Assembly (NCBI GenBank): GCA_022841665.1
Contig: JALHRB010000002.1
Location: 62,001 to 126,000, forward strand
DNA from: Pseudolabrys sp.
GTDB taxonomy: Bacteria > Pseudomonadota > Alphaproteobacteria > Rhizobiales > Xanthobacteraceae
DNA: 64,000 bases
Direction of reading: 5' to 3'
Made by a program: the position numbers and the translations under genes. Below the pieces are notes generated by a model. The model was not told where the DNA came from and searched no databases. It saw only the letters and a list, made by a program, of their open reading frames with translations. Below are positions 1 through 64,000 of this stretch, piece after piece (position 1 is the first letter of the stretch; each line of letters starts with the position of its first letter).

Positions 1-1
1 T

Positions 2-73
2 GGCGACGGCAAGACGCCCGCTTCGATCATCGGCGCGCTCGCCGACCTCATCGCCCACGAGGCGCAGCCATGA
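2..73 (+). CDS. C-terminal end of an unidentified phage gene (partial)
   Basis: An open frame enters from the left edge and stops at 71-73. Only 23 residues are visible (beginning GDGKTPASIIGA), too few to name a family. The stop overlaps the ATG of the next gene in an ATGA junction, so it is probably the upstream member of the same rightward phage operon. The start lies outside the window. Confidence 0.45.
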   Translation, partial: GDGKTPASIIGALADLIAHEAQP

Positions 74-270
74 GGTGGGCACCCAAAGGATACGGCGGAG
101 AGCGGCGCCCTCCCGATCAGGTCAAACGCGATGGCTGGCACGAGCACGGCATCCTGGTGGTGAGCGTGCATGATCAATCTCTCACCTGGCCGGAGCGTGA
201 ACTGATCCGGCAGCTCGGAGGAAAACTTTACGGCAAACGCTCGACGAACAAGGAGGCGTACCATGGCTGA
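70..270 (+). CDS. small hypothetical phage protein
   Basis: A 66-residue basic protein that I do not recognise. It is translationally coupled at both ends: its ATG overlaps the stop of the preceding frame (ATGA) and its 3' end overlaps the start of the DUF6362 gene by 8 bp. It contains a WPERELIRQLGGKLYG segment but no catalytic motif that I can see. Its position directly before a DUF6362 gene suggests an early-region phage gene. Support is operon structure only. Confidence 0.55.
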   Translation: MRWAPKGYGGERRPPDQVKRDGWHEHGILVVSVHDQSLTWPERELIRQLGGKLYGKRSTNKEAYHG

Positions 271-691
271 TTGGACGCCGGCTTGCGTGGAAGCGCGGCT
301 GCACGAAGCGGCGGACGTGATGGCGCGTCTGCCGGAGGTGCGCGTGCAGGGTTACTACTCGCTGTGGCCGAAGATGCTCGCCGAGTTCAGCGATTTGGTT
401 GGCCAGGAACCTCAGCGCCTCAAGCGTCCTCCTCCGTCTCCCGATGCCATCACGCGGATGGAGGAGACACTGGGCTGGTTGCGGTGGCTTGAAGCCGAGG
501 ATGCGAAGCTCGCCTGGGCGCGCGCCGAGCGCACCCCATGGAAAATGATCTGCTGGCGGTTCGGTATCGCTCGCGCCACCGCGCATCGGCGCTGGCAATA
601 TGTGCTGAGCGTGATCACGTGGCGGCTCAACGGGCGGAGGGTGCCGGGGAAGCGGTCACGGCGATTCGTGGTCGAAAGAGCCAAGGCTTGA
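263..691 (+). CDS. DUF6362-like phage protein
   Basis: A 142-residue basic protein with a predicted C-terminal helix-turn-helix stretch (around 90-115, ending RATAHRRWQYV). The Trp-rich middle (LGWLRWLEAEDAKLAWARA) is typical of DUF6362 proteins in alphaproteobacterial prophages, where they lie upstream of a methyltransferase and the terminase. A DNA-binding role is inferred from the HTH-like segment. The start overlaps the previous gene by 8 bp. The stop lies only 4 bp from the convergent merR stop, so the mercury cassette begins exactly behind this gene. It appears full length. Confidence 0.65.
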   Translation: MADWTPACVEARLHEAADVMARLPEVRVQGYYSLWPKMLAEFSDLVGQEPQRLKRPPPSPDAITRMEETLGWLRWLEAEDAKLAWARAERTPWKMICWRFGIARATAHRRWQYVLSVITWRLNGRRVPGKRSRRFVVERAKA

Positions 692-695
692 GATT

Positions 696-1136
696 CTATG
701 CTTCAGCCGGCGGACGACGAACGTCGAGAACGTCAAGCACTGGGCATTCTGGTGCGGTAGTTCCAGTGCAACGCGCAACTGTCTTCGCCAGCAACCGCTC
801 CAGCTTGCGAAGGTCAGCTATCTTGGCGCGAATCTCGTCGAGATGATGCGAAGCGATTTCGCGAACTTCCCGACATGAGGCTTTTGCGGGGCCGCCGAGC
901 CGAATCAGCGCGCGGACCTGATCGAGAGAAAATCCCAACTCCCGCGACCGGCGGATAAAGGCCAGGATACGAAGGTGAGTGGCGTCATAGACGCGACGCC
1001 CACCGGCTGTGCGCGGCGGCGCCGGGAACATCTTGATCCGCTCGTAGTAGCGGATTGTCTCGATGTTCACGCCGGTAAGTTCCGACAAATTACCGATTGT
1101 TAACGCTTCCGCTCGCGCATCTGTGATCGAGCCCAT
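696..1136 (-). CDS. merR: MerR-type mercury-responsive transcriptional regulator
   Basis: A 146-residue MerR-family protein. The N-terminal winged helix spans about 12-80 (IGNLSELTGVNIETIRYYER), followed by a dimerisation coiled coil. Three cysteines at 88, 123 and 131 match the Hg(II)-binding triad of MerR, which binds mercury with one Cys from one subunit and two from the other. It is divergent from merT and separated from it by 68 bp holding a MerR-style promoter. In this family the apo-protein represses and the Hg-bound form activates by untwisting the DNA. The context makes Hg the likely ligand. The C-terminal Cys pair spacing (CX7C) is slightly shorter than in Tn501 MerR. Confidence 0.92.
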   Translation of the reverse strand: MGSITDARAEALTIGNLSELTGVNIETIRYYERIKMFPAPPRTAGGRRVYDATHLRILAFIRRSRELGFSLDQVRALIRLGGPAKASCREVREIASHHLDEIRAKIADLRKLERLLAKTVARCTGTTAPECPVLDVLDVRRPPAEA

Positions 1137-1147
1137 GGTGACCGGCC

Positions 1148-1178
1148 TTGCTCCTGTAGTGACTACAGGAAGTATACC
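1148..1178 (+). promoter_or_regulatory. merT promoter and MerR operator
   Basis: TTGCTC (1148-1153) and TATACC (1173-1178) are separated by exactly 19 bp, the over-long spacer characteristic of MerR-activated promoters. A perfect 8-bp dyad, TCCTGTAG / CTACAGGA (1152-1159 and 1163-1170) with a 3-bp centre, lies between them. It is located between divergent merR and merT, so the dyad is the expected MerR site controlling both. Confidence 0.85.
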
Positions 1179-1204
1179 GCCCGCGATCCAGAGAGGACAA
1201 CGAA

Positions 1205-1618
1205 ATGAGCGAAACGCGCAGCGCCATGGGTTCTATTGCATTGAGCGATCGCCCTGCCAACGCCTCGCCCGGCAAGGGTCAAAAGCTGGCGGCGGCGGGC
1301 GGGATCATCGGTGCGCTCGCCGCATCGTCGTGCTGCATTTTGCCGGTCGTTCTCTTTAGCCTTGGTGTCAGTGGCGCATGGATTGGAAACTTCACGCAGC
1401 TTGCGCCCTATCAGCCGTATTTCATTGCGGCCACGCTCGCTTTCATCGGCACCGGCTATTGGTTGGTCTATCGCTCGTCAAAGGTCGCCTGTGCAGAGGG
1501 TGAGGCTTGCGCACGGCCATTGCCTAACAGATTCGTTAAGATCGCGCTCATTGCGGCGACCGTCATTGTTCTTGCCGCCTGGGCCTTCGACTATGTCGCC
1601 CCCTACGTGCTGTCCTAA
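1205..1618 (+). CDS. merT: mercuric transport protein MerT
   Basis: A 137-residue inner-membrane protein that brings Hg(II) from periplasmic MerP to cytoplasmic MerA. Three hydrophobic segments are visible. The first carries the essential vicinal pair Cys43-Cys44 (SSCCILP) and the cytoplasmic loop holds Cys96 and Cys102. An AGAGAGGA-type ribosome site precedes the chosen ATG; an internal Met8 is an alternative start. It is the first gene of the merTPFA operon downstream of the MerR promoter. Confidence 0.93.
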   Translation: MSETRSAMGSIALSDRPANASPGKGQKLAAAGGIIGALAASSCCILPVVLFSLGVSGAWIGNFTQLAPYQPYFIAATLAFIGTGYWLVYRSSKVACAEGEACARPLPNRFVKIALIAATVIVLAAWAFDYVAPYVLS

Positions 1619-1635
1619 CCAATGGAGCAAATCAA

Positions 1636-1920
1636 ATGATGAAGTACGTCATCCCTGTTACGCTCTCGCTCGGCATCATCGGTCCTTCGTCTGCTCGTGC
1701 AGCGGAAAAAACGGTGACGCTCGCGGTGCAGAACATGTACTGCGCCGCGTGCCCGCACACCGTTAAATCGAGCCTGCAATCCGTGCCGGGTGTCAAAGCG
1801 GTTTCGGTGTCATTCAAAAACAAGACTGCCATCGTGACCTTCGACGACGCAAAGACCAACGTGAAGGCGCTGACGACAGCGACGACGAACGCCGGCTATC
1901 CGTCCTCTCCGAAAGGCTGA
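1636..1920 (+). CDS. merP: periplasmic mercury-binding protein MerP
   Basis: A 94-residue protein with a signal peptide (about 1-22, cleavage near SARA-AEK) and one heavy-metal-associated domain. The Hg ligands are Cys36 and Cys39 in NMYCAACPHTV. It is expected to capture Hg(II) in the periplasm and pass it to MerT or MerF. GGAG lies 8 bp before the ATG; the adjacent second ATG (1639) is an equally possible start. It is 17 bp downstream of merT in the same operon. Confidence 0.93.
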   Translation: MMKYVIPVTLSLGIIGPSSARAAEKTVTLAVQNMYCAACPHTVKSSLQSVPGVKAVSVSFKNKTAIVTFDDAKTNVKALTTATTNAGYPSSPKG

Positions 1921-1927
1921 GCCTCCG

Positions 1928-2179
1928 GTGAAAGCAGCCGGTACCACAATTGGAGCAGTGCTCGTTGGCGCCCTTGCGGTGGTTTGCTGCGCCACGCCAG
2001 CGATTATTGCGGGCATCAGCGTGACGGCGCTCGCAGCTTGGCTCTCCTATTCGGGATACGTGCTGATCGCAGCCGTGCTGATTGCCGGTGCGGTCGGCTG
2101 CGTCCTGTGGCTCCGGCGTCGCGGCATCAATGCTCAAGCGTGCTGCGGGCCAGCAAAGAAGGCGTCAAATCATGAGTGA
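1928..2179 (+). CDS. merF: mercury transport protein MerF
   Basis: An 83-residue protein with two predicted membrane helices. Vicinal cysteines occur in the first helix (Cys20-Cys21, VVCCATP) and at the C-terminal tail (Cys72-Cys73), the hallmark of MerF. It is a second inner-membrane route for Hg(II). It starts with GTG 7 bp after merP and its last codons overlap the merA start by 8 bp, implying translational coupling. Confidence 0.85.
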   Translation: MKAAGTTIGAVLVGALAVVCCATPAIIAGISVTALAAWLSYSGYVLIAAVLIAGAVGCVLWLRRRGINAQACCGPAKKASNHE

Positions 2180-3599
2180 CTGTTGCGCGTCTGGAAATCG
2201 CGGCAAGCAATTTGATCTCGCCGTCATCGGTGCGGGGTCGGCAGGCTTTTCGGCGGCGATCACTGCGGCAGAACAAGGTGCGCAGGTGGCTCTGATTGGT
2301 CATGGCACTCTTGGCGGCACATGCGTCAACATCGGTTGCGTGCCGTCAAAAACACTAATCCGGGCCGCTGAGACACAGCATCAGGCCAGCGCCGCCGCGC
2401 GCTTCGCAGGCATCAGGGCCAAAGGGCAGGTGGGCGATTGGACAGCGACCGTCCAGCAGAAAGACGAGCTCGTTTCGAGCCTGCGCCAATCGAAATACGC
2501 CGATCTTTTACCGGCTTATAACAACATCTCTTACGTCGAAGGGCAGGCCCGCCTTGCCGAAGGTGGCGTGGCCATCAATGGCGATCTGATCAAGGCGCCG
2601 CGCCTTATCATCGTCACGGGCGCACGGCCTGCAGTGCCCTCGATCCCCGGTCTTGATGCTGTCGAGTATCTGACAAGCACCACCGCGCTATCCCTTGAAT
2701 GCCTCCCGAAGTCATTGCTTGTGATCGGCGGGGGTTACATCGGCGCTGAACTAGCGCAGATGTTTGCGCGCATGGGCGTCAAAGTCACAGTCGTTTGCCG
2801 CAGCCACCTGTTGCCGGCGGCGGAGCCGGAAATCTCGGATGCTCTGTCAGGCTATTTCCGAGACGAAGGCATCGCTCTTGAGTGCGGGGTCACTTACAAG
2901 CAGGCGCGGCAGACTGAAGCTGGAGCGGCTCTTGTCGTCACGCGCGAAGCTCGGGATACGACGCTGACAGCCGAGCGCATTTTAGTTGCGACGGGTCGCG
3001 CCCCCAATGTCGAGGGGCTTGGCTTGAGAGAAGCCAAGATCGCGCAAGCGGCAAACGGCAGCATTCAGGTGGACGATCGAATGCAGACCACGCGCCCTGG
3101 CGTGTATGCGGCGGGCGATGTCACCGGCCACGATCAATTCGTTTACATGGCTGCTTACGGTGCGAAGCTTGCGGCCAAGAACGCTCTCAACGGAAACAGC
3201 CTGCGCTATGACAACACGGCTATGCCGTCGGTCGTATTCACTGATCCGCAGGTGGCAAGCGTCGGGTTGACCGAAGGCGCGGCCCGAGCCGCCGGCCGTG
3301 ACGTGAGAGTGTCCGTGCTACCCCTCAGTGCCGTGCCGCGCGCATTGGCGGCGCGAGATACGCGCGGCCTCATCAAGCTTGTTGCCGACAGAAAGAACCG
3401 CAAACTCCTGGGCGCGCACATTCTCGCGCCCGAAGGAAGCGACAGCATTCAGACTGCGGCGCTCGCCATCCAGCAGGGTCTGACGACCAACGATCTTGCC
3501 GACGCGATCTTTCCGTATCTCACAACCGTCGAAGGCTTGAAGCTTGCGGCATTGGGATTCGAGAAAGATGTCGCGAAACTGTCCTGCTGTGCCGGGTAG
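2172..3599 (+). CDS. merA: mercury(II) reductase
   Basis: A 475-residue flavoprotein disulfide reductase that reduces Hg(II) to volatile Hg(0) with NADPH. It has an N-terminal FAD dinucleotide fold (VIGAGSAGFSA), the redox-active motif GGTCVNIGCVPSK (Cys51, Cys56), the second nucleotide fold VIGGGYIGAELAQ, and the C-terminal Hg-delivering pair Cys472-Cys473 (LSCCAG). The N-terminal metal-binding domain of Tn501 MerA is absent, replaced by a short MSDCC leader. I chose the ATG at 2172, which overlaps merF; an upstream in-frame ATG at 2082 would lie deep inside merF and is not convincing. Confidence 0.95.
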   Translation: MSDCCASGNRGKQFDLAVIGAGSAGFSAAITAAEQGAQVALIGHGTLGGTCVNIGCVPSKTLIRAAETQHQASAAARFAGIRAKGQVGDWTATVQQKDELVSSLRQSKYADLLPAYNNISYVEGQARLAEGGVAINGDLIKAPRLIIVTGARPAVPSIPGLDAVEYLTSTTALSLECLPKSLLVIGGGYIGAELAQMFARMGVKVTVVCRSHLLPAAEPEISDALSGYFRDEGIALECGVTYKQARQTEAGAALVVTREARDTTLTAERILVATGRAPNVEGLGLREAKIAQAANGSIQVDDRMQTTRPGVYAAGDVTGHDQFVYMAAYGAKLAAKNALNGNSLRYDNTAMPSVVFTDPQVASVGLTEGAARAAGRDVRVSVLPLSAVPRALAARDTRGLIKLVADRKNRKLLGAHILAPEGSDSIQTAALAIQQGLTTNDLADAIFPYLTTVEGLKLAALGFEKDVAKLSCCAG

Positions 3600-3603
3600 T
3601 TGA

Positions 3604-3990
3604 ATGAACGTTGCAGCCCAATCCGCGAGGGACTGGCTCGGTAAGGCCCATACCAGCATCATCGCGTGGTGGCTCCCTAAAGGTGCCGTAGTCGCTGCGT
3701 TGTTCGCCCCGGTGTCGGCACGCGCGGCCGTTTGGTCCGCTGCGCTCATTTGGATGGGCACAGCGTGCATCCTCAATGCAAAGCGTTGCGGGCGCACGCA
3801 CTGCCGCTACACGGGACCGTACTATCTCGCCATGATCCTTCCTGTGCTTGTGCTTGCATCCGGCCTCGCGTCAGCAAACTTCTACGGTTGGCTCGCGCTT
3901 GCCGCTTTGATCGTCGGTGGCGGCTGGATCATTTGGTGGGCTACGGAACAAGCGTGGGGCGATTCTCGTAGTGCTAAGGATTGCTTCTAG
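3604..3990 (+). CDS. unrecognised Cys/His membrane protein at the end of the mer operon
   Basis: A 128-residue protein starting 4 bp after the merA stop, so probably cotranscribed. Three to four hydrophobic stretches are predicted (about 18-36, 42-57, 74-91, 93-112). A loop between them carries Cys55, Cys62 and Cys67 with a neighbouring His (KRCGRTHCRYTGPYY), potential soft-metal ligands. It does not read as MerT, MerC, MerE or MerF to me. Comparable small membrane proteins occur beside mer genes in other alphaproteobacteria, as far as I recall. A role in mercury transport or membrane handling of Hg(0)/Hg(II) is inference from position and cysteines only. Confidence 0.6.
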   Translation: MNVAAQSARDWLGKAHTSIIAWWLPKGAVVAALFAPVSARAAVWSAALIWMGTACILNAKRCGRTHCRYTGPYYLAMILPVLVLASGLASANFYGWLALAALIVGGGWIIWWATEQAWGDSRSAKDCF

Positions 3991-4087
3991 CTGATCTCGA
4001 CTTGGCCGTGTTGCCACCTGATTTCGGGAACAATGGAGCGCAGCGGAGATTCAATACCCGATTCTTCTGTCAAGATCATTTTGGAAC

Positions 4088-4124
4088 GTGAGACATTTTT
4101 TGGTGAGACATTTTTCGGCGAGAC
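4088..4124. repeat. 15-bp tandem repeat, two full copies and a partial third
   Basis: GTGAGACATTTTTTG (4088-4102) is followed directly by GTGAGACATTTTTCG (4103-4117), with one mismatch, and a degenerate third start GCGAGAC (4118-4124). It is AT-rich in a GC-rich context. Confidence 0.8.
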
Positions 4125-4274
4125 GCAGTTGACCGGTTCAGCGTAATTTCGCGTCAAGCTCGGGCGAGGCGCGCTCGACGATCAGCAAGACCGACGCACG
4201 GGTCCTCCCTGGCGCAAAATGGTATGCGGGGGGCAATGGCCCGAAATTTCGCTACGGCCAGCCACAAAATCTGA

Positions 4275-4395
4275 GTTACCAGTTACCACCCGACGTTGGC
4301 CCCTGTGTGCCCTAGAGGCGCGCAACGGCGCGCGTTTTTGGCTAGGCCGACCTGGTAACCGCGCGTGGTAACCCGCCGAAGCCAGTTACCACCCG
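4275..4395. repeat. cluster of five GTTACC/GGTAAC motifs
   Basis: GTTACC occurs at 4275-4280, 4282-4287 and 4385-4390, and its complement GGTAAC at 4354-4359 and 4367-4372. Two copies sit in an identical 14-bp context, CCAGTTACCACCCG (4279-4292 and 4382-4395). The cluster ends 27 bp before the methyltransferase ATG, so operator sites for a phage regulator or a replication/partition iteron are both possible. Confidence 0.7.
4317..4339 (+). terminator. possible rho-independent terminator
   Basis: GGCGCGC, an AAC loop and GGCGCGCG are followed by TTTTT. CCTAG and CTAGG flank it and could extend the pairing. It could end the mer transcript, but the GCGC sequence is self-complementary, so the fold is ambiguous. 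Confidence 0.4.
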
Positions 4396-4422
4396 CCGCG
4401 GCACACCGCCGAACCAAACCAA

Positions 4423-5818
4423 ATGAAACCGCGACTGCCCGACGCGGTCGAGCATTGGCCGCTCGATCGGCTGAGCCCGTACGCGCACAACGCCCGGACT
4501 CACGACGACGACCAGGTGGCGCAGATCGCGGCCTCGATCGTCGAATTTGGCTGGACCAACCCGATCCTGGTTGACGCGGAAGGAGGCATTGTCGCGGGCC
4601 ATGGCCGTCTGCTCGCCGCGCGTAAGCTCGGGCTCGACAGCGTGCCGGTCATCGTCCTCGACCAACTGACCCCGGCGCAGCGTCGCGCCTACGTCATCGC
4701 CGACAACAAGCTTGCGCTCAACGCCGGCTGGAACGAGGAACTGCTCGCGGCCGAACTGCATGCGCTCAACGGCGGCGGCTTCGACCTCGCGCTCACCGGC
4801 TTCTCCGAGATCGAACTCGACGCCTTGATGGCGCCGCTCGCCGATGAAGCGGAAGCGGATGAGCCCACGGGCGAGGAGGATGCTGCCGACGAAATGCCTG
4901 CAGCCTCGCGCGAGCCGGTCACTCGCACCGGAGACCTCTGGTTGATCGGCAAGCACAGGCTCCTCTGCGGCGACAGCACGAGTGCATCGGTGGTAGCGCG
5001 CGTGATGGACGGCGAACGCGCGGCGCTGGTCTTCACGTCGCCCCCCCTATGGGAGCCAACGCGACTACACGACCGGCGGCGTCAACAACTGGGATGCGCT
5101 GATGCGCGGCGTCTTCGCGGCCCTGCCGGTCGCGGATGCGGCGCAGATCCTGGTCAACCTCGGTCTGATCCATCGGGAGAACGAGTGGCAGCCGTACTGG
5201 CACGCCTGGCTCGATTGGATGCGCGAGCAGGGTTGGCGTCGGTTCGGGCTCTACGTCTGGGACCAGGGACCGGGACTGCCGGGCGACTGGAATGGTCGGC
5301 TGGCGCCGGCCTTTGAGCTCATCTTTCATTTCAATCGGAAGGCGCGAAAGCCGAACAAGATCGTGCCATGCAAGTGGGCCGGCCACGTCAACGACACGCA
5401 CGGCGGCATCAGGCACAAGGACGGCCATGTCGGCGAATGGACTCACGCCGGACAGGGCGTGCAGGACACGCGCATCCCCGACAACGTCATCCGCATCACG
5501 CGGCACAAGGCGCGCGGCATCGAAACCGAACATCCGGCGGTATTTCCCGTCGCGCTGCCGGAATTCGTGATGCGCGCCTACAGCAACGAGCGAGAGATCG
5601 TCTACGAGCCGTTCGCCGGCTCGGGCACCAGCATCATCGCGGCGGAACGTACGGGCCGGCGCATGCGGGCGATCGAACTCGCGCCCGAGTACGTCGACGT
5701 CGCGCTCCGCCGGTGGCGCAATCTCTTTCCCGATCAGCCAGTGAAACTCGATGGCGAAGGCCAAACTTTCGAAGCGGTCGCGCGCCAGCGTGGGGTCGCA
5801 ATCCCCAGCGACGGCTGA
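4423..5818 (+). pseudogene. ParB-like nuclease domain / DNA methyltransferase, frameshifted at a C7 tract
   Basis: The N-terminal 120 residues are a ParB/Srx-type domain (VAGHGRLLAARKLGL), then a linker, then an N-4/N-6 methyltransferase. The first frame reads to TSPP and then runs out of frame; the second frame resumes with YGSQRDYTTGG and continues to 5818 through the SAM-binding FAGSGTSIIAAE. Removing one C from the seven at 5041-5047 restores a continuous gene with the catalytic SPPY motif intact. So either the gene is inactivated, the tract is phase-variable, or there is a base-calling error. The protein would be about 464 residues, close to its downstream paralogue. Such genes are common in alphaproteobacterial phages and may modify phage DNA against host restriction. 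Confidence 0.85.
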
Positions 5819-7052
5819 GCCGCTGCAAGTCGAGAGCTGGCCGATCGATCGGCTGCTGCCCTACGCGGCCAACGCGCGGACCCACCCCGACGAGCAGCTC
5901 GCCCAGATTGCCGGCTCGATCGCGGAGTTCGGCTTCAACGTTCCCTGCTTGGTCGACGACCGCGGCGTGCTGATTGCCGGCCATGGCCGCATCGTCGCTG
6001 CGAAGCGGCTTGGCCTACAGCAGGTCCCAGTCATTCGGCTCGGGCACCTGACCGACGCTCAAGCGCGTGCGTTTCGCCTGGCCGATAATCGCATCGCACT
6101 CAACGCAGGGTGGGACGAGGAGATGCTGGCTGCCGAGCTCGGGCGGCTCAAGGAAGACGGCGTCGACCTCGACCTGCTGGGCTTTGCAGAGGATGAACTG
6201 GACCGCCTGCTCGATGGCCTCGATCAAGGTGGAGCGTCCGCTGAAGAGGACGAAGTCCCTGAACCGCCAGCCCAGGCGGTGACCCGCCCGAGCGATCTCT
6301 GGATGCTCGGGCGCCATCGTCTACTGTGCGGCGACGCTACGGTCGCAACAGACGTCCAACGTCTGCTCGACGGTGTGCGCCCGCATCTGATGGTGACGGA
6401 CCCACCCTACGGCGTCGAGTACGATCCGAACTGGCGGAACGAATCCGGGGTCTCCGAGACGGCGCGTGTCGGCAAAGTCAGCAACGATGACCGTGCGGAC
6501 TGGCGTGACGCCTGGAGCCTGTTCCCCGGCGAGGTCGCCTATGTCTGGCACTCTGGGATCCACGCGCGGACCGTCGCGGAGAGTCTCGACGCTTGCGGCT
6601 TCGGGATCAGGACACAGATCGTATGGGCGAAGCCACGCCTGGTGCTGGGACGCGGTGATTATCATTGGCAGCACGAACCGTGCTTCTACGCGGTGCGAAA
6701 GGGAGCGACCGGCCACTGGCAGGGCGCGCGCGATCAAACCACGCTATGGACCATCGCCACCGGAGAGAACGACGAAGCCACGGAGCACGGCACCCAGAAG
6801 CCGGTCGAATGCATGCGCCGGCCAATGGTCAACAACAGCGCGAAAGGTGATCTGGTTTATGAGCCGTTCGCAGGCTCTGGTTCGACGTTGATTGCTGCCG
6901 AAACCGTCGGCCGCGTTTGCCTCGCGATCGAAATCGATCCGCGCTACTGCGATGTCATCATCGAGCGCTGGCAGCGCCATGCCGGACGCGCGGCGACACT
7001 TGATGATGGGCGCACCTTCGATGTGCTAAAGGGCGAGAGGTTGACCGCATGA
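5751..7052 (+). CDS. ParB-like domain / DNA methyltransferase
   Basis: A 433-residue protein with the same layout as the preceding broken gene: ParB-like domain about 25-125 (IAGHGRIVAAKRLGL), acidic linker, then an adenine/cytosine-N methyltransferase with catalytic DPPY (TDPPYGVEYDP) and SAM motif FAGSGSTLIAAE near the C-terminus. The motif order (DPPY before FxGxG) is the beta class. The target sequence cannot be predicted. The start overlaps the previous gene by 68 bp; a later start is possible but would cut into the basic leader only. It ends 8 bp before a strong hairpin. Confidence 0.85.
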   Translation: MAKAKLSKRSRASVGSQSPATAEPLQVESWPIDRLLPYAANARTHPDEQLAQIAGSIAEFGFNVPCLVDDRGVLIAGHGRIVAAKRLGLQQVPVIRLGHLTDAQARAFRLADNRIALNAGWDEEMLAAELGRLKEDGVDLDLLGFAEDELDRLLDGLDQGGASAEEDEVPEPPAQAVTRPSDLWMLGRHRLLCGDATVATDVQRLLDGVRPHLMVTDPPYGVEYDPNWRNESGVSETARVGKVSNDDRADWRDAWSLFPGEVAYVWHSGIHARTVAESLDACGFGIRTQIVWAKPRLVLGRGDYHWQHEPCFYAVRKGATGHWQGARDQTTLWTIATGENDEATEHGTQKPVECMRRPMVNNSAKGDLVYEPFAGSGSTLIAAETVGRVCLAIEIDPRYCDVIIERWQRHAGRAATLDDGRTFDVLKGERLTA

Positions 7053-7059
7053 ACGGCAA

Positions 7060-7089
7060 AGCGCCGCCGGGTTTGAAACCGGCGGCGCT
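7060..7089. terminator. bidirectional hairpin terminator between convergent genes
   Basis: AGCGCCGCCGG (7060-7070) pairs perfectly with CCGGCGGCGCT (7079-7089) across an 8-nt loop GTTTGAAA. It lies between the rightward methyltransferase and the leftward DUF3489 gene. No T-run is present, so termination efficiency is uncertain. Confidence 0.6.
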
Positions 7090-7103
7090 GGGTCGTCTTC
7101 AAA

Positions 7104-7673
7104 TCAGGCCGCGATGCGGTAGACGCGGCCGCGCCCTTCGACCTTCTCCGACTGCACGTCCAGCCCGAGCTTCTTCTTGAGCGCGCCGGCGATGGCGCCG
7201 CGCACGGTGTGCGCCTGCCAATCGAATTTCTTCACGATCTCCTCGATGGTGGCGCCTTTGGCACTCTTGAGCATTTCGATGAGCTGCGCCTGCTTGCTGT
7301 TGGCGCGCGTGCCACGCGGCTTCTCCTTCGATTTGCCGGCCTTTCGCTTCCGGCGCGAGCCTGTCTCGGCTTCCGCGGCTGCATCGGCGTCACCCTCGGT
7401 ACCGGCAGGAGCCTCGTCCTGTTGGATGCCAAGGGCCTCGAATGCGGCTGACGCCGCACGCAAGGTCAAGCGGCCACGCTTCTTGTCCTCGCGCCAAACG
7501 GTGTCCTCGCGCTTGGCCTGCACTTCCTTGATCAGACCCTTGTTGAGAAGGCTGCCGAGAACCTTGGCCGCGGCACCGCCGGGAAGTTTGCCGGTGAGGG
7601 GATAGACCGATCGGTCCGGCCGCTGGCAAGCGGCCGTCAGGACAACGAGTTGAGAATCGGAAAGCTGTGCCAT
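7104..7673 (-). CDS. DUF3489 domain protein
   Basis: A 189-residue protein. The N-terminal half (LSDSQLVVLTAACQR) resembles a winged-helix fold. A Lys/Arg- and Ala/Glu-rich linker (about 85-125) leads to a C-terminal DUF3489 domain (TIEEIVKKFDWQAHTVRGAIAGALKKKLG) that also looks like an HTH. A DNA-binding regulatory role is an inference. Proteins of this type are frequent in Hyphomicrobiales prophages between the methyltransferase and terminase genes, as here. Confidence 0.75.
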   Translation of the reverse strand: MAQLSDSQLVVLTAACQRPDRSVYPLTGKLPGGAAAKVLGSLLNKGLIKEVQAKREDTVWREDKKRGRLTLRAASAAFEALGIQQDEAPAGTEGDADAAAEAETGSRRKRKAGKSKEKPRGTRANSKQAQLIEMLKSAKGATIEEIVKKFDWQAHTVRGAIAGALKKKLGLDVQSEKVEGRGRVYRIAA

Positions 7674-7773
7674 GGTGTTGGCTCCCTGGTAGTCGGGCCG
7701 CGATCATCGCGGCCCTTCTACGACCCCGAGCCCCGCATCGGAGCGGGGCGTGGCCCGGGGGCGCTGGAGCCAG

Positions 7774-8019
7774 TCAGCTTCGGCGTGACAGCACGCGGTC
7801 CATGGATTTCTCGAAGGTCTCGTTCGGTAGCGCCGACTCGGCCGCGTGCCGGATCACGCCGAAAATGAGCAGTTGCACGCGTCTGACAGCCTGTTCGAGG
7901 GTTTCTCCGGGCAGAACCGTGGCGCCGCAATTCGCGAGGAATTTTCGGAGCGCCGGCTCCCGCGCGGCGGTGACGCGAGCGCGAATCTCCGCGGGGGTTA
8001 GGCCGGTCCAGTCTTCCAT
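7774..8019 (-). CDS. small hypothetical phage protein
   Basis: An 81-residue protein (MEDWTGLTPAEIRARV start) with mainly helical character and no motif I recognise. I chose the ATG at 8019 because GAGAGGAG lies just upstream. An alternative ATG at 8043 would overlap the stop of the upstream gene in an ATGA junction. It is the second of three leftward genes that probably form one transcript starting near 8.45 kb. Confidence 0.6.
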   Translation of the reverse strand: MEDWTGLTPAEIRARVTAAREPALRKFLANCGATVLPGETLEQAVRRVQLLIFGVIRHAAESALPNETFEKSMDRVLSRRS

Positions 8020-8039
8020 GGCGATGCTCCTCTCGATGA

Positions 8040-8408
8040 TCATGCGGCCACTTCGGCCATGATCTCGCAGTCGGTGACGAAGCCGACCAAGTAGGGCAAC
8101 CCGCGTGGGATTCCCGTCTCGCGCGCCGTGCGGCGGTCGATCGTCCAGGCCATCCAGCGGTCGACTGCGGCTTCGATTGATTGCGGCAGGGGCAGTCCCT
8201 TGAACAGGCCGTTGGCCACGTCGTCGGCGAAGTGCCGGCCATGGCGGCTGTCGAGGAAATCGCGAACACCGGCGTCTGAGCATCCCGTCGCTTCGCCGAC
8301 TGCCTGCATGGCGATCGGCCAGGCTTCGGCAGGATCGGCATGGTGGCGGATGGTGCCCCAGAAGCCCCAGGCTTCGTTGTTGCTGGCCAGTTTGGCGGTC
8401 TCGGTCAT
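8040..8408 (-). CDS. hypothetical phage protein
   Basis: A 122-residue acidic protein beginning MTETAKLASNNEAWGFWG. Trp-rich and helical; similar proteins occur in alphaproteobacterial prophages, but I know of no function. The ATG at 8408 was preferred over an upstream in-frame ATG (8480) because the extension is Arg/Ala-rich and looks non-coding. First gene of the leftward trio; 101 bp separate it from the divergent terminase small subunit gene, so promoters for both directions should lie at 8409-8509. Confidence 0.6.
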   Translation of the reverse strand: MTETAKLASNNEAWGFWGTIRHHADPAEAWPIAMQAVGEATGCSDAGVRDFLDSRHGRHFADDVANGLFKGLPLPQSIEAAVDRWMAWTIDRRTARETGIPRGLPYLVGFVTDCEIMAEVAA

Positions 8409-8509
8409 GGCGGTCTCCGTTCCGTGATGGCGCCATAAAGGCGCTGCTTTGGCCCGGAGCCAAGCAGATAATCGCGCCATTTGATTGCTTTCTTCGCGCC
8501 AGGACGATC

Positions 8510-9067
8510 ATGGGATTATCGATCCGCGCTTATGCCCGCAGGCGCGGCGTGAGCCATGTTGCGGTACTGCGCGCGATCAAGCAGGGCCGCGTCCCGGTCG
8601 AGCCGGACGGCACGATCGATCCCGCCAAAGCCGACGCGTCCTGGGAGCGCTCGACCGATCCGGGCCGGGCGAAATCGAAGTCGAAGGCTACCGCAGAGAA
8701 ACTGCGCCCCGTCGGCGAGGCGGCGCTTGGCTCCGTGCGCGAGACGCTGAAGGAGCAGGGTCTGCCCGCCGGCGGCAGCGTCACCTTCGTCCAGGCGCGA
8801 ACCGCGCACGAAATCGCCAAGGCACATCTCGCGCGGCTGCGCTTGCAGCGCATGAAGGGCGAGCTTGTCGACCGCGCCCGCTCGACGGCGCTCGTGTTCC
8901 GGCTGGCGCGCGAAGAGAGGGATTCCTGGCTCAACTGGCCGGCGCGGATCGCAGCCCTGATCGCAGCCGAGCTCGGCGTGGAGGCCCACGCCGTGCAGAA
9001 GGTCGTGGAGGGGCATGTCCGCGCTCACCTTGCCGAACTCGCCGATATACGGCCCGAGTTCCGATGA
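8510..9067 (+). CDS. terminase small subunit-like protein
   Basis: A 185-residue protein with an N-terminal HTH of Nu1 type (LSIRAYARRRGVSHVAVLRAI), a Lys/Ser-rich linker and a helical C-terminal oligomerisation region. It immediately precedes and overlaps the large terminase by 53 bp, the standard arrangement. Its expected role is recognising the packaging site and presenting DNA to the large subunit. No sequence motif proves this; the HTH plus position is the basis. Confidence 0.75.
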   Translation: MGLSIRAYARRRGVSHVAVLRAIKQGRVPVEPDGTIDPAKADASWERSTDPGRAKSKSKATAEKLRPVGEAALGSVRETLKEQGLPAGGSVTFVQARTAHEIAKAHLARLRLQRMKGELVDRARSTALVFRLAREERDSWLNWPARIAALIAAELGVEAHAVQKVVEGHVRAHLAELADIRPEFR

Positions 9068-11027
9068 CGCATTCGCCTTCGATGGCGCGGAGGACCTGAG
9101 CCAAGCCTGGCGCGACGGGCTCTTGCCCGATCCGTCGCTCACGGTCTCCGAATGGGCGGACCGCCATCGGGTGTTGAGTCCACGCGCCTCGGCCGAGCCT
9201 GGGCGCTACCGCACGGATCGCACGCCCTACATGCGCGCGATCATGGATGCGATGTCGCCGGCGCATCCGGTACGGCGCATCGTCTTCATGAAGGCGGCCC
9301 AGGTCGGGGCGACCGAGGCCGGCAACAACTGGATCGGCTACGTCATCCATCATGCACCCGGGCCGATGCTCGCGGTGCAGCCGACTGTCGAGCTCGCCAA
9401 GCGTTTCTCACGCCAGCGCCTCGATCCACTGATCGAGGAAAGCCCCGCTCTCCGTCAGCGGGTGAAGCCTGCCCGCTCGCGCGATGCCGGCAATACGATG
9501 CTGTCGAAGGAGTTCCCCGCAGGACTCCTCGTCATCACCGGCGCCAACAGCGCAGTCGGGCTACGCTCGATGCCGGCGCGTTATCTGTTCCTCGACGAGG
9601 TCGATGCCTACCCGCCCTCGGCCGACGAGGAAGGCGATCCGGTCGCGCTCGCGGAAGCACGCACGCGCACCTTTTCCTGGCGGGCGAAGGCATTCCTCGC
9701 CTCGACGCCGACGCTCGCCGGGCTCTCGCGCATCGAGCGTGAATACGAAGCTTCGGACCAGCGCCGATACTTCGTGTCCTGCCCCCATTGCAAGGACACG
9801 CAATGGCTCAAGTTCGAGCGGCTGCGGTGGGAAAAAGGCCAGCCTGAGACGGCGCACTACGAATGCGCCTCCTGCGACGGCCGCGTCGAGGAGCACCACA
9901 AGACGGCCATGCTCCGGTCCGGCGAGTGGCGCCAGACCGCTGAGGCGCAGGATCCGGGCACGATCGGGTTCCACATCTCGGCGCTCTATTCGCCGGTCGG
10001 GTGGTTCTCCTGGGAGAACATCGCGCGTCTCTGGGAAGCAGCGACCACCGACGAGGCCAAGCGCAGCTTCAAGAACAGCGTCCTCGGGGAAACCTGGATC
10101 GAGACCGGTGAGGCACCGGACTGGCAACGCCTCTACGAGCGGCGCGAGACTTGGCAGATCGGCACAGTGCCGCGAGGCGGTCTGTTCCTGACGGCGGGCG
10201 CCGACGTCCAGAAGGATCGCATCGAAGTCGATGTCTGGGCCTGGGGACGAGGTCTCGAAAGCTGGCTCGTCGACCACATCGTGGTCGAAGGCGGACCCGA
10301 GCAAGCCGAGACCTGGGAAGAGCTTGGGCTTCTTCTTGATCGGACCTGGCTGCATGCCCACGGCACGCGGATCGGAATAGCGAAGCTCGCGATCGACACC
10401 GGCTATGAGGCGCCGGCCGTATACGCTTGGGCACGCAAGATGGGTCACGCGCAGGTCGCGCCCATCAAGGGCGTTGACGGCTTCAACCGGACGGCGCCGG
10501 TCGCAGGCCCGACCCATGTCGACGTCACCGAAGGCGGCAAGAAACTGCGCCGCGGTGCGCGGCTGTGGACCATCGCGGTCGCGACTTTCAAGAGCGAGAC
10601 CTACCGCTTCTTGCGCTTGTCGACGCCGACCGACGAGGAAATCGCGACTGGCGCCAAGTTTCCGGTGGGCTACGTGCACCTGGCGCGCGGCACCGAAGCG
10701 GAGTGGGTCAAGCAGCTGGTCGGCGAGCAATTGGTCACGGTCAAGACCAAGCGCGGTTTCAGCCGGCTCGAATGGCAGAAGCTGCGCGAGCGCAACGAAG
10801 CACTCGATTGCCGCGTCTACGCCCGCGCGGCCGCGTGGATCGCGGGTGCCGACCGCTGGACCGAGGCGATGTGGCGCGACCTCGAGCAGCAGGTCGGCCT
10901 CTCGGGAGAAATAGCGGACGATCCGTCGGGCGATACGGAATCGCCGGCCGACAGCGTTGCCGGTGTCATCCGGCGGCGGCCGGAGCGCCGCAGCCGGCGC
11001 GTGTTCCGATCGAGCTATATGAGCTGA
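9015..11027 (+). CDS. phage terminase large subunit (GpA family)
   Basis: A 670-residue packaging motor and nuclease of the lambda GpA type. The ATPase domain shows a Walker-A-like KAAQVGATE (about 95) and Walker B YLFLDEVDAY (about 195). A CPHC / CASC zinc-ribbon-like pair lies around 255-290, and the C-terminal half should hold the nuclease that cuts concatemers. Length fits lambda GpA (about 640). The start overlaps the small subunit gene. GpA-type terminases normally produce cos ends. Confidence 0.93.
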   Translation: MSALTLPNSPIYGPSSDDAFAFDGAEDLSQAWRDGLLPDPSLTVSEWADRHRVLSPRASAEPGRYRTDRTPYMRAIMDAMSPAHPVRRIVFMKAAQVGATEAGNNWIGYVIHHAPGPMLAVQPTVELAKRFSRQRLDPLIEESPALRQRVKPARSRDAGNTMLSKEFPAGLLVITGANSAVGLRSMPARYLFLDEVDAYPPSADEEGDPVALAEARTRTFSWRAKAFLASTPTLAGLSRIEREYEASDQRRYFVSCPHCKDTQWLKFERLRWEKGQPETAHYECASCDGRVEEHHKTAMLRSGEWRQTAEAQDPGTIGFHISALYSPVGWFSWENIARLWEAATTDEAKRSFKNSVLGETWIETGEAPDWQRLYERRETWQIGTVPRGGLFLTAGADVQKDRIEVDVWAWGRGLESWLVDHIVVEGGPEQAETWEELGLLLDRTWLHAHGTRIGIAKLAIDTGYEAPAVYAWARKMGHAQVAPIKGVDGFNRTAPVAGPTHVDVTEGGKKLRRGARLWTIAVATFKSETYRFLRLSTPTDEEIATGAKFPVGYVHLARGTEAEWVKQLVGEQLVTVKTKRGFSRLEWQKLRERNEALDCRVYARAAAWIAGADRWTEAMWRDLEQQVGLSGEIADDPSGDTESPADSVAGVIRRRPERRSRRVFRSSYMS

Positions 11028-11031
11028 ACCC

Positions 11032-11244
11032 ATGACTCTCGAAGAGATGACGGCGCAGCGCGATGCGTTGCTTGCCGCGCGCTTCCGCGGCGTGCGCACG
11101 GTCGAGATCGATGGCCGGCGCGTCACGTATGCCACCGACGCCGAGATGGCAGCCGCCATCACGGATCTCGAACGCCGGATCGCCGCCGCCGGTGAAGGCG
11201 GCCGGCGCCGCCGCATCCTGACGTCCGCTTCGAAGGGACTCTGA
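11032..11244 (+). CDS. gpW-like head-tail joining protein
   Basis: A 70-residue protein placed between terminase and portal, as lambda gpW is. The pattern MTLEEMTAQRDALLAARF with a short beta segment (RTVEIDGRRVTYATDAEM) is typical of gpW, which stabilises packaged heads and prepares the tail attachment site. It starts 4 bp after the terminase stop. Confidence 0.82.
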   Translation: MTLEEMTAQRDALLAARFRGVRTVEIDGRRVTYATDAEMAAAITDLERRIAAAGEGGRRRRILTSASKGL

Positions 11245-11248
11245 TCTC

Positions 11249-12733
11249 GTGGTCGTTTCGCTGAAAGCTTTCCGGCGCCGGGTCGGGGCGTTCATCGGCG
11301 GCTTCGAGGCAGGGCTGGCGAACCGCCGGCTCAAGGGGTTCCAGCCGAGCCGGGCGCACCTCAACACGCTGATCGCGGCGGCCGGTCCCGACATCACGGC
11401 GCGCGCCCGCTGGCTCGTTCGCAACAACGGCTATGCGGCGAACGCGATCGAGAGCTGGGCCGGTAATGTTGTCGGCGCCGGCATCAAGCCGTCCTCGCTG
11501 ATCGCGGATCCCGAGCTCAAGGCGCGGGTGCAACAGCTCTGGCTTGATTGGACCGACGAGGCCGATGCCGAAGGCTTCACTGACTTCTACGGACTGCAGC
11601 GCCGTGCTGCGCGCGAGGTGTTCATCGCGGGCGAGGTATTCTTCCGGTTCCGGCCACGCCGGCCGCAGGATGGCCTCACGGTACCGCTCCAGCTGCAGAT
11701 GATCCCTTCGGAGATGCTGCCGCTCAATCGTAACGAGGTCATTCCCGGTGGCAATGTGATCCGACAGGGGATCGAATTCGATGCGATCGGGCGGCGCGTT
11801 GCGTACCACTTTCTGCGGCGGCACCCGGGTGACTTCACTGATCCAGGTCTGGCGGGCGACATTGTTCGGGTGCCTGCGTTCGAGGTCGTGCACGTCATCG
11901 ATCCGGTTGATGCAGGACAGCTCCGGGGAGTGTCGCGCTTCGCGGCCGGCATCGTGAAGCTCTTCCTGCTCGACCAGTACGACGATGCCGAGCTGGATCG
12001 CAAGAAGGTCGCGGCGATGCACGCGCTCTTCATCACGACGCCGGCCCCGGCCGAGCCGCTTGATGCCGCGGAGGGACGCGACGAGAACGACGAGCGCACG
12101 ATCGACCTTCAGCCGGGGCAGATCACGATGCTGGAGCCCGGCGAGGAGGTTCAGACGTCGGCCCCGGCGGACGTGGGCCAGACCTACGAGCCGTTCCAGT
12201 ACCGCACGCTCTTGCAGGTGTCGGCCGCGCTCGGTGTGCCTTATGCGTATCTGTCGAACGACATGCTCAAGGCGAATTACTCGAACTCCCGCCTCGCGCT
12301 GCTCGAATTCCGTCGCCGCATCGAAGCCTACCAGCATGCGGTGATCGTCTGGCAGCTGTGCCGCCAGGTCTGGGCGCGCTGGATGGACACCGCGGTGCTC
12401 GCGGGCGCGCTGGCACTCCCAGATTATGACCAGCGTCGGCGCGAGTATCTCGCCTGCGGTTGGCTGCCGCCGAAGTGGGATTGGGTCGATCCACTCAAAG
12501 ACGCCCGCGCCGAGATCGAGCAGATCGATGCCGGCCTCAAGAGCCGAACCCAGGCGTTGGCGGAGCGCGGCTACGACGCCGAACAGGTCGATGCCGAGAT
12601 CGCTGCCGACAAGGCGCGTGAGAAATCGCTCGGCCTGACCTTCGGGTCGGCCGCACCCCTGGATGCAGCGCAAGCGCCAAGCGATCCCGGCGCGGCGGGT
12701 GACGCCGATGTGCTGCCCGAACCGGCTCAATAG
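11249..12733 (+). CDS. phage portal protein (lambda GpB family)
   Basis: A 494-residue portal with the family opening (ARARWLVRNNGYAANAIESWAGNVVGAGIKP). It should form the dodecameric DNA channel at one capsid vertex. The start is GTG, 4 bp after the gpW-like stop. The last 70 residues are acidic and Ala-rich. Its 3' end stops 13 bp before the start chosen for the protease. Confidence 0.93.
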   Translation: MVVSLKAFRRRVGAFIGGFEAGLANRRLKGFQPSRAHLNTLIAAAGPDITARARWLVRNNGYAANAIESWAGNVVGAGIKPSSLIADPELKARVQQLWLDWTDEADAEGFTDFYGLQRRAAREVFIAGEVFFRFRPRRPQDGLTVPLQLQMIPSEMLPLNRNEVIPGGNVIRQGIEFDAIGRRVAYHFLRRHPGDFTDPGLAGDIVRVPAFEVVHVIDPVDAGQLRGVSRFAAGIVKLFLLDQYDDAELDRKKVAAMHALFITTPAPAEPLDAAEGRDENDERTIDLQPGQITMLEPGEEVQTSAPADVGQTYEPFQYRTLLQVSAALGVPYAYLSNDMLKANYSNSRLALLEFRRRIEAYQHAVIVWQLCRQVWARWMDTAVLAGALALPDYDQRRREYLACGWLPPKWDWVDPLKDARAEIEQIDAGLKSRTQALAERGYDAEQVDAEIAADKAREKSLGLTFGSAAPLDAAQAPSDPGAAGDADVLPEPAQ

Positions 12734-12746
12734 CGGTACGCCCCAA

Positions 12747-14042
12747 ATGATCGACCTGCCCCATGTCGCGTCCCGCGTGTTCGGGACGCCGTTGATGATC
12801 GCGCGCGCCAAGCTCGAGGTGATCCTTGGCGTGCTGGCGCCGCGCCTCGCCGGCAGCACATCGGAACCAATCGATCCGGAGGCCGATCCGGCGCCGCAGA
12901 CGTCGATCACCGTCGAGAGGATCGCGGTGGTGTCGGTCATCGGCACGCTGGTGAGCCGCTCGGGCTATCTCGCCGCCGCCAGCGGGCTCGTTTCATACGC
13001 CGATATCGGCGACGCGATTGCGGCCGCGATGGACGATCCATCCGTGCGCGGCGTCATCCTGGACGTCGACTCGCCGGGCGGCGAGGTTGGCGGTCTGTTC
13101 GACCTGGTCGAGCAGATGCGCGCGATCAAGGCCGGCAATGGCAAGCCGCTTTGGGCGGTGGCGAACGAGAACGCGCTGTCCGCGGCCTATGCGGTCGCAA
13201 GCACAGCTGATCGGCTTTACGTGACGCGCACCGGCGAAGTCGGCTCGATCGGCGTCGTCGCGGTCCATGTCGACGAGAGCGGAGCAGACGCAAAAGCAGG
13301 CCTCGCGTGGACCTTCGTATTCGCGGGGGAGCGCAAGGTCGACGCCAATGGCCACGAGCCGCTCTCCGAGCGCGCCCGTGCCACGATCCAGGCTGACGTC
13401 AACCGCCTGTACGCGCAATTGTGCGGGCTCGTCGCTGCCAATCGCGGCCTGACCATCGAGGCCATGCGCGCGACCGACGCCGCGATCTATCGCGGCGAGC
13501 TCGCGATCCGCGCCGGCTTGGCCGACCGCCTGGGTACGCTCGATCTCGCCATCGCCGAAATGGTGGCCGAACTCGACCGCACGGCATCCACCGCGCGCAA
13601 CATCGTCAACCCGACCCCGAAGAGGAGCCCGTCCATGGCGACGACCGAGACCGAACGGATTCAACACGATGCGACCGAGCCGCAGCTGCCGCTCGCGTCG
13701 CAAGCAGCGCCGCAGGCGCCGAACCCCGAGCCCACTCCGCCTGCACCGGAGCCTGCAGCCGATCCGGCGCCTGTACCCGGTCCGGCGGACAAGCTGCGTG
13801 CGGAATATGCCGACATTGCCGCGCTCGCAGCTCAGGCCGCCCGCCTCGGCGTCACCGTCGACGCCACGGATGCCATGCGCAAAGGCATCTCGGCCGATGC
13901 GCTGCGCCGCTCCGTGCTCGATGCGCTCGCCGCACGCGCCGAGGCGACGAGCGTCATCGCGGCAGCGCCATCCACAACTGCCACCGGAGAAAGCCCGATC
14001 GTGCGGCGCGCCAAGGAACGCGCCGCGGCGGCTCGCGCGTGA
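12747..14042 (+). CDS. S49-family capsid maturation protease with C-terminal scaffold
   Basis: A 431-residue protein. Residues about 45-270 are a SppA/lambda gpC-type S49 serine protease: SPGGEVGGLFD oxyanion region and the nucleophile-containing ALSAAYAVAS segment. The remainder is Pro/Ala-rich then helical, as in a scaffold. I chose the ATG at 12747 (MIDLPHVASRV); an upstream in-frame ATG overlaps the portal gene and encodes non-homologous residues. The protease should cleave scaffold and itself inside the prohead. Confidence 0.9.
   Translation: MIDLPHVASRVFGTPLMIARAKLEVILGVLAPRLAGSTSEPIDPEADPAPQTSITVERIAVVSVIGTLVSRSGYLAAASGLVSYADIGDAIAAAMDDPSVRGVILDVDSPGGEVGGLFDLVEQMRAIKAGNGKPLWAVANENALSAAYAVASTADRLYVTRTGEVGSIGVVAVHVDESGADAKAGLAWTFVFAGERKVDANGHEPLSERARATIQADVNRLYAQLCGLVAANRGLTIEAMRATDAAIYRGELAIRAGLADRLGTLDLAIAEMVAELDRTASTARNIVNPTPKRSPSMATTETERIQHDATEPQLPLASQAAPQAPNPEPTPPAPEPAADPAPVPGPADKLRAEYADIAALAAQAARLGVTVDATDAMRKGISADALRRSVLDALAARAEATSVIAAAPSTTATGESPIVRRAKERAAAARA
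13635..14042 (+). CDS. nested in-frame scaffold protein (Nu3-like internal start)
   Basis: Inside the protease gene, in the same frame, an ATG at 13635 (MATTETERIQHDA) is preceded by AAGAGGAG at optimal distance. It begins exactly where the protease domain ends and yields a 135-residue Pro/Ala-rich then helical protein. Lambda makes its scaffold Nu3 from gene C in the same way. Predicted from the ribosome site and domain boundary; expression is not proven. Confidence 0.68.
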   Translation: MATTETERIQHDATEPQLPLASQAAPQAPNPEPTPPAPEPAADPAPVPGPADKLRAEYADIAALAAQAARLGVTVDATDAMRKGISADALRRSVLDALAARAEATSVIAAAPSTTATGESPIVRRAKERAAAARA

Positions 14043-14061
14043 TCACTGAGGAGCAACAGAC

Positions 14062-14451
14062 ATGACCACTCTCACCATGTCGCCGACGCTCGGCGACCTG
14101 CTCAAGTATGAGCTCAACACGAGTTACAGCCGCGAGACCGTGACGCTCAAGTCCGGCACGAACTACGCACTCGGGTCCGTGCTCGGCAAGATCACCGCCT
14201 CCGGCAAGTATCGCCTGTCGCCGGCAGCCCAGGTCGGGGGCGATGAGGGCGCGGAGACTGCGGTCGCCGTCCTGATCCACGCGGTGGACGCAACTGCCGC
14301 CGACAAGACCGGCCTCGTGGTCGCGCGCGGTCCTGCGATCGTGTCCAAGGCGGCACTCGTCTTCGACGCATCCGTCGATCAGCCGGCGGAGAAGGCCGGG
14401 AAGCACACCCAACTCGCCACCGTCGGTGTCGTTCCCCGCGACACGGCCTGA
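14062..14451 (+). CDS. head decoration protein (lambda gpD-like)
   Basis: A 129-residue protein with the gpD/HDPD pattern: LGDLLKYELNTSYSRETVTL followed by a small beta-rich fold with TAVAVLIHAVDATAADK and a conserved C-terminus. Decoration trimers cap the expanded capsid lattice. It lies between the protease/scaffold and capsid genes, as in lambda. A good ribosome site (GAGGAG) precedes the ATG. Confidence 0.88.
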   Translation: MTTLTMSPTLGDLLKYELNTSYSRETVTLKSGTNYALGSVLGKITASGKYRLSPAAQVGGDEGAETAVAVLIHAVDATAADKTGLVVARGPAIVSKAALVFDASVDQPAEKAGKHTQLATVGVVPRDTA

Positions 14452-14534
14452 TCCACCGCACACATCACCCCACACGTCATCACGGGCCTCGACGGATTCA
14501 CCGTTCGGGGCCCGAACCATTTTGAGGAGGCCCC

Positions 14535-15557
14535 ATGGCACCGATGATCAATCCCTTCGACGCGGGCGGTTACACGCTCGCCGAGATGACCACAGCTATC
14601 AATATCCTGCCCAACATCTACACGCGGCTCGGCGAGATGGGCCTGTTCCGCTTCGAAGGCGTGACTCAGCGCAGCGTCATCATCGAGCAGGCCGAAGGCG
14701 TGCTCAACCTGCTGCCGACCGTGCCACTCGGCGGGCCGGCAACCGTCGCCAATCGCGACACGCGCTCGATGCGGTCCTTCACGGTGCCGTGGATTCCCCA
14801 TGATGACGTGATCACGCCGCAGGACATCCAGGGTGTGCGCGGCTTCGGGGTGGCCGATGCCGCCGACCCGCTCGCGACCGTGATGGAGCGCAAGATCACC
14901 CGCATGCGGGCCAAGCACGCGCAGACCCGGGAATACATGGAGATCAATGCGCTCCGCGGCATCGTCAAAGATGGCGCAGGCGTCCCGCTCTACGACTATT
15001 TCGACGAGTTCGGCCTCGCCCAGCAGTCGGTCGATTTCGTACTCGGGACGGCCGGCACCAATGTTCAGGCCAAGTGCCGCGAGGTGCTGCGCGATGTCGA
15101 GACCGAGCTCAAGGGCGAGACGATGAACGGGGTGCTTGCACTCGTGAGCCCCGGTTTCTTCGACAAACTGATCAGTCACGCCAAGGTGGAGGAGGCCTAC
15201 AAGTACTTCTCCTCGACCGGCGCGCAGCCGCTGCGAGAGGACACCCGCCGGCGCTTCCCGTTCTCCGGCATCGTGTTCGAGGAATACAACGCTACGGTCA
15301 CGCTTTCGACCGGCGCAAACGAGACGTTGATCCCGGCGAACGAGGGCATCGCGTTCCCGCTCGGCACCCTCGACACCTTCGTCACCTACGGTTCACCGGC
15401 GAATCTGATCGAGACCGTCAATACGATGGGGCTGCCGATCTATGCCCGCCAGATCGCTCGGCAGGATGGCAGTGCCATCGACGTCAAGACCGAGGCTTCG
15501 CCCTTGCCGGTCAACAAGCGGCCTCGCCTCGCGGTCAAAATCCTGACCAGCAACTGA
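14535..15557 (+). CDS. major capsid protein (lambda gpE family)
   Basis: A 340-residue capsid protein of the gpE/HK97-fold family. It begins MAPMINPFDAGGYTLAEMT and has the usual IPHDDVITPQDIQGVRGFG segment and a C-terminal domain with YARQIARQDGS. GAGGAG lies 8 bp before the ATG, and an 83-bp leader separates it from the decoration gene, consistent with high expression. It assembles into the prohead with the nested scaffold. Confidence 0.94.
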   Translation: MAPMINPFDAGGYTLAEMTTAINILPNIYTRLGEMGLFRFEGVTQRSVIIEQAEGVLNLLPTVPLGGPATVANRDTRSMRSFTVPWIPHDDVITPQDIQGVRGFGVADAADPLATVMERKITRMRAKHAQTREYMEINALRGIVKDGAGVPLYDYFDEFGLAQQSVDFVLGTAGTNVQAKCREVLRDVETELKGETMNGVLALVSPGFFDKLISHAKVEEAYKYFSSTGAQPLREDTRRRFPFSGIVFEEYNATVTLSTGANETLIPANEGIAFPLGTLDTFVTYGSPANLIETVNTMGLPIYARQIARQDGSAIDVKTEASPLPVNKRPRLAVKILTSN

Positions 15558-15565
15558 GCCGCGTG

Positions 15566-15883
15566 ATGGATGCTTTCTCGGCGGCGACCGACACGCTGTT
15601 CGGCGACCCGAACATCGCCCGCAGCGCGCTCTGGCGCACGGGCGGTGCGGGCGACGGAATCGCGGTTCGCGTCATCACCAAGAAGCCCGACCAGGTGGTC
15701 GGTTTCGGCGACAGCCGGGCGATCCTGCCGACGATGCTGATCGACGTGCGCCGGTCGGAAATCCCGAACCCCGCTTCGGGCGACACCGTCGAGGTCGACG
15801 GCACAGTGTTCGAGGTCGTCGCCACTCCGGTCGCCGACAGCCTGGGCCTGGTCTGGACCTGCGAGGCGGCGGCGCCGGCATGA
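15566..15883 (+). CDS. head-tail joining protein (gpFII-like)
   Basis: A 105-residue protein in the position of lambda FII. The layout is an N-terminal helix (MDAFSAATDTLFGDPN) followed by a beta-rich domain containing a basic patch (VITKKPDQVVGFGDS) and PASGDTVEVDGTVFEVV, typical of this attachment family. The ATG at 15566 follows the capsid stop by 8 bp; the same frame is open further upstream but overlaps capsid codons. Confidence 0.8.
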   Translation: MDAFSAATDTLFGDPNIARSALWRTGGAGDGIAVRVITKKPDQVVGFGDSRAILPTMLIDVRRSEIPNPASGDTVEVDGTVFEVVATPVADSLGLVWTCEAAAPA

Positions 15884-15886
15884 TTC

Positions 15887-16543
15887 ATGCGCTTCACGCT
15901 GAAGACGGACGACCTCGCCAAGGGTTTGAGTGACGCCGAGACGGATGCGGCTCGTTCCGTCACCGGCGCCATGCGAGAAGTGACGGATGGCCTTAAGTCC
16001 GACCTGCGCGCCGATGTCGCCGACGCGGGCCTTGGACAGCGCCTGGCCAACACCTGGCGCGGAAAGACCTACCCGGAGGGTGGCGTCAGCTTGGAGGCCG
16101 CGTCCTTCGTCTGGTCGAAGGCGCCCAACATTGTCGACGCGTTCGACCGCGGTGTGACGATCCAATCGAGCCGCGGATTCTGGCTCGCAATTCCAACGCC
16201 AGCCGCGGGCGTGAAGGGCATCAGTACGACCGGCGCGATGAAGCGGATCACGCCGGGCGGCTGGGAGCGGCGCACCGGCATGCGGCTTCGCTTCGTGTAT
16301 CGCCGCGGGCGGCCATCGCTTCTGGTTGCCGACAACGCCCGGCTGAGCAAGAAAGGACTAGCGCGGCCGAACATCGGCCGCACGCGTGGCGGCGCGCAGT
16401 TCACGCGTTTGAAGGGCCGCTCGACGGTCGTCGTGTTCATCCTGGTCCCGCAGGTCACGTTGCGTAAGCGGCTCGACATCGCGGCCATCGGGCAACGCTG
16501 GGGAGACCGCGTTCCAGGCGTGATCGCCGGTCATTGGAGGTGA
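15887..16543 (+). CDS. DUF6441-like tail protein
   Basis: A 218-residue protein between the head-tail joiner and tail terminator, where lambda has Z. It is basic in the C-terminal half (RLKGRSTVVVFILVPQVTLRKRLD) and starts RFTLKTDDLAKGLSD. Proteins of this type in alphaproteobacterial phages are annotated DUF6441. A role in head-tail completion is inferred from position. It starts 3 bp after the preceding stop. Confidence 0.7.
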   Translation: MRFTLKTDDLAKGLSDAETDAARSVTGAMREVTDGLKSDLRADVADAGLGQRLANTWRGKTYPEGGVSLEAASFVWSKAPNIVDAFDRGVTIQSSRGFWLAIPTPAAGVKGISTTGAMKRITPGGWERRTGMRLRFVYRRGRPSLLVADNARLSKKGLARPNIGRTRGGAQFTRLKGRSTVVVFILVPQVTLRKRLDIAAIGQRWGDRVPGVIAGHWR

Positions 16544-16545
16544 AC

Positions 16546-16629
16546 GTGAAGCACAGGGCGACTGCGATCCTGATGGCGCTCTTGTCATTCGCCTTCATCA
16601 CTTCGGTACTCGTAGCGAGCCTGCGATGA
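16546..16629 (+). CDS. 27-residue membrane mini-protein
   Basis: A GTG-started frame of 27 codons with GGAGG 4-5 bp upstream. Its stop overlaps the ATG of the next gene (ATGA). After the basic start KHRAT the remainder (about residues 6-25) is one hydrophobic segment ending LVASLR, i.e. a single membrane helix. It may be a functional small protein or merely a leader coupling translation to the tail terminator gene. I do not know a homologue. Confidence 0.5.
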   Translation: MKHRATAILMALLSFAFITSVLVASLR

Positions 16630-17060
16630 CGAGCAAGCGCGAACAGGTCCTTGATGCGGTCAAGGGTCTCGTTGCAGCCGCGCTGCCTGACGCCGACGTG
16701 AAGCGGAATCTCGCGAAGCCGGAACGCATCGCGCCCGGCGGTCTCGTCATCGTCCGCGACGGCGATCCGGGCGAGCCCGAGGTGATGCTCTCGCCGCTCG
16801 TCTACATCTACACGCACCGCGTCCCGATTGAGATCGCGGCCTATGAGGCCTCTTCGCAGACCCGCGAGCAGGTTCTTGACGGGATGCTCGGCGCGATCGG
16901 CGCGGCTGTTTGCGGCAACCGCACGCTCGGAGGTCTGTGCGACTTCATCGAGGCGGAAGCGCCGTCGACCGACGATGTCGAGACCGCAGGCGCTCGCGCC
17001 GGCCGCTGGGCCGATGCCTCGATCGTCGCCGTCTACGGCACGACCGACCCGCTGAACTGA
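16626..17060 (+). CDS. tail terminator-like protein (minor tail U position)
   Basis: A 144-residue protein with the tail-terminator pattern: N-terminal helix with REQVLDAVKGLVAAALP, central strand IYTHRVPIEIAAYE, helix QTREQVLDGMLGAIG and C-terminal strand DASIVAVYGT. It lies just before the tail tube gene, matching lambda U. The terminator would cap tail polymerisation. Family assignment is by position and fold pattern. Confidence 0.68.
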   Translation: MTSKREQVLDAVKGLVAAALPDADVKRNLAKPERIAPGGLVIVRDGDPGEPEVMLSPLVYIYTHRVPIEIAAYEASSQTREQVLDGMLGAIGAAVCGNRTLGGLCDFIEAEAPSTDDVETAGARAGRWADASIVAVYGTTDPLN

Positions 17061-17085
17061 ACTTCATCAAGCTTAGGAGAGTCCC

Positions 17086-18027
17086 ATGGCACGCGCGCGC
17101 GGCGCCAACGCCGTCATGGCTGCCGCATTCGAGACGACCTACGGCACGCCGCCGGTGGCCGGCTACAAGAAGCTCCCCTTCGTCTCCTCGGCGCTCGGCG
17201 ACGAGCAGAACCTCATCGCGAGCGACCTCCTCGGCTACGGCCGCGAGCCGTTGCCTCCAAGCCGGGACGTGGTCAACAACGAGGGGGACGCCGTCGTCCC
17301 GGTCGACCTGCGCAACTTCGGCTATTGGTTGAAGCTCCTCCTGGGCGCCCCGACGTCGGTCGACAACACCGGGGTCTTCACCCACACCTTCGTCTCAGGC
17401 GCGCTCACCCTGCCGTCGATGGCGATCGAGATCGGCATGCCGGAGGTCCCGAGCTACGGGATGAACTTCGGCGTCCGCGCCAACTCGATGAAAATCCAGC
17501 TGCAGCGGTCGGGGCTCCTCAACGCCACCATGAGCCTGATCGCGCAGGGCGAGACCAAGGCGGCGGTGTCTGGTGCCGGCTCTCCGAGTGAAGCCGTGAT
17601 CGAGCGCTTCTCGCAGTTCATGGGCGAGATCAAGCGCAATGGCACGTCGCTCGGGCAAATCGTCTCGGCGGAGCTCATGTACTCGAACAACCTCGACAAG
17701 GTCGAAGTCATCCGGCCGGACGGCCGGATCGAGGACGCCGATCCGGCGATGGTCGGCGTGTCGGGCACCGTCAACATCCGCTTCGCCGATACCGTGCTGC
17801 TCGATCAGGCGGTGGCCGGCACTGCATGCGAACTGTCGTTCGGCTGGGCGATCAACGCCAACAAGTCGCTCCTCTTCACCGTACACGAGGTCTACCTACC
17901 GAAGCCGAAGCAGCCGATTACCGGGCCGGGCGGCGTGCAGGCGGCGTTCGCCTTCCAGGCGGCCGAAGATCCGGTCTTGCAGAAAACGCTGACCGCCGTC
18001 CTCACCAACGACATCACTGCCTACTGA
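17086..18027 (+). CDS. phage tail tube protein
   Basis: A 313-residue protein beginning MARARGANAVMAAAFETTYGTPP, characteristic of the tail tube family of alphaproteobacterial siphoviruses. Mostly beta-rich with repeated strand patterns. It should polymerise around the tape measure. It is preceded by AGGAGAG near the ATG and followed by the chaperone pair, the conserved siphovirus order. Confidence 0.85.
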   Translation: MARARGANAVMAAAFETTYGTPPVAGYKKLPFVSSALGDEQNLIASDLLGYGREPLPPSRDVVNNEGDAVVPVDLRNFGYWLKLLLGAPTSVDNTGVFTHTFVSGALTLPSMAIEIGMPEVPSYGMNFGVRANSMKIQLQRSGLLNATMSLIAQGETKAAVSGAGSPSEAVIERFSQFMGEIKRNGTSLGQIVSAELMYSNNLDKVEVIRPDGRIEDADPAMVGVSGTVNIRFADTVLLDQAVAGTACELSFGWAINANKSLLFTVHEVYLPKPKQPITGPGGVQAAFAFQAAEDPVLQKTLTAVLTNDITAY

Positions 18028-18096
18028 TCCACTGGCCCGATCCCATGAGCGATTGCGCTCCGTTCGAGAGTTCGCGCTCCAATCCAAGAGGTTCCG

Positions 18097-18450
18097 ATGC
18101 TCAAACTCGCCTTCGATCGCGAGCCGTTCTGGCTCGACATGCTGCCCGGCGTCCGCGTGCAGTTCCGGCCGGTGTCGGTCGCCGCCATCCTGCTGGCGCG
18201 CACGGCCGCGGCCGACGTGCTCCGCGCGGGCGGCGATGACGCAATGGTGAAAGCCGGCGTCTCGTTTACACGGTCGCTCGCCCATTCCGGCATTGCCGCC
18301 TGGGTGGGGATCGGCGACGCCGACGGCAATCCGGTGGAGCCCTCGAAGGAGACGATCGACGCTGCGCTCGAACTGTGGCCGGTGTTCGATGCAATCGATC
18401 GCCTCTATGTCGGGCCGGCCATCATCCAGGACGCGGAAAAAAACGTCTGA
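18097..18450 (+). CDS. tail assembly chaperone, short form (G-like)
   Basis: A 117-residue acidic protein between tube and tape measure, the position of lambda gpG. It ends at a TGA two codons after the slippery heptamer A AAA AAC, so most ribosomes would stop here. G-type chaperones coat the tape measure during tail assembly. No clear sequence family; identification is by position and frameshift architecture. Confidence 0.72.
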   Translation: MLKLAFDREPFWLDMLPGVRVQFRPVSVAAILLARTAAADVLRAGGDDAMVKAGVSFTRSLAHSGIAAWVGIGDADGNPVEPSKETIDAALELWPVFDAIDRLYVGPAIIQDAEKNV

Positions 18451-18752
18451 GCGCCCTTGCCGAATGGCACTTCGGCGGGGGCGAAGGCTATTGCGCGGCG
18501 TGCCCCGAGACCTGCGCAGCGTGCCCCTACCACGAACACGCCCCGGCGACGTCCGAGGGCATTGTTGCGTGGGGCGTGCTCAAGCGGGCGGCCGGGCAGG
18601 TCCGCGCCGTCATGGGCGGCGTCTATGCGCTCGACTTTGCGGCCGTGCTTCTGCTCGCCGACGCCATGGGCGCGTTGAACCCGCTGCTTGTCGACATCCT
18701 CCCCGAAATCGAACCGATCATCGTCCGCGCCTACGCCCGGGACTCAGACTGA
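18097..18752 (+). CDS. tail assembly chaperone, -1 frameshift fusion (GT-like), 218 residues
   Basis: Slipping back one base at 18438-18444 continues the chaperone into a second frame for 102 more residues, to a TGA that directly abuts the tape-measure ATG. The added part begins RLSALAEWHF and contains four cysteines spaced CX2CX3CX2C (CAACPETCAACPYH), which looks like a small zinc-binding knuckle, then hydrophobic helices. In lambda the G-T extension recruits the tail tube protein to the tape measure. The downstream frame has no good start of its own near its beginning, supporting expression by frameshifting. Confidence 0.75.
18438..18444 (+). promoter_or_regulatory. programmed -1 ribosomal frameshift site
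   Basis: A AAA AAC in the phase of the upstream frame (GAA AAA AAC GTC TGA). The heptamer fits X XXY YYZ, so both tRNAs can re-pair in the -1 frame. The zero-frame stop comes two codons later and the -1 frame is open to the tape-measure gene. Confidence 0.78.
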
Positions 18753-21700
18753 ATGAGCACGACGCAAGTCTCGATCCGCCTTGGCGTCAAGGGCAAGGCG
18801 GACGTCAAGCGCGCATTCGATGAGGTCGGCAAGGCCGGGCAGGATGCGTTCCGTGGCGTCACATCCAGCATGGATGCCACGGGCGCCGCCACCGACCGGC
18901 AGGCCCAGCGTCTGCAGCGCCTGGCGGAGGCGGCACGGCAAGCTGGCGCTGCCGACCAGGCGCAACGCAACTTCAATTCGGTTCTCGGCGTCGGCACGGC
19001 GCCGAAATCCGCGCGCGAGTCCGCGGCCGTCTTCGAGGAGTCGGCCAGGGCCGCCGAGGACCTTGCTGCTCGCACCGCGGCGCTCCGCGCGCAGATCGAT
19101 CCGCTCGGCACCGCTCAGGCCAGGCTCAATGCCGAGATCGCAGAAGCGAACAGTCTCTTCAAGGCCGGCGCGATCACGGCGCAGGAACAGGCGGCCGCGC
19201 ATGGCTTGGCGCAGGCCCGCTTCGACGGCACGGCGCGGGCGCTCGGAGGGATCGGCGCGGCGGGCAAGCTGACGTCCAATCAGCTCGTCAATCTGAGCTA
19301 CCAGCTCAACGACGTCGTCGTCTCGCTCGCGAGCGGCCAGCGCCCGCTGATGGTGCTGATGCAGCAGGGCTCGCAGATCGCCCAGATCTTCGGCCCGGGC
19401 GCGGGCGTGAGCGGCATCCTGCGCGGGGTCTGGCAGGGCCTCACCAGCCTGATTACGCCCACGACCGCGGTCGTGGTCGGCATCGCGGCGCTTGGCGCCG
19501 CGGTCGGCTATTCCTACTACCGATATATCGAGTCGCAGAAGGAGCTCGAGGTTGCGCTTGCCGGCACCGGCCGGGCTGCGGGCGTGACCGTCAGCCAGAT
19601 CGAGCGCATCGCGGAGCAGTCGGCGTCTGCCGGCAACGTCTCGGTCGCCGCCGCGCGCGAGATGGAGGCCGCGTTCCTTCGGACCGGCAAGATCGCGGTC
19701 TCGAACTTCGAAGGCCTGATCAAGGTCGTCAAGAACTACGCCGCGACCACGGGAACGGACGTTAGCGCAGCCACCAAGGAGCTTGCCGGTGCCTTCGCCG
19801 ACCCGGTCAGGGGCGCCGACGCGCTCAACGACAAGCTCAATTTTCTGGACGACCGGACGCGGCAGTATGTCCGCACGCTCGCCGACCACAACGATCGCAC
19901 GGGAGCCCAGCGCGTCATGCTCGACGCGCTCAAGGGCAGCCTCGTCAACGCGGCGGAAGCAGCCACCGCGCTTGGGCGCGCCTGGGACTTCGTCGGGCGG
20001 ATGGCGTCGAACGCCTACGACGCCATGGGCCGGGCGATCTCGCGCGTGCTCGACGGGGCCCCGATCGAACAGCGGCTGAAGGAGCTTCAGCAGGAGCGCG
20101 CGCGCCTGCAGGCGCTGATCGAGAACCCGCCGACCCGCTTTGCCGCGCAGGCCCGCAACTTCAACACGCGGATGCTGGCCGAGGTCGACGCCGAGATCGC
20201 CAAGATCGAGGCGAAGCTCGCCAACATTGAAGTCCGGGCCAAGGACGCGAAGGCCAACGAGCTCTCGGTCCGCGCCGGCACGGTTGCGCGCGATCTCACG
20301 CCCGGCTTCGAAGAGCTGCAGACACTCAAGGCTCGCCAGGCACAGCTTCGGTCCGCGCTCGATGATCCGCTGGTCCGGCAGAAGGTGGCCGACCTCAAGC
20401 AGGTCGAGACCGCTTATGACGCCGTCACGCGGGCGATCCGCAGCTGGCTCGATCCCGCCGAGAAAGCCCGCCGCCTTGATGAACTCGAAATTCAGGCACT
20501 CCAGGCCAAGACGCCGGCGCAGAAGGCCGCCATCGCCGAAGAGCGGCGGCGGCTTGAGCTCGCCGGACAGGCGATCCCGGTTGCCATCGCCGAGGCCGAT
20601 ATCACGCGGGCCGGCACCAAGACGCGCGCCGAGGCGACGCAGGCGCATATCGACCAGTCGCGCGTGGTCGAGGTCAATACCAAGGCGACGCTCGGTCTTG
20701 CCGATGCCTGGCTGAAAGGAGCTGCAGCCGCCCAGCAGGCGGAGGTCCGCCGCAAGGCGCTGACCGAGGCCGTGCAGAACGGCGTCGATGTCGAGACCCG
20801 GGCGCGCGAACTCCTCCGCGAGCAGATCGCTGAGCAAGCCGCGCAATCAGCGAAGTCCGCGACCGATCTGACAGCCGAAGCCGCGGCCCAGCGCAAGCTC
20901 AATGACGCCGTCGCGGCCGGCACGATCTCAAGCGAGCAAGCGCAGCGCCTGATGCAGGTCGAGCAGGCGCTTCGTCCGCTGATCATCGCGCAGGCGCTCG
21001 CCGAAGGAGACGCGAAGGGCACGCTCGCGCGCATCATCGATGCGCTGCGCGGAGCCTATGCGCGGCTGCACGGGGAACAGGCCCGTGCCGCGGCACTGCA
21101 GACGATTGAGGGCCAGAAGAACCAGATCGAGCTGCTGCAGAAGCAGATCGAATTGACCGGCCAGGGCGAGTCGCAGCGGGCGATCATCATTGCGCAGCTG
21201 CAGGCCGAGCAGCAGCTACGGCAGAAGGGCATCGATCTCGCCAGCGCCGAAGGCCAGGCGATCCTCGCCAATGCGGCCTATATCGAGCGGCTCAACCAGG
21301 AGCTCGCCCGCTCTAACGGCGCAATGCAGGCGCTGCAGGGCATCACCGACACGACCTTCAACCACTTTGCGACCCTGATCGCGCAGGGCAAGACCGACTG
21401 GAAGTCGTGGGCGGATGCGGGACGCGCGGCGCTCGCCGACATCGAGAAGGAAATTCTCAAGCTCGCCGTCCTCAATCCGCTCAAGAACTTCCTGTTCGGG
21501 ACGAACCTCACCACGCTCAACAACGTCGGCGGCCTCTTTGGAGGCCTGTTCGGATTCAAGTTCCACGACGGCGGCGTCGTCGGCGTGGGCGGGACGCCGC
21601 ACTGGGCGCCGGCGCAGGTCTTCCGCAACGCGCCGCGCCTGCATGACGGCGCGTTCCTTTCGCCCGACGAAGTGCCGGCAATCCTCCAGCGCGGCGAGCG

Positions 21701-21869
21701 CGTGCTTAATCGCGCCGAGGCCACTGCCTATGAACGCGGTGCAAAGGCTGCGCCGATCGTCCTCAACTTCGCAGTCACGACGCCGGACGCGGCCTCGTTC
21801 CGGCGGGCGCAAAGCCAGATCACCGCCGACATGGCGGCGGCGCTGCGGCGCGCGGAGCGCAACCTGTGA
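18753..21869 (+). CDS. tail tape measure protein
   Basis: A 1038-residue protein, the largest tail gene before the tip module. Long Ala/Gln/Lys-rich coiled coil (about 30-110, 420-850), a central hydrophobic region (about 215-260, TTAVVVGIAALGAAVGYSYY) that could insert in the host membrane, and a C-terminal Gly-rich end (GGLFGGLFGFKFHDGGVVG) typical of tape measures. Its length should set the tail length. ATG follows the chaperone stop without a gap; its stop overlaps the next GTG. Confidence 0.9.
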   Translation: MSTTQVSIRLGVKGKADVKRAFDEVGKAGQDAFRGVTSSMDATGAATDRQAQRLQRLAEAARQAGAADQAQRNFNSVLGVGTAPKSARESAAVFEESARAAEDLAARTAALRAQIDPLGTAQARLNAEIAEANSLFKAGAITAQEQAAAHGLAQARFDGTARALGGIGAAGKLTSNQLVNLSYQLNDVVVSLASGQRPLMVLMQQGSQIAQIFGPGAGVSGILRGVWQGLTSLITPTTAVVVGIAALGAAVGYSYYRYIESQKELEVALAGTGRAAGVTVSQIERIAEQSASAGNVSVAAAREMEAAFLRTGKIAVSNFEGLIKVVKNYAATTGTDVSAATKELAGAFADPVRGADALNDKLNFLDDRTRQYVRTLADHNDRTGAQRVMLDALKGSLVNAAEAATALGRAWDFVGRMASNAYDAMGRAISRVLDGAPIEQRLKELQQERARLQALIENPPTRFAAQARNFNTRMLAEVDAEIAKIEAKLANIEVRAKDAKANELSVRAGTVARDLTPGFEELQTLKARQAQLRSALDDPLVRQKVADLKQVETAYDAVTRAIRSWLDPAEKARRLDELEIQALQAKTPAQKAAIAEERRRLELAGQAIPVAIAEADITRAGTKTRAEATQAHIDQSRVVEVNTKATLGLADAWLKGAAAAQQAEVRRKALTEAVQNGVDVETRARELLREQIAEQAAQSAKSATDLTAEAAAQRKLNDAVAAGTISSEQAQRLMQVEQALRPLIIAQALAEGDAKGTLARIIDALRGAYARLHGEQARAAALQTIEGQKNQIELLQKQIELTGQGESQRAIIIAQLQAEQQLRQKGIDLASAEGQAILANAAYIERLNQELARSNGAMQALQGITDTTFNHFATLIAQGKTDWKSWADAGRAALADIEKEILKLAVLNPLKNFLFGTNLTTLNNVGGLFGGLFGFKFHDGGVVGVGGTPHWAPAQVFRNAPRLHDGAFLSPDEVPAILQRGERVLNRAEATAYERGAKAAPIVLNFAVTTPDAASFRRAQSQITADMAAALRRAERNL

Positions 21870-22453
21870 CCGGATTCCATGACGTGCGGTTTCCGGACGC
21901 GGTCGCGCGCGGCGCAACCGGCGGCCCGGAGTTCTCGACCGACATCATCGCGGTCGCCTCTGGCTTCGAGCAGCGCAACGTCAACTGGTCGGCGGCGCGC
22001 GCCAAGTACGACATCTCGACCGGCATCCGCACCCGCGAGCAGATGGCCGAGGTCATCGCCTTCTTCCGCGCCCGCAAGGGGCGGGCCTATGGGTTCCGCT
22101 TCCGCGACTGGAACGACTTCGAGGCGGTTGCCGAGCCGCTGACGTCGACAGCGGACCCGCTGATCTGGCAGCTGACCAAGCAATACGCCTCGGGACCCTC
22201 CGCGGACCAGCGCACCATCACCAAGCCCGAGGCCGGCACCGTCGTCGTTCGCGTCAGCGGCAGCCCGGTGTCGGTCGATGTCGACCACCTAACCGGACTC
22301 GTCACCTTCACCTCGGCGCCGGGCGCGCAGCCCTATGCCGATTTCCTGTTCGACGTGCCGGTGCGCTTCGACACGGACCACCTGCCGGTGGTCGCCGTCG
22401 CCTATCACATCCAGCAGGTCTCCTCGATCGCGCTGGTCGAAATCCGGACCTGA
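21866..22453 (+). CDS. DUF2460 tail tip protein (GTA gp12-like)
   Basis: A 195-residue protein with the DUF2460/TIGR02217 signature: HDVRFPDAVARGATGGPEF, the TREQMAEVIAFFRARKGRAYGFRFRDW block and the C-terminal FDTDHLPVVA. It belongs to the distal tail hub found in gene transfer agents and many alphaproteobacterial siphophages. Starts GTG overlapping the tape-measure stop (GTGA). First of four GTA-type tip genes. Confidence 0.92.
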   Translation: MTGFHDVRFPDAVARGATGGPEFSTDIIAVASGFEQRNVNWSAARAKYDISTGIRTREQMAEVIAFFRARKGRAYGFRFRDWNDFEAVAEPLTSTADPLIWQLTKQYASGPSADQRTITKPEAGTVVVRVSGSPVSVDVDHLTGLVTFTSAPGAQPYADFLFDVPVRFDTDHLPVVAVAYHIQQVSSIALVEIRT

Positions 22454-22455
22454 CC

Positions 22456-23295
22456 ATGAAGACTGTCTCGGCAGCGCTCGCCGCTCACCTTGCCGGCGAG
22501 GTGACGACGCTTGCCACCTGTTGGCGCCTGGAACGGACGGACGGCTGGGTGCGCGGCTTCACCGATCATGACCAGCCGCTCGTCATCGATGGCCTGACCT
22601 ATGTGGCCGCAACCGGATTCCTTCCGAGCGCAATCAAGTCGGGCGCCGATCTGTCCGTCGATAACCTCGATGTCGACGGGTTTCTCGACGACGACGCGCT
22701 CAAGGCCGAGGACCTGTCCGCCGGCCTGTTCGATGGCGCGAAGATCGACATCTTTCTCGTCAACTGGGCCGACCTGTCGCAAGGCCGCGTGCTGCTTCGT
22801 CGCGGCTCGCTCGGCGAAGTGAAGCGCGCCGACAATCGTTTCTCGGCGGAGATTCGTGGCATCGCGAACCGGCTCCAGCAGGTCGCGGGCAAGCTCTATT
22901 CACGGCTGTGCCGCACCGATCTCGGCAGCGCCGAGTGCAAGGTCGTGCTCGGGCCGTTGACCGACGAACTTGCGATCTCCGCAGTGTCCAGTGGCGATAC
23001 CTTCACGGTCCCGACGGCGCGGCCGACAGGCTTCTACACCTTCGGCGTCTGCACGTTCCTCACCGGTGCGAACGCGGGAGCAGCGACCGAGGTGCTCCAG
23101 CACAACGGCCAATCGATCCAGCTGTTCACGCCGATGCCGCGTCCGATCGCCGCCGGCGACCAGGTCCGGCTGGTCGCCGGTTGCGACAAGACTCCGGAGA
23201 CCTGCCACGCCCGGTTCGGCAACATCCTGAACTTCCGCGGCGAGCCGCACATTCCGGGCAACGACAAGGTCTTCTCCTATCCGATGAAGGGCTGA
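22456..23295 (+). CDS. DUF2163 / BR0599-family tail tip protein (GTA gp13-like)
   Basis: A 279-residue protein. It has the N-terminal DUF2163 core (LATCWRLERTDGWVRGFTDHD) and the conserved C-terminal region with CDKTPETCHARFGNI and FRGEPHIPGND, which carries the family cysteines; the cysteine cluster in GTA hub proteins binds metal. It is a hub subunit of the tail tip. It starts 2 bp after DUF2460 and shares one base with the next start. Confidence 0.92.
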   Translation: MKTVSAALAAHLAGEVTTLATCWRLERTDGWVRGFTDHDQPLVIDGLTYVAATGFLPSAIKSGADLSVDNLDVDGFLDDDALKAEDLSAGLFDGAKIDIFLVNWADLSQGRVLLRRGSLGEVKRADNRFSAEIRGIANRLQQVAGKLYSRLCRTDLGSAECKVVLGPLTDELAISAVSSGDTFTVPTARPTGFYTFGVCTFLTGANAGAATEVLQHNGQSIQLFTPMPRPIAAGDQVRLVAGCDKTPETCHARFGNILNFRGEPHIPGNDKVFSYPMKG

Positions 23296-23726
23296 TGTTC
23301 ACCCGTGAGGCAGTCATCGCCGAGGCGCGGAGCTGGCTCGGCACGCCCTGGCATCACCAGGCTTCGCTCAAGGGCGTCGGCTGCGACTGCATCGGCTTCA
23401 TCCGCGGCGTCGCCCAGCCGTTGGTCGGGGAGATCGCGATCCCGCTCGATTACCCGGAGACCTGGCATCTCTATCGCGCCGAGCCGCGCATGTATCTCGG
23501 CTTCAAGGCGCGCGCCGAGGAGATCGACGCCGCCGAGGCCAGACACGGCGACATCCTGCTGTTCGGCGCCGGCAAGGGCCCGGCGCATCACTGCGCCTAC
23601 GTCGCGCCGGGCGATGGCCTGATCCACTGCTACCGCGAAGCCGGCAAGGTGGTCGAGCATGGCTTCTCGCCGTGGTGGCGGGCAAAGCTCCGTCATGCGT
23701 TCCGCATGCCCGGCATCGAGGACTGA
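23295..23726 (+). CDS. NlpC/P60 tail-tip peptidoglycan hydrolase (GTA gp14-like)
   Basis: A 143-residue cysteine peptidase. The catalytic Cys32 is in GCDCIGFIRG, with the expected His in AHHCAYVAPGDGLIHCY. In gene transfer agents and related phages this enzyme is thought to open the cell wall locally during DNA injection. The ATG overlaps the DUF2163 stop (TGATG). The same frame is open upstream but lies inside DUF2163. Confidence 0.9.
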   Translation: MFTREAVIAEARSWLGTPWHHQASLKGVGCDCIGFIRGVAQPLVGEIAIPLDYPETWHLYRAEPRMYLGFKARAEEIDAAEARHGDILLFGAGKGPAHHCAYVAPGDGLIHCYREAGKVVEHGFSPWWRAKLRHAFRMPGIED

Positions 23727-23728
23727 TC

Positions 23729-24361
23729 GTGGCGAAGATCGTCCTTACCGTCGGCGGCTATGTGCTCGGCAACCTGCTGCTGCCGGGCCTCGGCGGCGCG
23801 ATCGGCGGCCTGGTCGGCGGTTACGTCGGTGGCATCGTCGACCAGCAGCTGTTCGGCGGCACTGCGAGCCAGACCGTCTATGGCGCCCGCATGCAGGACC
23901 TGCGCGTGCAGTCGTCGAGCTACGGCGCGGTAATCCCGCTGCTCTACGGCAAGGGCCGGATGGCCTCGAACGTCATCTGGATGCGCGGCTTTGACGAGGA
24001 GGTCCGCACTGAAACCCAGACGGTCGGCGGTGGTGGCAAGGGCGGTGGCGGCGGCAGCCAGACCGTCACCAACGTCACCTACCACTACTACGCGGACATC
24101 GCGGTTGGACTTTGCGCCGGCCCGATCGCCGGCGTGGACCGCGTGTTCGCCGACGGCAACGCGTTCGAGGATGACAAGGTCGGGGACATGCGGGTCTATC
24201 TCGGCGACGAGACGCAGGAGCCGGACCCGCTGATCCAGGCGGTTGAAGGCGCCGACCGCACGCCTGCCTATCGCGGGCTCGCCTATGTGATGATGGAGCG
24301 GCTCTACATCACGCCATTCGGCAACCGCCTGCCGAACCTCACCTTTGAAGTCGAGACGTGA
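23729..24361 (+). CDS. short tail tip protein, paralogue of the N-terminus of the following host-specificity protein
   Basis: A 210-residue protein starting with GTG 2 bp after the NlpC stop. It aligns by eye with the first ~215 residues of the 1274-residue protein encoded next: Gly-rich hydrophobic start (LGGAIGGLVGGYVGGIVDQQLFG), the Gly linker TVGGGGKGGGGG, the HYYADIAVG block and PDPLIQAVEGADRTPA. It then simply ends, at a normal stop. It looks like a tandem partial duplication that has kept a clean frame and is probably expressed. Function separate from the large protein is unknown. Confidence 0.8.
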   Translation: MAKIVLTVGGYVLGNLLLPGLGGAIGGLVGGYVGGIVDQQLFGGTASQTVYGARMQDLRVQSSSYGAVIPLLYGKGRMASNVIWMRGFDEEVRTETQTVGGGGKGGGGGSQTVTNVTYHYYADIAVGLCAGPIAGVDRVFADGNAFEDDKVGDMRVYLGDETQEPDPLIQAVEGADRTPAYRGLAYVMMERLYITPFGNRLPNLTFEVET

Positions 24362-24364
24362 TCC

Positions 24365-27300
24365 GTGGCCCAGCTCGTGCTGACGCTCGCGGGCGGCGTG
24401 CTCGGCGGCGGGATTGCGGGCGGTCTCGGCCAGTCGCTCGGAGCGCTGTTCGGCGCCTATGTCGGCGGGATCCTGGACAAGGAGCTGTTTGGCCCGCAGC
24501 GGGACCGGCGGTCGGTCGAAGGCGCGCGGCTCACCGAGCTGAATCTGTCGGGATCGGCGTATGGCCAGACCATTCCTACGATCTGGGGCCGGATGCGCGT
24601 TCCGGCGAACATCATCTGGGTCCGCGGCATCCGCGAGGTCGTACGTACCGAGACCGAGACGGTGGGAGGCGGCGGCAAGGGCGGCGGTGGCGGAGGCGGC
24701 ACGCAGACCATCACGCGCACCAGTTACCACTACTACGCCGACGTGGCGCTCGGCATCTGCGAGGCGCCGGTCACCTCGATCTATCGCATCTGGCTCGACA
24801 AGACGCCGCTCGATCCCGAGCACGTCGATGAAATCCGCACCTATTATGGAGACGAGACGCAGGCACCGGACCCGCTGATCCAGGCGGTCGAGGGCGCCGA
24901 TCGGACTCCGGCCTTCCGCGGCCTTGCCTACGTCGTCCTCGAAAACCTCTATCTCACGCCCTATGGCAACCGCTTCCCGAACTTCGAGATCGAGGTCTAT
25001 CGCGGCTCGCGCGCCGACGTGGCCGATGCGCGACACCTCGTTCGCAGCGTCTGCCTGATCCCGGCGAGCGGCGAATGGGCCTACGAGCCCAATGTCGTGC
25101 GCAGCCGCGTGCGCAACTCCGCGGTCAACAGCAACGCGGGCCGCAAGGCGGCCGACTTCGCGGTCTCGATCGAGAACCTCAGCCGTGAGGTCCCGAACGT
25201 CGAGTGGGTCAGCCTCGTCTACGCCTGGTTCGGCACCTCGATCGACGTGGCGACCTGCTCGATCCGGCCGGAAGCCGAATACGCGATCTACCCGGACCGG
25301 TTGCCGGACACGACGCCGTACCTCTGGTCGGTGATGGGCGTGGGCCGCCCGGTCATCGGGGGATCGGGCGGCTGGCCGCTCGTCTCGTCCTACACCAATC
25401 CTGATGGCTCGCCCGGCCTCTATTACGGTGGGACCATCAACGACGGTTCCGTCATCCGAGCGATCCAGCATCTGCGCAGCCTTGGCTACAAGGTGATGCT
25501 GTACCCGTTCCTGATGATGGATATCCCGCCGCCCGACCCGTCGCCGTTTCCGTGGCGCGGCCGGATTGGCGGCACGGCGGCCGATGTGGCGGGCTTCTTC
25601 GAACGAAGCGACGGATATCTTCGCTTCACCCGGCACTGCATGTCACTTGCCGAGGACTCCGGCGGCGTTGATGGGTTCGTCGTCGGCTCCGAGATGGTCG
25701 CGCTCAACCGCATCCGCGACGGTGCCGGCAACTATCCCTCAGTGCCGTTCTGGCAGCAGATCGCATCCGAGGCGAAAGCGCGGCTCGGACCGGACTGCAT
25801 CGTCACCTATGCGGCGGATTGGTCGGAATACCGCTATCACGACCGTGGCAATGCGGATGTGGATTTCCCGCTCGATGCGGTCTGGGCCGATCCGAACATC
25901 GATGTGATCGGGATCGATGCGTATTTCCCGCTCACCGATGTGCCGCGCGCAGTCTACGACAAGGCGGCGATCGGGGCGGGCTGGGCGTCCGGCGAGCTGA
26001 TCGACTACTTCTATGCGGCGCAGGACGACCGCGACCTCGAGCGCCGCGGCCTCGACCCGCAGCGCTCGCCGATCGACGACCCGTTCTGGGCCGTCAAGGA
26101 CATCCGCACCTGGTGGGAGAACGCGCACGTCCCGCGCGTTGCCGGCGTGCCGACCGGGCCTGCCACCGGTTGGGTGCCGCGCTCCAAGCCGATCTGGTTC
26201 ACCGAGTACGGCTTCCCAACGGTGAACTGCGCGACCAACCAGCCCAACGTCTTCATCGACCCGAAGTCGATCGAAAGCTTTGCACCCTACTACTCGAACC
26301 GCGCGGTCGACCGCGTCGTGCAACGCGCCGCGATCGAGGCAACGGAAGAGTTCTGGAACGAGCCGGCCAACAACCCGACCTCGCCGGTCTACGGCGGACC
26401 CATGATCGACCGCCGGTTCGTTTGGTGCTGGGACGCTCGGCCTTACCCGTTCTTTCCGGCGCTCACCAACGTCTGGTCGGACGGCGAGAATTTTCGGCTC
26501 GGCCACTGGATTGAAGGGAAGATCGGCAACATGCAGCTCGCCGAGATCGTCCGGGACCTGTGCCTACGGGCTGGTCTCATCGAGAGCGAGTTCGACGTGA
26601 CGGCGCTGGACGACGAGGTCGTCGGCTACGTCGTGACCGAGCGCAAGCCGGTGCGCGACATGATCGCGGTGCTGCAGACGGCGTATTTCTTCGACGCGGT
26701 CGAGCGCGACGGCGTGCTGGTTTTCGTCAAGCGCGGCGCCGGCGCGCCCACCGCAATCGATCCCAACGATCTCGGAGCCAGCGAGAACGACAGCGACCGG
26801 TCGCGCGTCAAGGTCGAGCGCACCCAGGATACCGAGCTTCCGATCGCGGTCGACGTGGTGCACATCGACGAAGGGCGCGACTACCAGTCCTCGACCGTCA
26901 CCGTGCGCAAGCAGGTCGGCCAATCGGAGAGCGTCAACACGCTGAGCTTCCCGATCGTGCTTACGGTCGAGCAGGCCCAGGCGATCGGGCAACGGGCGCT
27001 GCGCGAGATGTGGCAGGGCCGCGAGGCCGTCGACTTGCGGCTACCGACGCGTTCGATCAGGCTTGATCCGACCGACACGGTGGAGGTGCCGATCGACGGC
27101 GTGTGGCGCCGCATCCGCCTGACGGCCGTCACCTACGGCAAGCCCGGGCTGGTGCTCCTGCGGGGCGTCGCGACCGACGGCGGCATTCCCGAATTCTACA
27201 CCGCGCCGACCGGCAGCGGCGTGTTGCCGCCATCGGTGCCCGAGCCGGTCGCGCCGGTCCGCGTCGAACTCCTCGACATGCCGATCATGCTCGACAGTCA

Positions 27301-28189
27301 CGAAGCCTCGGCGCCGAGCTTCTATGTGGCGGCTTGCCCGGTCGGCACCGGCCGCTTCCGCGGCGCGACGCTGTTCCAGCCGACCGCCGATGCCTTGGAC
27401 TACGTGGTCGCAGCCGTCGCCGGGCTGCCGTCGATCATGGGCGAGACGATCACGGAACTGGCTGCCGGCCCGGCTTGGCGGTGGGACAGGGTCAACACTG
27501 CCGAGGTGCAGCTCGACTACGGGTCGTTGCAAAGCCTTGCCGACGAGCGGGTGCTCGCGGGCGGCAATGCCGCCCTCGTCGGCGACGAGGTGATCCAGTT
27601 CGCCAACGCCGAGCTCATTGCCGAGGGCCGTTACCGACTGAGCCGGCTGTTGCGCGGCCAGCGTGGCACCGAACACGAGATCGCGGCGCACCCGGCCGCA
27701 AGCCGGTTCATTTTGCTCGACCCGGCGCGCCAGCCGCGCCCGAACTTCTCGGTGTCGCGGATCGGCATCGAGATCGCCTGGCGCTATGCGCCGGTCCCGC
27801 AGGGACCGAGCGGCGACCTCTCGGGCGAGATCGTCTTCACGGACACAGGCAACGGCCTGCGGCCGTTCGCGCCGGGTCATCCCAAGGCAGTGCGCGACCC
27901 ATCATCCGGTGATGTGCGACTCTCTTGGATTCGGCGGACGCGCGTCGGCGGCGATTCGTGGCTCAACGAGGTGCCGCTCGGCGAAGAGACCGAAGAATAC
28001 GACGTGTTGATCCTCAATGGCGCGAATGTCGTGCGGACCATTCGTGCGACGAGCCAGCACACGATCTACACCGCCGCCCAGCAGACGGCCGACTTCGGAG
28101 CACCGCCCGCCGCACTCACGTGGCGGGTCGCCCAGATCTCGCGCGCCTACGGCCGCGGCGTCACCGCCGAAACCCTTTCCACCCTCTGA
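24365..28189 (+). CDS. host-specificity / tail tip protein with GTA TIM-barrel and phage-tail_3 domains
   Basis: A 1274-residue protein of the GTA gp15 family. N-terminal Gly-rich hub segment, a central GTA TIM-barrel-like glycoside-hydrolase fold (about 215-650; DVIGIDAYFPLTDVP and WFTEYGFPTVNC), then the phage-tail_3 domain (about 750-950) and C-terminal beta domains. It forms the central baseplate megatron that touches the cell surface and probably determines host range. Starts GTG 3 bp after the duplicated short copy. Confidence 0.9.
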   Translation: MAQLVLTLAGGVLGGGIAGGLGQSLGALFGAYVGGILDKELFGPQRDRRSVEGARLTELNLSGSAYGQTIPTIWGRMRVPANIIWVRGIREVVRTETETVGGGGKGGGGGGGTQTITRTSYHYYADVALGICEAPVTSIYRIWLDKTPLDPEHVDEIRTYYGDETQAPDPLIQAVEGADRTPAFRGLAYVVLENLYLTPYGNRFPNFEIEVYRGSRADVADARHLVRSVCLIPASGEWAYEPNVVRSRVRNSAVNSNAGRKAADFAVSIENLSREVPNVEWVSLVYAWFGTSIDVATCSIRPEAEYAIYPDRLPDTTPYLWSVMGVGRPVIGGSGGWPLVSSYTNPDGSPGLYYGGTINDGSVIRAIQHLRSLGYKVMLYPFLMMDIPPPDPSPFPWRGRIGGTAADVAGFFERSDGYLRFTRHCMSLAEDSGGVDGFVVGSEMVALNRIRDGAGNYPSVPFWQQIASEAKARLGPDCIVTYAADWSEYRYHDRGNADVDFPLDAVWADPNIDVIGIDAYFPLTDVPRAVYDKAAIGAGWASGELIDYFYAAQDDRDLERRGLDPQRSPIDDPFWAVKDIRTWWENAHVPRVAGVPTGPATGWVPRSKPIWFTEYGFPTVNCATNQPNVFIDPKSIESFAPYYSNRAVDRVVQRAAIEATEEFWNEPANNPTSPVYGGPMIDRRFVWCWDARPYPFFPALTNVWSDGENFRLGHWIEGKIGNMQLAEIVRDLCLRAGLIESEFDVTALDDEVVGYVVTERKPVRDMIAVLQTAYFFDAVERDGVLVFVKRGAGAPTAIDPNDLGASENDSDRSRVKVERTQDTELPIAVDVVHIDEGRDYQSSTVTVRKQVGQSESVNTLSFPIVLTVEQAQAIGQRALREMWQGREAVDLRLPTRSIRLDPTDTVEVPIDGVWRRIRLTAVTYGKPGLVLLRGVATDGGIPEFYTAPTGSGVLPPSVPEPVAPVRVELLDMPIMLDSHEASAPSFYVAACPVGTGRFRGATLFQPTADALDYVVAAVAGLPSIMGETITELAAGPAWRWDRVNTAEVQLDYGSLQSLADERVLAGGNAALVGDEVIQFANAELIAEGRYRLSRLLRGQRGTEHEIAAHPAASRFILLDPARQPRPNFSVSRIGIEIAWRYAPVPQGPSGDLSGEIVFTDTGNGLRPFAPGHPKAVRDPSSGDVRLSWIRRTRVGGDSWLNEVPLGEETEEYDVLILNGANVVRTIRATSQHTIYTAAQQTADFGAPPAALTWRVAQISRAYGRGVTAETLSTL

Positions 28190-28198
28190 GGACCATCC

Positions 28199-29530
28199 AT
28201 GCCGACGCCCAATCTGGGCCTGCCGCAGCTCGCGGCAGACCAGGCGCAGAAGCACGTCACCGTCAACGAGGCGCTGCTCGACCTCGATGCGCTCGTGCAG
28301 CTCGCGGTGCTCGACCGCAGCCTCGCGGCCCCACCCGGGTCACCGACGGAAGGCGCGCGCTATATCGTGGCCGCGAGCCCGACCGGCGCCTGGGCCGGCC
28401 ATGCCAACCACATTGCGTCCTGGCTTGACGGCGCATGGCGCTTCTTCATCCCCGGTGTCGGCTGGCTTGCCTGGGTGGTCGACGAGGCGGCGCTGCTCGC
28501 TTGGAATGGATCGGCGTGGGTCGACGCGCTCTCCGCCGTCTCGGCCATCCAGAACCTGGCGCTGCTCGGCATCCGCACCACCGCGGATGCAAACAACCGC
28601 CTGGCCGTGAAGTCCGACGGCGTGCTGCTCAGCCATGACGATGTGACGCCCGGCACCGGGCACATGCGCGTCACGCTCAACAAGAGCGCGGCGGCGAAGG
28701 ACGCAGGCTTCACGCTCCAGGACGCGTTCAGCACGCGCGCCCTGTTTGGGCTGCTCGCCGATGACGACTTCAGCATCAAGGTCTCGCCCGACGGCTCGAC
28801 CTTCTACCTTGCCGTCTCGATCGACAAGGACACCGGACACGTCGGCCTCGGTGGCGCGACCGCCGACGCCAACAATGCCCTGATCGTCAAGGGTACCGCC
28901 TTCCTGTTCGACCGCGAGACGGACGATGTACGCTTCACCTTCAACAAGGCGGCGGCGGGCGACGATGTAGCCCTGACGTTCCAGACCAACTATTCGGCCC
29001 GGGCGCTGTTTGGCCTGCTCGGCGACGACGACTTCACCGTTAAGGTTTCGGCCGACGGCTTGAACTACTTCACCGGCTTCGTGGTCGACCGCAACACTGG
29101 CCGACTGAAGCTGCCGCTGGCGCCGAAGTTCTCGGCCTACACCAACTTCGACAACTACATCGCGGCCAACACCTGGACCAAGGTTCAGTTTAACAATGCG
29201 GACTCCAACGACCAGAACGCCTTCAATGGCAGTAACAACAACTTCACGGCTCCGTTCGCCGGGCCCTACGTTCTCAGTTTTTCGTTGCGGTTCAAGGCGA
29301 ACGCCACGGTCCCCACTAAGGTGATCGCCACGTTCTACAAGAATGGTGCCGAGCTCGGCCGCGGACGGGCGGTCTCGGGCGCGCCGGTCGACGATGTCAC
29401 CACCTACAACCTCACGGTCCTCACGCCGCTCGCGGCGAACGACGTGATCGACGTGCGCGTCAATTTCGCGACCAACGACGGCTACATCGAGAGCGACCAG
29501 TCGCACTTCTGGGGCCACTACGTGCCCTGA
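28199..29530 (+). CDS. DUF2793 tail fibre with tandem repeats and C1q-like tip
   Basis: A 443-residue protein. DUF2793 at about 1-110 (PNLGLPQLAADQAQKHVTVNEAL) is an attachment module seen in alphaproteobacterial phage fibres. Two tandem ~85-residue repeats follow (about 129-215 and 221-302), sharing ANN-L-VK, N-K-AAA and ARALFGLL-DDDF-VK. The C-terminal ~130 residues are a beta-sandwich-like domain resembling C1q/TNF (FNGSNNNFTAPFAGPYVLSFSL). Receptor binding is inferred. It is followed by a strong terminator, so it closes the structural operon. Confidence 0.82.
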   Translation: MPTPNLGLPQLAADQAQKHVTVNEALLDLDALVQLAVLDRSLAAPPGSPTEGARYIVAASPTGAWAGHANHIASWLDGAWRFFIPGVGWLAWVVDEAALLAWNGSAWVDALSAVSAIQNLALLGIRTTADANNRLAVKSDGVLLSHDDVTPGTGHMRVTLNKSAAAKDAGFTLQDAFSTRALFGLLADDDFSIKVSPDGSTFYLAVSIDKDTGHVGLGGATADANNALIVKGTAFLFDRETDDVRFTFNKAAAGDDVALTFQTNYSARALFGLLGDDDFTVKVSADGLNYFTGFVVDRNTGRLKLPLAPKFSAYTNFDNYIAANTWTKVQFNNADSNDQNAFNGSNNNFTAPFAGPYVLSFSLRFKANATVPTKVIATFYKNGAELGRGRAVSGAPVDDVTTYNLTVLTPLAANDVIDVRVNFATNDGYIESDQSHFWGHYVP

Positions 29531-29557
29531 GTCCTACCACCAACCACCCACGCCAGC

Positions 29558-29578
29558 AGCCGCCTCCGGGCGGCTTTT
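29558..29578 (+). terminator. rho-independent terminator after the tail fibre gene
   Basis: AGCCGCC (29558-29564) pairs with GGCGGCT (29569-29575) over a TCCG loop, followed by TTTTC. It separates structural from lysis genes. Confidence 0.85.
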
Positions 29579-29595
29579 CATTTTGGAGATCGCGA

Positions 29596-30927
29596 ATGGT
29601 GGCTTCGACCTATGACGAGGCGCTGCGGCGCCTGCTCGCGCACGAGGGCGGTTACACGAACCACCCATCTGATCCAGGTGGTCCGACCAACTTCGGCGTT
29701 ACACTCGCCGACTACCGCCGGTACATCAAACCCGACGCCACGGCGGCCGACGTGCGCGCCATGTCGGTCGACCAGGCGAAGGTGATCTACCGCAAGCGTT
29801 ACTGGGACGCGCAGCGCTGCGATGAGCTGCCCCCCGGCGTCGACTACAGCGTCTTCGATTACGGCGTAAACAGCGGGGTCGGCCGCAGCGGCAAGGTGTT
29901 GCGCCGCGTTGTCGGCCTGCCTGATAGCGCGAGCGTCGTCACCGACCAGGTGCTCGCCTATGCCCGCGCGCGCGACCCCAGGGTACTGGTTGCCGCGATC
30001 TGCGACGAGCGGCTGGCCTTCCTGAAGTCGCTCAAGACCTGGCCGGTGTTCGGACGTGGCTGGGGCACGCGCGTCGCCGAGGTGAGGGCGGCCTCGCTCG
30101 CCATGGCCGGCGCGACGCAGCGTGTGACGCCCAGTCCCGCGCCGGTGCCCGTCGCCGGCACGCCGCCCTGGCTCGCGCGCATGAATGCGATCCTTGGGCT
30201 CTACGAGTTTCCCGGCACTACCGACAACCCTGCCATCATCGGAATGGCCAAGACATGCGGCGGCAAGATCGCCAAGACCTATCGGCACGATGCCACGCCC
30301 TGGTGCGCCCTCACGGTCAACTACTGCCTGATCGCATCTGGACTGCCCGGCGACGACAGCCTGTGGGCGCTCGACTTCGCGCACTACTGCGTCCGGCTGA
30401 AAGGCGCCGCTGTCGGTGCAATCGCGACCAAGACGCGCGAGGGCGGCGGGCATGTCTTCCTCGTGGTTGGGCGGACCAGGGACGGCCGCCTCGTCGGCCG
30501 CGGCGGCAACCAGCGCGACATGGTGTGCGACGAGGTTTTCGATCCGTCGTCGATCACCGCCTACACCTGGCCGAAGGACTATCCGCAGCCCGCGCAAGCC
30601 GGCTTCGCCACGCTTCCGATCGTTGAGCCCGCGCCCAAGGCGAAGCGCGACCTGGCGCTTCCGCCGCCTACCAGGCTCGAGCTGCCCGCCAAGGGCATCA
30701 TCCCCCCGCCGAAGGCCGTGAAGGAGGTCGTCACGAAAGGCATGCCGGCCGGTGGCGCCGCGGGCGGACTCGGATTCTGGGACTGGGTCGTCGTGCATCC
30801 GTGGGAGACCGCGGGCATCGCCCTCGTCGGCGCCGGTGTGATCGGCGGCGCCGTCTATGCGCTCAACCGCTGGCACCAGGCGCGCCACGAAGCGCCGACC
30901 CCCGGTCTCGTCCCCGTTGCAGCCTAA
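29596..30927 (+). CDS. membrane-anchored bifunctional endolysin (GH108 plus TIGR02594/CHAP-like)
   Basis: A 443-residue lysis protein. Residues 1-170 are a glycoside hydrolase 108 muramidase (catalytic Glu17 in HEGGYTNHPSDPGGPTNFGVT). Residues about 185-330 resemble TIGR02594/CHAP amidases, with a candidate nucleophile Cys in TPWCALTVNYC and His in GGGHVFLVVG. A Pro-rich linker leads to one C-terminal membrane helix (about 405-425, GIALVGAGVIGGAVYAL). Most endolysins carry one catalytic domain; two plus an anchor is less usual. GGAGA precedes the ATG. Confidence 0.85.
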   Translation: MVASTYDEALRRLLAHEGGYTNHPSDPGGPTNFGVTLADYRRYIKPDATAADVRAMSVDQAKVIYRKRYWDAQRCDELPPGVDYSVFDYGVNSGVGRSGKVLRRVVGLPDSASVVTDQVLAYARARDPRVLVAAICDERLAFLKSLKTWPVFGRGWGTRVAEVRAASLAMAGATQRVTPSPAPVPVAGTPPWLARMNAILGLYEFPGTTDNPAIIGMAKTCGGKIAKTYRHDATPWCALTVNYCLIASGLPGDDSLWALDFAHYCVRLKGAAVGAIATKTREGGGHVFLVVGRTRDGRLVGRGGNQRDMVCDEVFDPSSITAYTWPKDYPQPAQAGFATLPIVEPAPKAKRDLALPPPTRLELPAKGIIPPPKAVKEVVTKGMPAGGAAGGLGFWDWVVVHPWETAGIALVGAGVIGGAVYALNRWHQARHEAPTPGLVPVAA

Positions 30928-30942
30928 CCAAAGGAGCACACC

Positions 30943-31332
30943 ATGCTGACCTTCATCTTCGTGGTCGCGACGTTCGTCGCGATCTACTGGTTCTGGATTC
31001 GCCCTGTTCTCAAATCGCGGCCGGCGTTCCGCGAGCTCTACGAAAGAGAAGAGAGCTTCTTCGTGGCGCTGCGCGAGAAGCTCAAGGGAATCAAGCAGAA
31101 GCTCTCGTCCGCCACCGTGATCGCGGCAAGCGCCGCGGTGAGCGGGTATGACTTCTTCACACCGATCGTCACTGGCGTGGATGTGAGTTCACTCACGTCA
31201 AAGGTCCCGTCCTGGGCGTGGCCGCTGGTCCTGATCTCGTTGACGGCGCTCTTTCAGTTCCTGCGCAATCTTGCCGACAAGCGACGCCAGGTCGAATTGG
31301 CCGACGCGACCGCTCCCGGCCAAAGGGCGTAG
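30943..31332 (+). CDS. two-helix membrane protein of the lysis cassette
   Basis: A 129-residue protein with a hydrophobic N-terminal helix (FIFVVATFVAIYWFW), a basic amphipathic middle (YEREESFFVALREKLKGIKQK) and a second helix near 88-108 (WAWPLVLISLTALFQFL). It might be a holin or antiholin but I do not recognise a family. AAGGAG ribosome site. It sits between endolysin and a 3TM holin. Confidence 0.6.
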   Translation: MLTFIFVVATFVAIYWFWIRPVLKSRPAFRELYEREESFFVALREKLKGIKQKLSSATVIAASAAVSGYDFFTPIVTGVDVSSLTSKVPSWAWPLVLISLTALFQFLRNLADKRRQVELADATAPGQRA

Positions 31333-31336
31333 TGCC

Positions 31337-31726
31337 ATGTGGACCTGGCTTGCGAGCCTGATCGGCGGGCCCGTCGTCAACGGCCTGATCAATGCCTACA
31401 AGGCCAAGCTCGACGCCGCCAACACGCAGGATCGGATCGCGGCCGATCTCGCGGCCAAGGAAATCGAGGCCGAGATCGAGGCGCGAAAGCAGGCATCCGC
31501 CATCATCATCGCCGAGCAAGGCCGATGGTACACCGCCATCATCCGGCCTCTGCTCGCGTTCCCGATCATCATCTACTTCTGGAAGGTGATCGTGTGGGAC
31601 AAGGTGCTGGGGTTGGGCACCACCGACCCGATCACCGGGATGATCGCCGATTGGACCGGCATGATCATCACCGCCTACGTCGGCGGCCGGTCGATCGAGA
31701 AGGTCGCGCGGATTTTCAGGCGCTAA
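31337..31726 (+). CDS. 3TM-type phage holin
   Basis: A 129-residue protein. Residues 1-20 form a first hydrophobic helix (WTWLASLIGGPVVNGLI), then a charged coiled coil (about 25-57), then two membrane helices (PLLAFPIIIYFWKVIVW and MIADWTGMIITAYVGG). This is the 3TM holin pattern common in proteobacterial prophages. I start at 31337 (MWTWLASL), 4 bp after the previous stop; an upstream in-frame ATG overlaps it. Confidence 0.78.
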   Translation: MWTWLASLIGGPVVNGLINAYKAKLDAANTQDRIAADLAAKEIEAEIEARKQASAIIIAEQGRWYTAIIRPLLAFPIIIYFWKVIVWDKVLGLGTTDPITGMIADWTGMIITAYVGGRSIEKVARIFRR

Positions 31727-31770
31727 GCCGCCGTTTACGTGGGCAATAGAGAAGCAGGAGCGAGGCATCG

Positions 31771-32058
31771 ATGAGAGATGAGATCGACGCATACCGGCAG
31801 CCCAAGCCCCGGTTCGATCCCACGATCAACTACGGCCACATTCTGACTGCCATCAGTTTCATTGTCGCAGGAGCGGGTGCCTATTATGGAATGAGGGCCG
31901 AGCTGCAAAACGTCGATCAGCGCGTGGCGAGAATCGAGAGTACCCTGCAGCAACTTGCAAACGTGGTCGTGCTGACCGCGCGCCAGGACGAGAAGCTCAA
32001 TGCGATTGAGCGACGCGTTGATCGGATTGAACAATCGTCAAATACTAGACACCCTTAG
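31771..32058 (+). CDS. membrane-anchored coiled-coil protein, possible spanin-type lysis accessory
   Basis: A 95-residue protein with one membrane helix (about 22-42, HILTAISFIVAGAGAYYG) and a C-terminal heptad coiled coil (VDQRVARIESTLQQL). The topology resembles an Rz-like i-spanin, but no embedded lipoprotein partner is visible, so this is only a possibility. Last rightward phage gene; nothing phage-like follows. Confidence 0.6.
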   Translation: MRDEIDAYRQPKPRFDPTINYGHILTAISFIVAGAGAYYGMRAELQNVDQRVARIESTLQQLANVVVLTARQDEKLNAIERRVDRIEQSSNTRHP

Positions 32059-32086
32059 AAAAACGCGCGCGCCCGGCACAATATCA

Positions 32087-32350
32087 TCACTTCTTCAGAA
32101 TTAGCGTTCGTGCGCTGGCGCACCCGATGTTCTCTTTGAGGGCGGCGAACAGCGTGCTGGTGCCGTAGCTTTGTAGTCGTGCGTCATCATCCTGTGCGGC
32201 GCGGCTTCATCGGCAGGCCCGGCTGGGCGCGATCGAGCGCCGGAATTTCGCTTTTCTCGTCGACCGAGAGGACGACGGCATGGGCGGAAGGGTCGACGTA
32301 GAGGCTGACGACGTTATTGAGTTGTTCTCGGACGAGCTTTTCCTGAAGAA
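32087..32350 (-). pseudogene. IS630-family transposase remnant
   Basis: The minus strand encodes [21 protein letters not shown], matching the catalytic DDE-region hallmark of IS630 transposases, then stops at two consecutive TGA codons. Shifting frame recovers the expected continuation MTHDYKSYGTSTLFAALKEN before homology fades. Both ends are missing and no inverted repeats are seen, so it is a decayed fragment. It fills most of the 361-bp gap between the prophage and bluB; no tRNA or attachment site is visible there. Confidence 0.8.
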
Positions 32351-32419
32351 TCTGATTATCGCCACCAAGGAAACGGAATATAGGCCTTGTTTGATATCTT
32401 TGCGAAATAGACAGCGCTG

Positions 32420-33088
32420 TTAGCGCCGAATGAGAAATGAGGAAAGCGCGCGGCGCCGATCCCATCCCACACGCTCCAGCGCGGGGGTATCGTCGTCGAT
32501 CTCAGGTCGCCCCAGACAGAAATAGCCGATGAATTTCCAATCCGGCGGGACGTCGAGCGCGGCGGCAACTATTTGCGGATCGAGGATCGACACCCATCCC
32601 ATGCCGATGCCTTCGGCGCGCGCCGCCAGCCACAGCGTATGCACCGCCGTCACCGCCGAATAGTCCGTCATTTCGATCATGGTATGTCGCCCCAGCCCGT
32701 GGCCTTGGCTGGTTGAACGGTCGGCAAACACGGCGAGCTGGCAGGGGGCCTTATCCAGTCCGGCCAGCTTGAGCCGAGCATAGAGGGCCGCGCGGTCGGG
32801 CGATTGCGCCGCCAAGGCTTCGGCATTGCAGATTTCGAAATTGCGTCGCACCGCGGCGCGCCGCGTCGGATCGTCGACGATGACAAACCGCCAAGGTTGG
32901 CTGAGTCCCACCGACGGCGCCAGGCACGCTAGCTCGAGCAGGCGCTCTAAACTCCCGTCCGGGAGCGGGTCGGATTGGAAGCGCCGGACATCCCGCCGCC
33001 AGACCAGCAGTTCGCGGAGGCGCGCACGGAACGCGTCGTCGAATTCCTTCGGCTGGTACTCGGTCTCGACGGAATCCTGGGTGGTCAT
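32420..33088 (-). CDS. bluB: 5,6-dimethylbenzimidazole synthase BluB
   Basis: A 222-residue nitroreductase-fold enzyme that cleaves FMNH2 with O2 to make the lower ligand of B12. Motifs: [21 protein letters not shown] (flavin binding), [14 protein letters not shown] and the C-terminal GWVSILDPQ typical of BluB rather than other nitroreductases. I start at the ATG at 33088, overlapping the cobD stop (ATGA); the upstream extension is unrelated sequence. Its presence means oxygen-dependent ligand synthesis. Confidence 0.93.
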
Positions 33089-34110
33089 GACGGTATCGCT
33101 TCTGTCGCAATCGTCAGTGCCGCGTGCAGACACTGCCATGCGGGTTCGTCCACCGGAAGCCCAAACCGCAGCCATGTCGGTTGTCGCGTGAAGGATCGCA
33201 CCAGAATGCCGTGGCGCGCCAAATGGTACGCCAGCGCGCTGGCCGCTGGCGTACGCGCGAGCCGGAACAAGGAAGTACCGCCGACCACTTCAAGCCCCGC
33301 GGCGCTCAACATTGCGTCGAGCCGCCGGGCGGCCTCGGATAAGACGCCGCGTGTGACATCGCACCATGCTGTATCCGCCAAGGCGGCCGCGCCGACGGCG
33401 ATGGCCGGACCGGACACCGCCCATGGTCCGAGTGTGGCGCGCAGCCGCGCGGCGACGTCCGGCGTGCTCAATGCAAAGCCAAGCCGGACCCCGGCGAGGC
33501 CGTAGAATTTTCCGAACGAGCGCAGCACCACGATATTGTCGCGCGGCATCCCGGCGAGGCTCGCGCCGGACGGGCCGACTTCCATGAAGGCTTCGTCGAT
33601 GACGAGCAGCCCGTCACGCCCGCGCAGGCGATCGGCGAGCGCGATGAGGTCGTTCCTGGCGACAACACGCCCATCCGGATTGTTTGGATTGGTGACGATC
33701 GCGAGGTCGGCGTCGGCAAGCCGGTCGAATTCCGTCACCTCGTCCACCGCGTGGCCGGCCAGGGCGGCGACGCGGACATGCTCGCCATAGGTTGGCGCGA
33801 GCACGGCGGCGCGGCCGCGGGACCGCAGGGCGGCGACCAGCGGCAGCAGGATCTGCGTGCCGGGCGCCGCCGCCACATGGGCGGCCGAGGGCGCGCCATA
33901 GGCCGTCGCCGCCACCGCCGTCAGCCGCGCCAGCGCTGCCGGATCCGGCAGCCGGGTAAATATTTCGGGTGGTAGCACGGGCATTGGGTAGGGGCGGGGA
34001 TTGATCCCGGTCGACAGGTCGAGGAAAGGTTCGGGGGCATCGGGAAACAGCGCCCGCGCGGCGGAGACATCGCCGCCGTGTTCGATTGGATCGGGGACGG
34101 AATTGGACAT
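33085..34110 (-). CDS. cobD: threonine-phosphate decarboxylase CobD (CobC in P. denitrificans)
   Basis: A 341-residue PLP-dependent aminotransferase-fold enzyme making (R)-1-amino-2-propanol phosphate for the nucleotide loop. Signs: HGGDVSAARALFPDAPEPFLDLSTGINP at the start, the VTNPNNPDGR cofactor region and the PLP lysine in RSFGKFYGLAGVRLGFA. The ATG at 34110 gives the family N-terminus. It overlaps bluB downstream and, on the other strand, the predicted cbiB start by 8 bp. Confidence 0.9.
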   Translation of the reverse strand: MSNSVPDPIEHGGDVSAARALFPDAPEPFLDLSTGINPRPYPMPVLPPEIFTRLPDPAALARLTAVAATAYGAPSAAHVAAAPGTQILLPLVAALRSRGRAAVLAPTYGEHVRVAALAGHAVDEVTEFDRLADADLAIVTNPNNPDGRVVARNDLIALADRLRGRDGLLVIDEAFMEVGPSGASLAGMPRDNIVVLRSFGKFYGLAGVRLGFALSTPDVAARLRATLGPWAVSGPAIAVGAAALADTAWCDVTRGVLSEAARRLDAMLSAAGLEVVGGTSLFRLARTPAASALAYHLARHGILVRSFTRQPTWLRFGLPVDEPAWQCLHAALTIATEAIPS

Positions 34111-35071
34111 CACGCTTGCCTTATTCGCATTGGTGATCGAGGCGGCCATCGGATATCCGGATCGGCTGGTGCGCGCCATCGGTCATCCCGTGATCTGGAT
34201 CGGCGGCTTGATCGCGATGCTCGATCGCATGCTGAACCGCGACGCCGCCGGCCAGGCGAAGCGCCGCGCGGCCGGGATGCTGGCGCTGCTGATCGTGATC
34301 GCTCTGGTCGGCGCGGTTGCGTTCATGCTGGAGCATAGCCTGGTTCAGCTGCCATTCGGGATCGTCGCCGCCGCATTCCTGGCGAGCCCGTTGATCGCCC
34401 AGCGCAGCTTGCATGTCCATGTGAAGCGGGTAGCGCTGGCGCTGGAGCAGGGTGGGCTCGCCGCCGGCCGCGCGGCGGTGGCGCAGATCGTCGGCCGCGA
34501 TCCCGATGCCCTCGACGAGGCGGGCGTGGCGCGCGCGACGATCGAGAGTCTGGCGGAGAATTTTTCCGACGGCGTGGTGGCGCCGGTGCTGTGGACCGCG
34601 CTCGGCGGGCTGGCCGGCGGCGCCGTCTACAAGGCGATCAATACCGCAGACAGCATGATCGGCCATCGCACACCGCGCCACGAGGCGTTCGGCTTCGCCG
34701 CCGCCAAGCTCGACGATCTGGTCAATCTGCCGGCGTCGCGAATGTCCGCGTTGTTGATCGTGGCGGCGGCCGCCCTCACCCCAAGTGCCTCGGCGATCAA
34801 TGCCTGGCGCGCGGTCGCCCGCGACGCGGCGCACCACCGCTCGCCCAATGCGGGTTATCCCGAAGCCGCCATGGCGGGCGCGCTCGGGCTTTCGCTCGCC
34901 GGTCCGCGCGTCTATGGCGGTATCGAGGTCGGCGACGCGACGATGGGCAACGGCTGCCGCGATGCAGGCGCGAACGACATCCGCGCGGCGCTCAAGCTCT
35001 ACCGGCGCGCGGACATGATCCTGATCGCGCTTGTGGCGGTTCTCGCGCTGGCCGTTATCGTGCAAAGCTGA
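34103..35071 (+). CDS. cbiB: adenosylcobinamide-phosphate synthase CbiB (CobD in P. denitrificans)
   Basis: A ~322-residue integral membrane protein with about five to six helices. It joins the aminopropanol moiety to adenosylcobyric acid. Conserved: [44 protein letters not shown] and [14 protein letters not shown]. The only start fitting the family N-terminus is TTG at 34103, inside the divergent cobD 5' end; a GTG at 34133 is an alternative. Its 3' end overlaps convergent cobQ by 17 bp. Confidence 0.88.
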
Positions 35072-36515
35072 GCAGTCGGTCGAGGTCGATAAAGGTCGTG
35101 AGGTGCTTCGCCAGCCGGTCGAGCGTGGTCTCAACCAGTTCGTCGTAGGCCACCGTTGTGGGACCGGCACCCAGGCGCGAAAGCCACGCCGCGCGCTGCC
35201 GGTCGTCGGCGAACAGGCCGTGGATATAGGTACCGATGACGCGTCCGTTTGCCGAGACGGCGCCTTCCGGCGTGCCGTCGGCCAGATGCGCGAACGGCCG
35301 CGCGCAATCGGCGCCTTTCGTCACGCCCATGTGCATCTCGTAGCCGGAAAACGAAATACCGTCGTTCGTCGTGCCTTTCGCGTTCGTCAGCTCTTTCTCG
35401 GACGACAGCACCGTCTCGATATCGAGAAGGCCAAGTCCCACAACCGCGCCGGCCGGTCCTTCAATGCCGTCGGGATCGGCGACAGTCCGGCCGAGCATCT
35501 GATAGCCGCCGCACAGCCCAAGCACCGTTCCGCCGCGGCGCACGTGCGCGGCGATGTCGATGTCGAAGCCGCACTCACGCAACGCCGCGAGCGCGGCAAT
35601 CGTCGTCTTCGAGCCGGGCAGGATCACAAGGTCGGCGTCGCCGGGCAGCGCTTGGCCCGGGTGGACGCGGACCAGGTCGACATTGGACTCCGCTTGCAGC
35701 GGGTCGAGATCGTCGAAATTGGCGATCTGCGGCAGGATCGGCACCGCGACCTTGAGCTTTGCGTCCTTGCGGCGCTGCTGCGGGTGGTCGAGCGCAACCG
35801 CATCCTCGGCCGGCAGATGCCGCGATTCCGAAAAATACGGAACGAAGCCGAGCGCCGGCCAGCCGGTGGCCGCGACGATCGCCTCCTTGCCGGCAATGAA
35901 CAGGCTCGGATCGCCGCGAAACTTGTTGATGATGAAGCCCGCGACCAACGCGGCATCCTCGGGATCAAGCACGGCCTTGGTGCCGACCAGGCTCGCGATC
36001 ACGCCGCCGCGGTCGATGTCGCCGATGATGACGACCGGGACATCGGCGGCGCGTGCGAAGCCCATGTTGGCGATGTCGTAGCGGCGCAGGTTCACCTCGG
36101 ACGCGCTGCCCGCGCCTTCGACCAGCACCAGATCGGCCTCCGCCTTCAGCCACTCAAAGCTTTCCAACACGTAAGGCAATAGTTTCTGCTTCATGCCCAT
36201 GTATTCGACCGCTTTCGCCGTGCCGTGGACCTTGCCCTGCACGACGATCTGCGCGCCGACCTGGCTCTGGGGCTTCAACAGAATCGGATTCATATGGACG
36301 CTCGATGGCACGCCCGCGGCGCGCGCCTGCAGCGCCTGCGCGCGGCCGATCTCGCCGCCGTCGGATGTGACTGCGGCGTTGTTCGACATGTTCTGCGGCT
36401 TGAACGGCCGCACCCTTAAGCCCCGCTTGGTGTAGGCGCGCGCCAGCCCCGCGACGATGAGCGACTTGCCCACGTCCGAGCCGGTGCCTTGAAACATGAT
36501 CGCGCGCGCGGTCAA
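35055..36515 (-). CDS. cobQ: cobyric acid synthase CobQ
   Basis: A 486-residue glutamine amidotransferase that amidates adenosylcobyrinic acid a,c-diamide at b, d, e and g. N-terminal P-loop-like [11 protein letters not shown] and KPQNMSNNA, then [15 protein letters not shown]. The C-terminal type I GATase domain has its Cys in [11 protein letters not shown] and His near GTYIHGLF. Follows cobO by 2 bp in the leftward riboswitch-controlled operon. Confidence 0.94.
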
Positions 36516-36517
36516 AG

Positions 36518-37141
36518 TCAGAACTCGATGCCAGGCTGCGCCTTGACGCCGGCCGCGAAGTGATGCTTGACGAGACTCATGTCGGTGACGAGATCAGCGG
36601 CGGCGACCAGTTCGGGTTTGGCATTGCGGCCGGTGATGACGACATGCAGGTCGGGCCTTCGCGCGCCAAGTTCGGCGATCACCGATTGCAGATCGAGATA
36701 GTCGTAGCGCAGTGCGATGTTGAGCTCGTCGAGGATGATCAGCGCGAGCGTAGGGTCGGCCATCAATTCGCGCGCCTTGGCCCAGGCGCGCTCCGCCGCG
36801 GCGATGTCGCGCTTGAGGTCTTGGGTGTCCCAGGTGAAGCCTTCGCCCATGGTGTGCCATACTACCTGATCGCCGAATGTTTCGAGCGCATCGCGCTCCG
36901 CCGATTGCCACGCGCCCTTGATGAACTGCACGACGCCGACGCGCCGCCCGCGTCCAAGCATCCGCAAGGCGAGGCCGAACGCCGCGGTCGATTTACCCTT
37001 GCCAGGCCCGGTGTGGACGATGAGCAGTCCCTTCTTGATCGTTTTTTCCGCGACCTCGGCATCCTGCACGGCCTTGCGCTTCGCCATCTTGGAGCGGTGG
37101 CGCTCGGCGCTAGCGTCATCGATTGTCTTCGTCATTGTCAT
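36518..37141 (-). CDS. cobO: cob(I)yrinic acid a,c-diamide adenosyltransferase CobO
   Basis: A 207-residue CobA/CobO-type ATP:corrinoid adenosyltransferase that adds the upper adenosyl ligand. P-loop [18 protein letters not shown], then [17 protein letters not shown] and the conserved [14 protein letters not shown]. Overlaps the cobU stop by 4 bp (ATGA). The leading 20 residues are charged and variable. Confidence 0.94.
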
Positions 37142-37671
37142 TTCACCTGCAGTGGAATCCCGGCGACGAGGAGGACGACGTGGTCGGCGCGCGTCGCGAG
37201 CTGCTGGTTGAGCCGCCCCGCGACATCGCGGAAGCGCCGGGCAAGCGCATTATCCGGAACGATTCCGAGGCCCACCTCGTTGGCGACGAGCACGACAACC
37301 CCCCGCCTTCGCATTAGTGCATCCTCCAGCCGCTTGATCTCCACATCGATGTCCGCGTCGGCGAGCAACACGTTCGAGAGCCAGAGCGTCAGGCAGTCGA
37401 TGAGAACAGATGCTCCGGCCTGAGCTACCGCGAGTGCGCTGACGAGATCGCGCGGCGCCTCGACCGTCCGCCAGCGATTGTCCCGGCGGGCGCGATGTTC
37501 GGCGATGCGCGCTGCCATCTCGTCGTCGAAAGGCTCGGCCGTGGCTACGTAGATCCACGGCGGTGGCAAAGCTATCACCAAGCTCTCCGCGTATCGACTT
37601 TTGCCAGACCGGGCGCCGCCGATGACGAGGGTCAGCGATGGCAATTGACCGTCCGGTAAGGTGTCAGTCAC
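37138..37671 (-). CDS. cobU: adenosylcobinamide kinase / guanylyltransferase CobU (CobP)
   Basis: A 177-residue bifunctional enzyme that phosphorylates adenosylcobinamide and transfers GMP. The P-loop is in VIGGARSGKSRYAE; the kinase/guanylyl His is in EHRARRDNRWRTVEAP; DCLTLWLSNVL and VANEVGLGIVPDNALAR are family hallmarks. Overlaps both neighbours by 4 bp, so tightly coupled to cbtA and cobO. Confidence 0.94.
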   Translation of the reverse strand: MTDTLPDGQLPSLTLVIGGARSGKSRYAESLVIALPPPWIYVATAEPFDDEMAARIAEHRARRDNRWRTVEAPRDLVSALAVAQAGASVLIDCLTLWLSNVLLADADIDVEIKRLEDALMRRRGVVVLVANEVGLGIVPDNALARRFRDVAGRLNQQLATRADHVVLLVAGIPLQVK

Positions 37672-38444
37672 GACGCCTCGGCCCGGCCCAGGCGCGCATA
37701 GAGTGCACCGGAGGCCCAGCCGAGCAGGGACCAGAAGATCGCAGCGACTACGAGCGATCGCGCGGCGAAGGTAGCCGCCAGTTCAGGCGGCACCACGCCG
37801 GCACCGCTGTCCGGATGCGGCGCGCCGATGAGATGCGGTGCGGCAAGGAGCGCAATCCCGAAGGGCATCGCCCAAGCCGCACGGACGAACACCATAAGCC
37901 CCAAAGCCAACCCTGTCGCTCCGACGCAGCCGATCCACCAGATCTGACGGGGTACAAGATCGGCCGCCACCGCGCCCGGCAGCTCGGGCGGCAGGCCGAA
38001 GGCTGGCGCCAGCGAGAAGGCGGCAAATCCGGCAAGCCCCCACAAGAGCCCTTCAGATGCGGTCACATCGCGCCCGCTCACCGCGAATGCTCCGGCGAGC
38101 AACAGTGCGAAGCCGACGGAGGTCAGCGTCGTCGAGATCGTCGTGACGACCGCGCGCCAGGGTGAATTCTCTTCTGCGGCCGGTGCGGCAGTTTGATGAC
38201 CATGCGTTTGCGCTTGTGCCGGTCCGACGAAGGCCGAGAGCGGATCGACGGCATCGGCAATCACCTCGCGGATCTGCGCAGGCCGCAGGGAAAGCTGCGT
38301 GTGCTTGTTCACTTCGGCTGCGCCGCTTTCGTATTTCTCGGCTTCCAGAATCATCGGCACCAGCGCGACGTGCTGCAGCGCGGCCACGAGCAAGCCGACG
38401 CCAATCCCCGCGCCCAGCGCGGTCGCAAAAATGCGTCGAAACAT
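37668..38444 (-). CDS. cbtA: cobalt transporter subunit CbtA
   Basis: A 258-residue membrane protein with five predicted helices. The first has RRIFATALGAGIGVGLLVAALQ, and the loop carries the family EAEKYE motif and a small His cluster (THGHQ). CbtAB is a proposed B12-regulated cobalt uptake system. It is 11 bp after cbtB and precedes cobU. The riboswitch upstream of cbtB supports a cobalt role. Confidence 0.88.
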   Translation of the reverse strand: MFRRIFATALGAGIGVGLLVAALQHVALVPMILEAEKYESGAAEVNKHTQLSLRPAQIREVIADAVDPLSAFVGPAQAQTHGHQTAAPAAEENSPWRAVVTTISTTLTSVGFALLLAGAFAVSGRDVTASEGLLWGLAGFAAFSLAPAFGLPPELPGAVAADLVPRQIWWIGCVGATGLALGLMVFVRAAWAMPFGIALLAAPHLIGAPHPDSGAGVVPPELAATFAARSLVVAAIFWSLLGWASGALYARLGRAEAS

Positions 38445-38455
38445 GGCTGCCCCCG

Positions 38456-38635
38456 TTAGTGGCAGGGGAAACTGATGACGTGCCGCGTGTTGTGCGCGGC
38501 ATTGTGGATCGCCTCCAGGGGGGCAAATCCTGTCACACCAATGAAGACGATACCGAACAGAATGGCGGTGACGCCATAGCGCAACGCGTCGCGGCGGGCT
38601 GTGGCGATCGAGGCTGATTTGACTAAAACCGACAT
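38456..38635 (-). CDS. cbtB: cobalt transporter subunit CbtB
   Basis: A 59-residue single-helix protein. Helix about 17-37 (RYGVTAILFGIVFIGVTGF) followed by a C-terminal His-rich tail, HNAAHNTRHVISFPCH, the metal-binding signature of CbtB. The ATG at 38635 starts the mature family sequence; an upstream in-frame ATG adds 11 unrelated residues. First gene downstream of the leftward cobalamin riboswitch. Confidence 0.9.
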   Translation of the reverse strand: MSVLVKSASIATARRDALRYGVTAILFGIVFIGVTGFAPLEAIHNAAHNTRHVISFPCH

Positions 38636-38682
38636 ATTGATCCCCCTTCGTCCTCCACCCGAGGACATGTCAGCGGTTGCCG

Positions 38683-38862
38683 TCGCCGGCAGGTTTCCTG
38701 GCTCGCGGGTCGTAGCCTCCCTCGGCCTTCCCGGAGCGCCCGAGGCTCCAGTGGCATATCGAGGGGTGCTCGCCGCTTACAGTTGCGGGGGCAGCCGCGG
38801 CTTCGGGCGACATGCCCACACCGCGTTCCCTTTTGTGTCCCGCCGGGGGCGGGAACCAACGA
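38683..38862 (-). promoter_or_regulatory. cobalamin riboswitch controlling cbtB-cbtA-cobUOQ
   Basis: Read on the minus strand it shows AAAAGGGAACGCGGTG near the start, the conserved B12-box core GCCCCCGCAACTGTAAGCGG (complement within 38768-38798), GGGAAGGCCGAGG and the closing GACCCGCGAGCCAGGAAACC. These are the class I cobalamin riboswitch elements in order. It ends about 50 nt before the cbtB start. Adenosylcobalamin should switch the operon off. Confidence 0.93.
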
Positions 38863-38964
38863 CGCTTCGACTATAGCCGATCGGGGGTGCGCTGCAAGGC
38901 GGCAACGTGCCCGGCAACGTGCCCGCGTTGACAAAGATGCGGCGTGCCCGTTTAGTGATGAGGA

Positions 38965-39141
38965 TCGATGGTCTCTTTCCAAAGGAAAGAGCGAAGAGGG
39001 AATGCGGTGCGGAACCCAGGTTCCAACTCCGCGGCTGCCCCCGCAACTGTAAGCGGCGAGCCTGTGCCACAAGGCCACTGGGTCCGACCCCGGGAAGGCG
39101 GTGACAGGCGGCGACCCGCGAGCCAGGAGACCTACCGTCGA
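38965..39141 (+). promoter_or_regulatory. cobalamin riboswitch controlling the DUF1636-cobW-cobN operon
   Basis: On the plus strand: GAGGGAATGCGGTGCGGAA, the core GCCCCCGCAACTGTAAGCGG inside 39031-39061, CCCCGGGAAGGCGG and the closing GACCCGCGAGCCAGGAGACC. Same class as the leftward element, whose 31-nt core is identical. About 125 nt separate it from the DUF1636 start, leaving room for an expression platform; GGTTCCCGCCCATTAAG is in that stretch. Confidence 0.93.
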
Positions 39142-39267
39142 TTCGGTCGTTCGCCTGGCGGGGTGCCTCGGTGACGCTCGTCGTTCGATTGCGCGGGAAA
39201 TGCTTATCGGTTCCCGCCCATTAAGCACCCGGGGTCTGATGCGGATCGCTCTTAAGGAGCAGCGCGG

Positions 39268-39702
39268 GTGACATTGGCTGACATGCGGAAGGACGCCGAT
39301 GGCGAGGCGCGAAATGGCGCTTCGACGGTCATCTATGTTTGCACCACATGCCGGCGGCCGGACGATCCCGAAGACCATCCGCGCCCGGGCGCGGCGCTCG
39401 CGGCCGCCACCATTCACGCGGCCGAAAACACCGGCATCGCCGTCCAGCCGCTGCGCTGCCTTGCCAATTGCAAGCGAGGCTGCAGCGCGGTGTTGCGGCG
39501 GACCGATGCGTCGATCCCATCGTGGACCTATGTGTTCGGCCATCTCGACGCCGCGGCGGATGCACAGGCCCTGGTGCAGGGCGCGCAGCTGCTGGCCGGT
39601 TCGACCGATGGCCTGATGCCCTGGCGCGCACGGCCGGAGGCACTCAAGCGCGGACTCATCGCCCGCGTCCCGCCGTTCGACTTTTCGGAGCAGAGTGAAT
39701 GA
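39268..39702 (+). CDS. DUF1636 Cys-rich metal-binding protein
   Basis: A 144-residue small protein with CTTCRRPDD near residue 30 and CLANCKRGCSAVLRR near 70, a thioredoxin-like [2Fe-2S]-ferredoxin or metal-binding pattern of DUF1636. Such genes regularly accompany cobW and cobN, so a cobalt-handling or redox role is suspected but unproven. GTG start with AAGGAG upstream; overlaps cobW by 4 bp. Confidence 0.85.
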   Translation: MTLADMRKDADGEARNGASTVIYVCTTCRRPDDPEDHPRPGAALAAATIHAAENTGIAVQPLRCLANCKRGCSAVLRRTDASIPSWTYVFGHLDAAADAQALVQGAQLLAGSTDGLMPWRARPEALKRGLIARVPPFDFSEQSE

Positions 39703-40736
39703 CCACCCCGTTTGCGCGCATCCCATGCACGATCGTGACCGGCTTTCTCGGCGCCGGGAAGACGACGCTGATCCGCCACGTGCTCGCGAACGCCGGAGGG
39801 CGCCGACTGGCGGTGATCGTCAACGAATTCGGCGACGTCGGCATTGACGGCGAAATCCTCAAAGGCTGCGGCGATGCCGCGTGTCCCGAGGAGAACATCG
39901 TCGAGCTTGCCAACGGCTGCCTGTGCTGCACCGTGGCCGATGAGTTCGTGCCGGCGCTCGACGCTATTCTCGCGAAGGTGCCGAGGGTCGAGCACATCGT
40001 GATCGAGACCTCCGGCCTTGCGCTGCCAAAGCCGCTCGTCCAGGCGTTTCACTGGCCGTCGATCAAGAACCGCGTGACCGTGGATGGCGTGGTCGCGGTG
40101 GTCGATGGCGCGGCGCTGGCCGAAGGCCGCGTCGCCGCCAACCTGGAGGCGTTGGCGGCGCAACGCGCCGCGGACAATGCACTCGATCATGACGATCCGA
40201 TCGAAGAGGTGTTCGAGGACCAGATCGCCTGCGCCGACCTCGTCGTGCTGAACAAGTGCGATCTGCTCGATCAGCGCGGCATGGATAAAGCTTCCGCGGC
40301 GGTGGCCGACGCATTGCCGCGCGGGGTCAAGGTGGTCAAGATCGCGAGCGGCAAGGTCGATGTGCCGACGCTGCTCGGCCTCAACGTCGGCACCGAGGCC
40401 GATATCGAGAATCGCCGCACCCATCACGACGATGAGCTCGATCACAACCACGACGAGTTCGAGAGCTTCGTCGTTCCGCTGTCCGAGATCGACGATCCGT
40501 CAGTCTTGTCGAAGCTGGTATCCGCCACCGCGGAGGCGGCGGGCGTGCTGCGCATCAAGGGCTTCGCCGCCGTGCGCGGCAAGCCGATGCGGCTTCTGGT
40601 GCAGGCGGTGGGCCCGCGCGTCACCACGCACTACGACCGGCCCTGGGCGGCGTCGGAACAGCGCGGCACCCGTCTGGTGGTTATTGGGCTCAAGGGCCTC
40701 GACCGGACGACGATCACGCGCATGCTCAGGGGATGA
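39699..40736 (+). CDS. cobW: CobW GTPase metallochaperone
   Basis: A 345-residue G3E GTPase. Walker A GFLGAGKTT, the CLCC metal site (NGCLCCTVADEF), Walker B/IETSGLALP, the NKCD guanine motif (VVLNKCDLLD), a His/Asp-rich loop (THHDDELDHNHDE) and a C-terminal CobW domain. Thought to deliver cobalt(II) to CobN-type chelatase. Directly upstream of cobN in the riboswitch operon. Confidence 0.94.
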   Translation: MTTPFARIPCTIVTGFLGAGKTTLIRHVLANAGGRRLAVIVNEFGDVGIDGEILKGCGDAACPEENIVELANGCLCCTVADEFVPALDAILAKVPRVEHIVIETSGLALPKPLVQAFHWPSIKNRVTVDGVVAVVDGAALAEGRVAANLEALAAQRAADNALDHDDPIEEVFEDQIACADLVVLNKCDLLDQRGMDKASAAVADALPRGVKVVKIASGKVDVPTLLGLNVGTEADIENRRTHHDDELDHNHDEFESFVVPLSEIDDPSVLSKLVSATAEAAGVLRIKGFAAVRGKPMRLLVQAVGPRVTTHYDRPWAASEQRGTRLVVIGLKGLDRTTITRMLRG

Positions 40737-40739
40737 TCG

Positions 40740-43700
40740 ATGCATCTGTTGACGACCAGCTCCACCAGTCTCGACGACATCGTCGAGCCGGTCGATCTCG
40801 GTCAGCCCCCCGGCGATATGGCCATTCTTTCGTTTGCCGACAGCGATCTTGCGGGGCTTGCGGCGGCCTGGGCCGTTGAGCGCGATGCGCTGCCGAGCGT
40901 GCGCCTCGTGCAGTTGCGCGATCTCAAGCATCCCATGTCGGTCGATCTGTGGATCGAGCGCGTCGCCAGCCACGCCAAGGTGATCGTCGTTCGCCTGCTG
41001 GGCGGCATGGACTGGTGGCGCTATGGCGTCGATCGGCTGTCCACGCTGGCCCGTGAGGGCAGCATCGCGCTTGCGATGCTGCCCGGCGAGGACCGCGACG
41101 ATCCGCGTCTCGCGGAAATATCGACGCTGCCACCGGAAGAGCTTGCGGCGCTGCTCCGCTATTTCCGCGAAGGCGGGCGCGACAATCTGCGCGCGCTGCT
41201 GCGCCGGCTTGCGCGTCATGCGGGCGCAGCGCTCGATTGTGCCGCGCCCCGAACGGTGCCGCGAACCGGCGGATATACACCCACCGAACAGGCGGTTGAT
41301 CTCGACCACCTCTTGAACGTGCTGCCGCCCGGAAAACCCGTTATTCCCATCGTGTTCTATCGATCGATGCTGCTGGCCGCTGATGTCGCGCCCGTCGACG
41401 CGCTCTGCGAGGCGCTGGTCGCGCGCGGTCTTGCCCCGGCGCCACTGTTTGTCACGGGCCTCAAGGACGCCGAGTCGTCCGCCTTCCTACGCGCGGTCAT
41501 GCCGCGGCTTGCGCCGGCACTCATCGTCACTACGACGGCTTTTGCTGCGGCGGGCGGCGCGGACGATCAGACTCCGCTCGACGAAGCCGGCGTCCCGGTA
41601 CTCCAGGCTGTTGTCGCCACCACCAAGCGTGCCGCTTGGGCCGCCAGCCCGCGCGGCCTCGGCGCCGCCGATCTTGCCATGCATGTCGTGTTGCCCGAGC
41701 TCGACGGTCGAGTGCTCGCGGGAGTCATTGCATTTAAGAATCCCTCGAATGCGTTCGACGACTTGGCCTTCACCGGCGTTTTCAACCAGCCCGAGCCGGA
41801 TCGGATCGACGCTGTGGCGGATCGGATCGCCGCGCTGGTGCGATTGCAGGCGACGCCGCGCGCCGAGCGGCGGATCGCGGTGCTGCTGCCGGACTACCCG
41901 GGCGCGCCGGGCCGCACCGGCTATGCCGTCGGCCTCGATGTGCCGGCGAGCGTGAATGCGCTGCTCGCCGATCTCGCCGAGGCGGGCTACGCGGTTTGCG
42001 ACGCGCCGCCGACGTCGAAGGCGCTGCTCGACGCATTGGATAGCGCGGGCGCCGCCGCCTCGTTGCCGATCGAGTCCTATCGCGATCTGCTTGCGAAGCT
42101 TCCGCCAGGCGTCAGCGAAAAGATTGCTTCCGCCTGGGGCGCGCCGGAGGCGGACCCCGACACCTACGGCGACGCGTTCCGGTTTCGCGCCCAAGCTTTC
42201 GGTAACATCATCGTCGCGCTACCGCCCGACCGTGGCCGTCCCAACAGCCGCCGCGCGGATTATCACGATCCGTCCTTGCCGCCGCGCCACGCGCTGCTCG
42301 CCTTCGGACTGTGGCTCCGTCATGTCGCTCGCGTCGATGCCATCGTCCACATGGGCGCCCACGGCACGCTGGAATGGCTGCCGGGCAAGGCTGTCGCGCT
42401 GACGGCAGCCTGTTTCCCCGAGGCCGTGGTCGGGGCGGTGCCGGTCATCTATCCCTTCATCGTCAGCAATCCGGGCGAGGCTGCGCAAGCCAAGCGCCGG
42501 ATCGCCGCGGTCACGATCGGCCATCTGCCGCCGCCGCTCATTGGCGCCGATCTGTCTGGCGACGCGCGCGAGCTCGAGCGGCTGGTTGATGAATACGTGC
42601 AGGCCGACGGCCTCGACCGCCGCCGGCGCGAGCGCCTGGCGCGGCTGATCGTCGAACAGGCTGAGCGCAGCGGCCTCGCGCGCGAGGCCGGCGTCGGGGC
42701 CCAGGCCAACCCGGAGGAGGCGCTGCGCCGCATCGACGCATGGCTCTGCGACCTGAAAGACCTCGCCATCAAGGATGGCCAGCACATCTACGGCCGCGCG
42801 TCGGCCGTGGAGGGGAACGAGCCGGCACGGATCGCAAGCGTGGCCAGCGAACGCCGCGGCCTGATCGACGCGCTCGACGGTAAACGCATCGCGCCCGGAC
42901 CCGCAGGCTCGCCGCATCGCGAGCGGCGCGACGTGATGCCGACCGGGCGCAACATGTTCACCGCCGATCCTCGCACCTTGCCGACGCCGACCGCGATGGA
43001 TCTGGGCCGGCTTGCCGCCGACGAGGTCATTCGCAGCTATGTGCAGAGTCACGGCGAGATGCCACGCGCGCTGGTCATCGATCTCTGGGGCAGCGCGACG
43101 CTGCGAACGGGCGGCGAAGAGATCGCGCAGGGGCTCGCCCTGATGGGCTGCCGGCCGACCTGGGACCATGCCACCGGCCGCGTGCTCGGCGTCGAGGTGC
43201 TGCCCTGCGCTTCACACGGCCGCCCGCGCGTCGATGTGACCTGGCGCATTTCGGGCCTGTTCCGCGATCTGTTCCCGGCGCAGATCGCGCTGCTCGATGC
43301 CGCGGTGAGGGCGGTTGCCGCGCGCGATGAATCCGATGATGAGAACCCGCTGGCGACCGTGCGCCGTGCGGCGAACGGAAATGCTGCCGCTGCGCTCGCG
43401 CGCATCTTCGGCACCGCCCCCGGCGCCTACGGCGCGGGTGTCGAATCTCTGCTCGGGCAGGAGGCCGATCGTGCCAACCTCGGTGCGACCTATCTCGCCG
43501 CGGCCTCGCACATCTATGGCGGCGCCGACGGCGAGGGCAATCACGCACCCGGCGCCTTTGCCGCGCGCGTGGCGGCGGCGGACCTTCTGGTGCACGTCAG
43601 CGACGATCCCGCCCGCGATTTGCTCGAAGGTGCCGAGGATGTCTCGTTCGTGGGCGGCTTCGCCGCCGCGGCTGCCAAGCTCGGGCGAAATCCCGATCTC

Positions 43701-44096
43701 GTCATGCTCGACATGACCGATCCGCGACGGCCGCGCGCGCGACAACTGTCGGATGCGCTTGCGCGGATCGTGCGCGCCCGCGCGATCAGTCCACGCTTCA
43801 TCGAAGGCCAGATGCGGCACGGTCCCCGTGGCGCGGCTGAGCTTGCCGAGACGGTGGACCGCTTGGTCGATTTCGCGCAGACCACAGGAGCGGTGCCGAG
43901 CGTGCTGCTCGATCTGGTGCACGAGGCTTACTTGGCCGATGAACGGGTGCGCGACTTCCTGATGCTGGAAAATCCGGCCGCGGCGCGCGCAATCGCGGAG
44001 CGGCTCGACGCCGCGCGCCGGCTTGGCCTGTGGCATCCGCGCCGCAACGACATCGATGCGAGCCTCGCGGCGGTTCGAGCGGAGACCGTGTCATGA
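40740..44096 (+). CDS. cobN: cobaltochelatase subunit CobN
   Basis: A 1118-residue large subunit of the ATP-dependent chelatase that inserts Co(II) into hydrogenobyrinic acid a,c-diamide. The family core HMGAHGTLEWLPGKAVALT is present, as are DLWGSATLRTGGEEIAQGLALMG and the C-terminal VSFVGGFAAAAAKLG. Shorter than the 1270-residue P. denitrificans enzyme but without visible breaks. It needs CobS and CobT partners, which are not encoded in this window. Its stop overlaps the cobG ATG. Confidence 0.94.
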   Translation: MHLLTTSSTSLDDIVEPVDLGQPPGDMAILSFADSDLAGLAAAWAVERDALPSVRLVQLRDLKHPMSVDLWIERVASHAKVIVVRLLGGMDWWRYGVDRLSTLAREGSIALAMLPGEDRDDPRLAEISTLPPEELAALLRYFREGGRDNLRALLRRLARHAGAALDCAAPRTVPRTGGYTPTEQAVDLDHLLNVLPPGKPVIPIVFYRSMLLAADVAPVDALCEALVARGLAPAPLFVTGLKDAESSAFLRAVMPRLAPALIVTTTAFAAAGGADDQTPLDEAGVPVLQAVVATTKRAAWAASPRGLGAADLAMHVVLPELDGRVLAGVIAFKNPSNAFDDLAFTGVFNQPEPDRIDAVADRIAALVRLQATPRAERRIAVLLPDYPGAPGRTGYAVGLDVPASVNALLADLAEAGYAVCDAPPTSKALLDALDSAGAAASLPIESYRDLLAKLPPGVSEKIASAWGAPEADPDTYGDAFRFRAQAFGNIIVALPPDRGRPNSRRADYHDPSLPPRHALLAFGLWLRHVARVDAIVHMGAHGTLEWLPGKAVALTAACFPEAVVGAVPVIYPFIVSNPGEAAQAKRRIAAVTIGHLPPPLIGADLSGDARELERLVDEYVQADGLDRRRRERLARLIVEQAERSGLAREAGVGAQANPEEALRRIDAWLCDLKDLAIKDGQHIYGRASAVEGNEPARIASVASERRGLIDALDGKRIAPGPAGSPHRERRDVMPTGRNMFTADPRTLPTPTAMDLGRLAADEVIRSYVQSHGEMPRALVIDLWGSATLRTGGEEIAQGLALMGCRPTWDHATGRVLGVEVLPCASHGRPRVDVTWRISGLFRDLFPAQIALLDAAVRAVAARDESDDENPLATVRRAANGNAAAALARIFGTAPGAYGAGVESLLGQEADRANLGATYLAAASHIYGGADGEGNHAPGAFAARVAAADLLVHVSDDPARDLLEGAEDVSFVGGFAAAAAKLGRNPDLVMLDMTDPRRPRARQLSDALARIVRARAISPRFIEGQMRHGPRGAAELAETVDRLVDFAQTTGAVPSVLLDLVHEAYLADERVRDFLMLENPAAARAIAERLDAARRLGLWHPRRNDIDASLAAVRAETVS

Positions 44097-45346
44097 ACGC
44101 GCCTTTGCGACGAGGTGCGTGCCCGGGACTATCGGCCCCAATGGCGACTGGAGACGGGTTGCTTGCCCGGCTGACGCCCGCCGGATCGACGATCACGCTG
44201 GATGCGTTCGGCGGCCTGTGCGCAGCGGCGCGAATCCACGGCAACGGCATTATCGAGGTCACGTCGCGCGGCAGCATTCAAATCCGAGGCTTAGGTGCGG
44301 AGTCGGCGCCGCTGTTCGCGGCCGACGTGGGATCGCTGGGGATCGAGGGCAACGAGGGCATTGCGGTCGTCAGCAATCCTCTGTCCGGCCTTGACGCCGG
44401 CGAGACGTTCGATGCCCATGCGCTCGCGGCCGAACTGCGGAAGGCTCTTGCAGCCGCGCCCTTCGCGGCCCGACTTGCAGCGAAGGTTTCCGCCGTGGTC
44501 GACGGTGGCGGCGCGTTGCATATCGATGCGCTCGCGGCCGATGTCAGGATAAGAAGCGTCGATGGCGCCGGCGGCCCGTATGTTCACGTCGCGGTCGCAG
44601 GCGATGCCGCGACCGCCATTGCCCTCGGTGCGGTTCCGCTGGAGTGCGCGTCAGAATGCGTCTTGCAGTTGTTTGATTGTCTTGCTGCGAAGGCACCGCG
44701 GTCCCGCATGCGGGACGCGATTCAAGGCGAAGGATTAGGTGCGTTCAAGTCCGCGGTTGGCAGCCTCATCATCGACGTGCCGGCGCCGAGAGTGCGTCCC
44801 GCCGCAGAGCCGATCGGCGGTCACCCGCTTCGATCCGGCCGCGCGGCCGTCGGCATAGGCTTGCCGTTCGGGCATTCGGACTCGGAAACCCTCACCCGAT
44901 TGATCGATGCAGCTCGGCAGGCCGATGCATCCGGGCTGCGCACATCTCCGGGCCGCGCGCTGCTGTTGGTGGGCCTGTCGCCCGATGCGACGCCCGCGAT
45001 TGTTGCCGAGGCCGGCGCGCTCGGGTTCATCGTCGATCCCGCCGATCCGCGCCGGAGAGTGGTGGCGTGCGCCGGCGCGCCGATCTGCGCGTCGGGGGAG
45101 ATACCAGCACGCGCGATGGCCCCCGCGATTGCGCACGCCGCGCGCGCATGGCCCGACGGCGGAATCATTCATGTGTCGGGTTGCGCCAAGGGCTGTGCCC
45201 ATCCGGCCCCCGCGCCGGTGGCCGTGTTCGGTCGCGACGGGCGCTGCGACGTGTTCGTTGACGGGGCGCTGTCGTGTTCTGTGATGGCTGACGTCTTGCC
45301 GGAGCGGATCGCGCAACTCGCCTGGGCGCGTGGAGGCTCGAGATGA
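44093..45346 (+). CDS. cobG: precorrin-3B synthase CobG
   Basis: A 417-residue siroheme/4Fe-4S nitrite-sulfite reductase-like monooxygenase that oxidises precorrin-3A with O2. The cluster ligands appear as CAGAPIC (CX5C) and [10 protein letters not shown] (CX3C). CobG marks the aerobic pathway. Starts at ATG 44093 overlapping the cobN stop; the same frame is open upstream but overlaps cobN. Overlaps cobH by 4 bp. Confidence 0.92.
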
Positions 45347-45975
45347 GCGGCCACGGCTATCTCCGCGACGGCACCGCAATCTACCAGCGTTCGTTCGCCA
45401 TCATCCGGGGCGAGACCGATCTTTCGCGCTTTTCGGAGGACGATGCTGACATCGTGGTGCGCATGATCCATGCCTGTGGTAGCACCGAAGCCGCCCAGCA
45501 CATCGCGTTCGGCGGCGGCCTCGTGGCGGCGGCGCGGGCGGCTTTGGCCTCCGGCGCGCCGGTCCTGTGCGATGCCGAGATGGTCGCGCATGGCATCACG
45601 CGCGCGAGGCTGCCGGCGGGCAACGAGGTGATTTGCACGCTCCGCGATCCGCGCGTGCCGGCGCTCGCGGAAAAACTTGGAACCACGCGATCCGCCGCCG
45701 CACTGGAGTTGTGGGTTGAGCGGCTTGCGGGCGCATTGGTCGCCATCGGGAACGCGCCGACCGCGCTATTTCATCTTCTCGATATGCTGGCGAAAGGTGC
45801 GCCGAAACCGGCGGCCATCCTCGGCATTCCAGTCGGCTTCGTCGGCGCGGCCGAATCGAAGGAAGCACTCGCCGCCGATCCGTCCGGTGTGCCGTATCTC
45901 ATCGTTCGCGGCCGCATCGGGGGCAGCGCCATGACTGCGGCGGCCGTCAACGCATTGGCGAGGGCTGGGCTGTGA
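45343..45975 (+). CDS. cobH: precorrin-8X methylmutase CobH
   Basis: A 210-residue enzyme moving the C11 methyl to C12 to give hydrogenobyrinic acid. Catalytic His in [39 protein letters not shown] and [15 protein letters not shown] are family motifs. Overlaps cobG and cobI by 4 bp each. Confidence 0.95.
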
Positions 45976-46697
45976 GCGGACGGCTGATCGGCGTCGGTGT
46001 CGGCCCGGGCGATCCGGAGCTGGTCACCTTGAAGGCGATGCGCACGCTCGCCGAAGCCGACGTGGTGGCGCATTTCGCCAAGGCCGGCAACGCCAGCAAC
46101 GCCCGCAAGATCATCGAGCGCCATCTCCGCGCCGGGGTCGAGGAGTTGCCGCTGCTCTATCCGGTGACGACCGAGATGCCGAAAGGCATGTCCGCGTATC
46201 GCGACGCCATCCGCGATTTCTACGATGTCTCCGCCGCTGCCGTGGCCGGCCATCTCGACCTGGGCCGCACCGTCGCCGTCATCAGCGGAGGCGATCCGCT
46301 GTTTTACGGCTCCTACATGCATCTGCACGTGCGTCTCGCCCCGCGCTACCGCACCGAGATCGTGCCGGGTGTCACCGCGATGTCCGGCTGCTGGTCGCTG
46401 GCCGGCGCGCCGATCGCGCAGGGCGACGACGTGTTCGTCGTGCTGCCAGCGACGCTGCCGGAGGCGGAGCTCGAGCGCCGCTTCGCGGATGCGGATGCGG
46501 CGGTGGTGATGAAGCTCGGCCGCCATCTCGAAAAAGTTCGCCGCGTGCTCGGCCGCACCGGACGGCTCTCGCGCGCCATCTACGTCGAGCGCGGCACCAC
46601 TGCGGACGCAGTCACCATGCTGCTCGAAGACAAGCGCGACGACGTCGCGCCGTATTTTTCGGTCATCCTGGTGCCCGGCTGGGAGAAGCGGCCATGA
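45972..46697 (+). CDS. cobI: precorrin-2 C20-methyltransferase CobI
   Basis: A 241-residue SAM-dependent tetrapyrrole methylase. [18 protein letters not shown] at the N-terminus, [15 protein letters not shown] and [12 protein letters not shown] are the family active-site segments. GTG start overlapping the cobH stop (GTGA). Acts on precorrin-2 made by CobA. Confidence 0.94.
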
Positions 46698-47458
46698 CCG
46701 GCTCGCTTTCCGTGGTTGGCCTTGGGCCGGGCCACCCGCAGGCTCTTACGCCGGAGGCGGCCTCGGCGCTCAATGCCGCCGACGCGCTGTTCGGCTACGG
46801 CCCCTATCTCGATCGCGTGCCGGCCCGCTCGGGTCAGACGCGCCATGCTTCCGACAACCGCGAGGAGGGGGCGCGCGCCGCGGCGGCGCTGCGCCACGCC
46901 GCCGAAGGCGCGAATGTCGCGCTCGTTTCCGGCGGCGATCCCGGGGTGTTCGCGATGGCGGCCGCGGTGTGCGAACAGATCGAGAGCGGCGACGCAGCCT
47001 GGCGCAAGCTCGACGTGACGGTCGTGCCCGGTGTGACCGCGATGCTCGCGGTCGCGGCGCGGGTCGGCGCGCCGCTCGGCCACGACTTCTGCGCCATCTC
47101 GCTGTCGGACAATCTCAAGCCGTGGGAGCTGGTCGAGCGGCGCCTCGACGCCGCCGCCGGCGCGGGCTTCGTCATCGCGCTTTACAATCCGATCTCGCGG
47201 GCGCGGCCCTGGCAGCTCGGCAAGGCGTTCGAGCGGCTGCGGCGGCATCTGCCCGCATCGACGCCGGTTGTTTTCGGACGGGCGATCGGCAGGCCCGACG
47301 AAAAGGTGGCGGTCTGCCTGCTCGACGCCGCCGATCCGGCCGCCGCCGACATGGCGACGCTCATCATCGTCGGCTCGTCGCTGACGCACGTGATCGAGCG
47401 GCCGGGGCTGGCGCCGCTGGTTTACACACCGCGCTCCGCGCCGGATGCCAGCGCATGA
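46694..47458 (+). CDS. cobJ: precorrin-3B C17-methyltransferase CobJ
   Basis: A 254-residue methylase that also drives ring contraction. VVGLGPGHPQALTPEAASAL, LVSGGDPGVFAMAAAVCE, VPGVTAMLAVAARVGAPLG and ALYNPISRARPWQL are typical of CobJ. ATGA overlap with cobI. Its 3' end runs 37 bp into the convergent cobK gene. Confidence 0.94.
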   Translation: MTGSLSVVGLGPGHPQALTPEAASALNAADALFGYGPYLDRVPARSGQTRHASDNREEGARAAAALRHAAEGANVALVSGGDPGVFAMAAAVCEQIESGDAAWRKLDVTVVPGVTAMLAVAARVGAPLGHDFCAISLSDNLKPWELVERRLDAAAGAGFVIALYNPISRARPWQLGKAFERLRRHLPASTPVVFGRAIGRPDEKVAVCLLDAADPAAADMATLIIVGSSLTHVIERPGLAPLVYTPRSAPDASA

Positions 47459-48186
47459 TCGAGCCAGCCGACCGCGTCCTGCACCGTTTCGGCCGCCGGC
47501 ACATCGGACAAGGCCGGCCGGCGCAGCATGATGACGGCGACGTCCAGCGCGCGCGCCGCCGCGATCTTGCCGTAGGTTGCGCTGCCGCCGCTGTTCTTGG
47601 CGACGACGCATTCGATACGATGCTGTTTGAGCAGCGCACGTTCGTCGTCCTCGCGGAACGGCCCGCGCGCCACGAGATAGGCCGCGCGCGGCACCTGGAG
47701 CGGCGGCTCGATCGGATCGACGCTGCGGATCAGATAATCGTGCTGCGGGGCGGCCGCGAACGCGCCGACCTCCTTGCGGCCGATGGCGAGAAACACGCGG
47801 CGCGGCGTGTTGCCCAGCGCGGCCACCGCGTTATCGACATCCTCGACCTCCGTCCACCGGTCGCCGGCGACCGCCGTCCATGCCGGCCGCCGCAAGGCGA
47901 GGATCGGGGTTTTTGCGAGCGCGGAGGCTTCCGCCGCATGGGCCGCGATCGTCACGGCATAAGGATGGGTTGCATCGACCAGCACGTCGATGCGCTGCGC
48001 GGCGAGATAGGCCGCAAGGCCCTCGACGCCGCCGAAGCCGCCGACACGCACTGGAACCGGCTGGGCGGCCGGCTGAGCCGTGCGGCCCGCCAGCGAAAGC
48101 GTTACCTTGAGATCGGAGCGACCCGCGAGGCGTCCGGCCAGTTGCCGCGCCTCGATCGTGCCGCCGAGTATGAGAATGTGTCGCAT
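47422..48186 (-). CDS. cobK: precorrin-6A reductase CobK
   Basis: A 254-residue NADPH-dependent reductase. ILGGTIEARQLAGRL at the N-terminus, LVDATHPYAVTIAAHA and VVAKNSGGSATYGKI are hallmark segments. It is the only minus-strand gene inside the long rightward cob block: its 3' end overlaps cobJ by 37 bp and its start overlaps the cobL start by 2 bp, so it needs its own promoter. Confidence 0.93.
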   Translation of the reverse strand: MRHILILGGTIEARQLAGRLAGRSDLKVTLSLAGRTAQPAAQPVPVRVGGFGGVEGLAAYLAAQRIDVLVDATHPYAVTIAAHAAEASALAKTPILALRRPAWTAVAGDRWTEVEDVDNAVAALGNTPRRVFLAIGRKEVGAFAAAPQHDYLIRSVDPIEPPLQVPRAAYLVARGPFREDDERALLKQHRIECVVAKNSGGSATYGKIAAARALDVAVIMLRRPALSDVPAAETVQDAVGWLDHALASGAERGV

Positions 48187-49432
48187 GCCGCTCGCTAGCC
48201 CGCTCGCCGCTCACACTGCCGCAATGCGCCGCTGGCTGTCCATCGTCGGCATCGGCGAGGACGGCATCGAGGGCCTGAGCCCGGTCGCGCGCGGGCTGAT
48301 CGCGGACGCGGAAATCGTGTTCGGCGGCAAGCGTCATCTCGAGCTCGCGGGCGCGCTGATCCGAGGTGCCGTGCGGCCGTGGCCGAGCCCGTTCGAGCGG
48401 GCGGTGAGCGAGGTCGTGGAACAGCGCGGCCGGTCGGTGTGCGTGCTGGCCACGGGCGATCCGTTTTTCTACGGCGTCGGCCCGCTGCTCTCGCGCCATG
48501 TCGATCCAGATGAGACGCTGGTTGTGCCGGGGCCATCTTCTTTTAGCCTTGCCGCCGCGCGTCTTGGCTGGCCGCTGCCCGAGACCACGCTGCTCTCGCT
48601 GCACGGCCGGCCGCTCGATCTGATCCGCCCGCATCTGCATCCCGGCTCGCGCATCCTTGCGCTGACGTCGGATGGCGCGGGGCCGCGGGCCTTGGCCGCG
48701 CTGCTTGCGGAAAGCGGATTTGGCGCATCGCGTGTCACGGTGCTGGAAGCGCTCGGCGGTCCGCGCGAGCGCATCCGCGCCACGCGCGCCACGGATTTTT
48801 CTTTGGCCGACGTCGATGCGCTCAATGTCGTGGCGCTGGAAGTCGAGGCGGCGGCCGACGCGCGGATTCTCTCTCGCGCGTCAGGTTTGTCCGACGCACT
48901 CTTTGAACATGACGGCCAGATCACCAAGCGCGAAATCCGCGCGGTAACGCTGTCGTCTCTCGCCCCACGGCGCAACGAGCTCCTCTGGGACATCGGCGCG
49001 GGCTCGGGCTCGGTCGCGATCGAATGGCTGCTCGCCGATCCGTCGCTGCGCGCGGTGGCGATCGAAGCGAAAGCCGACCGTGCGGCGCGCATCCGCCGCA
49101 ACGCCGCGGCGTTCGGTGTGCCGGGGCTTGAGGTCGTTGAAGGCACAGCGCCGGACGCGCTGGCAGGATTGTCGCCGCCGCAAGCAATTTTTATCGGCGG
49201 CGGCGCCGGCCATCCGGGACTGCTCGATGCTGTCATCGCGGCGCTTCGGCCTAGCGGCCGGCTGGTGATGAACGCCGTGACGCTGGAGACCGAGGGGCTG
49301 TTGCTCGCGCGCCATGCCGCGCAGGGCGGCGAACTCATCCGCATCGCGCTGTCGCGCGCGGAGGCAGTCGGCGGCAAGACCGGCTGGCGCCCGGCGCTGC
49401 CGGTGACGCAATGGGTCTGGACCAAGCCATGA
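48185..49432 (+). CDS. cobL: precorrin-6Y C5,15-methyltransferase (decarboxylating) CobL
   Basis: A ~415-residue fusion of two SAM methylases: N-terminal CbiE-like ([29 protein letters not shown]) and C-terminal CbiT-like ([31 protein letters not shown]). It methylates C5 and C15 and decarboxylates. ATG at 48185 gives a short leader like that of the P. denitrificans enzyme; ATG at 48224 (MRRWLSIVG) is an alternative. Confidence 0.93.
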
Positions 49433-49815
49433 TCGTCGCCGGCGTGGGTTGCCGGGCCGGCGCGTCGGCCCGCGAGGTCGAGGCGGCCATCGTCGCGGCG
49501 CTCGATCGCGCGGGCGTGGCAGCGGGGTCGCTCGGCATGATTGCCACGTCCTACGCCAAGCGCGGCGAACCCGGCATTGCTGCGGCGGCGCTGGAGCGCG
49601 GCGTGAAATTCGTGGTGGTGCCGCAGGCCGAATTCGAGGCTGCGGGCTCGCGCGCCGTGTCCCGCTCGGAGCGCGTGCTGGCGCTGACCGGCGTGCCGTC
49701 CGTCTCCGAAGCCGCGGCGCTTGCGGCGGGCGGTCCCGCCGCGCGGCTGATCGCGCCGCGCGTCGCGGTGGGGCCTGCGACCTGCGCGCTCGCGATTACG
49801 GGGGACGCGCCGTGA
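49429..49815 (+). CDS. cobE: cobalamin biosynthesis protein CobE (CbiG C-terminal-like)
   Basis: A 128-residue protein matching the CbiG_C fold: [19 protein letters not shown] at the start, [14 protein letters not shown], and a [12 protein letters not shown] end. CobE is required in the aerobic pathway but its reaction is not firmly established. ATGA overlap with cobL, GTGA with cobM. Confidence 0.88.
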
Positions 49816-50573
49816 CCGTGCATTTCATCGGCGCGGGGCCTGGAGCGGCCGACCTGATCACCGTGCGCGGCCGCGATCTGATCGCGCGCTGCCCGGTGTG
49901 TCTCTATGCCGGCTCGATCGTGCCGAAGGAGTTGCTGGCCTATTGCCCCTCCGGCGCGCGGATCGTCGACACCGCGCCGCTGTCGCTCGACGAGATCGAG
50001 GCGGAGTTCGTCGCCGCGCAGGCCAGGTCGCTCGACGTCGCGCGGCTGCATTCCGGCGATCTTGCGATTTACAGCGCGCTGGCCGAGCAGCTTCGCCGTC
50101 TCGAACGGCTCGATATTCCTTACACGATCACGCCGGGCGTTCCGGCGTTCTCCGCCGCCGCCGCGGCGCTCGGCCGCGAGCTGACCGTGCCGGAGCTGAC
50201 GCAGAGCGTTGTGCTGACCCGCATGCCCGGCCGCGCCTCGGCGATGCCCAAGGGCGAAAAGCTCGCGGCCTTCGCCGAAACCGGCGCGACGCTGGTCATC
50301 CATCTGGCGATCCAGTCGCTCGGTGCGATCGTCGACGAGCTTTCGCCGATTTACGGCGCCGATTGCCCGGTCGCCGTGGTGGTGCGGGCAAGCTGGCCGG
50401 ACGAGCGAATCCTGCGCGGCACGCTCGGCTCGATCGGCACGCAGGTCGCGGCCGAGCCGGTCGAGCGGACCGCACTCGTTCTGGTCGGGCGCGCGCTAGC
50501 GGCGGACGATTTCCGCGAAAGCGCCCTGTACGATCCGGATTATCGCCGCAGGTTTCGCGGCGAACGGTCGTGA
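49812..50573 (+). CDS. cobM: precorrin-4 C11-methyltransferase CobM
   Basis: A 253-residue tetrapyrrole methylase. [45 protein letters not shown] and [15 protein letters not shown] are typical. GTG start overlapping the cobE stop. The same frame stays open upstream through cobE but is unrelated there. Confidence 0.94.
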
Positions 50574-50598
50574 CGATTTGTGCTAGGGCTTTGCCGGC

Positions 50599-51399
50599 AT
50601 GAACAAGCTCGATGCACTCGCGGCCTTGCGCGGCCGGTTCCCGGTCCTGGAGCCCGGACACGTCTGGCTTGCCGGCGCCGGCCCCGGCGACCCCGGTCTG
50701 CTGACCCTCGACGCGCTTGCGGGTCTCGCGCAGGCCGATGTCATCGTGCACGACGCGCTGGTCGATCAGCGGGTGCTGGCGCTTGCGGGCTCGCAGGCCG
50801 AGCTCGAATACGCCGGCAAGCGCGGCGGCCGTCCGTCGGCGCAGCAGGCCGACATCTCGCGCCGCCTGGTCGAGCTGGCGCGCGCCAATCGTCGCGTGCT
50901 GCGGCTCAAGGGCGGCGACCCGTGCATGTTCGGGCGCGGCGGCGAGGAGGCCATCGCGCTGGCCGAGGCCGGCGTTCCCTATCGCATCATTCCCGGCGTG
51001 ACCGCGGGGCTCGCCGCGCTGTCGGCGGCGTCGATCCCGGCCACGATCCGCGGCGTGAACCACGCCATCATCTTCGCGACCGGCCACGCCGATCCCGATT
51101 TCGACTGGGCGGCGCTGGCGCGGACCGGGCAGCCGATCGTGATCTACATGGCGATGCGCAACGTGGAGCAGATCGTCGAGGCGCTCGCGCGCGGCGGGCT
51201 CGCGCCGGGCACGCCGGCTGCGGTGATCGTCGCGGCGACCATGCCGGAGCAGCGCATCGTCATCTCCCGGCTGGATCGGCTGGCCGATGAGGTCCGCAAG
51301 ATCGGCTTCACGCTGCCGGGGCTGATCGTGGTCGGCGAGATCGTCAGGGTGCGCGACCGCCTCCTGAGGTTGCTGGCGGACGCTGAGGCCGCGCGGTGA
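50599..51399 (+). CDS. cobA: uroporphyrinogen-III C-methyltransferase CobA
   Basis: A 266-residue SUMT, which makes precorrin-2 and commits uroporphyrinogen III to B12/siroheme. WLAGAGPGDPGLLTLDA, VIVHDALVDQRVL, LKGGDPCMFGRGGEE and IPGVTAGLAALSAAS are conserved. The single-domain form lacks CysG oxidase/ferrochelatase parts, fitting the aerobic pathway. 25 bp after cobM; GTGA overlap with cobB. Confidence 0.94.
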   Translation: MNKLDALAALRGRFPVLEPGHVWLAGAGPGDPGLLTLDALAGLAQADVIVHDALVDQRVLALAGSQAELEYAGKRGGRPSAQQADISRRLVELARANRRVLRLKGGDPCMFGRGGEEAIALAEAGVPYRIIPGVTAGLAALSAASIPATIRGVNHAIIFATGHADPDFDWAALARTGQPIVIYMAMRNVEQIVEALARGGLAPGTPAAVIVAATMPEQRIVISRLDRLADEVRKIGFTLPGLIVVGEIVRVRDRLLRLLADAEAAR

Positions 51400-52712
51400 G
51401 CGCACGCGGTCTGATCGTCTCGGCGCCGCGCTCCAGCTCGGGCAAGACGCTGGTCACGCTCGGCCTGCTCGGCGCGCTGCGGCGCAAGGGCGTCGCGGTG
51501 CGCGCGGCGAAGTCCGGGCCGGATTACATCGATCCCGCGTTCCATGCGGCGGCAACCGGCGCCAAGGGGGTCAATCTCGACAGCTGGGCGATGCCCGCCT
51601 CGCTGATCGACGCGCTGATCGCGGACATCACGCACAGCGCCGAGCTGCTGGTGATCGAAGGGGCGATGGGGTTGTTCGACGGCGTGCCGGGCACGCCCGG
51701 CCGCTCCGGCGCTGCTTCGGATCTGGCCGAGCGCCTGCGCCTGCCGGTGCTGCTCGTTCTCGACGTGTCGGGGCAATCGCAATCGGCGGCCGCGGTCGCC
51801 GCGGGCTTCGCCTCCTACAATCCGGCGGTGCGCGTCGGCGGCGTCGTGCTCAACAAGCTCGGCAGCGACCGGCATCGCGCGCTGATCGCCGATGCGCTGA
51901 AGCCGCTTGGCATTTCTGTGCTCGGCGCGATCCCGCGCGACGAAACCCTGGTGCTGCCGGAACGGCATCTCGGCCTGGTGCAAGCCAGCGAGCATGCCGA
52001 TCTGGCGGCGCGGCTCAATCGCTTCGCCGAGGTGGCGGCGCGCCATCTCGATCTCGATGCCATCCTCGCCATGGCTGCGCCGCTCGACGAACAAGAAGCG
52101 TCCGCGCCCGCGCCGTTGAAGCCGCCGGGGCAGCGCATCGCGCTCGCCTTGGACGAAGCGTTCTCGTTCGTCTACGCGCATGTGCTCGATGGCTGGCGGC
52201 GGGCCGGCTCGGAGATCGTGCCGTTCTCGCCGCTGCGCGACGAGGCCCCGGCGGACGACTGCGATGTCTGCTGGCTGCCGGGCGGCTACCCCGAGCTGCA
52301 CGCCGGAAAGCTTGCGGCGGCGCGTGGTTTTCTCGACGGCCTTGCAAAATTTTCGCAAAGCCGTCTCATTCACGGCGAGTGCGGCGGCTACATGGTTCTC
52401 GGCGAAGGTCTGGAAGACGCTCAAGGCGCGCGCCACGCGATGGCCGGCCTGCTCGGCCATGCCACGAGCTTCGCCAAGCGAAAGCTCCATCTCGGCTATC
52501 GCCAGGCGCGCCTGCTGGCCGACAATCCGATCGGCGCCAAGGGCGACATGGTGCGCGGCCACGAGTTTCATCACGCTTCGATCGTCGCCAAGGGCAACGA
52601 CCAGCCGTTCGTCGACGTCACCGACGCGCAGGGCCGGCCGGTCGCGGAGACGGGCAGCCGGCGCGGCCGCGTGTCCGGCACGTTCTTCCACGCCATCGCG
52701 CGGGAAGCTTGA
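51396..52712 (+). CDS. cobB: hydrogenobyrinic/cobyrinic acid a,c-diamide synthase CobB
   Basis: A 438-residue glutamine amidotransferase. P-loop SAPRSSSGKTLV, KSGPDYIDPAFH, the VIEGAMGLFDG block and a C-terminal GATase with Cys in HGECGGYMVLGEGL. In the aerobic pathway it amidates the ring before cobalt insertion by CobN. GTG start overlapping cobA. Ends 3 bp before the convergent cobT stop. Confidence 0.94.
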   Translation: MSARGLIVSAPRSSSGKTLVTLGLLGALRRKGVAVRAAKSGPDYIDPAFHAAATGAKGVNLDSWAMPASLIDALIADITHSAELLVIEGAMGLFDGVPGTPGRSGAASDLAERLRLPVLLVLDVSGQSQSAAAVAAGFASYNPAVRVGGVVLNKLGSDRHRALIADALKPLGISVLGAIPRDETLVLPERHLGLVQASEHADLAARLNRFAEVAARHLDLDAILAMAAPLDEQEASAPAPLKPPGQRIALALDEAFSFVYAHVLDGWRRAGSEIVPFSPLRDEAPADDCDVCWLPGGYPELHAGKLAAARGFLDGLAKFSQSRLIHGECGGYMVLGEGLEDAQGARHAMAGLLGHATSFAKRKLHLGYRQARLLADNPIGAKGDMVRGHEFHHASIVAKGNDQPFVDVTDAQGRPVAETGSRRGRVSGTFFHAIAREA

Positions 52713-52715
52713 CGC

Positions 52716-53768
52716 TCAATGACTTTTGTTGGCGACGCTGGCTTCGGCGAAGGTCGCCATGCCGGTGTGGCAGGCCAGCGCCGCGCGCAGCAGCGACACC
52801 GCCAGCGCCGCGCCCGAACCTTCGCCCAATCGCATGCCGAGATCGAGCAGCGGCTTGAGCTTGAGCTCGTCGAGCAGCGCGCGGTGCGCGGCCTCCGCCG
52901 ACACGTGCGCGGCCTGCGCATGGTCGAGCGCGTCGGCGCGGAGCTTTTGCAGCGGCGCCGCCGCCGCGGTGCAGACGAAGCCGTCGAGCAGCACCGGAAT
53001 GCGGCGGTGACGCGCGGCCAACGTGGCGCCGAGGATGGCAGCAAGCTCGCGGCCGCCGAGCGCGGCTGCGACCTGCAGCGGATCGCCCATCACACCGGCA
53101 TGCCGGGCGAGGGCCGCGTCGATCGCGGCGCGCTTGCGCGCCAGGCCCTTGTCGTCGACGCCGGTGCCGCGCCCGGCCCATCGCGCGCCGTCGCCGCCGA
53201 ACAGGCCCGCGGTGAGCGCGGCGGCGGCGGTGGTGTTGCCGATCCCCATCTCGCCGAGGCAAATCAAATCGGCGTCCGGGCGAACCGCGTTGTATCCCGC
53301 GGCGACGGCCAACAGGAACGACGCCTCGTCCATCGCCGGCTCGCGCGTGAAGTCGGCGGTGGGTTTCTCGAGATCGAGCGGCATCACGCGCAGCTTGGCG
53401 GACACCGCCTGTGCGAGCTGATTGATCGCCGCGCCGCCTGCGGAAAAATTCGCCACCATCTGCGCGGTGACCGCCGCCGGGAAAGGCGACACGCCGTGCG
53501 CCGTCACGCCGTGATTTCCGGCGAACACCAGGATGTCGACCCGGCCGAGCCGGGGCGGGTTGCGCCCCCATTTGGCGAGCCACGCGACGATCTCTTCCAG
53601 CCGCCCGAGGCTGCCGGGGGGCTTGGTCAGCTCGGCCTGGCGCGCCGCCACGGCATCCGCGGCGGCGCTGTCGCCCTCCGGCAGATCGAGGCAGGCCGCA
53701 CGCAGCTCGGCCAGGGATTGGAAAGGGCCGGACTTCTCCGCGCCGATTGTGTGTGATGCACCGCTCAT
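52716..53768 (-). CDS. cobT: nicotinate-nucleotide-dimethylbenzimidazole phosphoribosyltransferase CobT
   Basis: A 350-residue enzyme that activates BluB-made DMB to alpha-ribazole phosphate (CobU in P. denitrificans naming). LTKPPGSLGRLEEI, VFAGNHGVTAHGVSPFP, GEMGIGNTTAAAAL and the catalytic Glu region GMRLGEGSGAALA are all present. Divergent from cobS across 116 bp. Confidence 0.95.
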   Translation of the reverse strand: MSGASHTIGAEKSGPFQSLAELRAACLDLPEGDSAAADAVAARQAELTKPPGSLGRLEEIVAWLAKWGRNPPRLGRVDILVFAGNHGVTAHGVSPFPAAVTAQMVANFSAGGAAINQLAQAVSAKLRVMPLDLEKPTADFTREPAMDEASFLLAVAAGYNAVRPDADLICLGEMGIGNTTAAAALTAGLFGGDGARWAGRGTGVDDKGLARKRAAIDAALARHAGVMGDPLQVAAALGGRELAAILGATLAARHRRIPVLLDGFVCTAAAAPLQKLRADALDHAQAAHVSAEAAHRALLDELKLKPLLDLGMRLGEGSGAALAVSLLRAALACHTGMATFAEASVANKSH

Positions 53769-53836
53769 ATTTCAACGCTCGTCAGATTGACGCCTTCGTG
53801 CCGGCCACCATACCTAGCAAGCTCGGGGCCAACAAT

Positions 53837-53872
53837 TCTATAAGTGTCTTTGTGTCTATAAGTGTCTTTGTC
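53837..53872. repeat. 18-bp tandem duplication upstream of cobS
   Basis: TCTATAAGTGTCTTTGTG (53837-53854) is followed directly by TCTATAAGTGTCTTTGTC (53855-53872), one mismatch. AT-rich in GC-rich surroundings and ending 12 bp before the cobS ATG. The unit is a multiple of three and open in the cobS frame. Confidence 0.85.
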
Positions 53873-53884
53873 GGGACGAGAGCC

Positions 53885-54670
53885 ATGACAGACGATCTCT
53901 GGGTGCAACGGCGCGTCAACGATCTCAAGATCGGCTTCATTTTCCTCACACGCCTGCCGCTGCCCCATCAGCAGCCGATCGCGAAGGGCGAGCTGTCGCA
54001 CGCGCTGTGGACCGCGCCCCTCGTCGGCGCCGTGGTCGGATTGATGGGTGCGGCTGTCTATTGGCTGGTGCAAGCCCTGCATCTGCCTCCATTGCCGGCG
54101 GCGACGCTTGCGCTCGCCGCCACCGTGGCCGTCACCGGCGGCTTGCATGAGGATGGCTTGGCCGACGTCGCCGACGGCTTCGGCGGCGGGGCAACGCGCG
54201 AGCGCAAGCTCGAGATCATGCACGACAGCCGGATCGGCACCTACGGCGTCTGCGCCCTCATTCTGTCCTTCATGCTGCGGATCTCCGCGCTCGTCAACAT
54301 CGGCGATCCCGCTCTAGTGGCCGCCGTGCTGATCGCTGCTCACGCCGCGGCGCGTGCCGGTCTTCCGGCATTCATGCGGCTCGTTCCCCTTGCGCGAGAG
54401 GATGGCATGAGCGCGGACGCAGGCCGCCCGCCGCCGGCGAGCGTGATGGCCGCGGCCTTGCTCGGCATTGTTGCGCTCGTTGCAAGCCTCGGATTTGCGA
54501 CAGGCGTCGTCGCAGCCGTTCTGCTTTGTGCCGGATTCGGCTTCATGGCCTGGCTTTGCACCCGGCAGATCGGCGGCCAGACTGGCGACGTGCTGGGCGC
54601 TCTGGAGCAGATCGGCGAGATCGCCGTGCTGCTGGTGGCCGCGGCGGCGGCGTCACAGATCCTGCGCTAG
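53885..54670 (+). CDS. cobS: adenosylcobinamide-GDP ribazoletransferase CobS (CobV)
   Basis: A 261-residue polytopic membrane protein joining the activated corrinoid with alpha-ribazole phosphate, the last core step. FLTRLPLPHQQP, the conserved metal motif GLHEDGLADVADGFGGG, RIGTYGV and GQTGDVLGALEQ are visible. The ATG at 53885 matches the family start (MTDDLWVQRRVNDLKIG). Overlaps the convergent cobF stop by 4 bp. Confidence 0.93.
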   Translation: MTDDLWVQRRVNDLKIGFIFLTRLPLPHQQPIAKGELSHALWTAPLVGAVVGLMGAAVYWLVQALHLPPLPAATLALAATVAVTGGLHEDGLADVADGFGGGATRERKLEIMHDSRIGTYGVCALILSFMLRISALVNIGDPALVAAVLIAAHAAARAGLPAFMRLVPLAREDGMSADAGRPPPASVMAAALLGIVALVASLGFATGVVAAVLLCAGFGFMAWLCTRQIGGQTGDVLGALEQIGEIAVLLVAAAAASQILR

Positions 54671-55416
54671 CTTTTCCGCAGCAGATAAGTGTCCATGATC
54701 CAGCCGTGACGCTGCCGCGCTTCGTTTCGGACCTTCTCGATTTCCGGCCCGCATTCCTGCAACTTGCCCGATACGAGAATTTCGTCGGCGGTCCCGACAT
54801 AGGCGCCCCAGTAGATATCAACGTCGCCATCGCCGATGGTCTTGAACGCGCAGTCGCCGTCGAGCATCACCACGACGTTGTCGCCCGTCATCCCCTTGGC
54901 AAGTTGCCGTCCGGTCGTGATGTGGATGGGTTCGCCAATCCGGTTCAGCGCGATCCGGTGCCGCGCCGCCAGCGCCTGCACGCTGGTGATGCCCGGGATC
55001 ACATCGAGATCGAATGCCACGGTTTTCATCGCCGCGACCTGATCGACGATCCGCAGCGTGCTGTCGTAGAGCGATGGATCGCCCCAGACCAGAAACGCGC
55101 CGTGCTGGCCGTCAGCTAGCTCCTCCCGGATCATCCGTTCGTAGATCGCCGCCCTTTGCACGTGCCAGGCTGTGACGGTCGCCTCGTAGCAGGAGGGATT
55201 GCGGTCGCGCTCCGGATCCTCTGCTTCGATGATCCGGTATGACTTGTTCTTGATGTAGCGCTCGCAAATCTCCTTTCGAAGTTGGGTCAAAGCGCTCTTC
55301 TTGCGTCCTTTGTCGATCAGGAAGATGACATCGATATCGCTCAGCGCCTTAATCGCCTGAACCGTCATGTAATCAGGGTTTCCCGCGCCGATTCCGATGA
55401 TGGATAGCTTTCTCAT
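54667..55416 (-). CDS. cobF: precorrin-6A synthase (deacetylating) CobF
   Basis: A 249-residue methylase that acts at C1 with loss of the acetyl unit. IIGIGAGNPDYMTVQAIKAL, FLIDKGRKKSAL, VWGDPSLYDSTLR and IPGITSVQALAARHRIALN are typical. CobF is found in aerobic pathways. The ATG at 55416 gives the family start MRKLSIIG; an upstream frame is open but unrelated. Right-hand end of the cob cluster. Confidence 0.93.
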   Translation of the reverse strand: MRKLSIIGIGAGNPDYMTVQAIKALSDIDVIFLIDKGRKKSALTQLRKEICERYIKNKSYRIIEAEDPERDRNPSCYEATVTAWHVQRAAIYERMIREELADGQHGAFLVWGDPSLYDSTLRIVDQVAAMKTVAFDLDVIPGITSVQALAARHRIALNRIGEPIHITTGRQLAKGMTGDNVVVMLDGDCAFKTIGDGDVDIYWGAYVGTADEILVSGKLQECGPEIEKVRNEARQRHGWIMDTYLLRKS

Positions 55417-55477
55417 CTTCAGATACCTAAACGCGGGCGGCTGTGGCTCAATGACGGATCGTGCAATCACCTGCCGG

Positions 55478-55684
55478 TCACACGACCTTCAGATTCTCTG
55501 CCGATGTCTTGCCTTTGTTGGGTACTTCTTCGTACTCAACGGTCTGCCCCTCATTGAGGGTGCTTAAGCCGGCCTTTTCAACGGCCGAGATGTGAACGAA
55601 AACGTCCTTCCCACCTCCGCCCGCCGGTTGAATAAATCCGTATCCTTTGGTCGGGTTGAACCACTTCACGGTGCCCTTGGCCAT
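55478..55684 (-). CDS. cold-shock family RNA-binding protein
   Basis: A 68-residue CspA-type OB fold with RNP1 KGYGFIQP and RNP2-like DVFVHISAV. Likely an RNA chaperone. The protein starts at ATG 55684 ([11 protein letters not shown]); the longer open frame upstream is not coding. A 5' leader may hold regulatory structure but I cannot define it. Confidence 0.93.
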
Positions 55685-55744
55685 ACTCAAACTCCAATGT
55701 TGACGTGAGAAGATACTGCCAATGCGCAAAGATGCCAACCGCCG

Positions 55745-56095
55745 CCGCTGTTGTACCGAAAGACGCTGGGTCACAATGCCCGGCTGATGCCGGCGAAGTA
55801 TGTCCGCCGCTATTGCGAAGGGACAGAAGAACGATTTCCGCGACGCGGAGGCGATCATCGAGGCGGTGCAGTGGCCAACGATGAAGTTCTTGGCGATGAA
55901 GACCGCGGATCAGCTCGACCCGCAGGCGCTGCATCGGGTTCGCGAGCGATTGGTCAGCCAGCGCACCGGCATTATCAATCAGATCCGCGCCTTTCTGTTG
56001 GAGCGCGGCACTGCGGTGCGGCAGGGACAACGCTTCTTGCGCGCCCATTTGCCGAGAATCCTCGCTATGCCCTCCGATGTTCTGTCGCCACGTAG
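55745..56095 (+). pseudogene. IS110-family transposase fragment
   Basis: Reads [14 protein letters not shown] in one frame, then after a shift near 55800 [13 protein letters not shown] and HRVRERLVSQRTGIINQIRAFLLERG. This is the RuvC-like N-terminal part of an IS110 transposase (the ND-RDAEAI segment). The Transposase_20 half and both ends are missing and it is frameshifted, so it is dead. No terminal repeats are identified. Confidence 0.85.
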
Positions 56096-56383
56096 CCACG
56101 TATGCGCGGGAGAGACAGTTCCTCTCGCTCCAACCTACGCGCGAGTTAGCTCGACTACGCTGGCTTACGCGGAGACCGTTGGATCCCGGTTCCTCTCCCT
56201 CCGCCAGCCTGCTTCGCTCGTCGAGCTTCGCAGGATCGGCATCTTCGCTCGTCGAGCTTCGCAGGATCGACACAATCGCTCGGCCGAAGCAGGATGCCCT
56301 CTGAAGCTTTAGCGGAGGAGGAGATTCGAGGACCATCCCCCGCCGACCGTCTTTAGCCCCGAGCAGCGATCACAAAACTATCG
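56096..56383. other. intergenic stretch with direct and dispersed repeats
   Basis: No gene seen. It contains a 26-bp direct repeat (56213-56238 and 56244-56269) and a 25-nt segment (56192-56216) that recurs with two mismatches at 59365-59389. It may be the remainder of a dispersed repeat family next to the IS110 fragment. Confidence 0.6.
56213..56269. repeat. 26-bp direct repeat, two copies 31 bp apart
   Basis: Positions 56213-56238 and 56244-56269 are identical. Each copy includes the small palindrome GCTCGTCGAGC and ends CGCAGGATCG. Confidence 0.85.
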
Positions 56384-57298
56384 CTAAGGCTCGCCGGACG
56401 TGGACATGCTGTGTTGGTCGGATCGACTACCCCCGAGTACGATTCTCAGGAGGTCGATGACATTACGAGCGCCGAGCTTGCGCATGATATTCTTGCGATG
56501 AAATTCCACCGTGCGAGGACTGATGTTGAGGTTACGCGCCGCTTCCTTGCTTGAGGCGCCCTTGACGACTTGCGCCAACACAATCTGCTCTCGATGGGTC
56601 AGGTGCCGACTACCGGGGAACGGGTTCGAGAGAATATCGATCGCACCGTTCAACCTCGCGATTTCGCGCTTCGCTTCGGCAAGTTCCGGCGTTTCAAGGA
56701 AATCCCACCGGCCGTCTCGTTTCGCGATTGAGAAATTGTGCATGCGCGCCACATCGAGCACGTCGACGGCGCGGCTTGCCGCAAGCGAATAGGTGCAAAG
56801 TACGATCATACTCCGGCCGGCAAGCGAACGATCGAGTTCGGCCTCGTATTCGCGGAACGCTGTCCAGAGATCGGTCTCGAACCAGAAGGCATTGCCGCTG
56901 ACCCGCATACCTTCGAAGCCGCGGGCCAGCGCTTCGTCCAGTTTGGCATGCCAGCCGCCGGTGATCCGTTGAGGGTCGAACTCATCACCCCGGAGATACC
57001 ATTGGTAGCCTGGGACGAATTCGATTTGACCGTCCCGCAGATATTTCTCGAAATCGGGAACGGATTTGCGCAACGCCTCGATGGCGTTCTCCTGGTCGAT
57101 CGGGTCGGACAGTGCCCAGATGCAGAATTCCCCGCTCGCTAGGCCGGCGGCGAAATAGTCGGCGTGCACGTCATACAAATCCTGGACCGTCTCGTAGAAC
57201 AGGCAGATATGCGTGCCCCAAGGCCGGTCGCCGACGGGGTCGAGACCGGTCTTGCGCAGCTGGTCGACTTCCAAGGCAGTTCGCGCATGGCGTGACAT
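56384..57298 (-). CDS. MEDS-domain LuxR-type transcriptional regulator
   Basis: A 304-residue protein. Residues about 15-195 form a MEDS/DcmR-like sensor domain (PWGTHICLFYETVQDLYD, EFVPGYQWYLRGDEFDPQRI, YEAELDRSLAGRSMIVLCTY). The C-terminal ~60 residues are a LuxR HTH (HLTHREQIVLAQVVKG, SPRTVEFHRKNIMRKLG). MEDS domains are thought to sense small hydrocarbon-related ligands; the ligand here is unknown. I start at ATG 57298 (MSRHARTALEVDQ). Divergent from the LOV signalling gene with palindromes between. Confidence 0.85.
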   Translation of the reverse strand: MSRHARTALEVDQLRKTGLDPVGDRPWGTHICLFYETVQDLYDVHADYFAAGLASGEFCIWALSDPIDQENAIEALRKSVPDFEKYLRDGQIEFVPGYQWYLRGDEFDPQRITGGWHAKLDEALARGFEGMRVSGNAFWFETDLWTAFREYEAELDRSLAGRSMIVLCTYSLAASRAVDVLDVARMHNFSIAKRDGRWDFLETPELAEAKREIARLNGAIDILSNPFPGSRHLTHREQIVLAQVVKGASSKEAARNLNISPRTVEFHRKNIMRKLGARNVIDLLRIVLGGSRSDQHSMSTSGEP

Positions 57299-57377
57299 CC
57301 AGGCACTACCTCTGCGAACCCAGTCGCCACATTTAGCATGAGCCGTGGCCGGCGTCACGATTGCTTGTCGCCGGAGC

Positions 57378-57418
57378 CTCGTAATCCCACGAGGCGCTGC
57401 GCCTCGTAACTGCACGAG
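57378..57418. promoter_or_regulatory. pair of 16-bp palindromic sites (operator candidate)
   Basis: CTCGTAATCCCACGAG (57378-57393) and CTCGTAACTGCACGAG (57403-57418) share the dyad CTCGT-N6-ACGAG, with centres 25 bp apart. They lie between the divergent LuxR-type gene and the LOV-GGDEF-EAL gene. The size and symmetry suit a LuxR dimer; the regulator next door is the obvious candidate. Confidence 0.7.
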
Positions 57419-57563
57419 TTCCACCATTGGTCGTACTGCGGTATTTCGCGCCCAGTCTTTCGTGAGCCTCGGCCAAGCCGAGAACCGACGCGTTGCCGCT
57501 CCGGCCGCGCGCGGCAATGCTCTTGAGTCACCACGCCGGAAGCTGTGAGAGGACTCGCCACGA

Positions 57564-59324
57564 ATGACGGGCAAAAAACTCGACTCACTCGATCGCTTTC
57601 TTCGCAGCTTTGCAAGAACAGGCGGTGCCGAGCGCGAGCACGCCACGGAACTCGCCAGGATGTCAGCCGAAGCCATTGGCGCGGTGATTGAGGAGATCGA
57701 TGAGGGCGTGCTCATCGCGGACGCCAATGATCCGCACTTGCGGCTCATCCATGCGAATCGCGCCTTCGAGACCATCACGGGCTATTCCCGCGACGACGTG
57801 ATCGGCAAGAACTGCCGTTACCTTCAAGGGAGCGACAGGCTTCAGCCGGAGATCGCCAGGATGCGAGAGGCGATCAGCGAACTCAAGCCCATCGCCGTCA
57901 CCTTGCGCAATTATCGTAAGGACGGCAGCCTGTTCTGGAATTCCATCCGGCTCTTTCCGCTGCCCGCTTCGGGCCCAAAGACCTACGTCGTGGGGCTCAT
58001 CAGAGATGTGACTGACGTGCATCTCTCGGCCGAGCGAATCGATCGAGCCGAGCACCACGATCAGCTTACTGGCAGCTTGAACCGCTATACGTTCGTGGAG
58101 CGGCTTGACGCACTGTCGATGCGCTCGGTGCAGTTACCGGTCATCGTCAAGATTAACGTGGCGCAGTTCCAGGACATAAACACCAGCTATGGTTTCGATG
58201 TCGGCGACGCTCTTCTGCAACAGACGGCGCAACGGCTGCAGGCTCTCGGTCCTGACTTGATAGCGCGGACCGGCGGCGACGAGTTTGCCATTGCTTGCCT
58301 CGCGGACGGACGCGAGCAGGCTTTGGCTTGGCTGAACAGGATAGGAATCGCGCTGGGCCAGCGGTTTACGCTTCCCGGCGCTTCCATCGAGGTCAGGTTC
58401 GCGACCGGCTTTGTGATCGGGCAACCTGGCGGCAACGCCATCTCCCTGCTTCGCCAAGCAGGAACCGCTCTCCATCACTCCCGAGGAACTCGGCTTCGCG
58501 AAGTAAAGGAATTCGAGGCTGCCGATCAGCGCCGATCTGTTCAGCGGCAACGCATGACGAACGAACTCCAGCAAGCGGTTGCCAATGGCGAATTCCTGTT
58601 CCACTACCAGCCGCGCGTTGACTTGCGCACGGGGACGATCATTGGGGCCGAGGCTCTGCTGCGCTGGAATCACGGCGTGTTTGGGCTTCAGCGTCCTGAT
58701 CGGTTTATTGAACTCGCCGAGGACACCGGGCTGATCCTGGATATCGGCCACTGGGGTAGATGCGAGGTCGCTCGCTTTGCAGCCGAAGTGAACAAGCACC
58801 GCCAGACCCCGCTGCATTTCTCCGTCAACGTCGCCGCCATCGAATTGAATCACCGGGACATTGTTGCGTCCGTTGAAGACGCCGTGAAGAAAAACGGCGC
58901 AGACCCTGCATGGCTGACACTTGAGCTTACTGAACGCATGTTGGCGGAGGAGACGCCAAAACTTATCGCGATGTTTCATCAGTTGCGTGAACTCGGGGTC
59001 GGACTGTCGATTGACGATTTCGGCGTTGGATATTCGTCCTTTCGCTATGTCGACCGATATCCGCTAACCGAGATCAAAATTGACCGGGGCTTAGTGCGCG
59101 AGATGCCGCAGAGCGCGGCCAAGCGTATCATCATCGGCGCCGTTATCGAGATTGGCCGGGAATTGGGTTTCGATATCGTTGCAGAAGGAATCGAAACGGA
59201 AGCTCAAAGGGACGCTCTTAAGGCCATGGATTGCCCTTTTGGCCAAGGTTACCTTTTCGGTGCGCCCGTCGAAGCCGATGTTTTTAAGGCGCTCGCGGAA
59301 GCAACCTTAGAAAGCAAAGCGTGA
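57564..59324 (+). CDS. LOV-GGDEF-EAL blue-light c-di-GMP signalling protein
   Basis: A 586-residue protein. Residues about 40-155 are a LOV-type PAS domain with the flavin-adduct Cys84 in GKNCRYLQG and the flavin-contacting NYRKDGSLFWN. GGDEF (about 165-320) keeps TGGDEF at 237-241, but the first metal-binding Asp of the usual DxDxFK is Asn198 and the motif is degraded (NVAQF), and the RxxD inhibitory site is absent. EAL (about 340-580) keeps EALLRW, SVNVAA, LELTE, IDDFGVGYSS, KIDRG, AEGIET and GQGYLFG. I infer a light-regulated phosphodiesterase with a probably non-cyclising GGDEF. Confidence 0.88.
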   Translation: MTGKKLDSLDRFLRSFARTGGAEREHATELARMSAEAIGAVIEEIDEGVLIADANDPHLRLIHANRAFETITGYSRDDVIGKNCRYLQGSDRLQPEIARMREAISELKPIAVTLRNYRKDGSLFWNSIRLFPLPASGPKTYVVGLIRDVTDVHLSAERIDRAEHHDQLTGSLNRYTFVERLDALSMRSVQLPVIVKINVAQFQDINTSYGFDVGDALLQQTAQRLQALGPDLIARTGGDEFAIACLADGREQALAWLNRIGIALGQRFTLPGASIEVRFATGFVIGQPGGNAISLLRQAGTALHHSRGTRLREVKEFEAADQRRSVQRQRMTNELQQAVANGEFLFHYQPRVDLRTGTIIGAEALLRWNHGVFGLQRPDRFIELAEDTGLILDIGHWGRCEVARFAAEVNKHRQTPLHFSVNVAAIELNHRDIVASVEDAVKKNGADPAWLTLELTERMLAEETPKLIAMFHQLRELGVGLSIDDFGVGYSSFRYVDRYPLTEIKIDRGLVREMPQSAAKRIIIGAVIEIGRELGFDIVAEGIETEAQRDALKAMDCPFGQGYLFGAPVEADVFKALAEATLESKA

Positions 59325-59364
59325 AGTCCATCGGCTTGCGCGAATTCGCTCGAAAGTTCCAGTC

Positions 59365-59389
59365 CCTCTTCCTCCGCCGGCCTGCTTCG
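59365..59389. repeat. second copy of a dispersed 25-nt repeat
   Basis: Matches 56192-56216 at 23 of 25 positions. It lies between the LOV gene and the convergent phosphoribosyltransferase. Confidence 0.6.
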
Positions 59390-59393
59390 TCGA

Positions 59394-60035
59394 TCAGCGC
59401 TTCTGTTCCGCCAGCGTCGCGATGACTTCAGTGTCGGCGACCTGGCTGAAGTCCGAATAAAACAGGCCGATGGCGCCGAAGTCCTCATAGTCCTCCAGGC
59501 ACACGATCGTGTCGGCTTCGTCGCGCAGTTCGTTCAGGGTTGAGGTCGGCGCCACCGGCACGGCCAGCACCAGCTTGCGCGGCTGGCGCCGGCGCACGGC
59601 GCGCAGGGCGGCGCGCGTCGTCGCGCCGGTGGCGACCCCGTCGTCGACCACGATCACCGTGCGGTCCTTCAGCTCCGGCCGCGGCCGGCCGCCGAGATAG
59701 CGTTTGCGCCGGCGCTCGATTTCGTTGAGCTCGCGGTCGCGCACGGCGGCGAATTCCGCTTCGCTTACGCCGGTCAGGCCGATGACACTTTCATTGCGCA
59801 CGACCAGCGGCTCGGCGCCGTCGACGACCGCGCCGATGGCAAGCTCCGGCTGCGACGGCACGCCGATCTTGCGCACCAGCACCAGGTCGAGCGGGGCGGC
59901 GAGGGCGGCCGCGATCTCCGCCGCGACCGGCACGCCGCCGCGCGGCAGCGCCAGAACCACCGGCCGTTCGGTCTTGTAGGCGGCCAGCGCCGCAGCGAGC
60001 TTGCGTCCGGCTTCGGCGCGGTCGGTAAAGGGCAT
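59394..60035 (-). CDS. phosphoribosyltransferase-family protein
   Basis: A 213-residue PRTase fold: LALPRGGVPVAAEIA near the N-terminus, conserved KIGVPSQPELAIGAV, and the PRPP-binding loop VIVVDDGVATGATTRAAL. It resembles the stand-alone PRTases often found with dienelactone hydrolase or universal-stress genes. Substrate unknown. Confidence 0.88.
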   Translation of the reverse strand: MPFTDRAEAGRKLAAALAAYKTERPVVLALPRGGVPVAAEIAAALAAPLDLVLVRKIGVPSQPELAIGAVVDGAEPLVVRNESVIGLTGVSEAEFAAVRDRELNEIERRRKRYLGGRPRPELKDRTVIVVDDGVATGATTRAALRAVRRRQPRKLVLAVPVAPTSTLNELRDEADTIVCLEDYEDFGAIGLFYSDFSQVADTEVIATLAEQKR

Positions 60036-60064
60036 GCGCGCGTTCTCCGTTCGTCAATCGATAA

Positions 60065-60089
60065 CGGCTTTCGCCCGACGCGAAAGCCG
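60065..60089. other. 9-bp perfect hairpin in the divergent intergenic region
   Basis: CGGCTTTCG (60065-60073) and CGAAAGCCG (60081-60089) with a 7-nt loop, just upstream of the phosphoribosyltransferase start. No T-run; could be a regulator site or mRNA hairpin. Confidence 0.55.
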
Positions 60090-60178
60090 GGGACGCTATG
60101 TTGCCGCCGCGCGATGCGCATGGAAAGCGCCGGCGCGGCGGGCTAGGAATACCGGACCTTTGTCCGCCGGAGATCGTC

Positions 60179-60634
60179 GTGCTGGTCGTCGAAACCCTCG
60201 CTGCCTTACTTGCACATGCCGGAAAGCCGGTCGGCGTCAGCGCCTGGCGGACCATCGACCAGAAGACGATCGATGCTTTTGCCGCGGCCACCGACGACCA
60301 TCAATGGATCCACACCGACGTCGCGCGCGCGCGCCGCGAAGCGCCGGGCGGCAAAACCATCGCACACGGCTACCTGCTGCTTTCGCTGGTCCCCACGCTG
60401 ATGGCGGAGGTCGTGCGCGTCGAGAAATTCTCGCGCTCGCTCAACTACGGAGTCAACAAAGTGCGCTTCACCGCGCCAGTTGCCTGCGGCGCCCGCGTCC
60501 GCCTGAGCGTGACGCTGCAGGCGGCCGAGGCGGCCGCCGGCGGCTTTCGTTTCGTCTGGGCGAACACGCTGGAGCTGGAAGGCAGCGCGCGCCCCGCGAT
60601 GGTCGCGGAAACCGTCACGCTTCTGTACGACTGA
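60179..60634 (+). CDS. MaoC-family (R)-specific enoyl-CoA hydratase-like protein
   Basis: A ~151-residue hot-dog-fold protein with the hydratase-2 motif FAAATDDHQWIHTD (Asp/His dyad) and KTIAHGYLLLSL. Probably hydrates short or medium acyl-CoA. I chose GTG 60179 because GGAG precedes it and the family starts here; ATG 60098 would add 27 Arg/Gly-rich residues of doubtful nature. Confidence 0.85.
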   Translation: MLVVETLAALLAHAGKPVGVSAWRTIDQKTIDAFAAATDDHQWIHTDVARARREAPGGKTIAHGYLLLSLVPTLMAEVVRVEKFSRSLNYGVNKVRFTAPVACGARVRLSVTLQAAEAAAGGFRFVWANTLELEGSARPAMVAETVTLLYD

Positions 60635-60724
60635 GGCCGCCGGCCTGCTTGAGCCAGATCAATGAAGCGGGTGCATTCCGGCGCAAGGCTGCTTAGGTCT
60701 CAAAAAGCCCGGAAAAAAGAAGTC

Positions 60725-61090
60725 ATGGAAACCCCGGTTCAGATCGATTTCCAAGGCATGGAGGCCCGCGCCGACCTGCGCGCCGCCATCGCCAAGCACA
60801 TCAGCCAGCTCGAGGAACGCTTCGGCCGCGTCACCGCCGGACGCGTCGCCCTCAAAGCGCCCGGCAACCACCATCGTACCGGCGGCCTTTACGAGATCGC
60901 CGTGCGGCTTGCCCTGCCGGAAGGGCGCGAGGTCAATATCGGCCGCACGCCGCAGGGCGATGAGCGCTATGCCGACCTCGACTTCGCCCTCAACGACGCC
61001 TTCAAGCGCGCCCGCCGGCAACTTCAGGATCAGGTCGAGCGTATGCGCGGCCACGTTAAGCAGCACGCCGACCGGGATTCTGGGGGTTAA
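60725..61090 (+). CDS. HPF/RaiA-like ribosome-associated protein
   Basis: A 121-residue protein of the sigma-54 modulation/S30AE type: QIDFQGMEARADLRAAIAKHI, LEERFGRVTAGRVAL and DLDFALNDAFKRARRQLQD. Short-form hibernation factor or related RNA-binding protein; lacks the long C-terminal dimerisation domain. ATG 60725 gives the family N-terminus. Confidence 0.78.
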   Translation: METPVQIDFQGMEARADLRAAIAKHISQLEERFGRVTAGRVALKAPGNHHRTGGLYEIAVRLALPEGREVNIGRTPQGDERYADLDFALNDAFKRARRQLQDQVERMRGHVKQHADRDSGG

Positions 61091-61249
61091 CGCCGCAGTC
61101 CGGGGGACGCGTCGAATTTTTTTACCAGCCGTGGGAACGAAGCTGTATCGGCAAGTCTTGTTGTTCGCGGCTTGGAACGCAAATTTGACACACATCAACC
61201 CGGTTCTGTCCCAATCGGGTATTCGAGGAAACTCAACGGAGATGACCAG

Positions 61250-61516
61250 ATGAAAAAGGTTTTCGTGGTTCTTGCCCTGGCCCTGACTCTTGCCGGTTGC
61301 GAGACGGCGAGACAGGACCGCGCACTGGGCGGCGCCCTGATCGGCGGCGGCACTGGCGCCTTGATCGGCGGTCTAGCCGGGCGGTCGGCCGGCGCCGCGG
61401 TTGCCGGCGGCGTTATCGGCGCTGCGGCGGGCGCGATCATCGCCGATTCAACCCGTCCGGGCCGTTGCTATTACTACACTCGGTCCGGTCATAAGCGGTA
61501 CACACGCTGCCGGTAA
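61250..61516 (+). CDS. glycine-zipper outer-membrane lipoprotein
   Basis: An 88-residue lipoprotein. Signal peptide MKKVFVVLALALTLAGC with lipobox LAGC (Cys17), then a Gly-zipper (ALIGGGTGALIGGLAGR) and a C-terminal CYYYTRSGHKRYTRC segment. Start at ATG 61250; an earlier in-frame ATG encodes no signal peptide. Followed by a strong terminator. Confidence 0.88.
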   Translation: MKKVFVVLALALTLAGCETARQDRALGGALIGGGTGALIGGLAGRSAGAAVAGGVIGAAAGAIIADSTRPGRCYYYTRSGHKRYTRCR

Positions 61517-61538
61517 CGACCTTTCGGTGACGATACAA

Positions 61539-61576
61539 ATGCTCGGACCGATTATCGGTCCGGGCATTTTCTTTTT
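61539..61576 (+). terminator. rho-independent terminator
   Basis: A 14-bp stem, ATGCTCGGACCGAT (61539-61552) with ATCGGTCCGGGCAT (61554-61567), one G-T pair, followed by a T-rich tail (TTTCTTTTT). Confidence 0.9.
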
Positions 61577-61645
61577 AAGAGGCGCGGCACTGGGGTAGTG
61601 CGGCTGTAGGATGGCCGTCACACGGGCGGGATACGGAAGCGCCGG

Positions 61646-64000
61646 ATGTCCATTCGCAATCTCGACAAAATGTTTCGGCCGCGCTCGGTCGCGGTGATCG
61701 GCGCGTCGGACAAGCCGAACTCGGTCGGCTCCGCGCTAATGGCGAACCTGCTGCAAGCGGGCTTTGCCGGACCGGTCGTGCCGGTCAATCCGCGCGCCGC
61801 CGCGGTGCACGGCATCATGGCCTATAAGGACGTGGCGAGCCTCCCGCTCACGCCCGATCTCGCCGTCATCGCCACGCCGCCCGACTCGGTGCCGGGCCTC
61901 GTCAACGAGCTCGGCAACCGCGGCACGCGCGCCGCCGTCATCCTCACCGCCGGCTTTGCCGAAGGCGCAGCGAAAGTGGGCCGCGAGCGCGCCGCGCAAT
62001 TGCTTCAAGCCGCGCGTCCGCATCTGTTGCGCATCGTCGGACCGAATTGTCTTGGCCTCGCGGTGCCCGGCATCGGGCTCAATGCCACCTTCGCGCCGGC
62101 GGCGACGCTGGCCGGCAACATCGCCTTCCTCACGCAATCCGGCGCGATGGCGACCACGGTGCTCGATTGGGCGCTGCCGCGCGGCATCGGATTCTCCGCC
62201 GTCGTTTCCATGGGCGACATGTGCGACGTCGACTTCGGCGACCTGCTCGACTACTTCGCGCTCGACGAGGCGACCAAAGCGATCCTCATTTACGCCGAGG
62301 CGGTCACGCAGGCGCGCAAGTTCATGTCGGCCGCGCGCCGCGCCGCGCGCGTCAAGCCGGTGATCGTGGTGAAGGGCGGCCGCGCCGAGGAGGGCGCGCG
62401 GGCGGCTGCCTCGCACACCGGTGCGCTCGCCGGTGCCGACGTGGTCTACGACGCCGCCTTCCGCCGTGCCGGCATGCTGCGCGTGAGCGAGGTCGAGGAA
62501 TTGTTCGACGCGGCGGCGACCTTGTCGCGCATGTCGGCGCAAGGCGGCGACCGCCTCGCTATCGTCACCAATGGCGGCGGCGCCGGCGTGCTCGCCACCG
62601 ACCGGCTGATCGAGGAGGGCGGGCACCTTGCGGCGCTCGGCCCCGACACGGTGGCGAAGCTCGATGCCGTGCTGCCGCCGACCTGGAGCCGCGCCAACCC
62701 GGTCGACATCATCGGCGACGCCGACGCTGGGCGTTACGCCAAGGCGGTGGAGATCGTCACGGCCGATCCGAACGTGGATGGGCTGCTGGTCGCCTACTGC
62801 CCGACCTCCATCGTGTCCTCCGCCGACGCCGCCAAGGGCCTGGTCGGCGCGCTGGCAAAACCCGGCGCCAAGAAGAACGTCTTCGCCTGCTGGATGGGCC
62901 ACGCCAGCGTCGAGGCCGGCCGCGCCGCGCTGGTGGCCGCGCAGGTGCCCGACTACGAGACGCCGGAGCGCGCGGTGCGCGCCTTCATGTACCTGGTGCG
63001 CTACCGGCAGAGCCAGGCGCTGCTGCTGGAGACGCCGTCCTCGCTCGCCCCGAGTGCGCCCGCCGACACGGCGCGCGCGCACAAGCTGGTCGAGCAGGCC
63101 CTCGCCGACGGGCGCGAATGGCTGGATGCGGCCGAGGTCGCCGCTTTCCTTGCCTGCTACGGCATTGCCTTCGCACGCACGCAGGCCGTGCCCGACGCCA
63201 AGGCGGCGGCCGCGCTGGCCGCGGACATCAAAGGGCCGGTGGCGCTGAAAATCCGCTCGCGCGACATCACGCACAAGACCGACGTCGGCGGCGTCGCGCT
63301 CAATCTCGCCACGCCGGCGGAGGTGGAGGCGGCGGCACGGGCAATGGACGAGAAGGTGGCGCGCCTGCGCCCGCAGGCGCGGCGCGAGGGCTTCATCGTG
63401 CAGGAAATGGTGCAGCGCCCCGGCGCCTACGAGCTGATTGCCGGCATCAGCACCGACCCGACCTTCGGCCCGGTGATCCTGTTTGGCCATGGCGGCACCG
63501 CGGTCGAGGTCGTGCGCGACAAGTCGCTCGAACTGCCGCCGCTCAACACCGCGCTCGCGCGCGCGCAGATCGAGCGCACGCGCATCGCCGCCTTGCTCAA
63601 AGGATTCCGCGACCGGCCGCCCGCCGCCATCGACGGCGTCGTGAACGTGCTGGTGCAGCTCAGCCGCATCGCGGCCGATCATGCCGAGGTTACCGAGATC
63701 GACATCAACCCGCTGCTGTGCGATTCCGCCGGCGTCATTGCCGTGGATGCCCGCATCCGCGTCAAGGCGGCGACGGCCGCGGCGCAGGCGCGCCTCGCCA
63801 TCCGTCCTTATCCGCAGAACCTGGAAACCGAAATCCGCGCTTCGGCGGGCAAGGTCTATGCGGTGCGGCCGATCCGGCCGGAGGATGAGCCGGCGTTGCG
63901 GCGCTTCGCCGAGGAAGTCGACCCGCGCGACCTATGGCACGCGGCCTTCGCGCCGCTGCGCGAGCGCAGCCACGAGACCGCCGCGCGTCTGAGCCAGATC
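61646..64000 (+). CDS. ADP-forming acyl/acetate-CoA ligase fused to GNAT acetyltransferase (partial)
   Basis: Open from ATG 61646 to the window end, 785 residues visible. Order: CoA-binding Rossmann domain (FRPRSVAVIGASDKPNSVG), ligase-CoA domain with the active His in SHTGALAGADVV, ATP-grasp beta domain (VALKIRSRDITHKTDVGGVALNL, TDPTFGPVILFGHGG, EIDINPLLC), then the start of a GNAT domain (VRPIRPEDEPALRRFAEE). Known relatives are bifunctional acetate-CoA ligases or Pat-type lysine acetyltransferases with an inactive synthetase half; the retained His suggests an active synthetase. Confidence 0.9.
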   Translation, partial: MSIRNLDKMFRPRSVAVIGASDKPNSVGSALMANLLQAGFAGPVVPVNPRAAAVHGIMAYKDVASLPLTPDLAVIATPPDSVPGLVNELGNRGTRAAVILTAGFAEGAAKVGRERAAQLLQAARPHLLRIVGPNCLGLAVPGIGLNATFAPAATLAGNIAFLTQSGAMATTVLDWALPRGIGFSAVVSMGDMCDVDFGDLLDYFALDEATKAILIYAEAVTQARKFMSAARRAARVKPVIVVKGGRAEEGARAAASHTGALAGADVVYDAAFRRAGMLRVSEVEELFDAAATLSRMSAQGGDRLAIVTNGGGAGVLATDRLIEEGGHLAALGPDTVAKLDAVLPPTWSRANPVDIIGDADAGRYAKAVEIVTADPNVDGLLVAYCPTSIVSSADAAKGLVGALAKPGAKKNVFACWMGHASVEAGRAALVAAQVPDYETPERAVRAFMYLVRYRQSQALLLETPSSLAPSAPADTARAHKLVEQALADGREWLDAAEVAAFLACYGIAFARTQAVPDAKAAAALAADIKGPVALKIRSRDITHKTDVGGVALNLATPAEVEAAARAMDEKVARLRPQARREGFIVQEMVQRPGAYELIAGISTDPTFGPVILFGHGGTAVEVVRDKSLELPPLNTALARAQIERTRIAALLKGFRDRPPAAIDGVVNVLVQLSRIAADHAEVTEIDINPLLCDSAGVIAVDARIRVKAATAAAQARLAIRPYPQNLETEIRASAGKVYAVRPIRPEDEPALRRFAEEVDPRDLWHAAFAPLRERSHETAARLSQI

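Follow-up and report, generated by a model that had tools for sequence, protein, structure and literature searches.

The mercury resistance (mer) genes lie at positions 696–3990 of the window, the 64,000-nucleotide stretch of DNA that we analyzed, inside a prophage of about 45 kb in a Pseudolabrys genome (Table 1). They are laid out as merR on one strand and merT-merP-merF-merA-orf128 on the other, with phage genes on both sides, as the original prediction had claimed. On the left arm of the prophage lie genes for phage replication and for a serine recombinase; the right arm, which extends to about 32.0 kb, codes for ParB-methyltransferases, terminase, portal, head and tail proteins, and lysis functions. 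A single stretch contains integrase and replication genes along with those for packaging, head, tail, and lysis, as expected of a temperate siphophage of the cos type.

Table 1. Features at the mer locus, with window coordinates and the matches or comparisons on which each assignment is based
Feature	Position	Strand	Basis and remarks
DUF6362 gene	263..691	+	PF19889, phrog_6836; last phage gene left of mer; final codons replaced by insert (empty-site comparison)
Near-identical block (3' part of DUF6362 and mer, up to cos motif)	353..4240	.	Comparison of seven phage backgrounds
merR	696..1136	-	Pfam MerR families; best NCBIfam match TIGR02051, 113.6, below cut-off of 150.85
Putative MerR-type promoter/operator	1148..1178	+	19-bp spacer, 7-bp arms
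merT	1205..1618	+	PF02411, 90 bits, cut-off 32.9; NF010314, 89.7, below cut-off of 150
merP	1636..1920	+	TIGR02052, 112.2, cut-off 92.55
merF-like gene	1928..2179	+	NF033565, 25.1, below cut-off of 50 (weak)
merA, without N-terminal metal-binding domain	2175..3599	+	TIGR02053, 544 bits, cut-off 454; aligns with 5x1y
orf128, mer-linked hydrophobic protein, 128 aa	3604..3990	+	No family match
Putative cos motif, 12-mer TATGCGGGGGGC	4223..4234	+	Equals RcKemmy right end joined to left end
First ParB-methyltransferase	4423..5818	+	phrog_498 on first piece; frame broken near 5.04 kb
Second ParB-methyltransferase	5751..7052	+	PF01555, phrog_498
Terminase small subunit	8510..9067	+	phrog_57
Terminase large subunit	9015..11027	+	phrog_15
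Portal, head protease, major head, tail, fibre, endolysin genes	11249..31726	+	Right arm

Profile searches bore out the predicted merR-merTPFA set with one extra gene: merR, merT, merP, and merA were matched, the match of merF was weak, and the extra gene is the 128-aa open reading frame. Within the Hg(II) uptake set, MerT passed the Pfam cut-off, MerP passed the NCBIfam cut-off, and MerF stayed below its own. Three cysteines of the merR product align with 4ua1, its TIGR02051 score being below the cut-off, and the C-terminal cysteine pair of MerA aligned with 5x1y, in keeping with a mercuric reductase. The MerR-type operator pattern is also present at the related loci L025 and L160; the pattern search found none in L226, L228, L254, and L271, and the hit that it gave in L227 appears fortuitous. 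A dN/dS of 0.09 for merA, obtained by comparison with the diverged copy in L025, indicates that this gene is under purifying selection. The operator, together with empty sites in relatives, gives the cassette the two features of a moron, namely its own promoter and absence at the same place in relatives. In each of the two host genomes, no MerA match other than the phage-borne gene exceeds 40% identity.

Comparison with mer-less relatives of the same gene order, which the original prediction had proposed for defining breakpoints, revealed the empty site and delimited the foreign DNA to about 680–4066. The span first given, 691–4423, does contain the cassette, but its right limit is the methyltransferase start. 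Relative to the empty sites, the insert breaks the final codons of the DUF6362 gene, and the reading of a left junction of only 4 bp, between the DUF6362 stop (691) and the end of merR (696), proved correct; the junction in the diverged L025 is the same. In independent phage contigs and in a second Pseudolabrys genome, the insert lies between the same two phage genes, and the left and right flanks therefore belong to one element, as had been assumed. A second insertion place was found in L160, a close relative whose insert has different borders, lacks orf128, and is 84% identical to that of the window.

The insert ends ~160 bp to the left of a 12-mer that is identical to the sequence obtained when the two genome ends of the Rhodobacter phage RcKemmy are joined. 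This motif occurs once in the window (0.01 expected) and exactly in 25 of 82 related intervals, and the gene context around it is the same as in RcKemmy. The RcC phages (RcKemmy, RcBaka, and RcOceanus) resemble the window prophage in their TerL (64.7% identical) and in their gene order, a DUF6362-like HTH gene being followed by the genome ends, ParB, TerS, TerL, a gpW-like gene, and portal; RcKemmy, a cultured phage, differs in having no mer genes and no integrase annotated. Passages describing the RcC phages report 11-base 5' overhangs (PMC8601537). From the match of the 12-mer to the RcKemmy ends and its position beside the insert, we infer that mer would make up the last ~3.4 kb at the right end of the virion chromosome.

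The block that ends at this motif recurs with 99.7–100% identity in the second Pseudolabrys genome and in seven IMG/VR contigs, which contain all or part of it; outside the block, the carrier phages are 64–98% identical per 500 bp. Four carriers (L156, L157, L158, and L225) differ from the window by 0–2 substitutions within the block and have TerL proteins only 83–84% identical to that of the window. A left side at least 99.8% identical combined with a right side at most 94% identical was seen in 14 of 2211 pairs (67 loci), all of them between mer carriers. That related but clearly distinct viruses have a near-identical block at one and the same position points to recent transfer of the resistance by viruses, and phage-mediated spread of mer is strongly suggested by these comparisons. 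Within the collections searched, the near-identical cassette was limited to this family of phages; more distant mer genes do occur outside it (MerA at most 90% identical). The phage-borne mer genes do not form a single clade: L226, in which the 12 kb examined contain no phage homologue, branches among them. A plasmid source of the cassette was considered and rejected, as none of 1748 matching plasmid records covers 80% of it in one place. Locus L268, which gave a 20-residue match, contains nothing homologous to mer or to this phage.

We consider it probable (roughly 0.8) that a lineage of temperate cos-type siphophages of Pseudolabrys and its kin carries mer as lysogenic-conversion cargo beside cos and that this cargo was recently passed between divergent phages. 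The cargo would be a self-regulated mercury(II)-detoxification operon, located between DUF6362 and the cohesive-end site and apparently placed there without a transposon. In the lysogen, MerR would work at its own operator, and Hg(II) would be imported by MerT, MerP, and MerF and then reduced by MerA. The segment ending at cos would have moved between divergent phages and so also between host species. Judged by sequence, mer is a genuine, selected phage cargo that has recently spread between phages.

Possibly, this spread proceeded through exchange joined at cos, for example by joining of phage ends at cos followed by a single crossover further left that resolves the joint molecule. We advance tentatively, at a little below even odds, that cohesive ends serve as the joint at which cargo is reassorted: phages that differ by ~7–34% to the right of cos would swap the whole mer-bearing right-terminal segment there. 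Ordinary homologous recombination between co-infecting phages, with no role for cos and with a conserved stretch making the right ends look alike, could also have spread the block, although we lean against it. The block flanks are 74–88% identical, which is sufficient for phage recombination, and the left breakpoint in the window lies inside DUF6362 at no special site. Moreover, the first 500 bp to the right of the motif are 89–97% identical among the window, L156, L157, L159, and L225, which blurs the breakpoints, so that in four backgrounds their position is known only approximately. However, the identical run ended 13–50 bp past the first base of the motif in 21 of 21 pairs from seven phage backgrounds; homology persists for kilobases rightward, yet no pair of distinct backgrounds has an identical run beyond +50 bp. 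L161 and L335 diverge immediately, the latter one base past the motif.

The main caveat to recent exchange between phages is assembly chimerism, as every carrier is a MAG or metagenome contig and the joints fall within a short conserved stretch, where assemblers could have joined the arm of a single mer phage to the arms of co-occurring relatives. This is quite unlikely given that the G127 copy lies within one 3.43 Mb contig, that six IMG/VR data sets and two genomes contributed carriers, and that L025 and L160, both diverged, are cases of their own. The window prophage itself may be decayed, as suggested by the broken methyltransferase frame (unbroken in L158 and L225), an apparent insertion-sequence remnant at the right edge, and the lack of any repeat of at least 11 bp common to both prophage edges in a search for att sites. 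In a search for an empty host site, the aminotransferase of the left flank proved to be conserved across the genus, but past it the sequence did not match the right flank at any of the five loci compared. The tRNA and Rfam scans returned nothing. The G127 prophage, similar to the window up to about 32045, is clearly rearranged. The broken frame, the lack of att repeats, and the rearranged copies in G127 would also fit a stationary relic, a defective prophage that captured mer and now acts as a chromosomal gene; we hold this to be unlikely, since the block occurs in seven different phage backgrounds, including contigs classed as viral, and mer has two insertion places. The existence of two places among close relatives might instead point to a cryptic transposon or integron-like cassette that brought mer in. 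We find this very improbable, because the insert has no recombinase and the two inserts differ in borders, gene content, and sequence. As the original prediction had noted, transposon ends are lacking: inverted and direct repeats at the insert ends were no better than those of shuffles (13/100 and 56/100 as high, respectively). With no transposase open reading frame in 680–4066 and no target duplication in the empty-site comparison, a Tn21/Tn501-type mer transposon was rejected.

Transposons and plasmids are the main known carriers of mercury resistance. The view that phage-borne mer is not commonly described agrees with the literature searched, although a precedent exists in the P1-like Salmonella phage SJ1 (Punavirus, OQ595196), whose record contains merR, T, P, C, A, D, and E. 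The SJ1 genes are of the Tn21 type with IS elements adjacent, and its MerA is 45.9% identical to that of the window. We take SJ1 to be a plasmid-like kind of prophage, in contrast to the integrated cos siphophage described here. Paracoccus prophages are likewise alphaproteobacterial and temperate, some with serine recombinases and with ParB-methyltransferases upstream of terminase; possible metal-resistance genes were reported in 10 of 59, and the section on these genes lists ArsB, ZntA, Ter, CorA, and others but no mer operon (PMC6536676). The relevant passages of a contaminated-site survey of 111 viral genomes mention only tellurium-type genes, on one genome (PMC11128244). At the present locus, a temperate phage lineage carries a full mer operon that is subject to purifying selection and bears the signature of having recently swept through phages and two host genomes. 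The locus makes phage-borne metal resistance and cargo exchange at cohesive ends directly testable. If exchange at cos is true, resistance parked beside cos would outpace the phages themselves in spreading through the phage population.

An orf128-like gene also follows merA on Phaeobacter plasmids. Plasmid pP66_b has the same order of regulator, merT, a gene in the merP position, merF, merA, and orf128-like gene; it differs in being a conjugative plasmid, and its orf128 is 45.5% identical. Separately, a fecal record without annotation (MT835550) contains a MerA that is 64.6% identical.

The original prediction had placed the mercury-resistance genes inside a prophage, and the surrounding gene content supports this placement, with recombinase and replication-type genes on the left and packaging, head, tail, and endolysin genes on the right (see table; the window is C2:62001-126000 of a 3.85-Mb parent genome in 125 contigs). 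Because similarity to the prophage of a second Pseudolabrys genome (G127) extends to ~32045, with host cobalamin genes beyond, we estimated a prophage size of ~45 kb. A search for repeats of at least 11 bp shared between both edges found no att sites. By TerL, the nearest cultured phages are the Rhodobacter RcC phages (64.7% identity, 90% of query).

Coordinates of the mer genes and neighboring phage features
Feature	Position	Strand	Remark
Serine recombinase	C2:48765-50078		left of window; DUF2924 alongside
AAA_24 protein, Dda-like helicase, Toprim/DUF7146 primase-like protein			left of window
merR	696-1136	minus	divergent from merT-merP-merF-merA-orf128
merT-merP-merF-merA-orf128	1205-3990	plus	gene order as given
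orf128	3604-3990	plus	last gene of the preceding row
Two ParB-methyltransferases, terminase, portal, protease, major head protein			right of mer
Tape measure, GTA-TIM tail protein, fibre, endolysin			right of mer
Second, independent mer place in phage family	L104 3313-6380	opposite	between TerL and gpW-like gene

Scores exceeded the NCBIfam cut-offs for MerA and MerP and the Pfam cut-off for MerT; those of MerR and MerF fell short of the respective NCBIfam cut-offs. MerA aligned with mercuric reductase 5x1y from residue 12 to the C terminus, including the C-terminal cysteine pair, and the alignment of MerR with the regulator 4ua1 covered three cysteines; we take these aligned cysteines to be Hg-binding. 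The gap between merR and merT contains a MerR-type promoter whose spacer is 19 bp and whose arms are 7 bp long. The same pattern occurs at mer loci L025 and L160 and in a variant form at L273, and the pattern search did not find it at L226, L228, L254, or L271. G+C content is 59–61% at 1001-4000, compared with 64–70% per kb at 5001-25000.

The ORF following merA, orf128, has no family in Pfam or NCBIfam and is an unnamed, recurrent companion of merA in alphaproteobacteria. Relatives are encoded on 35 plasmid records, and on a Phaeobacter plasmid one lies downstream of merA, with a gene order matching that of the window. The distance to merA is 21–978 bp at L227, L228, L245, and L248, some of the orf128 matches being partial. 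A cysteine-rich stretch is common to orf128 and its relatives. Given its hydrophobic stretches and conserved cysteines, orf128 may be a membrane protein of an uptake or thiol-handling step.

The linear record of the cultured phage RcKemmy ends in CTATGCG and begins with GGGGGCGG; joined, these ends give TATGCGGGGGGC, which is found internally at the matching place in the RcOceanus record. The ends of RcBaka resemble those of RcKemmy without the exact 12-mer. The RcC phages have 11-base 5' overhangs, interpreted by the authors as cohesive-end packaging (PMC8601537). The 12-mer occurs once in the window, at 4223 (0.01 expected), and exactly in 25 of 82 related intervals (rows repeat contigs); the best match in the other 57 is 9 to 11 of 12 positions, often TATGCTGGCGGG, and a lone 9-of-12 match could be chance. 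Because the 12-mer equals the joined RcKemmy ends, mer would be the right-terminal segment of the virion DNA. Directly left of this putative cos motif, at 4090-4127, are repeats of GTGAGACATTTTT, kept at the mer-less site of L013 and possibly binding sites for terminase or a regulator.

The stretch 353-4240 is nearly identical among a set of mer carriers. The window differs by 0–2 substitutions from the IMG/VR contigs L156, L157, and L158 and from the G127 locus (L225), and by none from the parts present in L159 and L161, the latter with a 4-base gap; the 623 bp of L109 match throughout, and the 620 bp of L335 show a single mismatch and a single gap. The block is present, whole or partial, on seven IMG/VR contigs, of which L156, L158, and L109 represent a single phage background. 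Outside it, identity between the window and block-bearing phages is 64–98% per 500 bp (five sets compared). Left of the block, L156, L157, L158, and L225 remain 99.9–100% identical to one another for another 1.1–1.6 kb, near-identity reaching 5–7 kb from cos where sequence is present (per 500 bp).

Right of cos, distinct phage backgrounds diverge. Seven backgrounds (window, L225, L156, L157, L159, L161, and L335) yielded 21 pairs, which are not independent events, and in 21/21 the identical run stops 13–50 bp past the first base of the 12-mer. Identity drops immediately to 67–68% in pairs with L161, and L335 diverges one base past the motif. Among the window, L156, L157, L159, and L225, identity over the following 500 bp remains 89–97% because this stretch is conserved, so their breakpoints could be somewhat further right. 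As a control, we compared 67 loci whose left and right flanks were long enough (2211 pairs, some rows sharing one contig, as do L018/L078 and L019/L106; L161 and L335 were excluded for a too short left side). At least 99.8% identity on the left with at most 94% on the right occurred in 14 pairs, each between mer carriers (6 rows, L156 and L158 being one phage). The closest mer-less case was L023 versus L019, L020, and L106, with 97% on the left and 81–85% on the right.

In phage lambda, cutting at cos stimulates recombination, and the right DNA end is the first into the cell. When two phages meet, their ends may join at cos, and a single crossover left of mer would then produce a phage with the mer-bearing end. 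The main rival explanation is that ordinary recombination, in place of cos joining, accounts for the exchange. The mer carriers are known from MAG and metagenome assemblies. Phages would carry mer from cell to cell, and in a lysogen MerR would turn on Hg(II) uptake and reduction without dependence on the phage repressor.

Comparison with mer-less prophages, proposed earlier as a way to define the breakpoints, located those of the insert at ~680 and ~4066. The insert replaces the last codons of the DUF6362 gene, a short piece resembling those codons being left on the right side, and no target duplication was seen in this comparison. The DUF6362 match stops 159 bp before the cos motif in mer-less L013, L014, and L022 and 436 bp before it in L010; in L018 the motif differs by a single change. 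Across 81 loci having both genes, the DUF6362-methyltransferase interval ranges from 348 to 6304 bp, with mer in 9 rows from 3 contigs (contigs recur among rows). We scanned ten ORFs for families, nine from this interval and one from between TerL and portal. Eight of the nine had a family (PIN, TauE, GGDEF, DUF488, TspO, patatin, nitronate monooxygenase, and HipA) and the L077 ORF had none; the ORF between TerL and portal, in L081, is an isochorismatase. Given these varied sizes and families, the region is a cargo location. In a Paracoccus study, the ParB-to-terminase stretch is named the ParB-Tls locus (PMC6536676).

Among the matches listed for 391 family genomes, those that span the greater part of the cassette at more than 76% DNA identity were confined to the window's genome and G127. 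MerA of at least 66% identity occurs in 7 of 43 genomes of the genus; in these two it is the phage-borne gene alone, to which G127 adds a second, truncated copy, and no other match exceeds 39%. A MerA pattern scan of IMG/VR, which detects close relatives only, matched eight stretches; seven encode a relative, and all seven contigs also have genes of the window's phage family. Transposon-free mer in cos-type phages was not found in the open-licence literature searched. Soil phages under chromium stress carry resistance genes, according to one study (PMC8240259), and "mercury" is absent from the main text of a study of 103 alphaproteobacterial phage genomes (PMC10783043).

L025 shares the window's left junction, and its identity to the block is 87%; its contig stops before cos. 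L160 (L104 reversed), whose phage has a TerL 96% identical to the window's, carries the second mer arrangement, which lacks orf128. Values of dN/dS for merA (NG86) were 0.091 (window-L025), 0.089 (window-L160), and 0.121 (L025-L160). In a MerA tree of 39 rows, L156–L159 being omitted as near-copies, the window, L225, and L025 group together with support (100/97). L226, from genome G171, joins it at 92/82, below the support mark, and L160 is next, the five together having 100/99. In none of 200 bootstrap trees (0%) does a single branch set phage-borne mer apart, which makes repeated capture, or an escape, likely. The 12 kb examined at L226 contained no homologue of the window phage's proteins; host-like genes, one of them for a P-type ATPase, are present there.

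Several further features were observed. The window's first ParB-methyltransferase (4423-5818) consists of two overlapping frames split near 5.04 kb, from either decay or sequencing error, and is uninterrupted in L158 (463 amino acids) and L225 (462 amino acids). At the right prophage edge, 32136-32331 is 85% identical to a locus in genome G200 that, by eye, looks like an insertion-sequence transposase region. Outside the prophage, 55001-59000 has a low G+C content (57–61%; the window is mostly 64–73%). Finally, G127 (L207-L210, C1:1862001-1942000) contains the DUF6362-mer stretch twice, in opposite orientations; one copy is broken off inside merA and fused to portal sequence, and the other adjoins a TerL fused to tail genes. 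Judging from this arrangement, the G127 prophage is rearranged.
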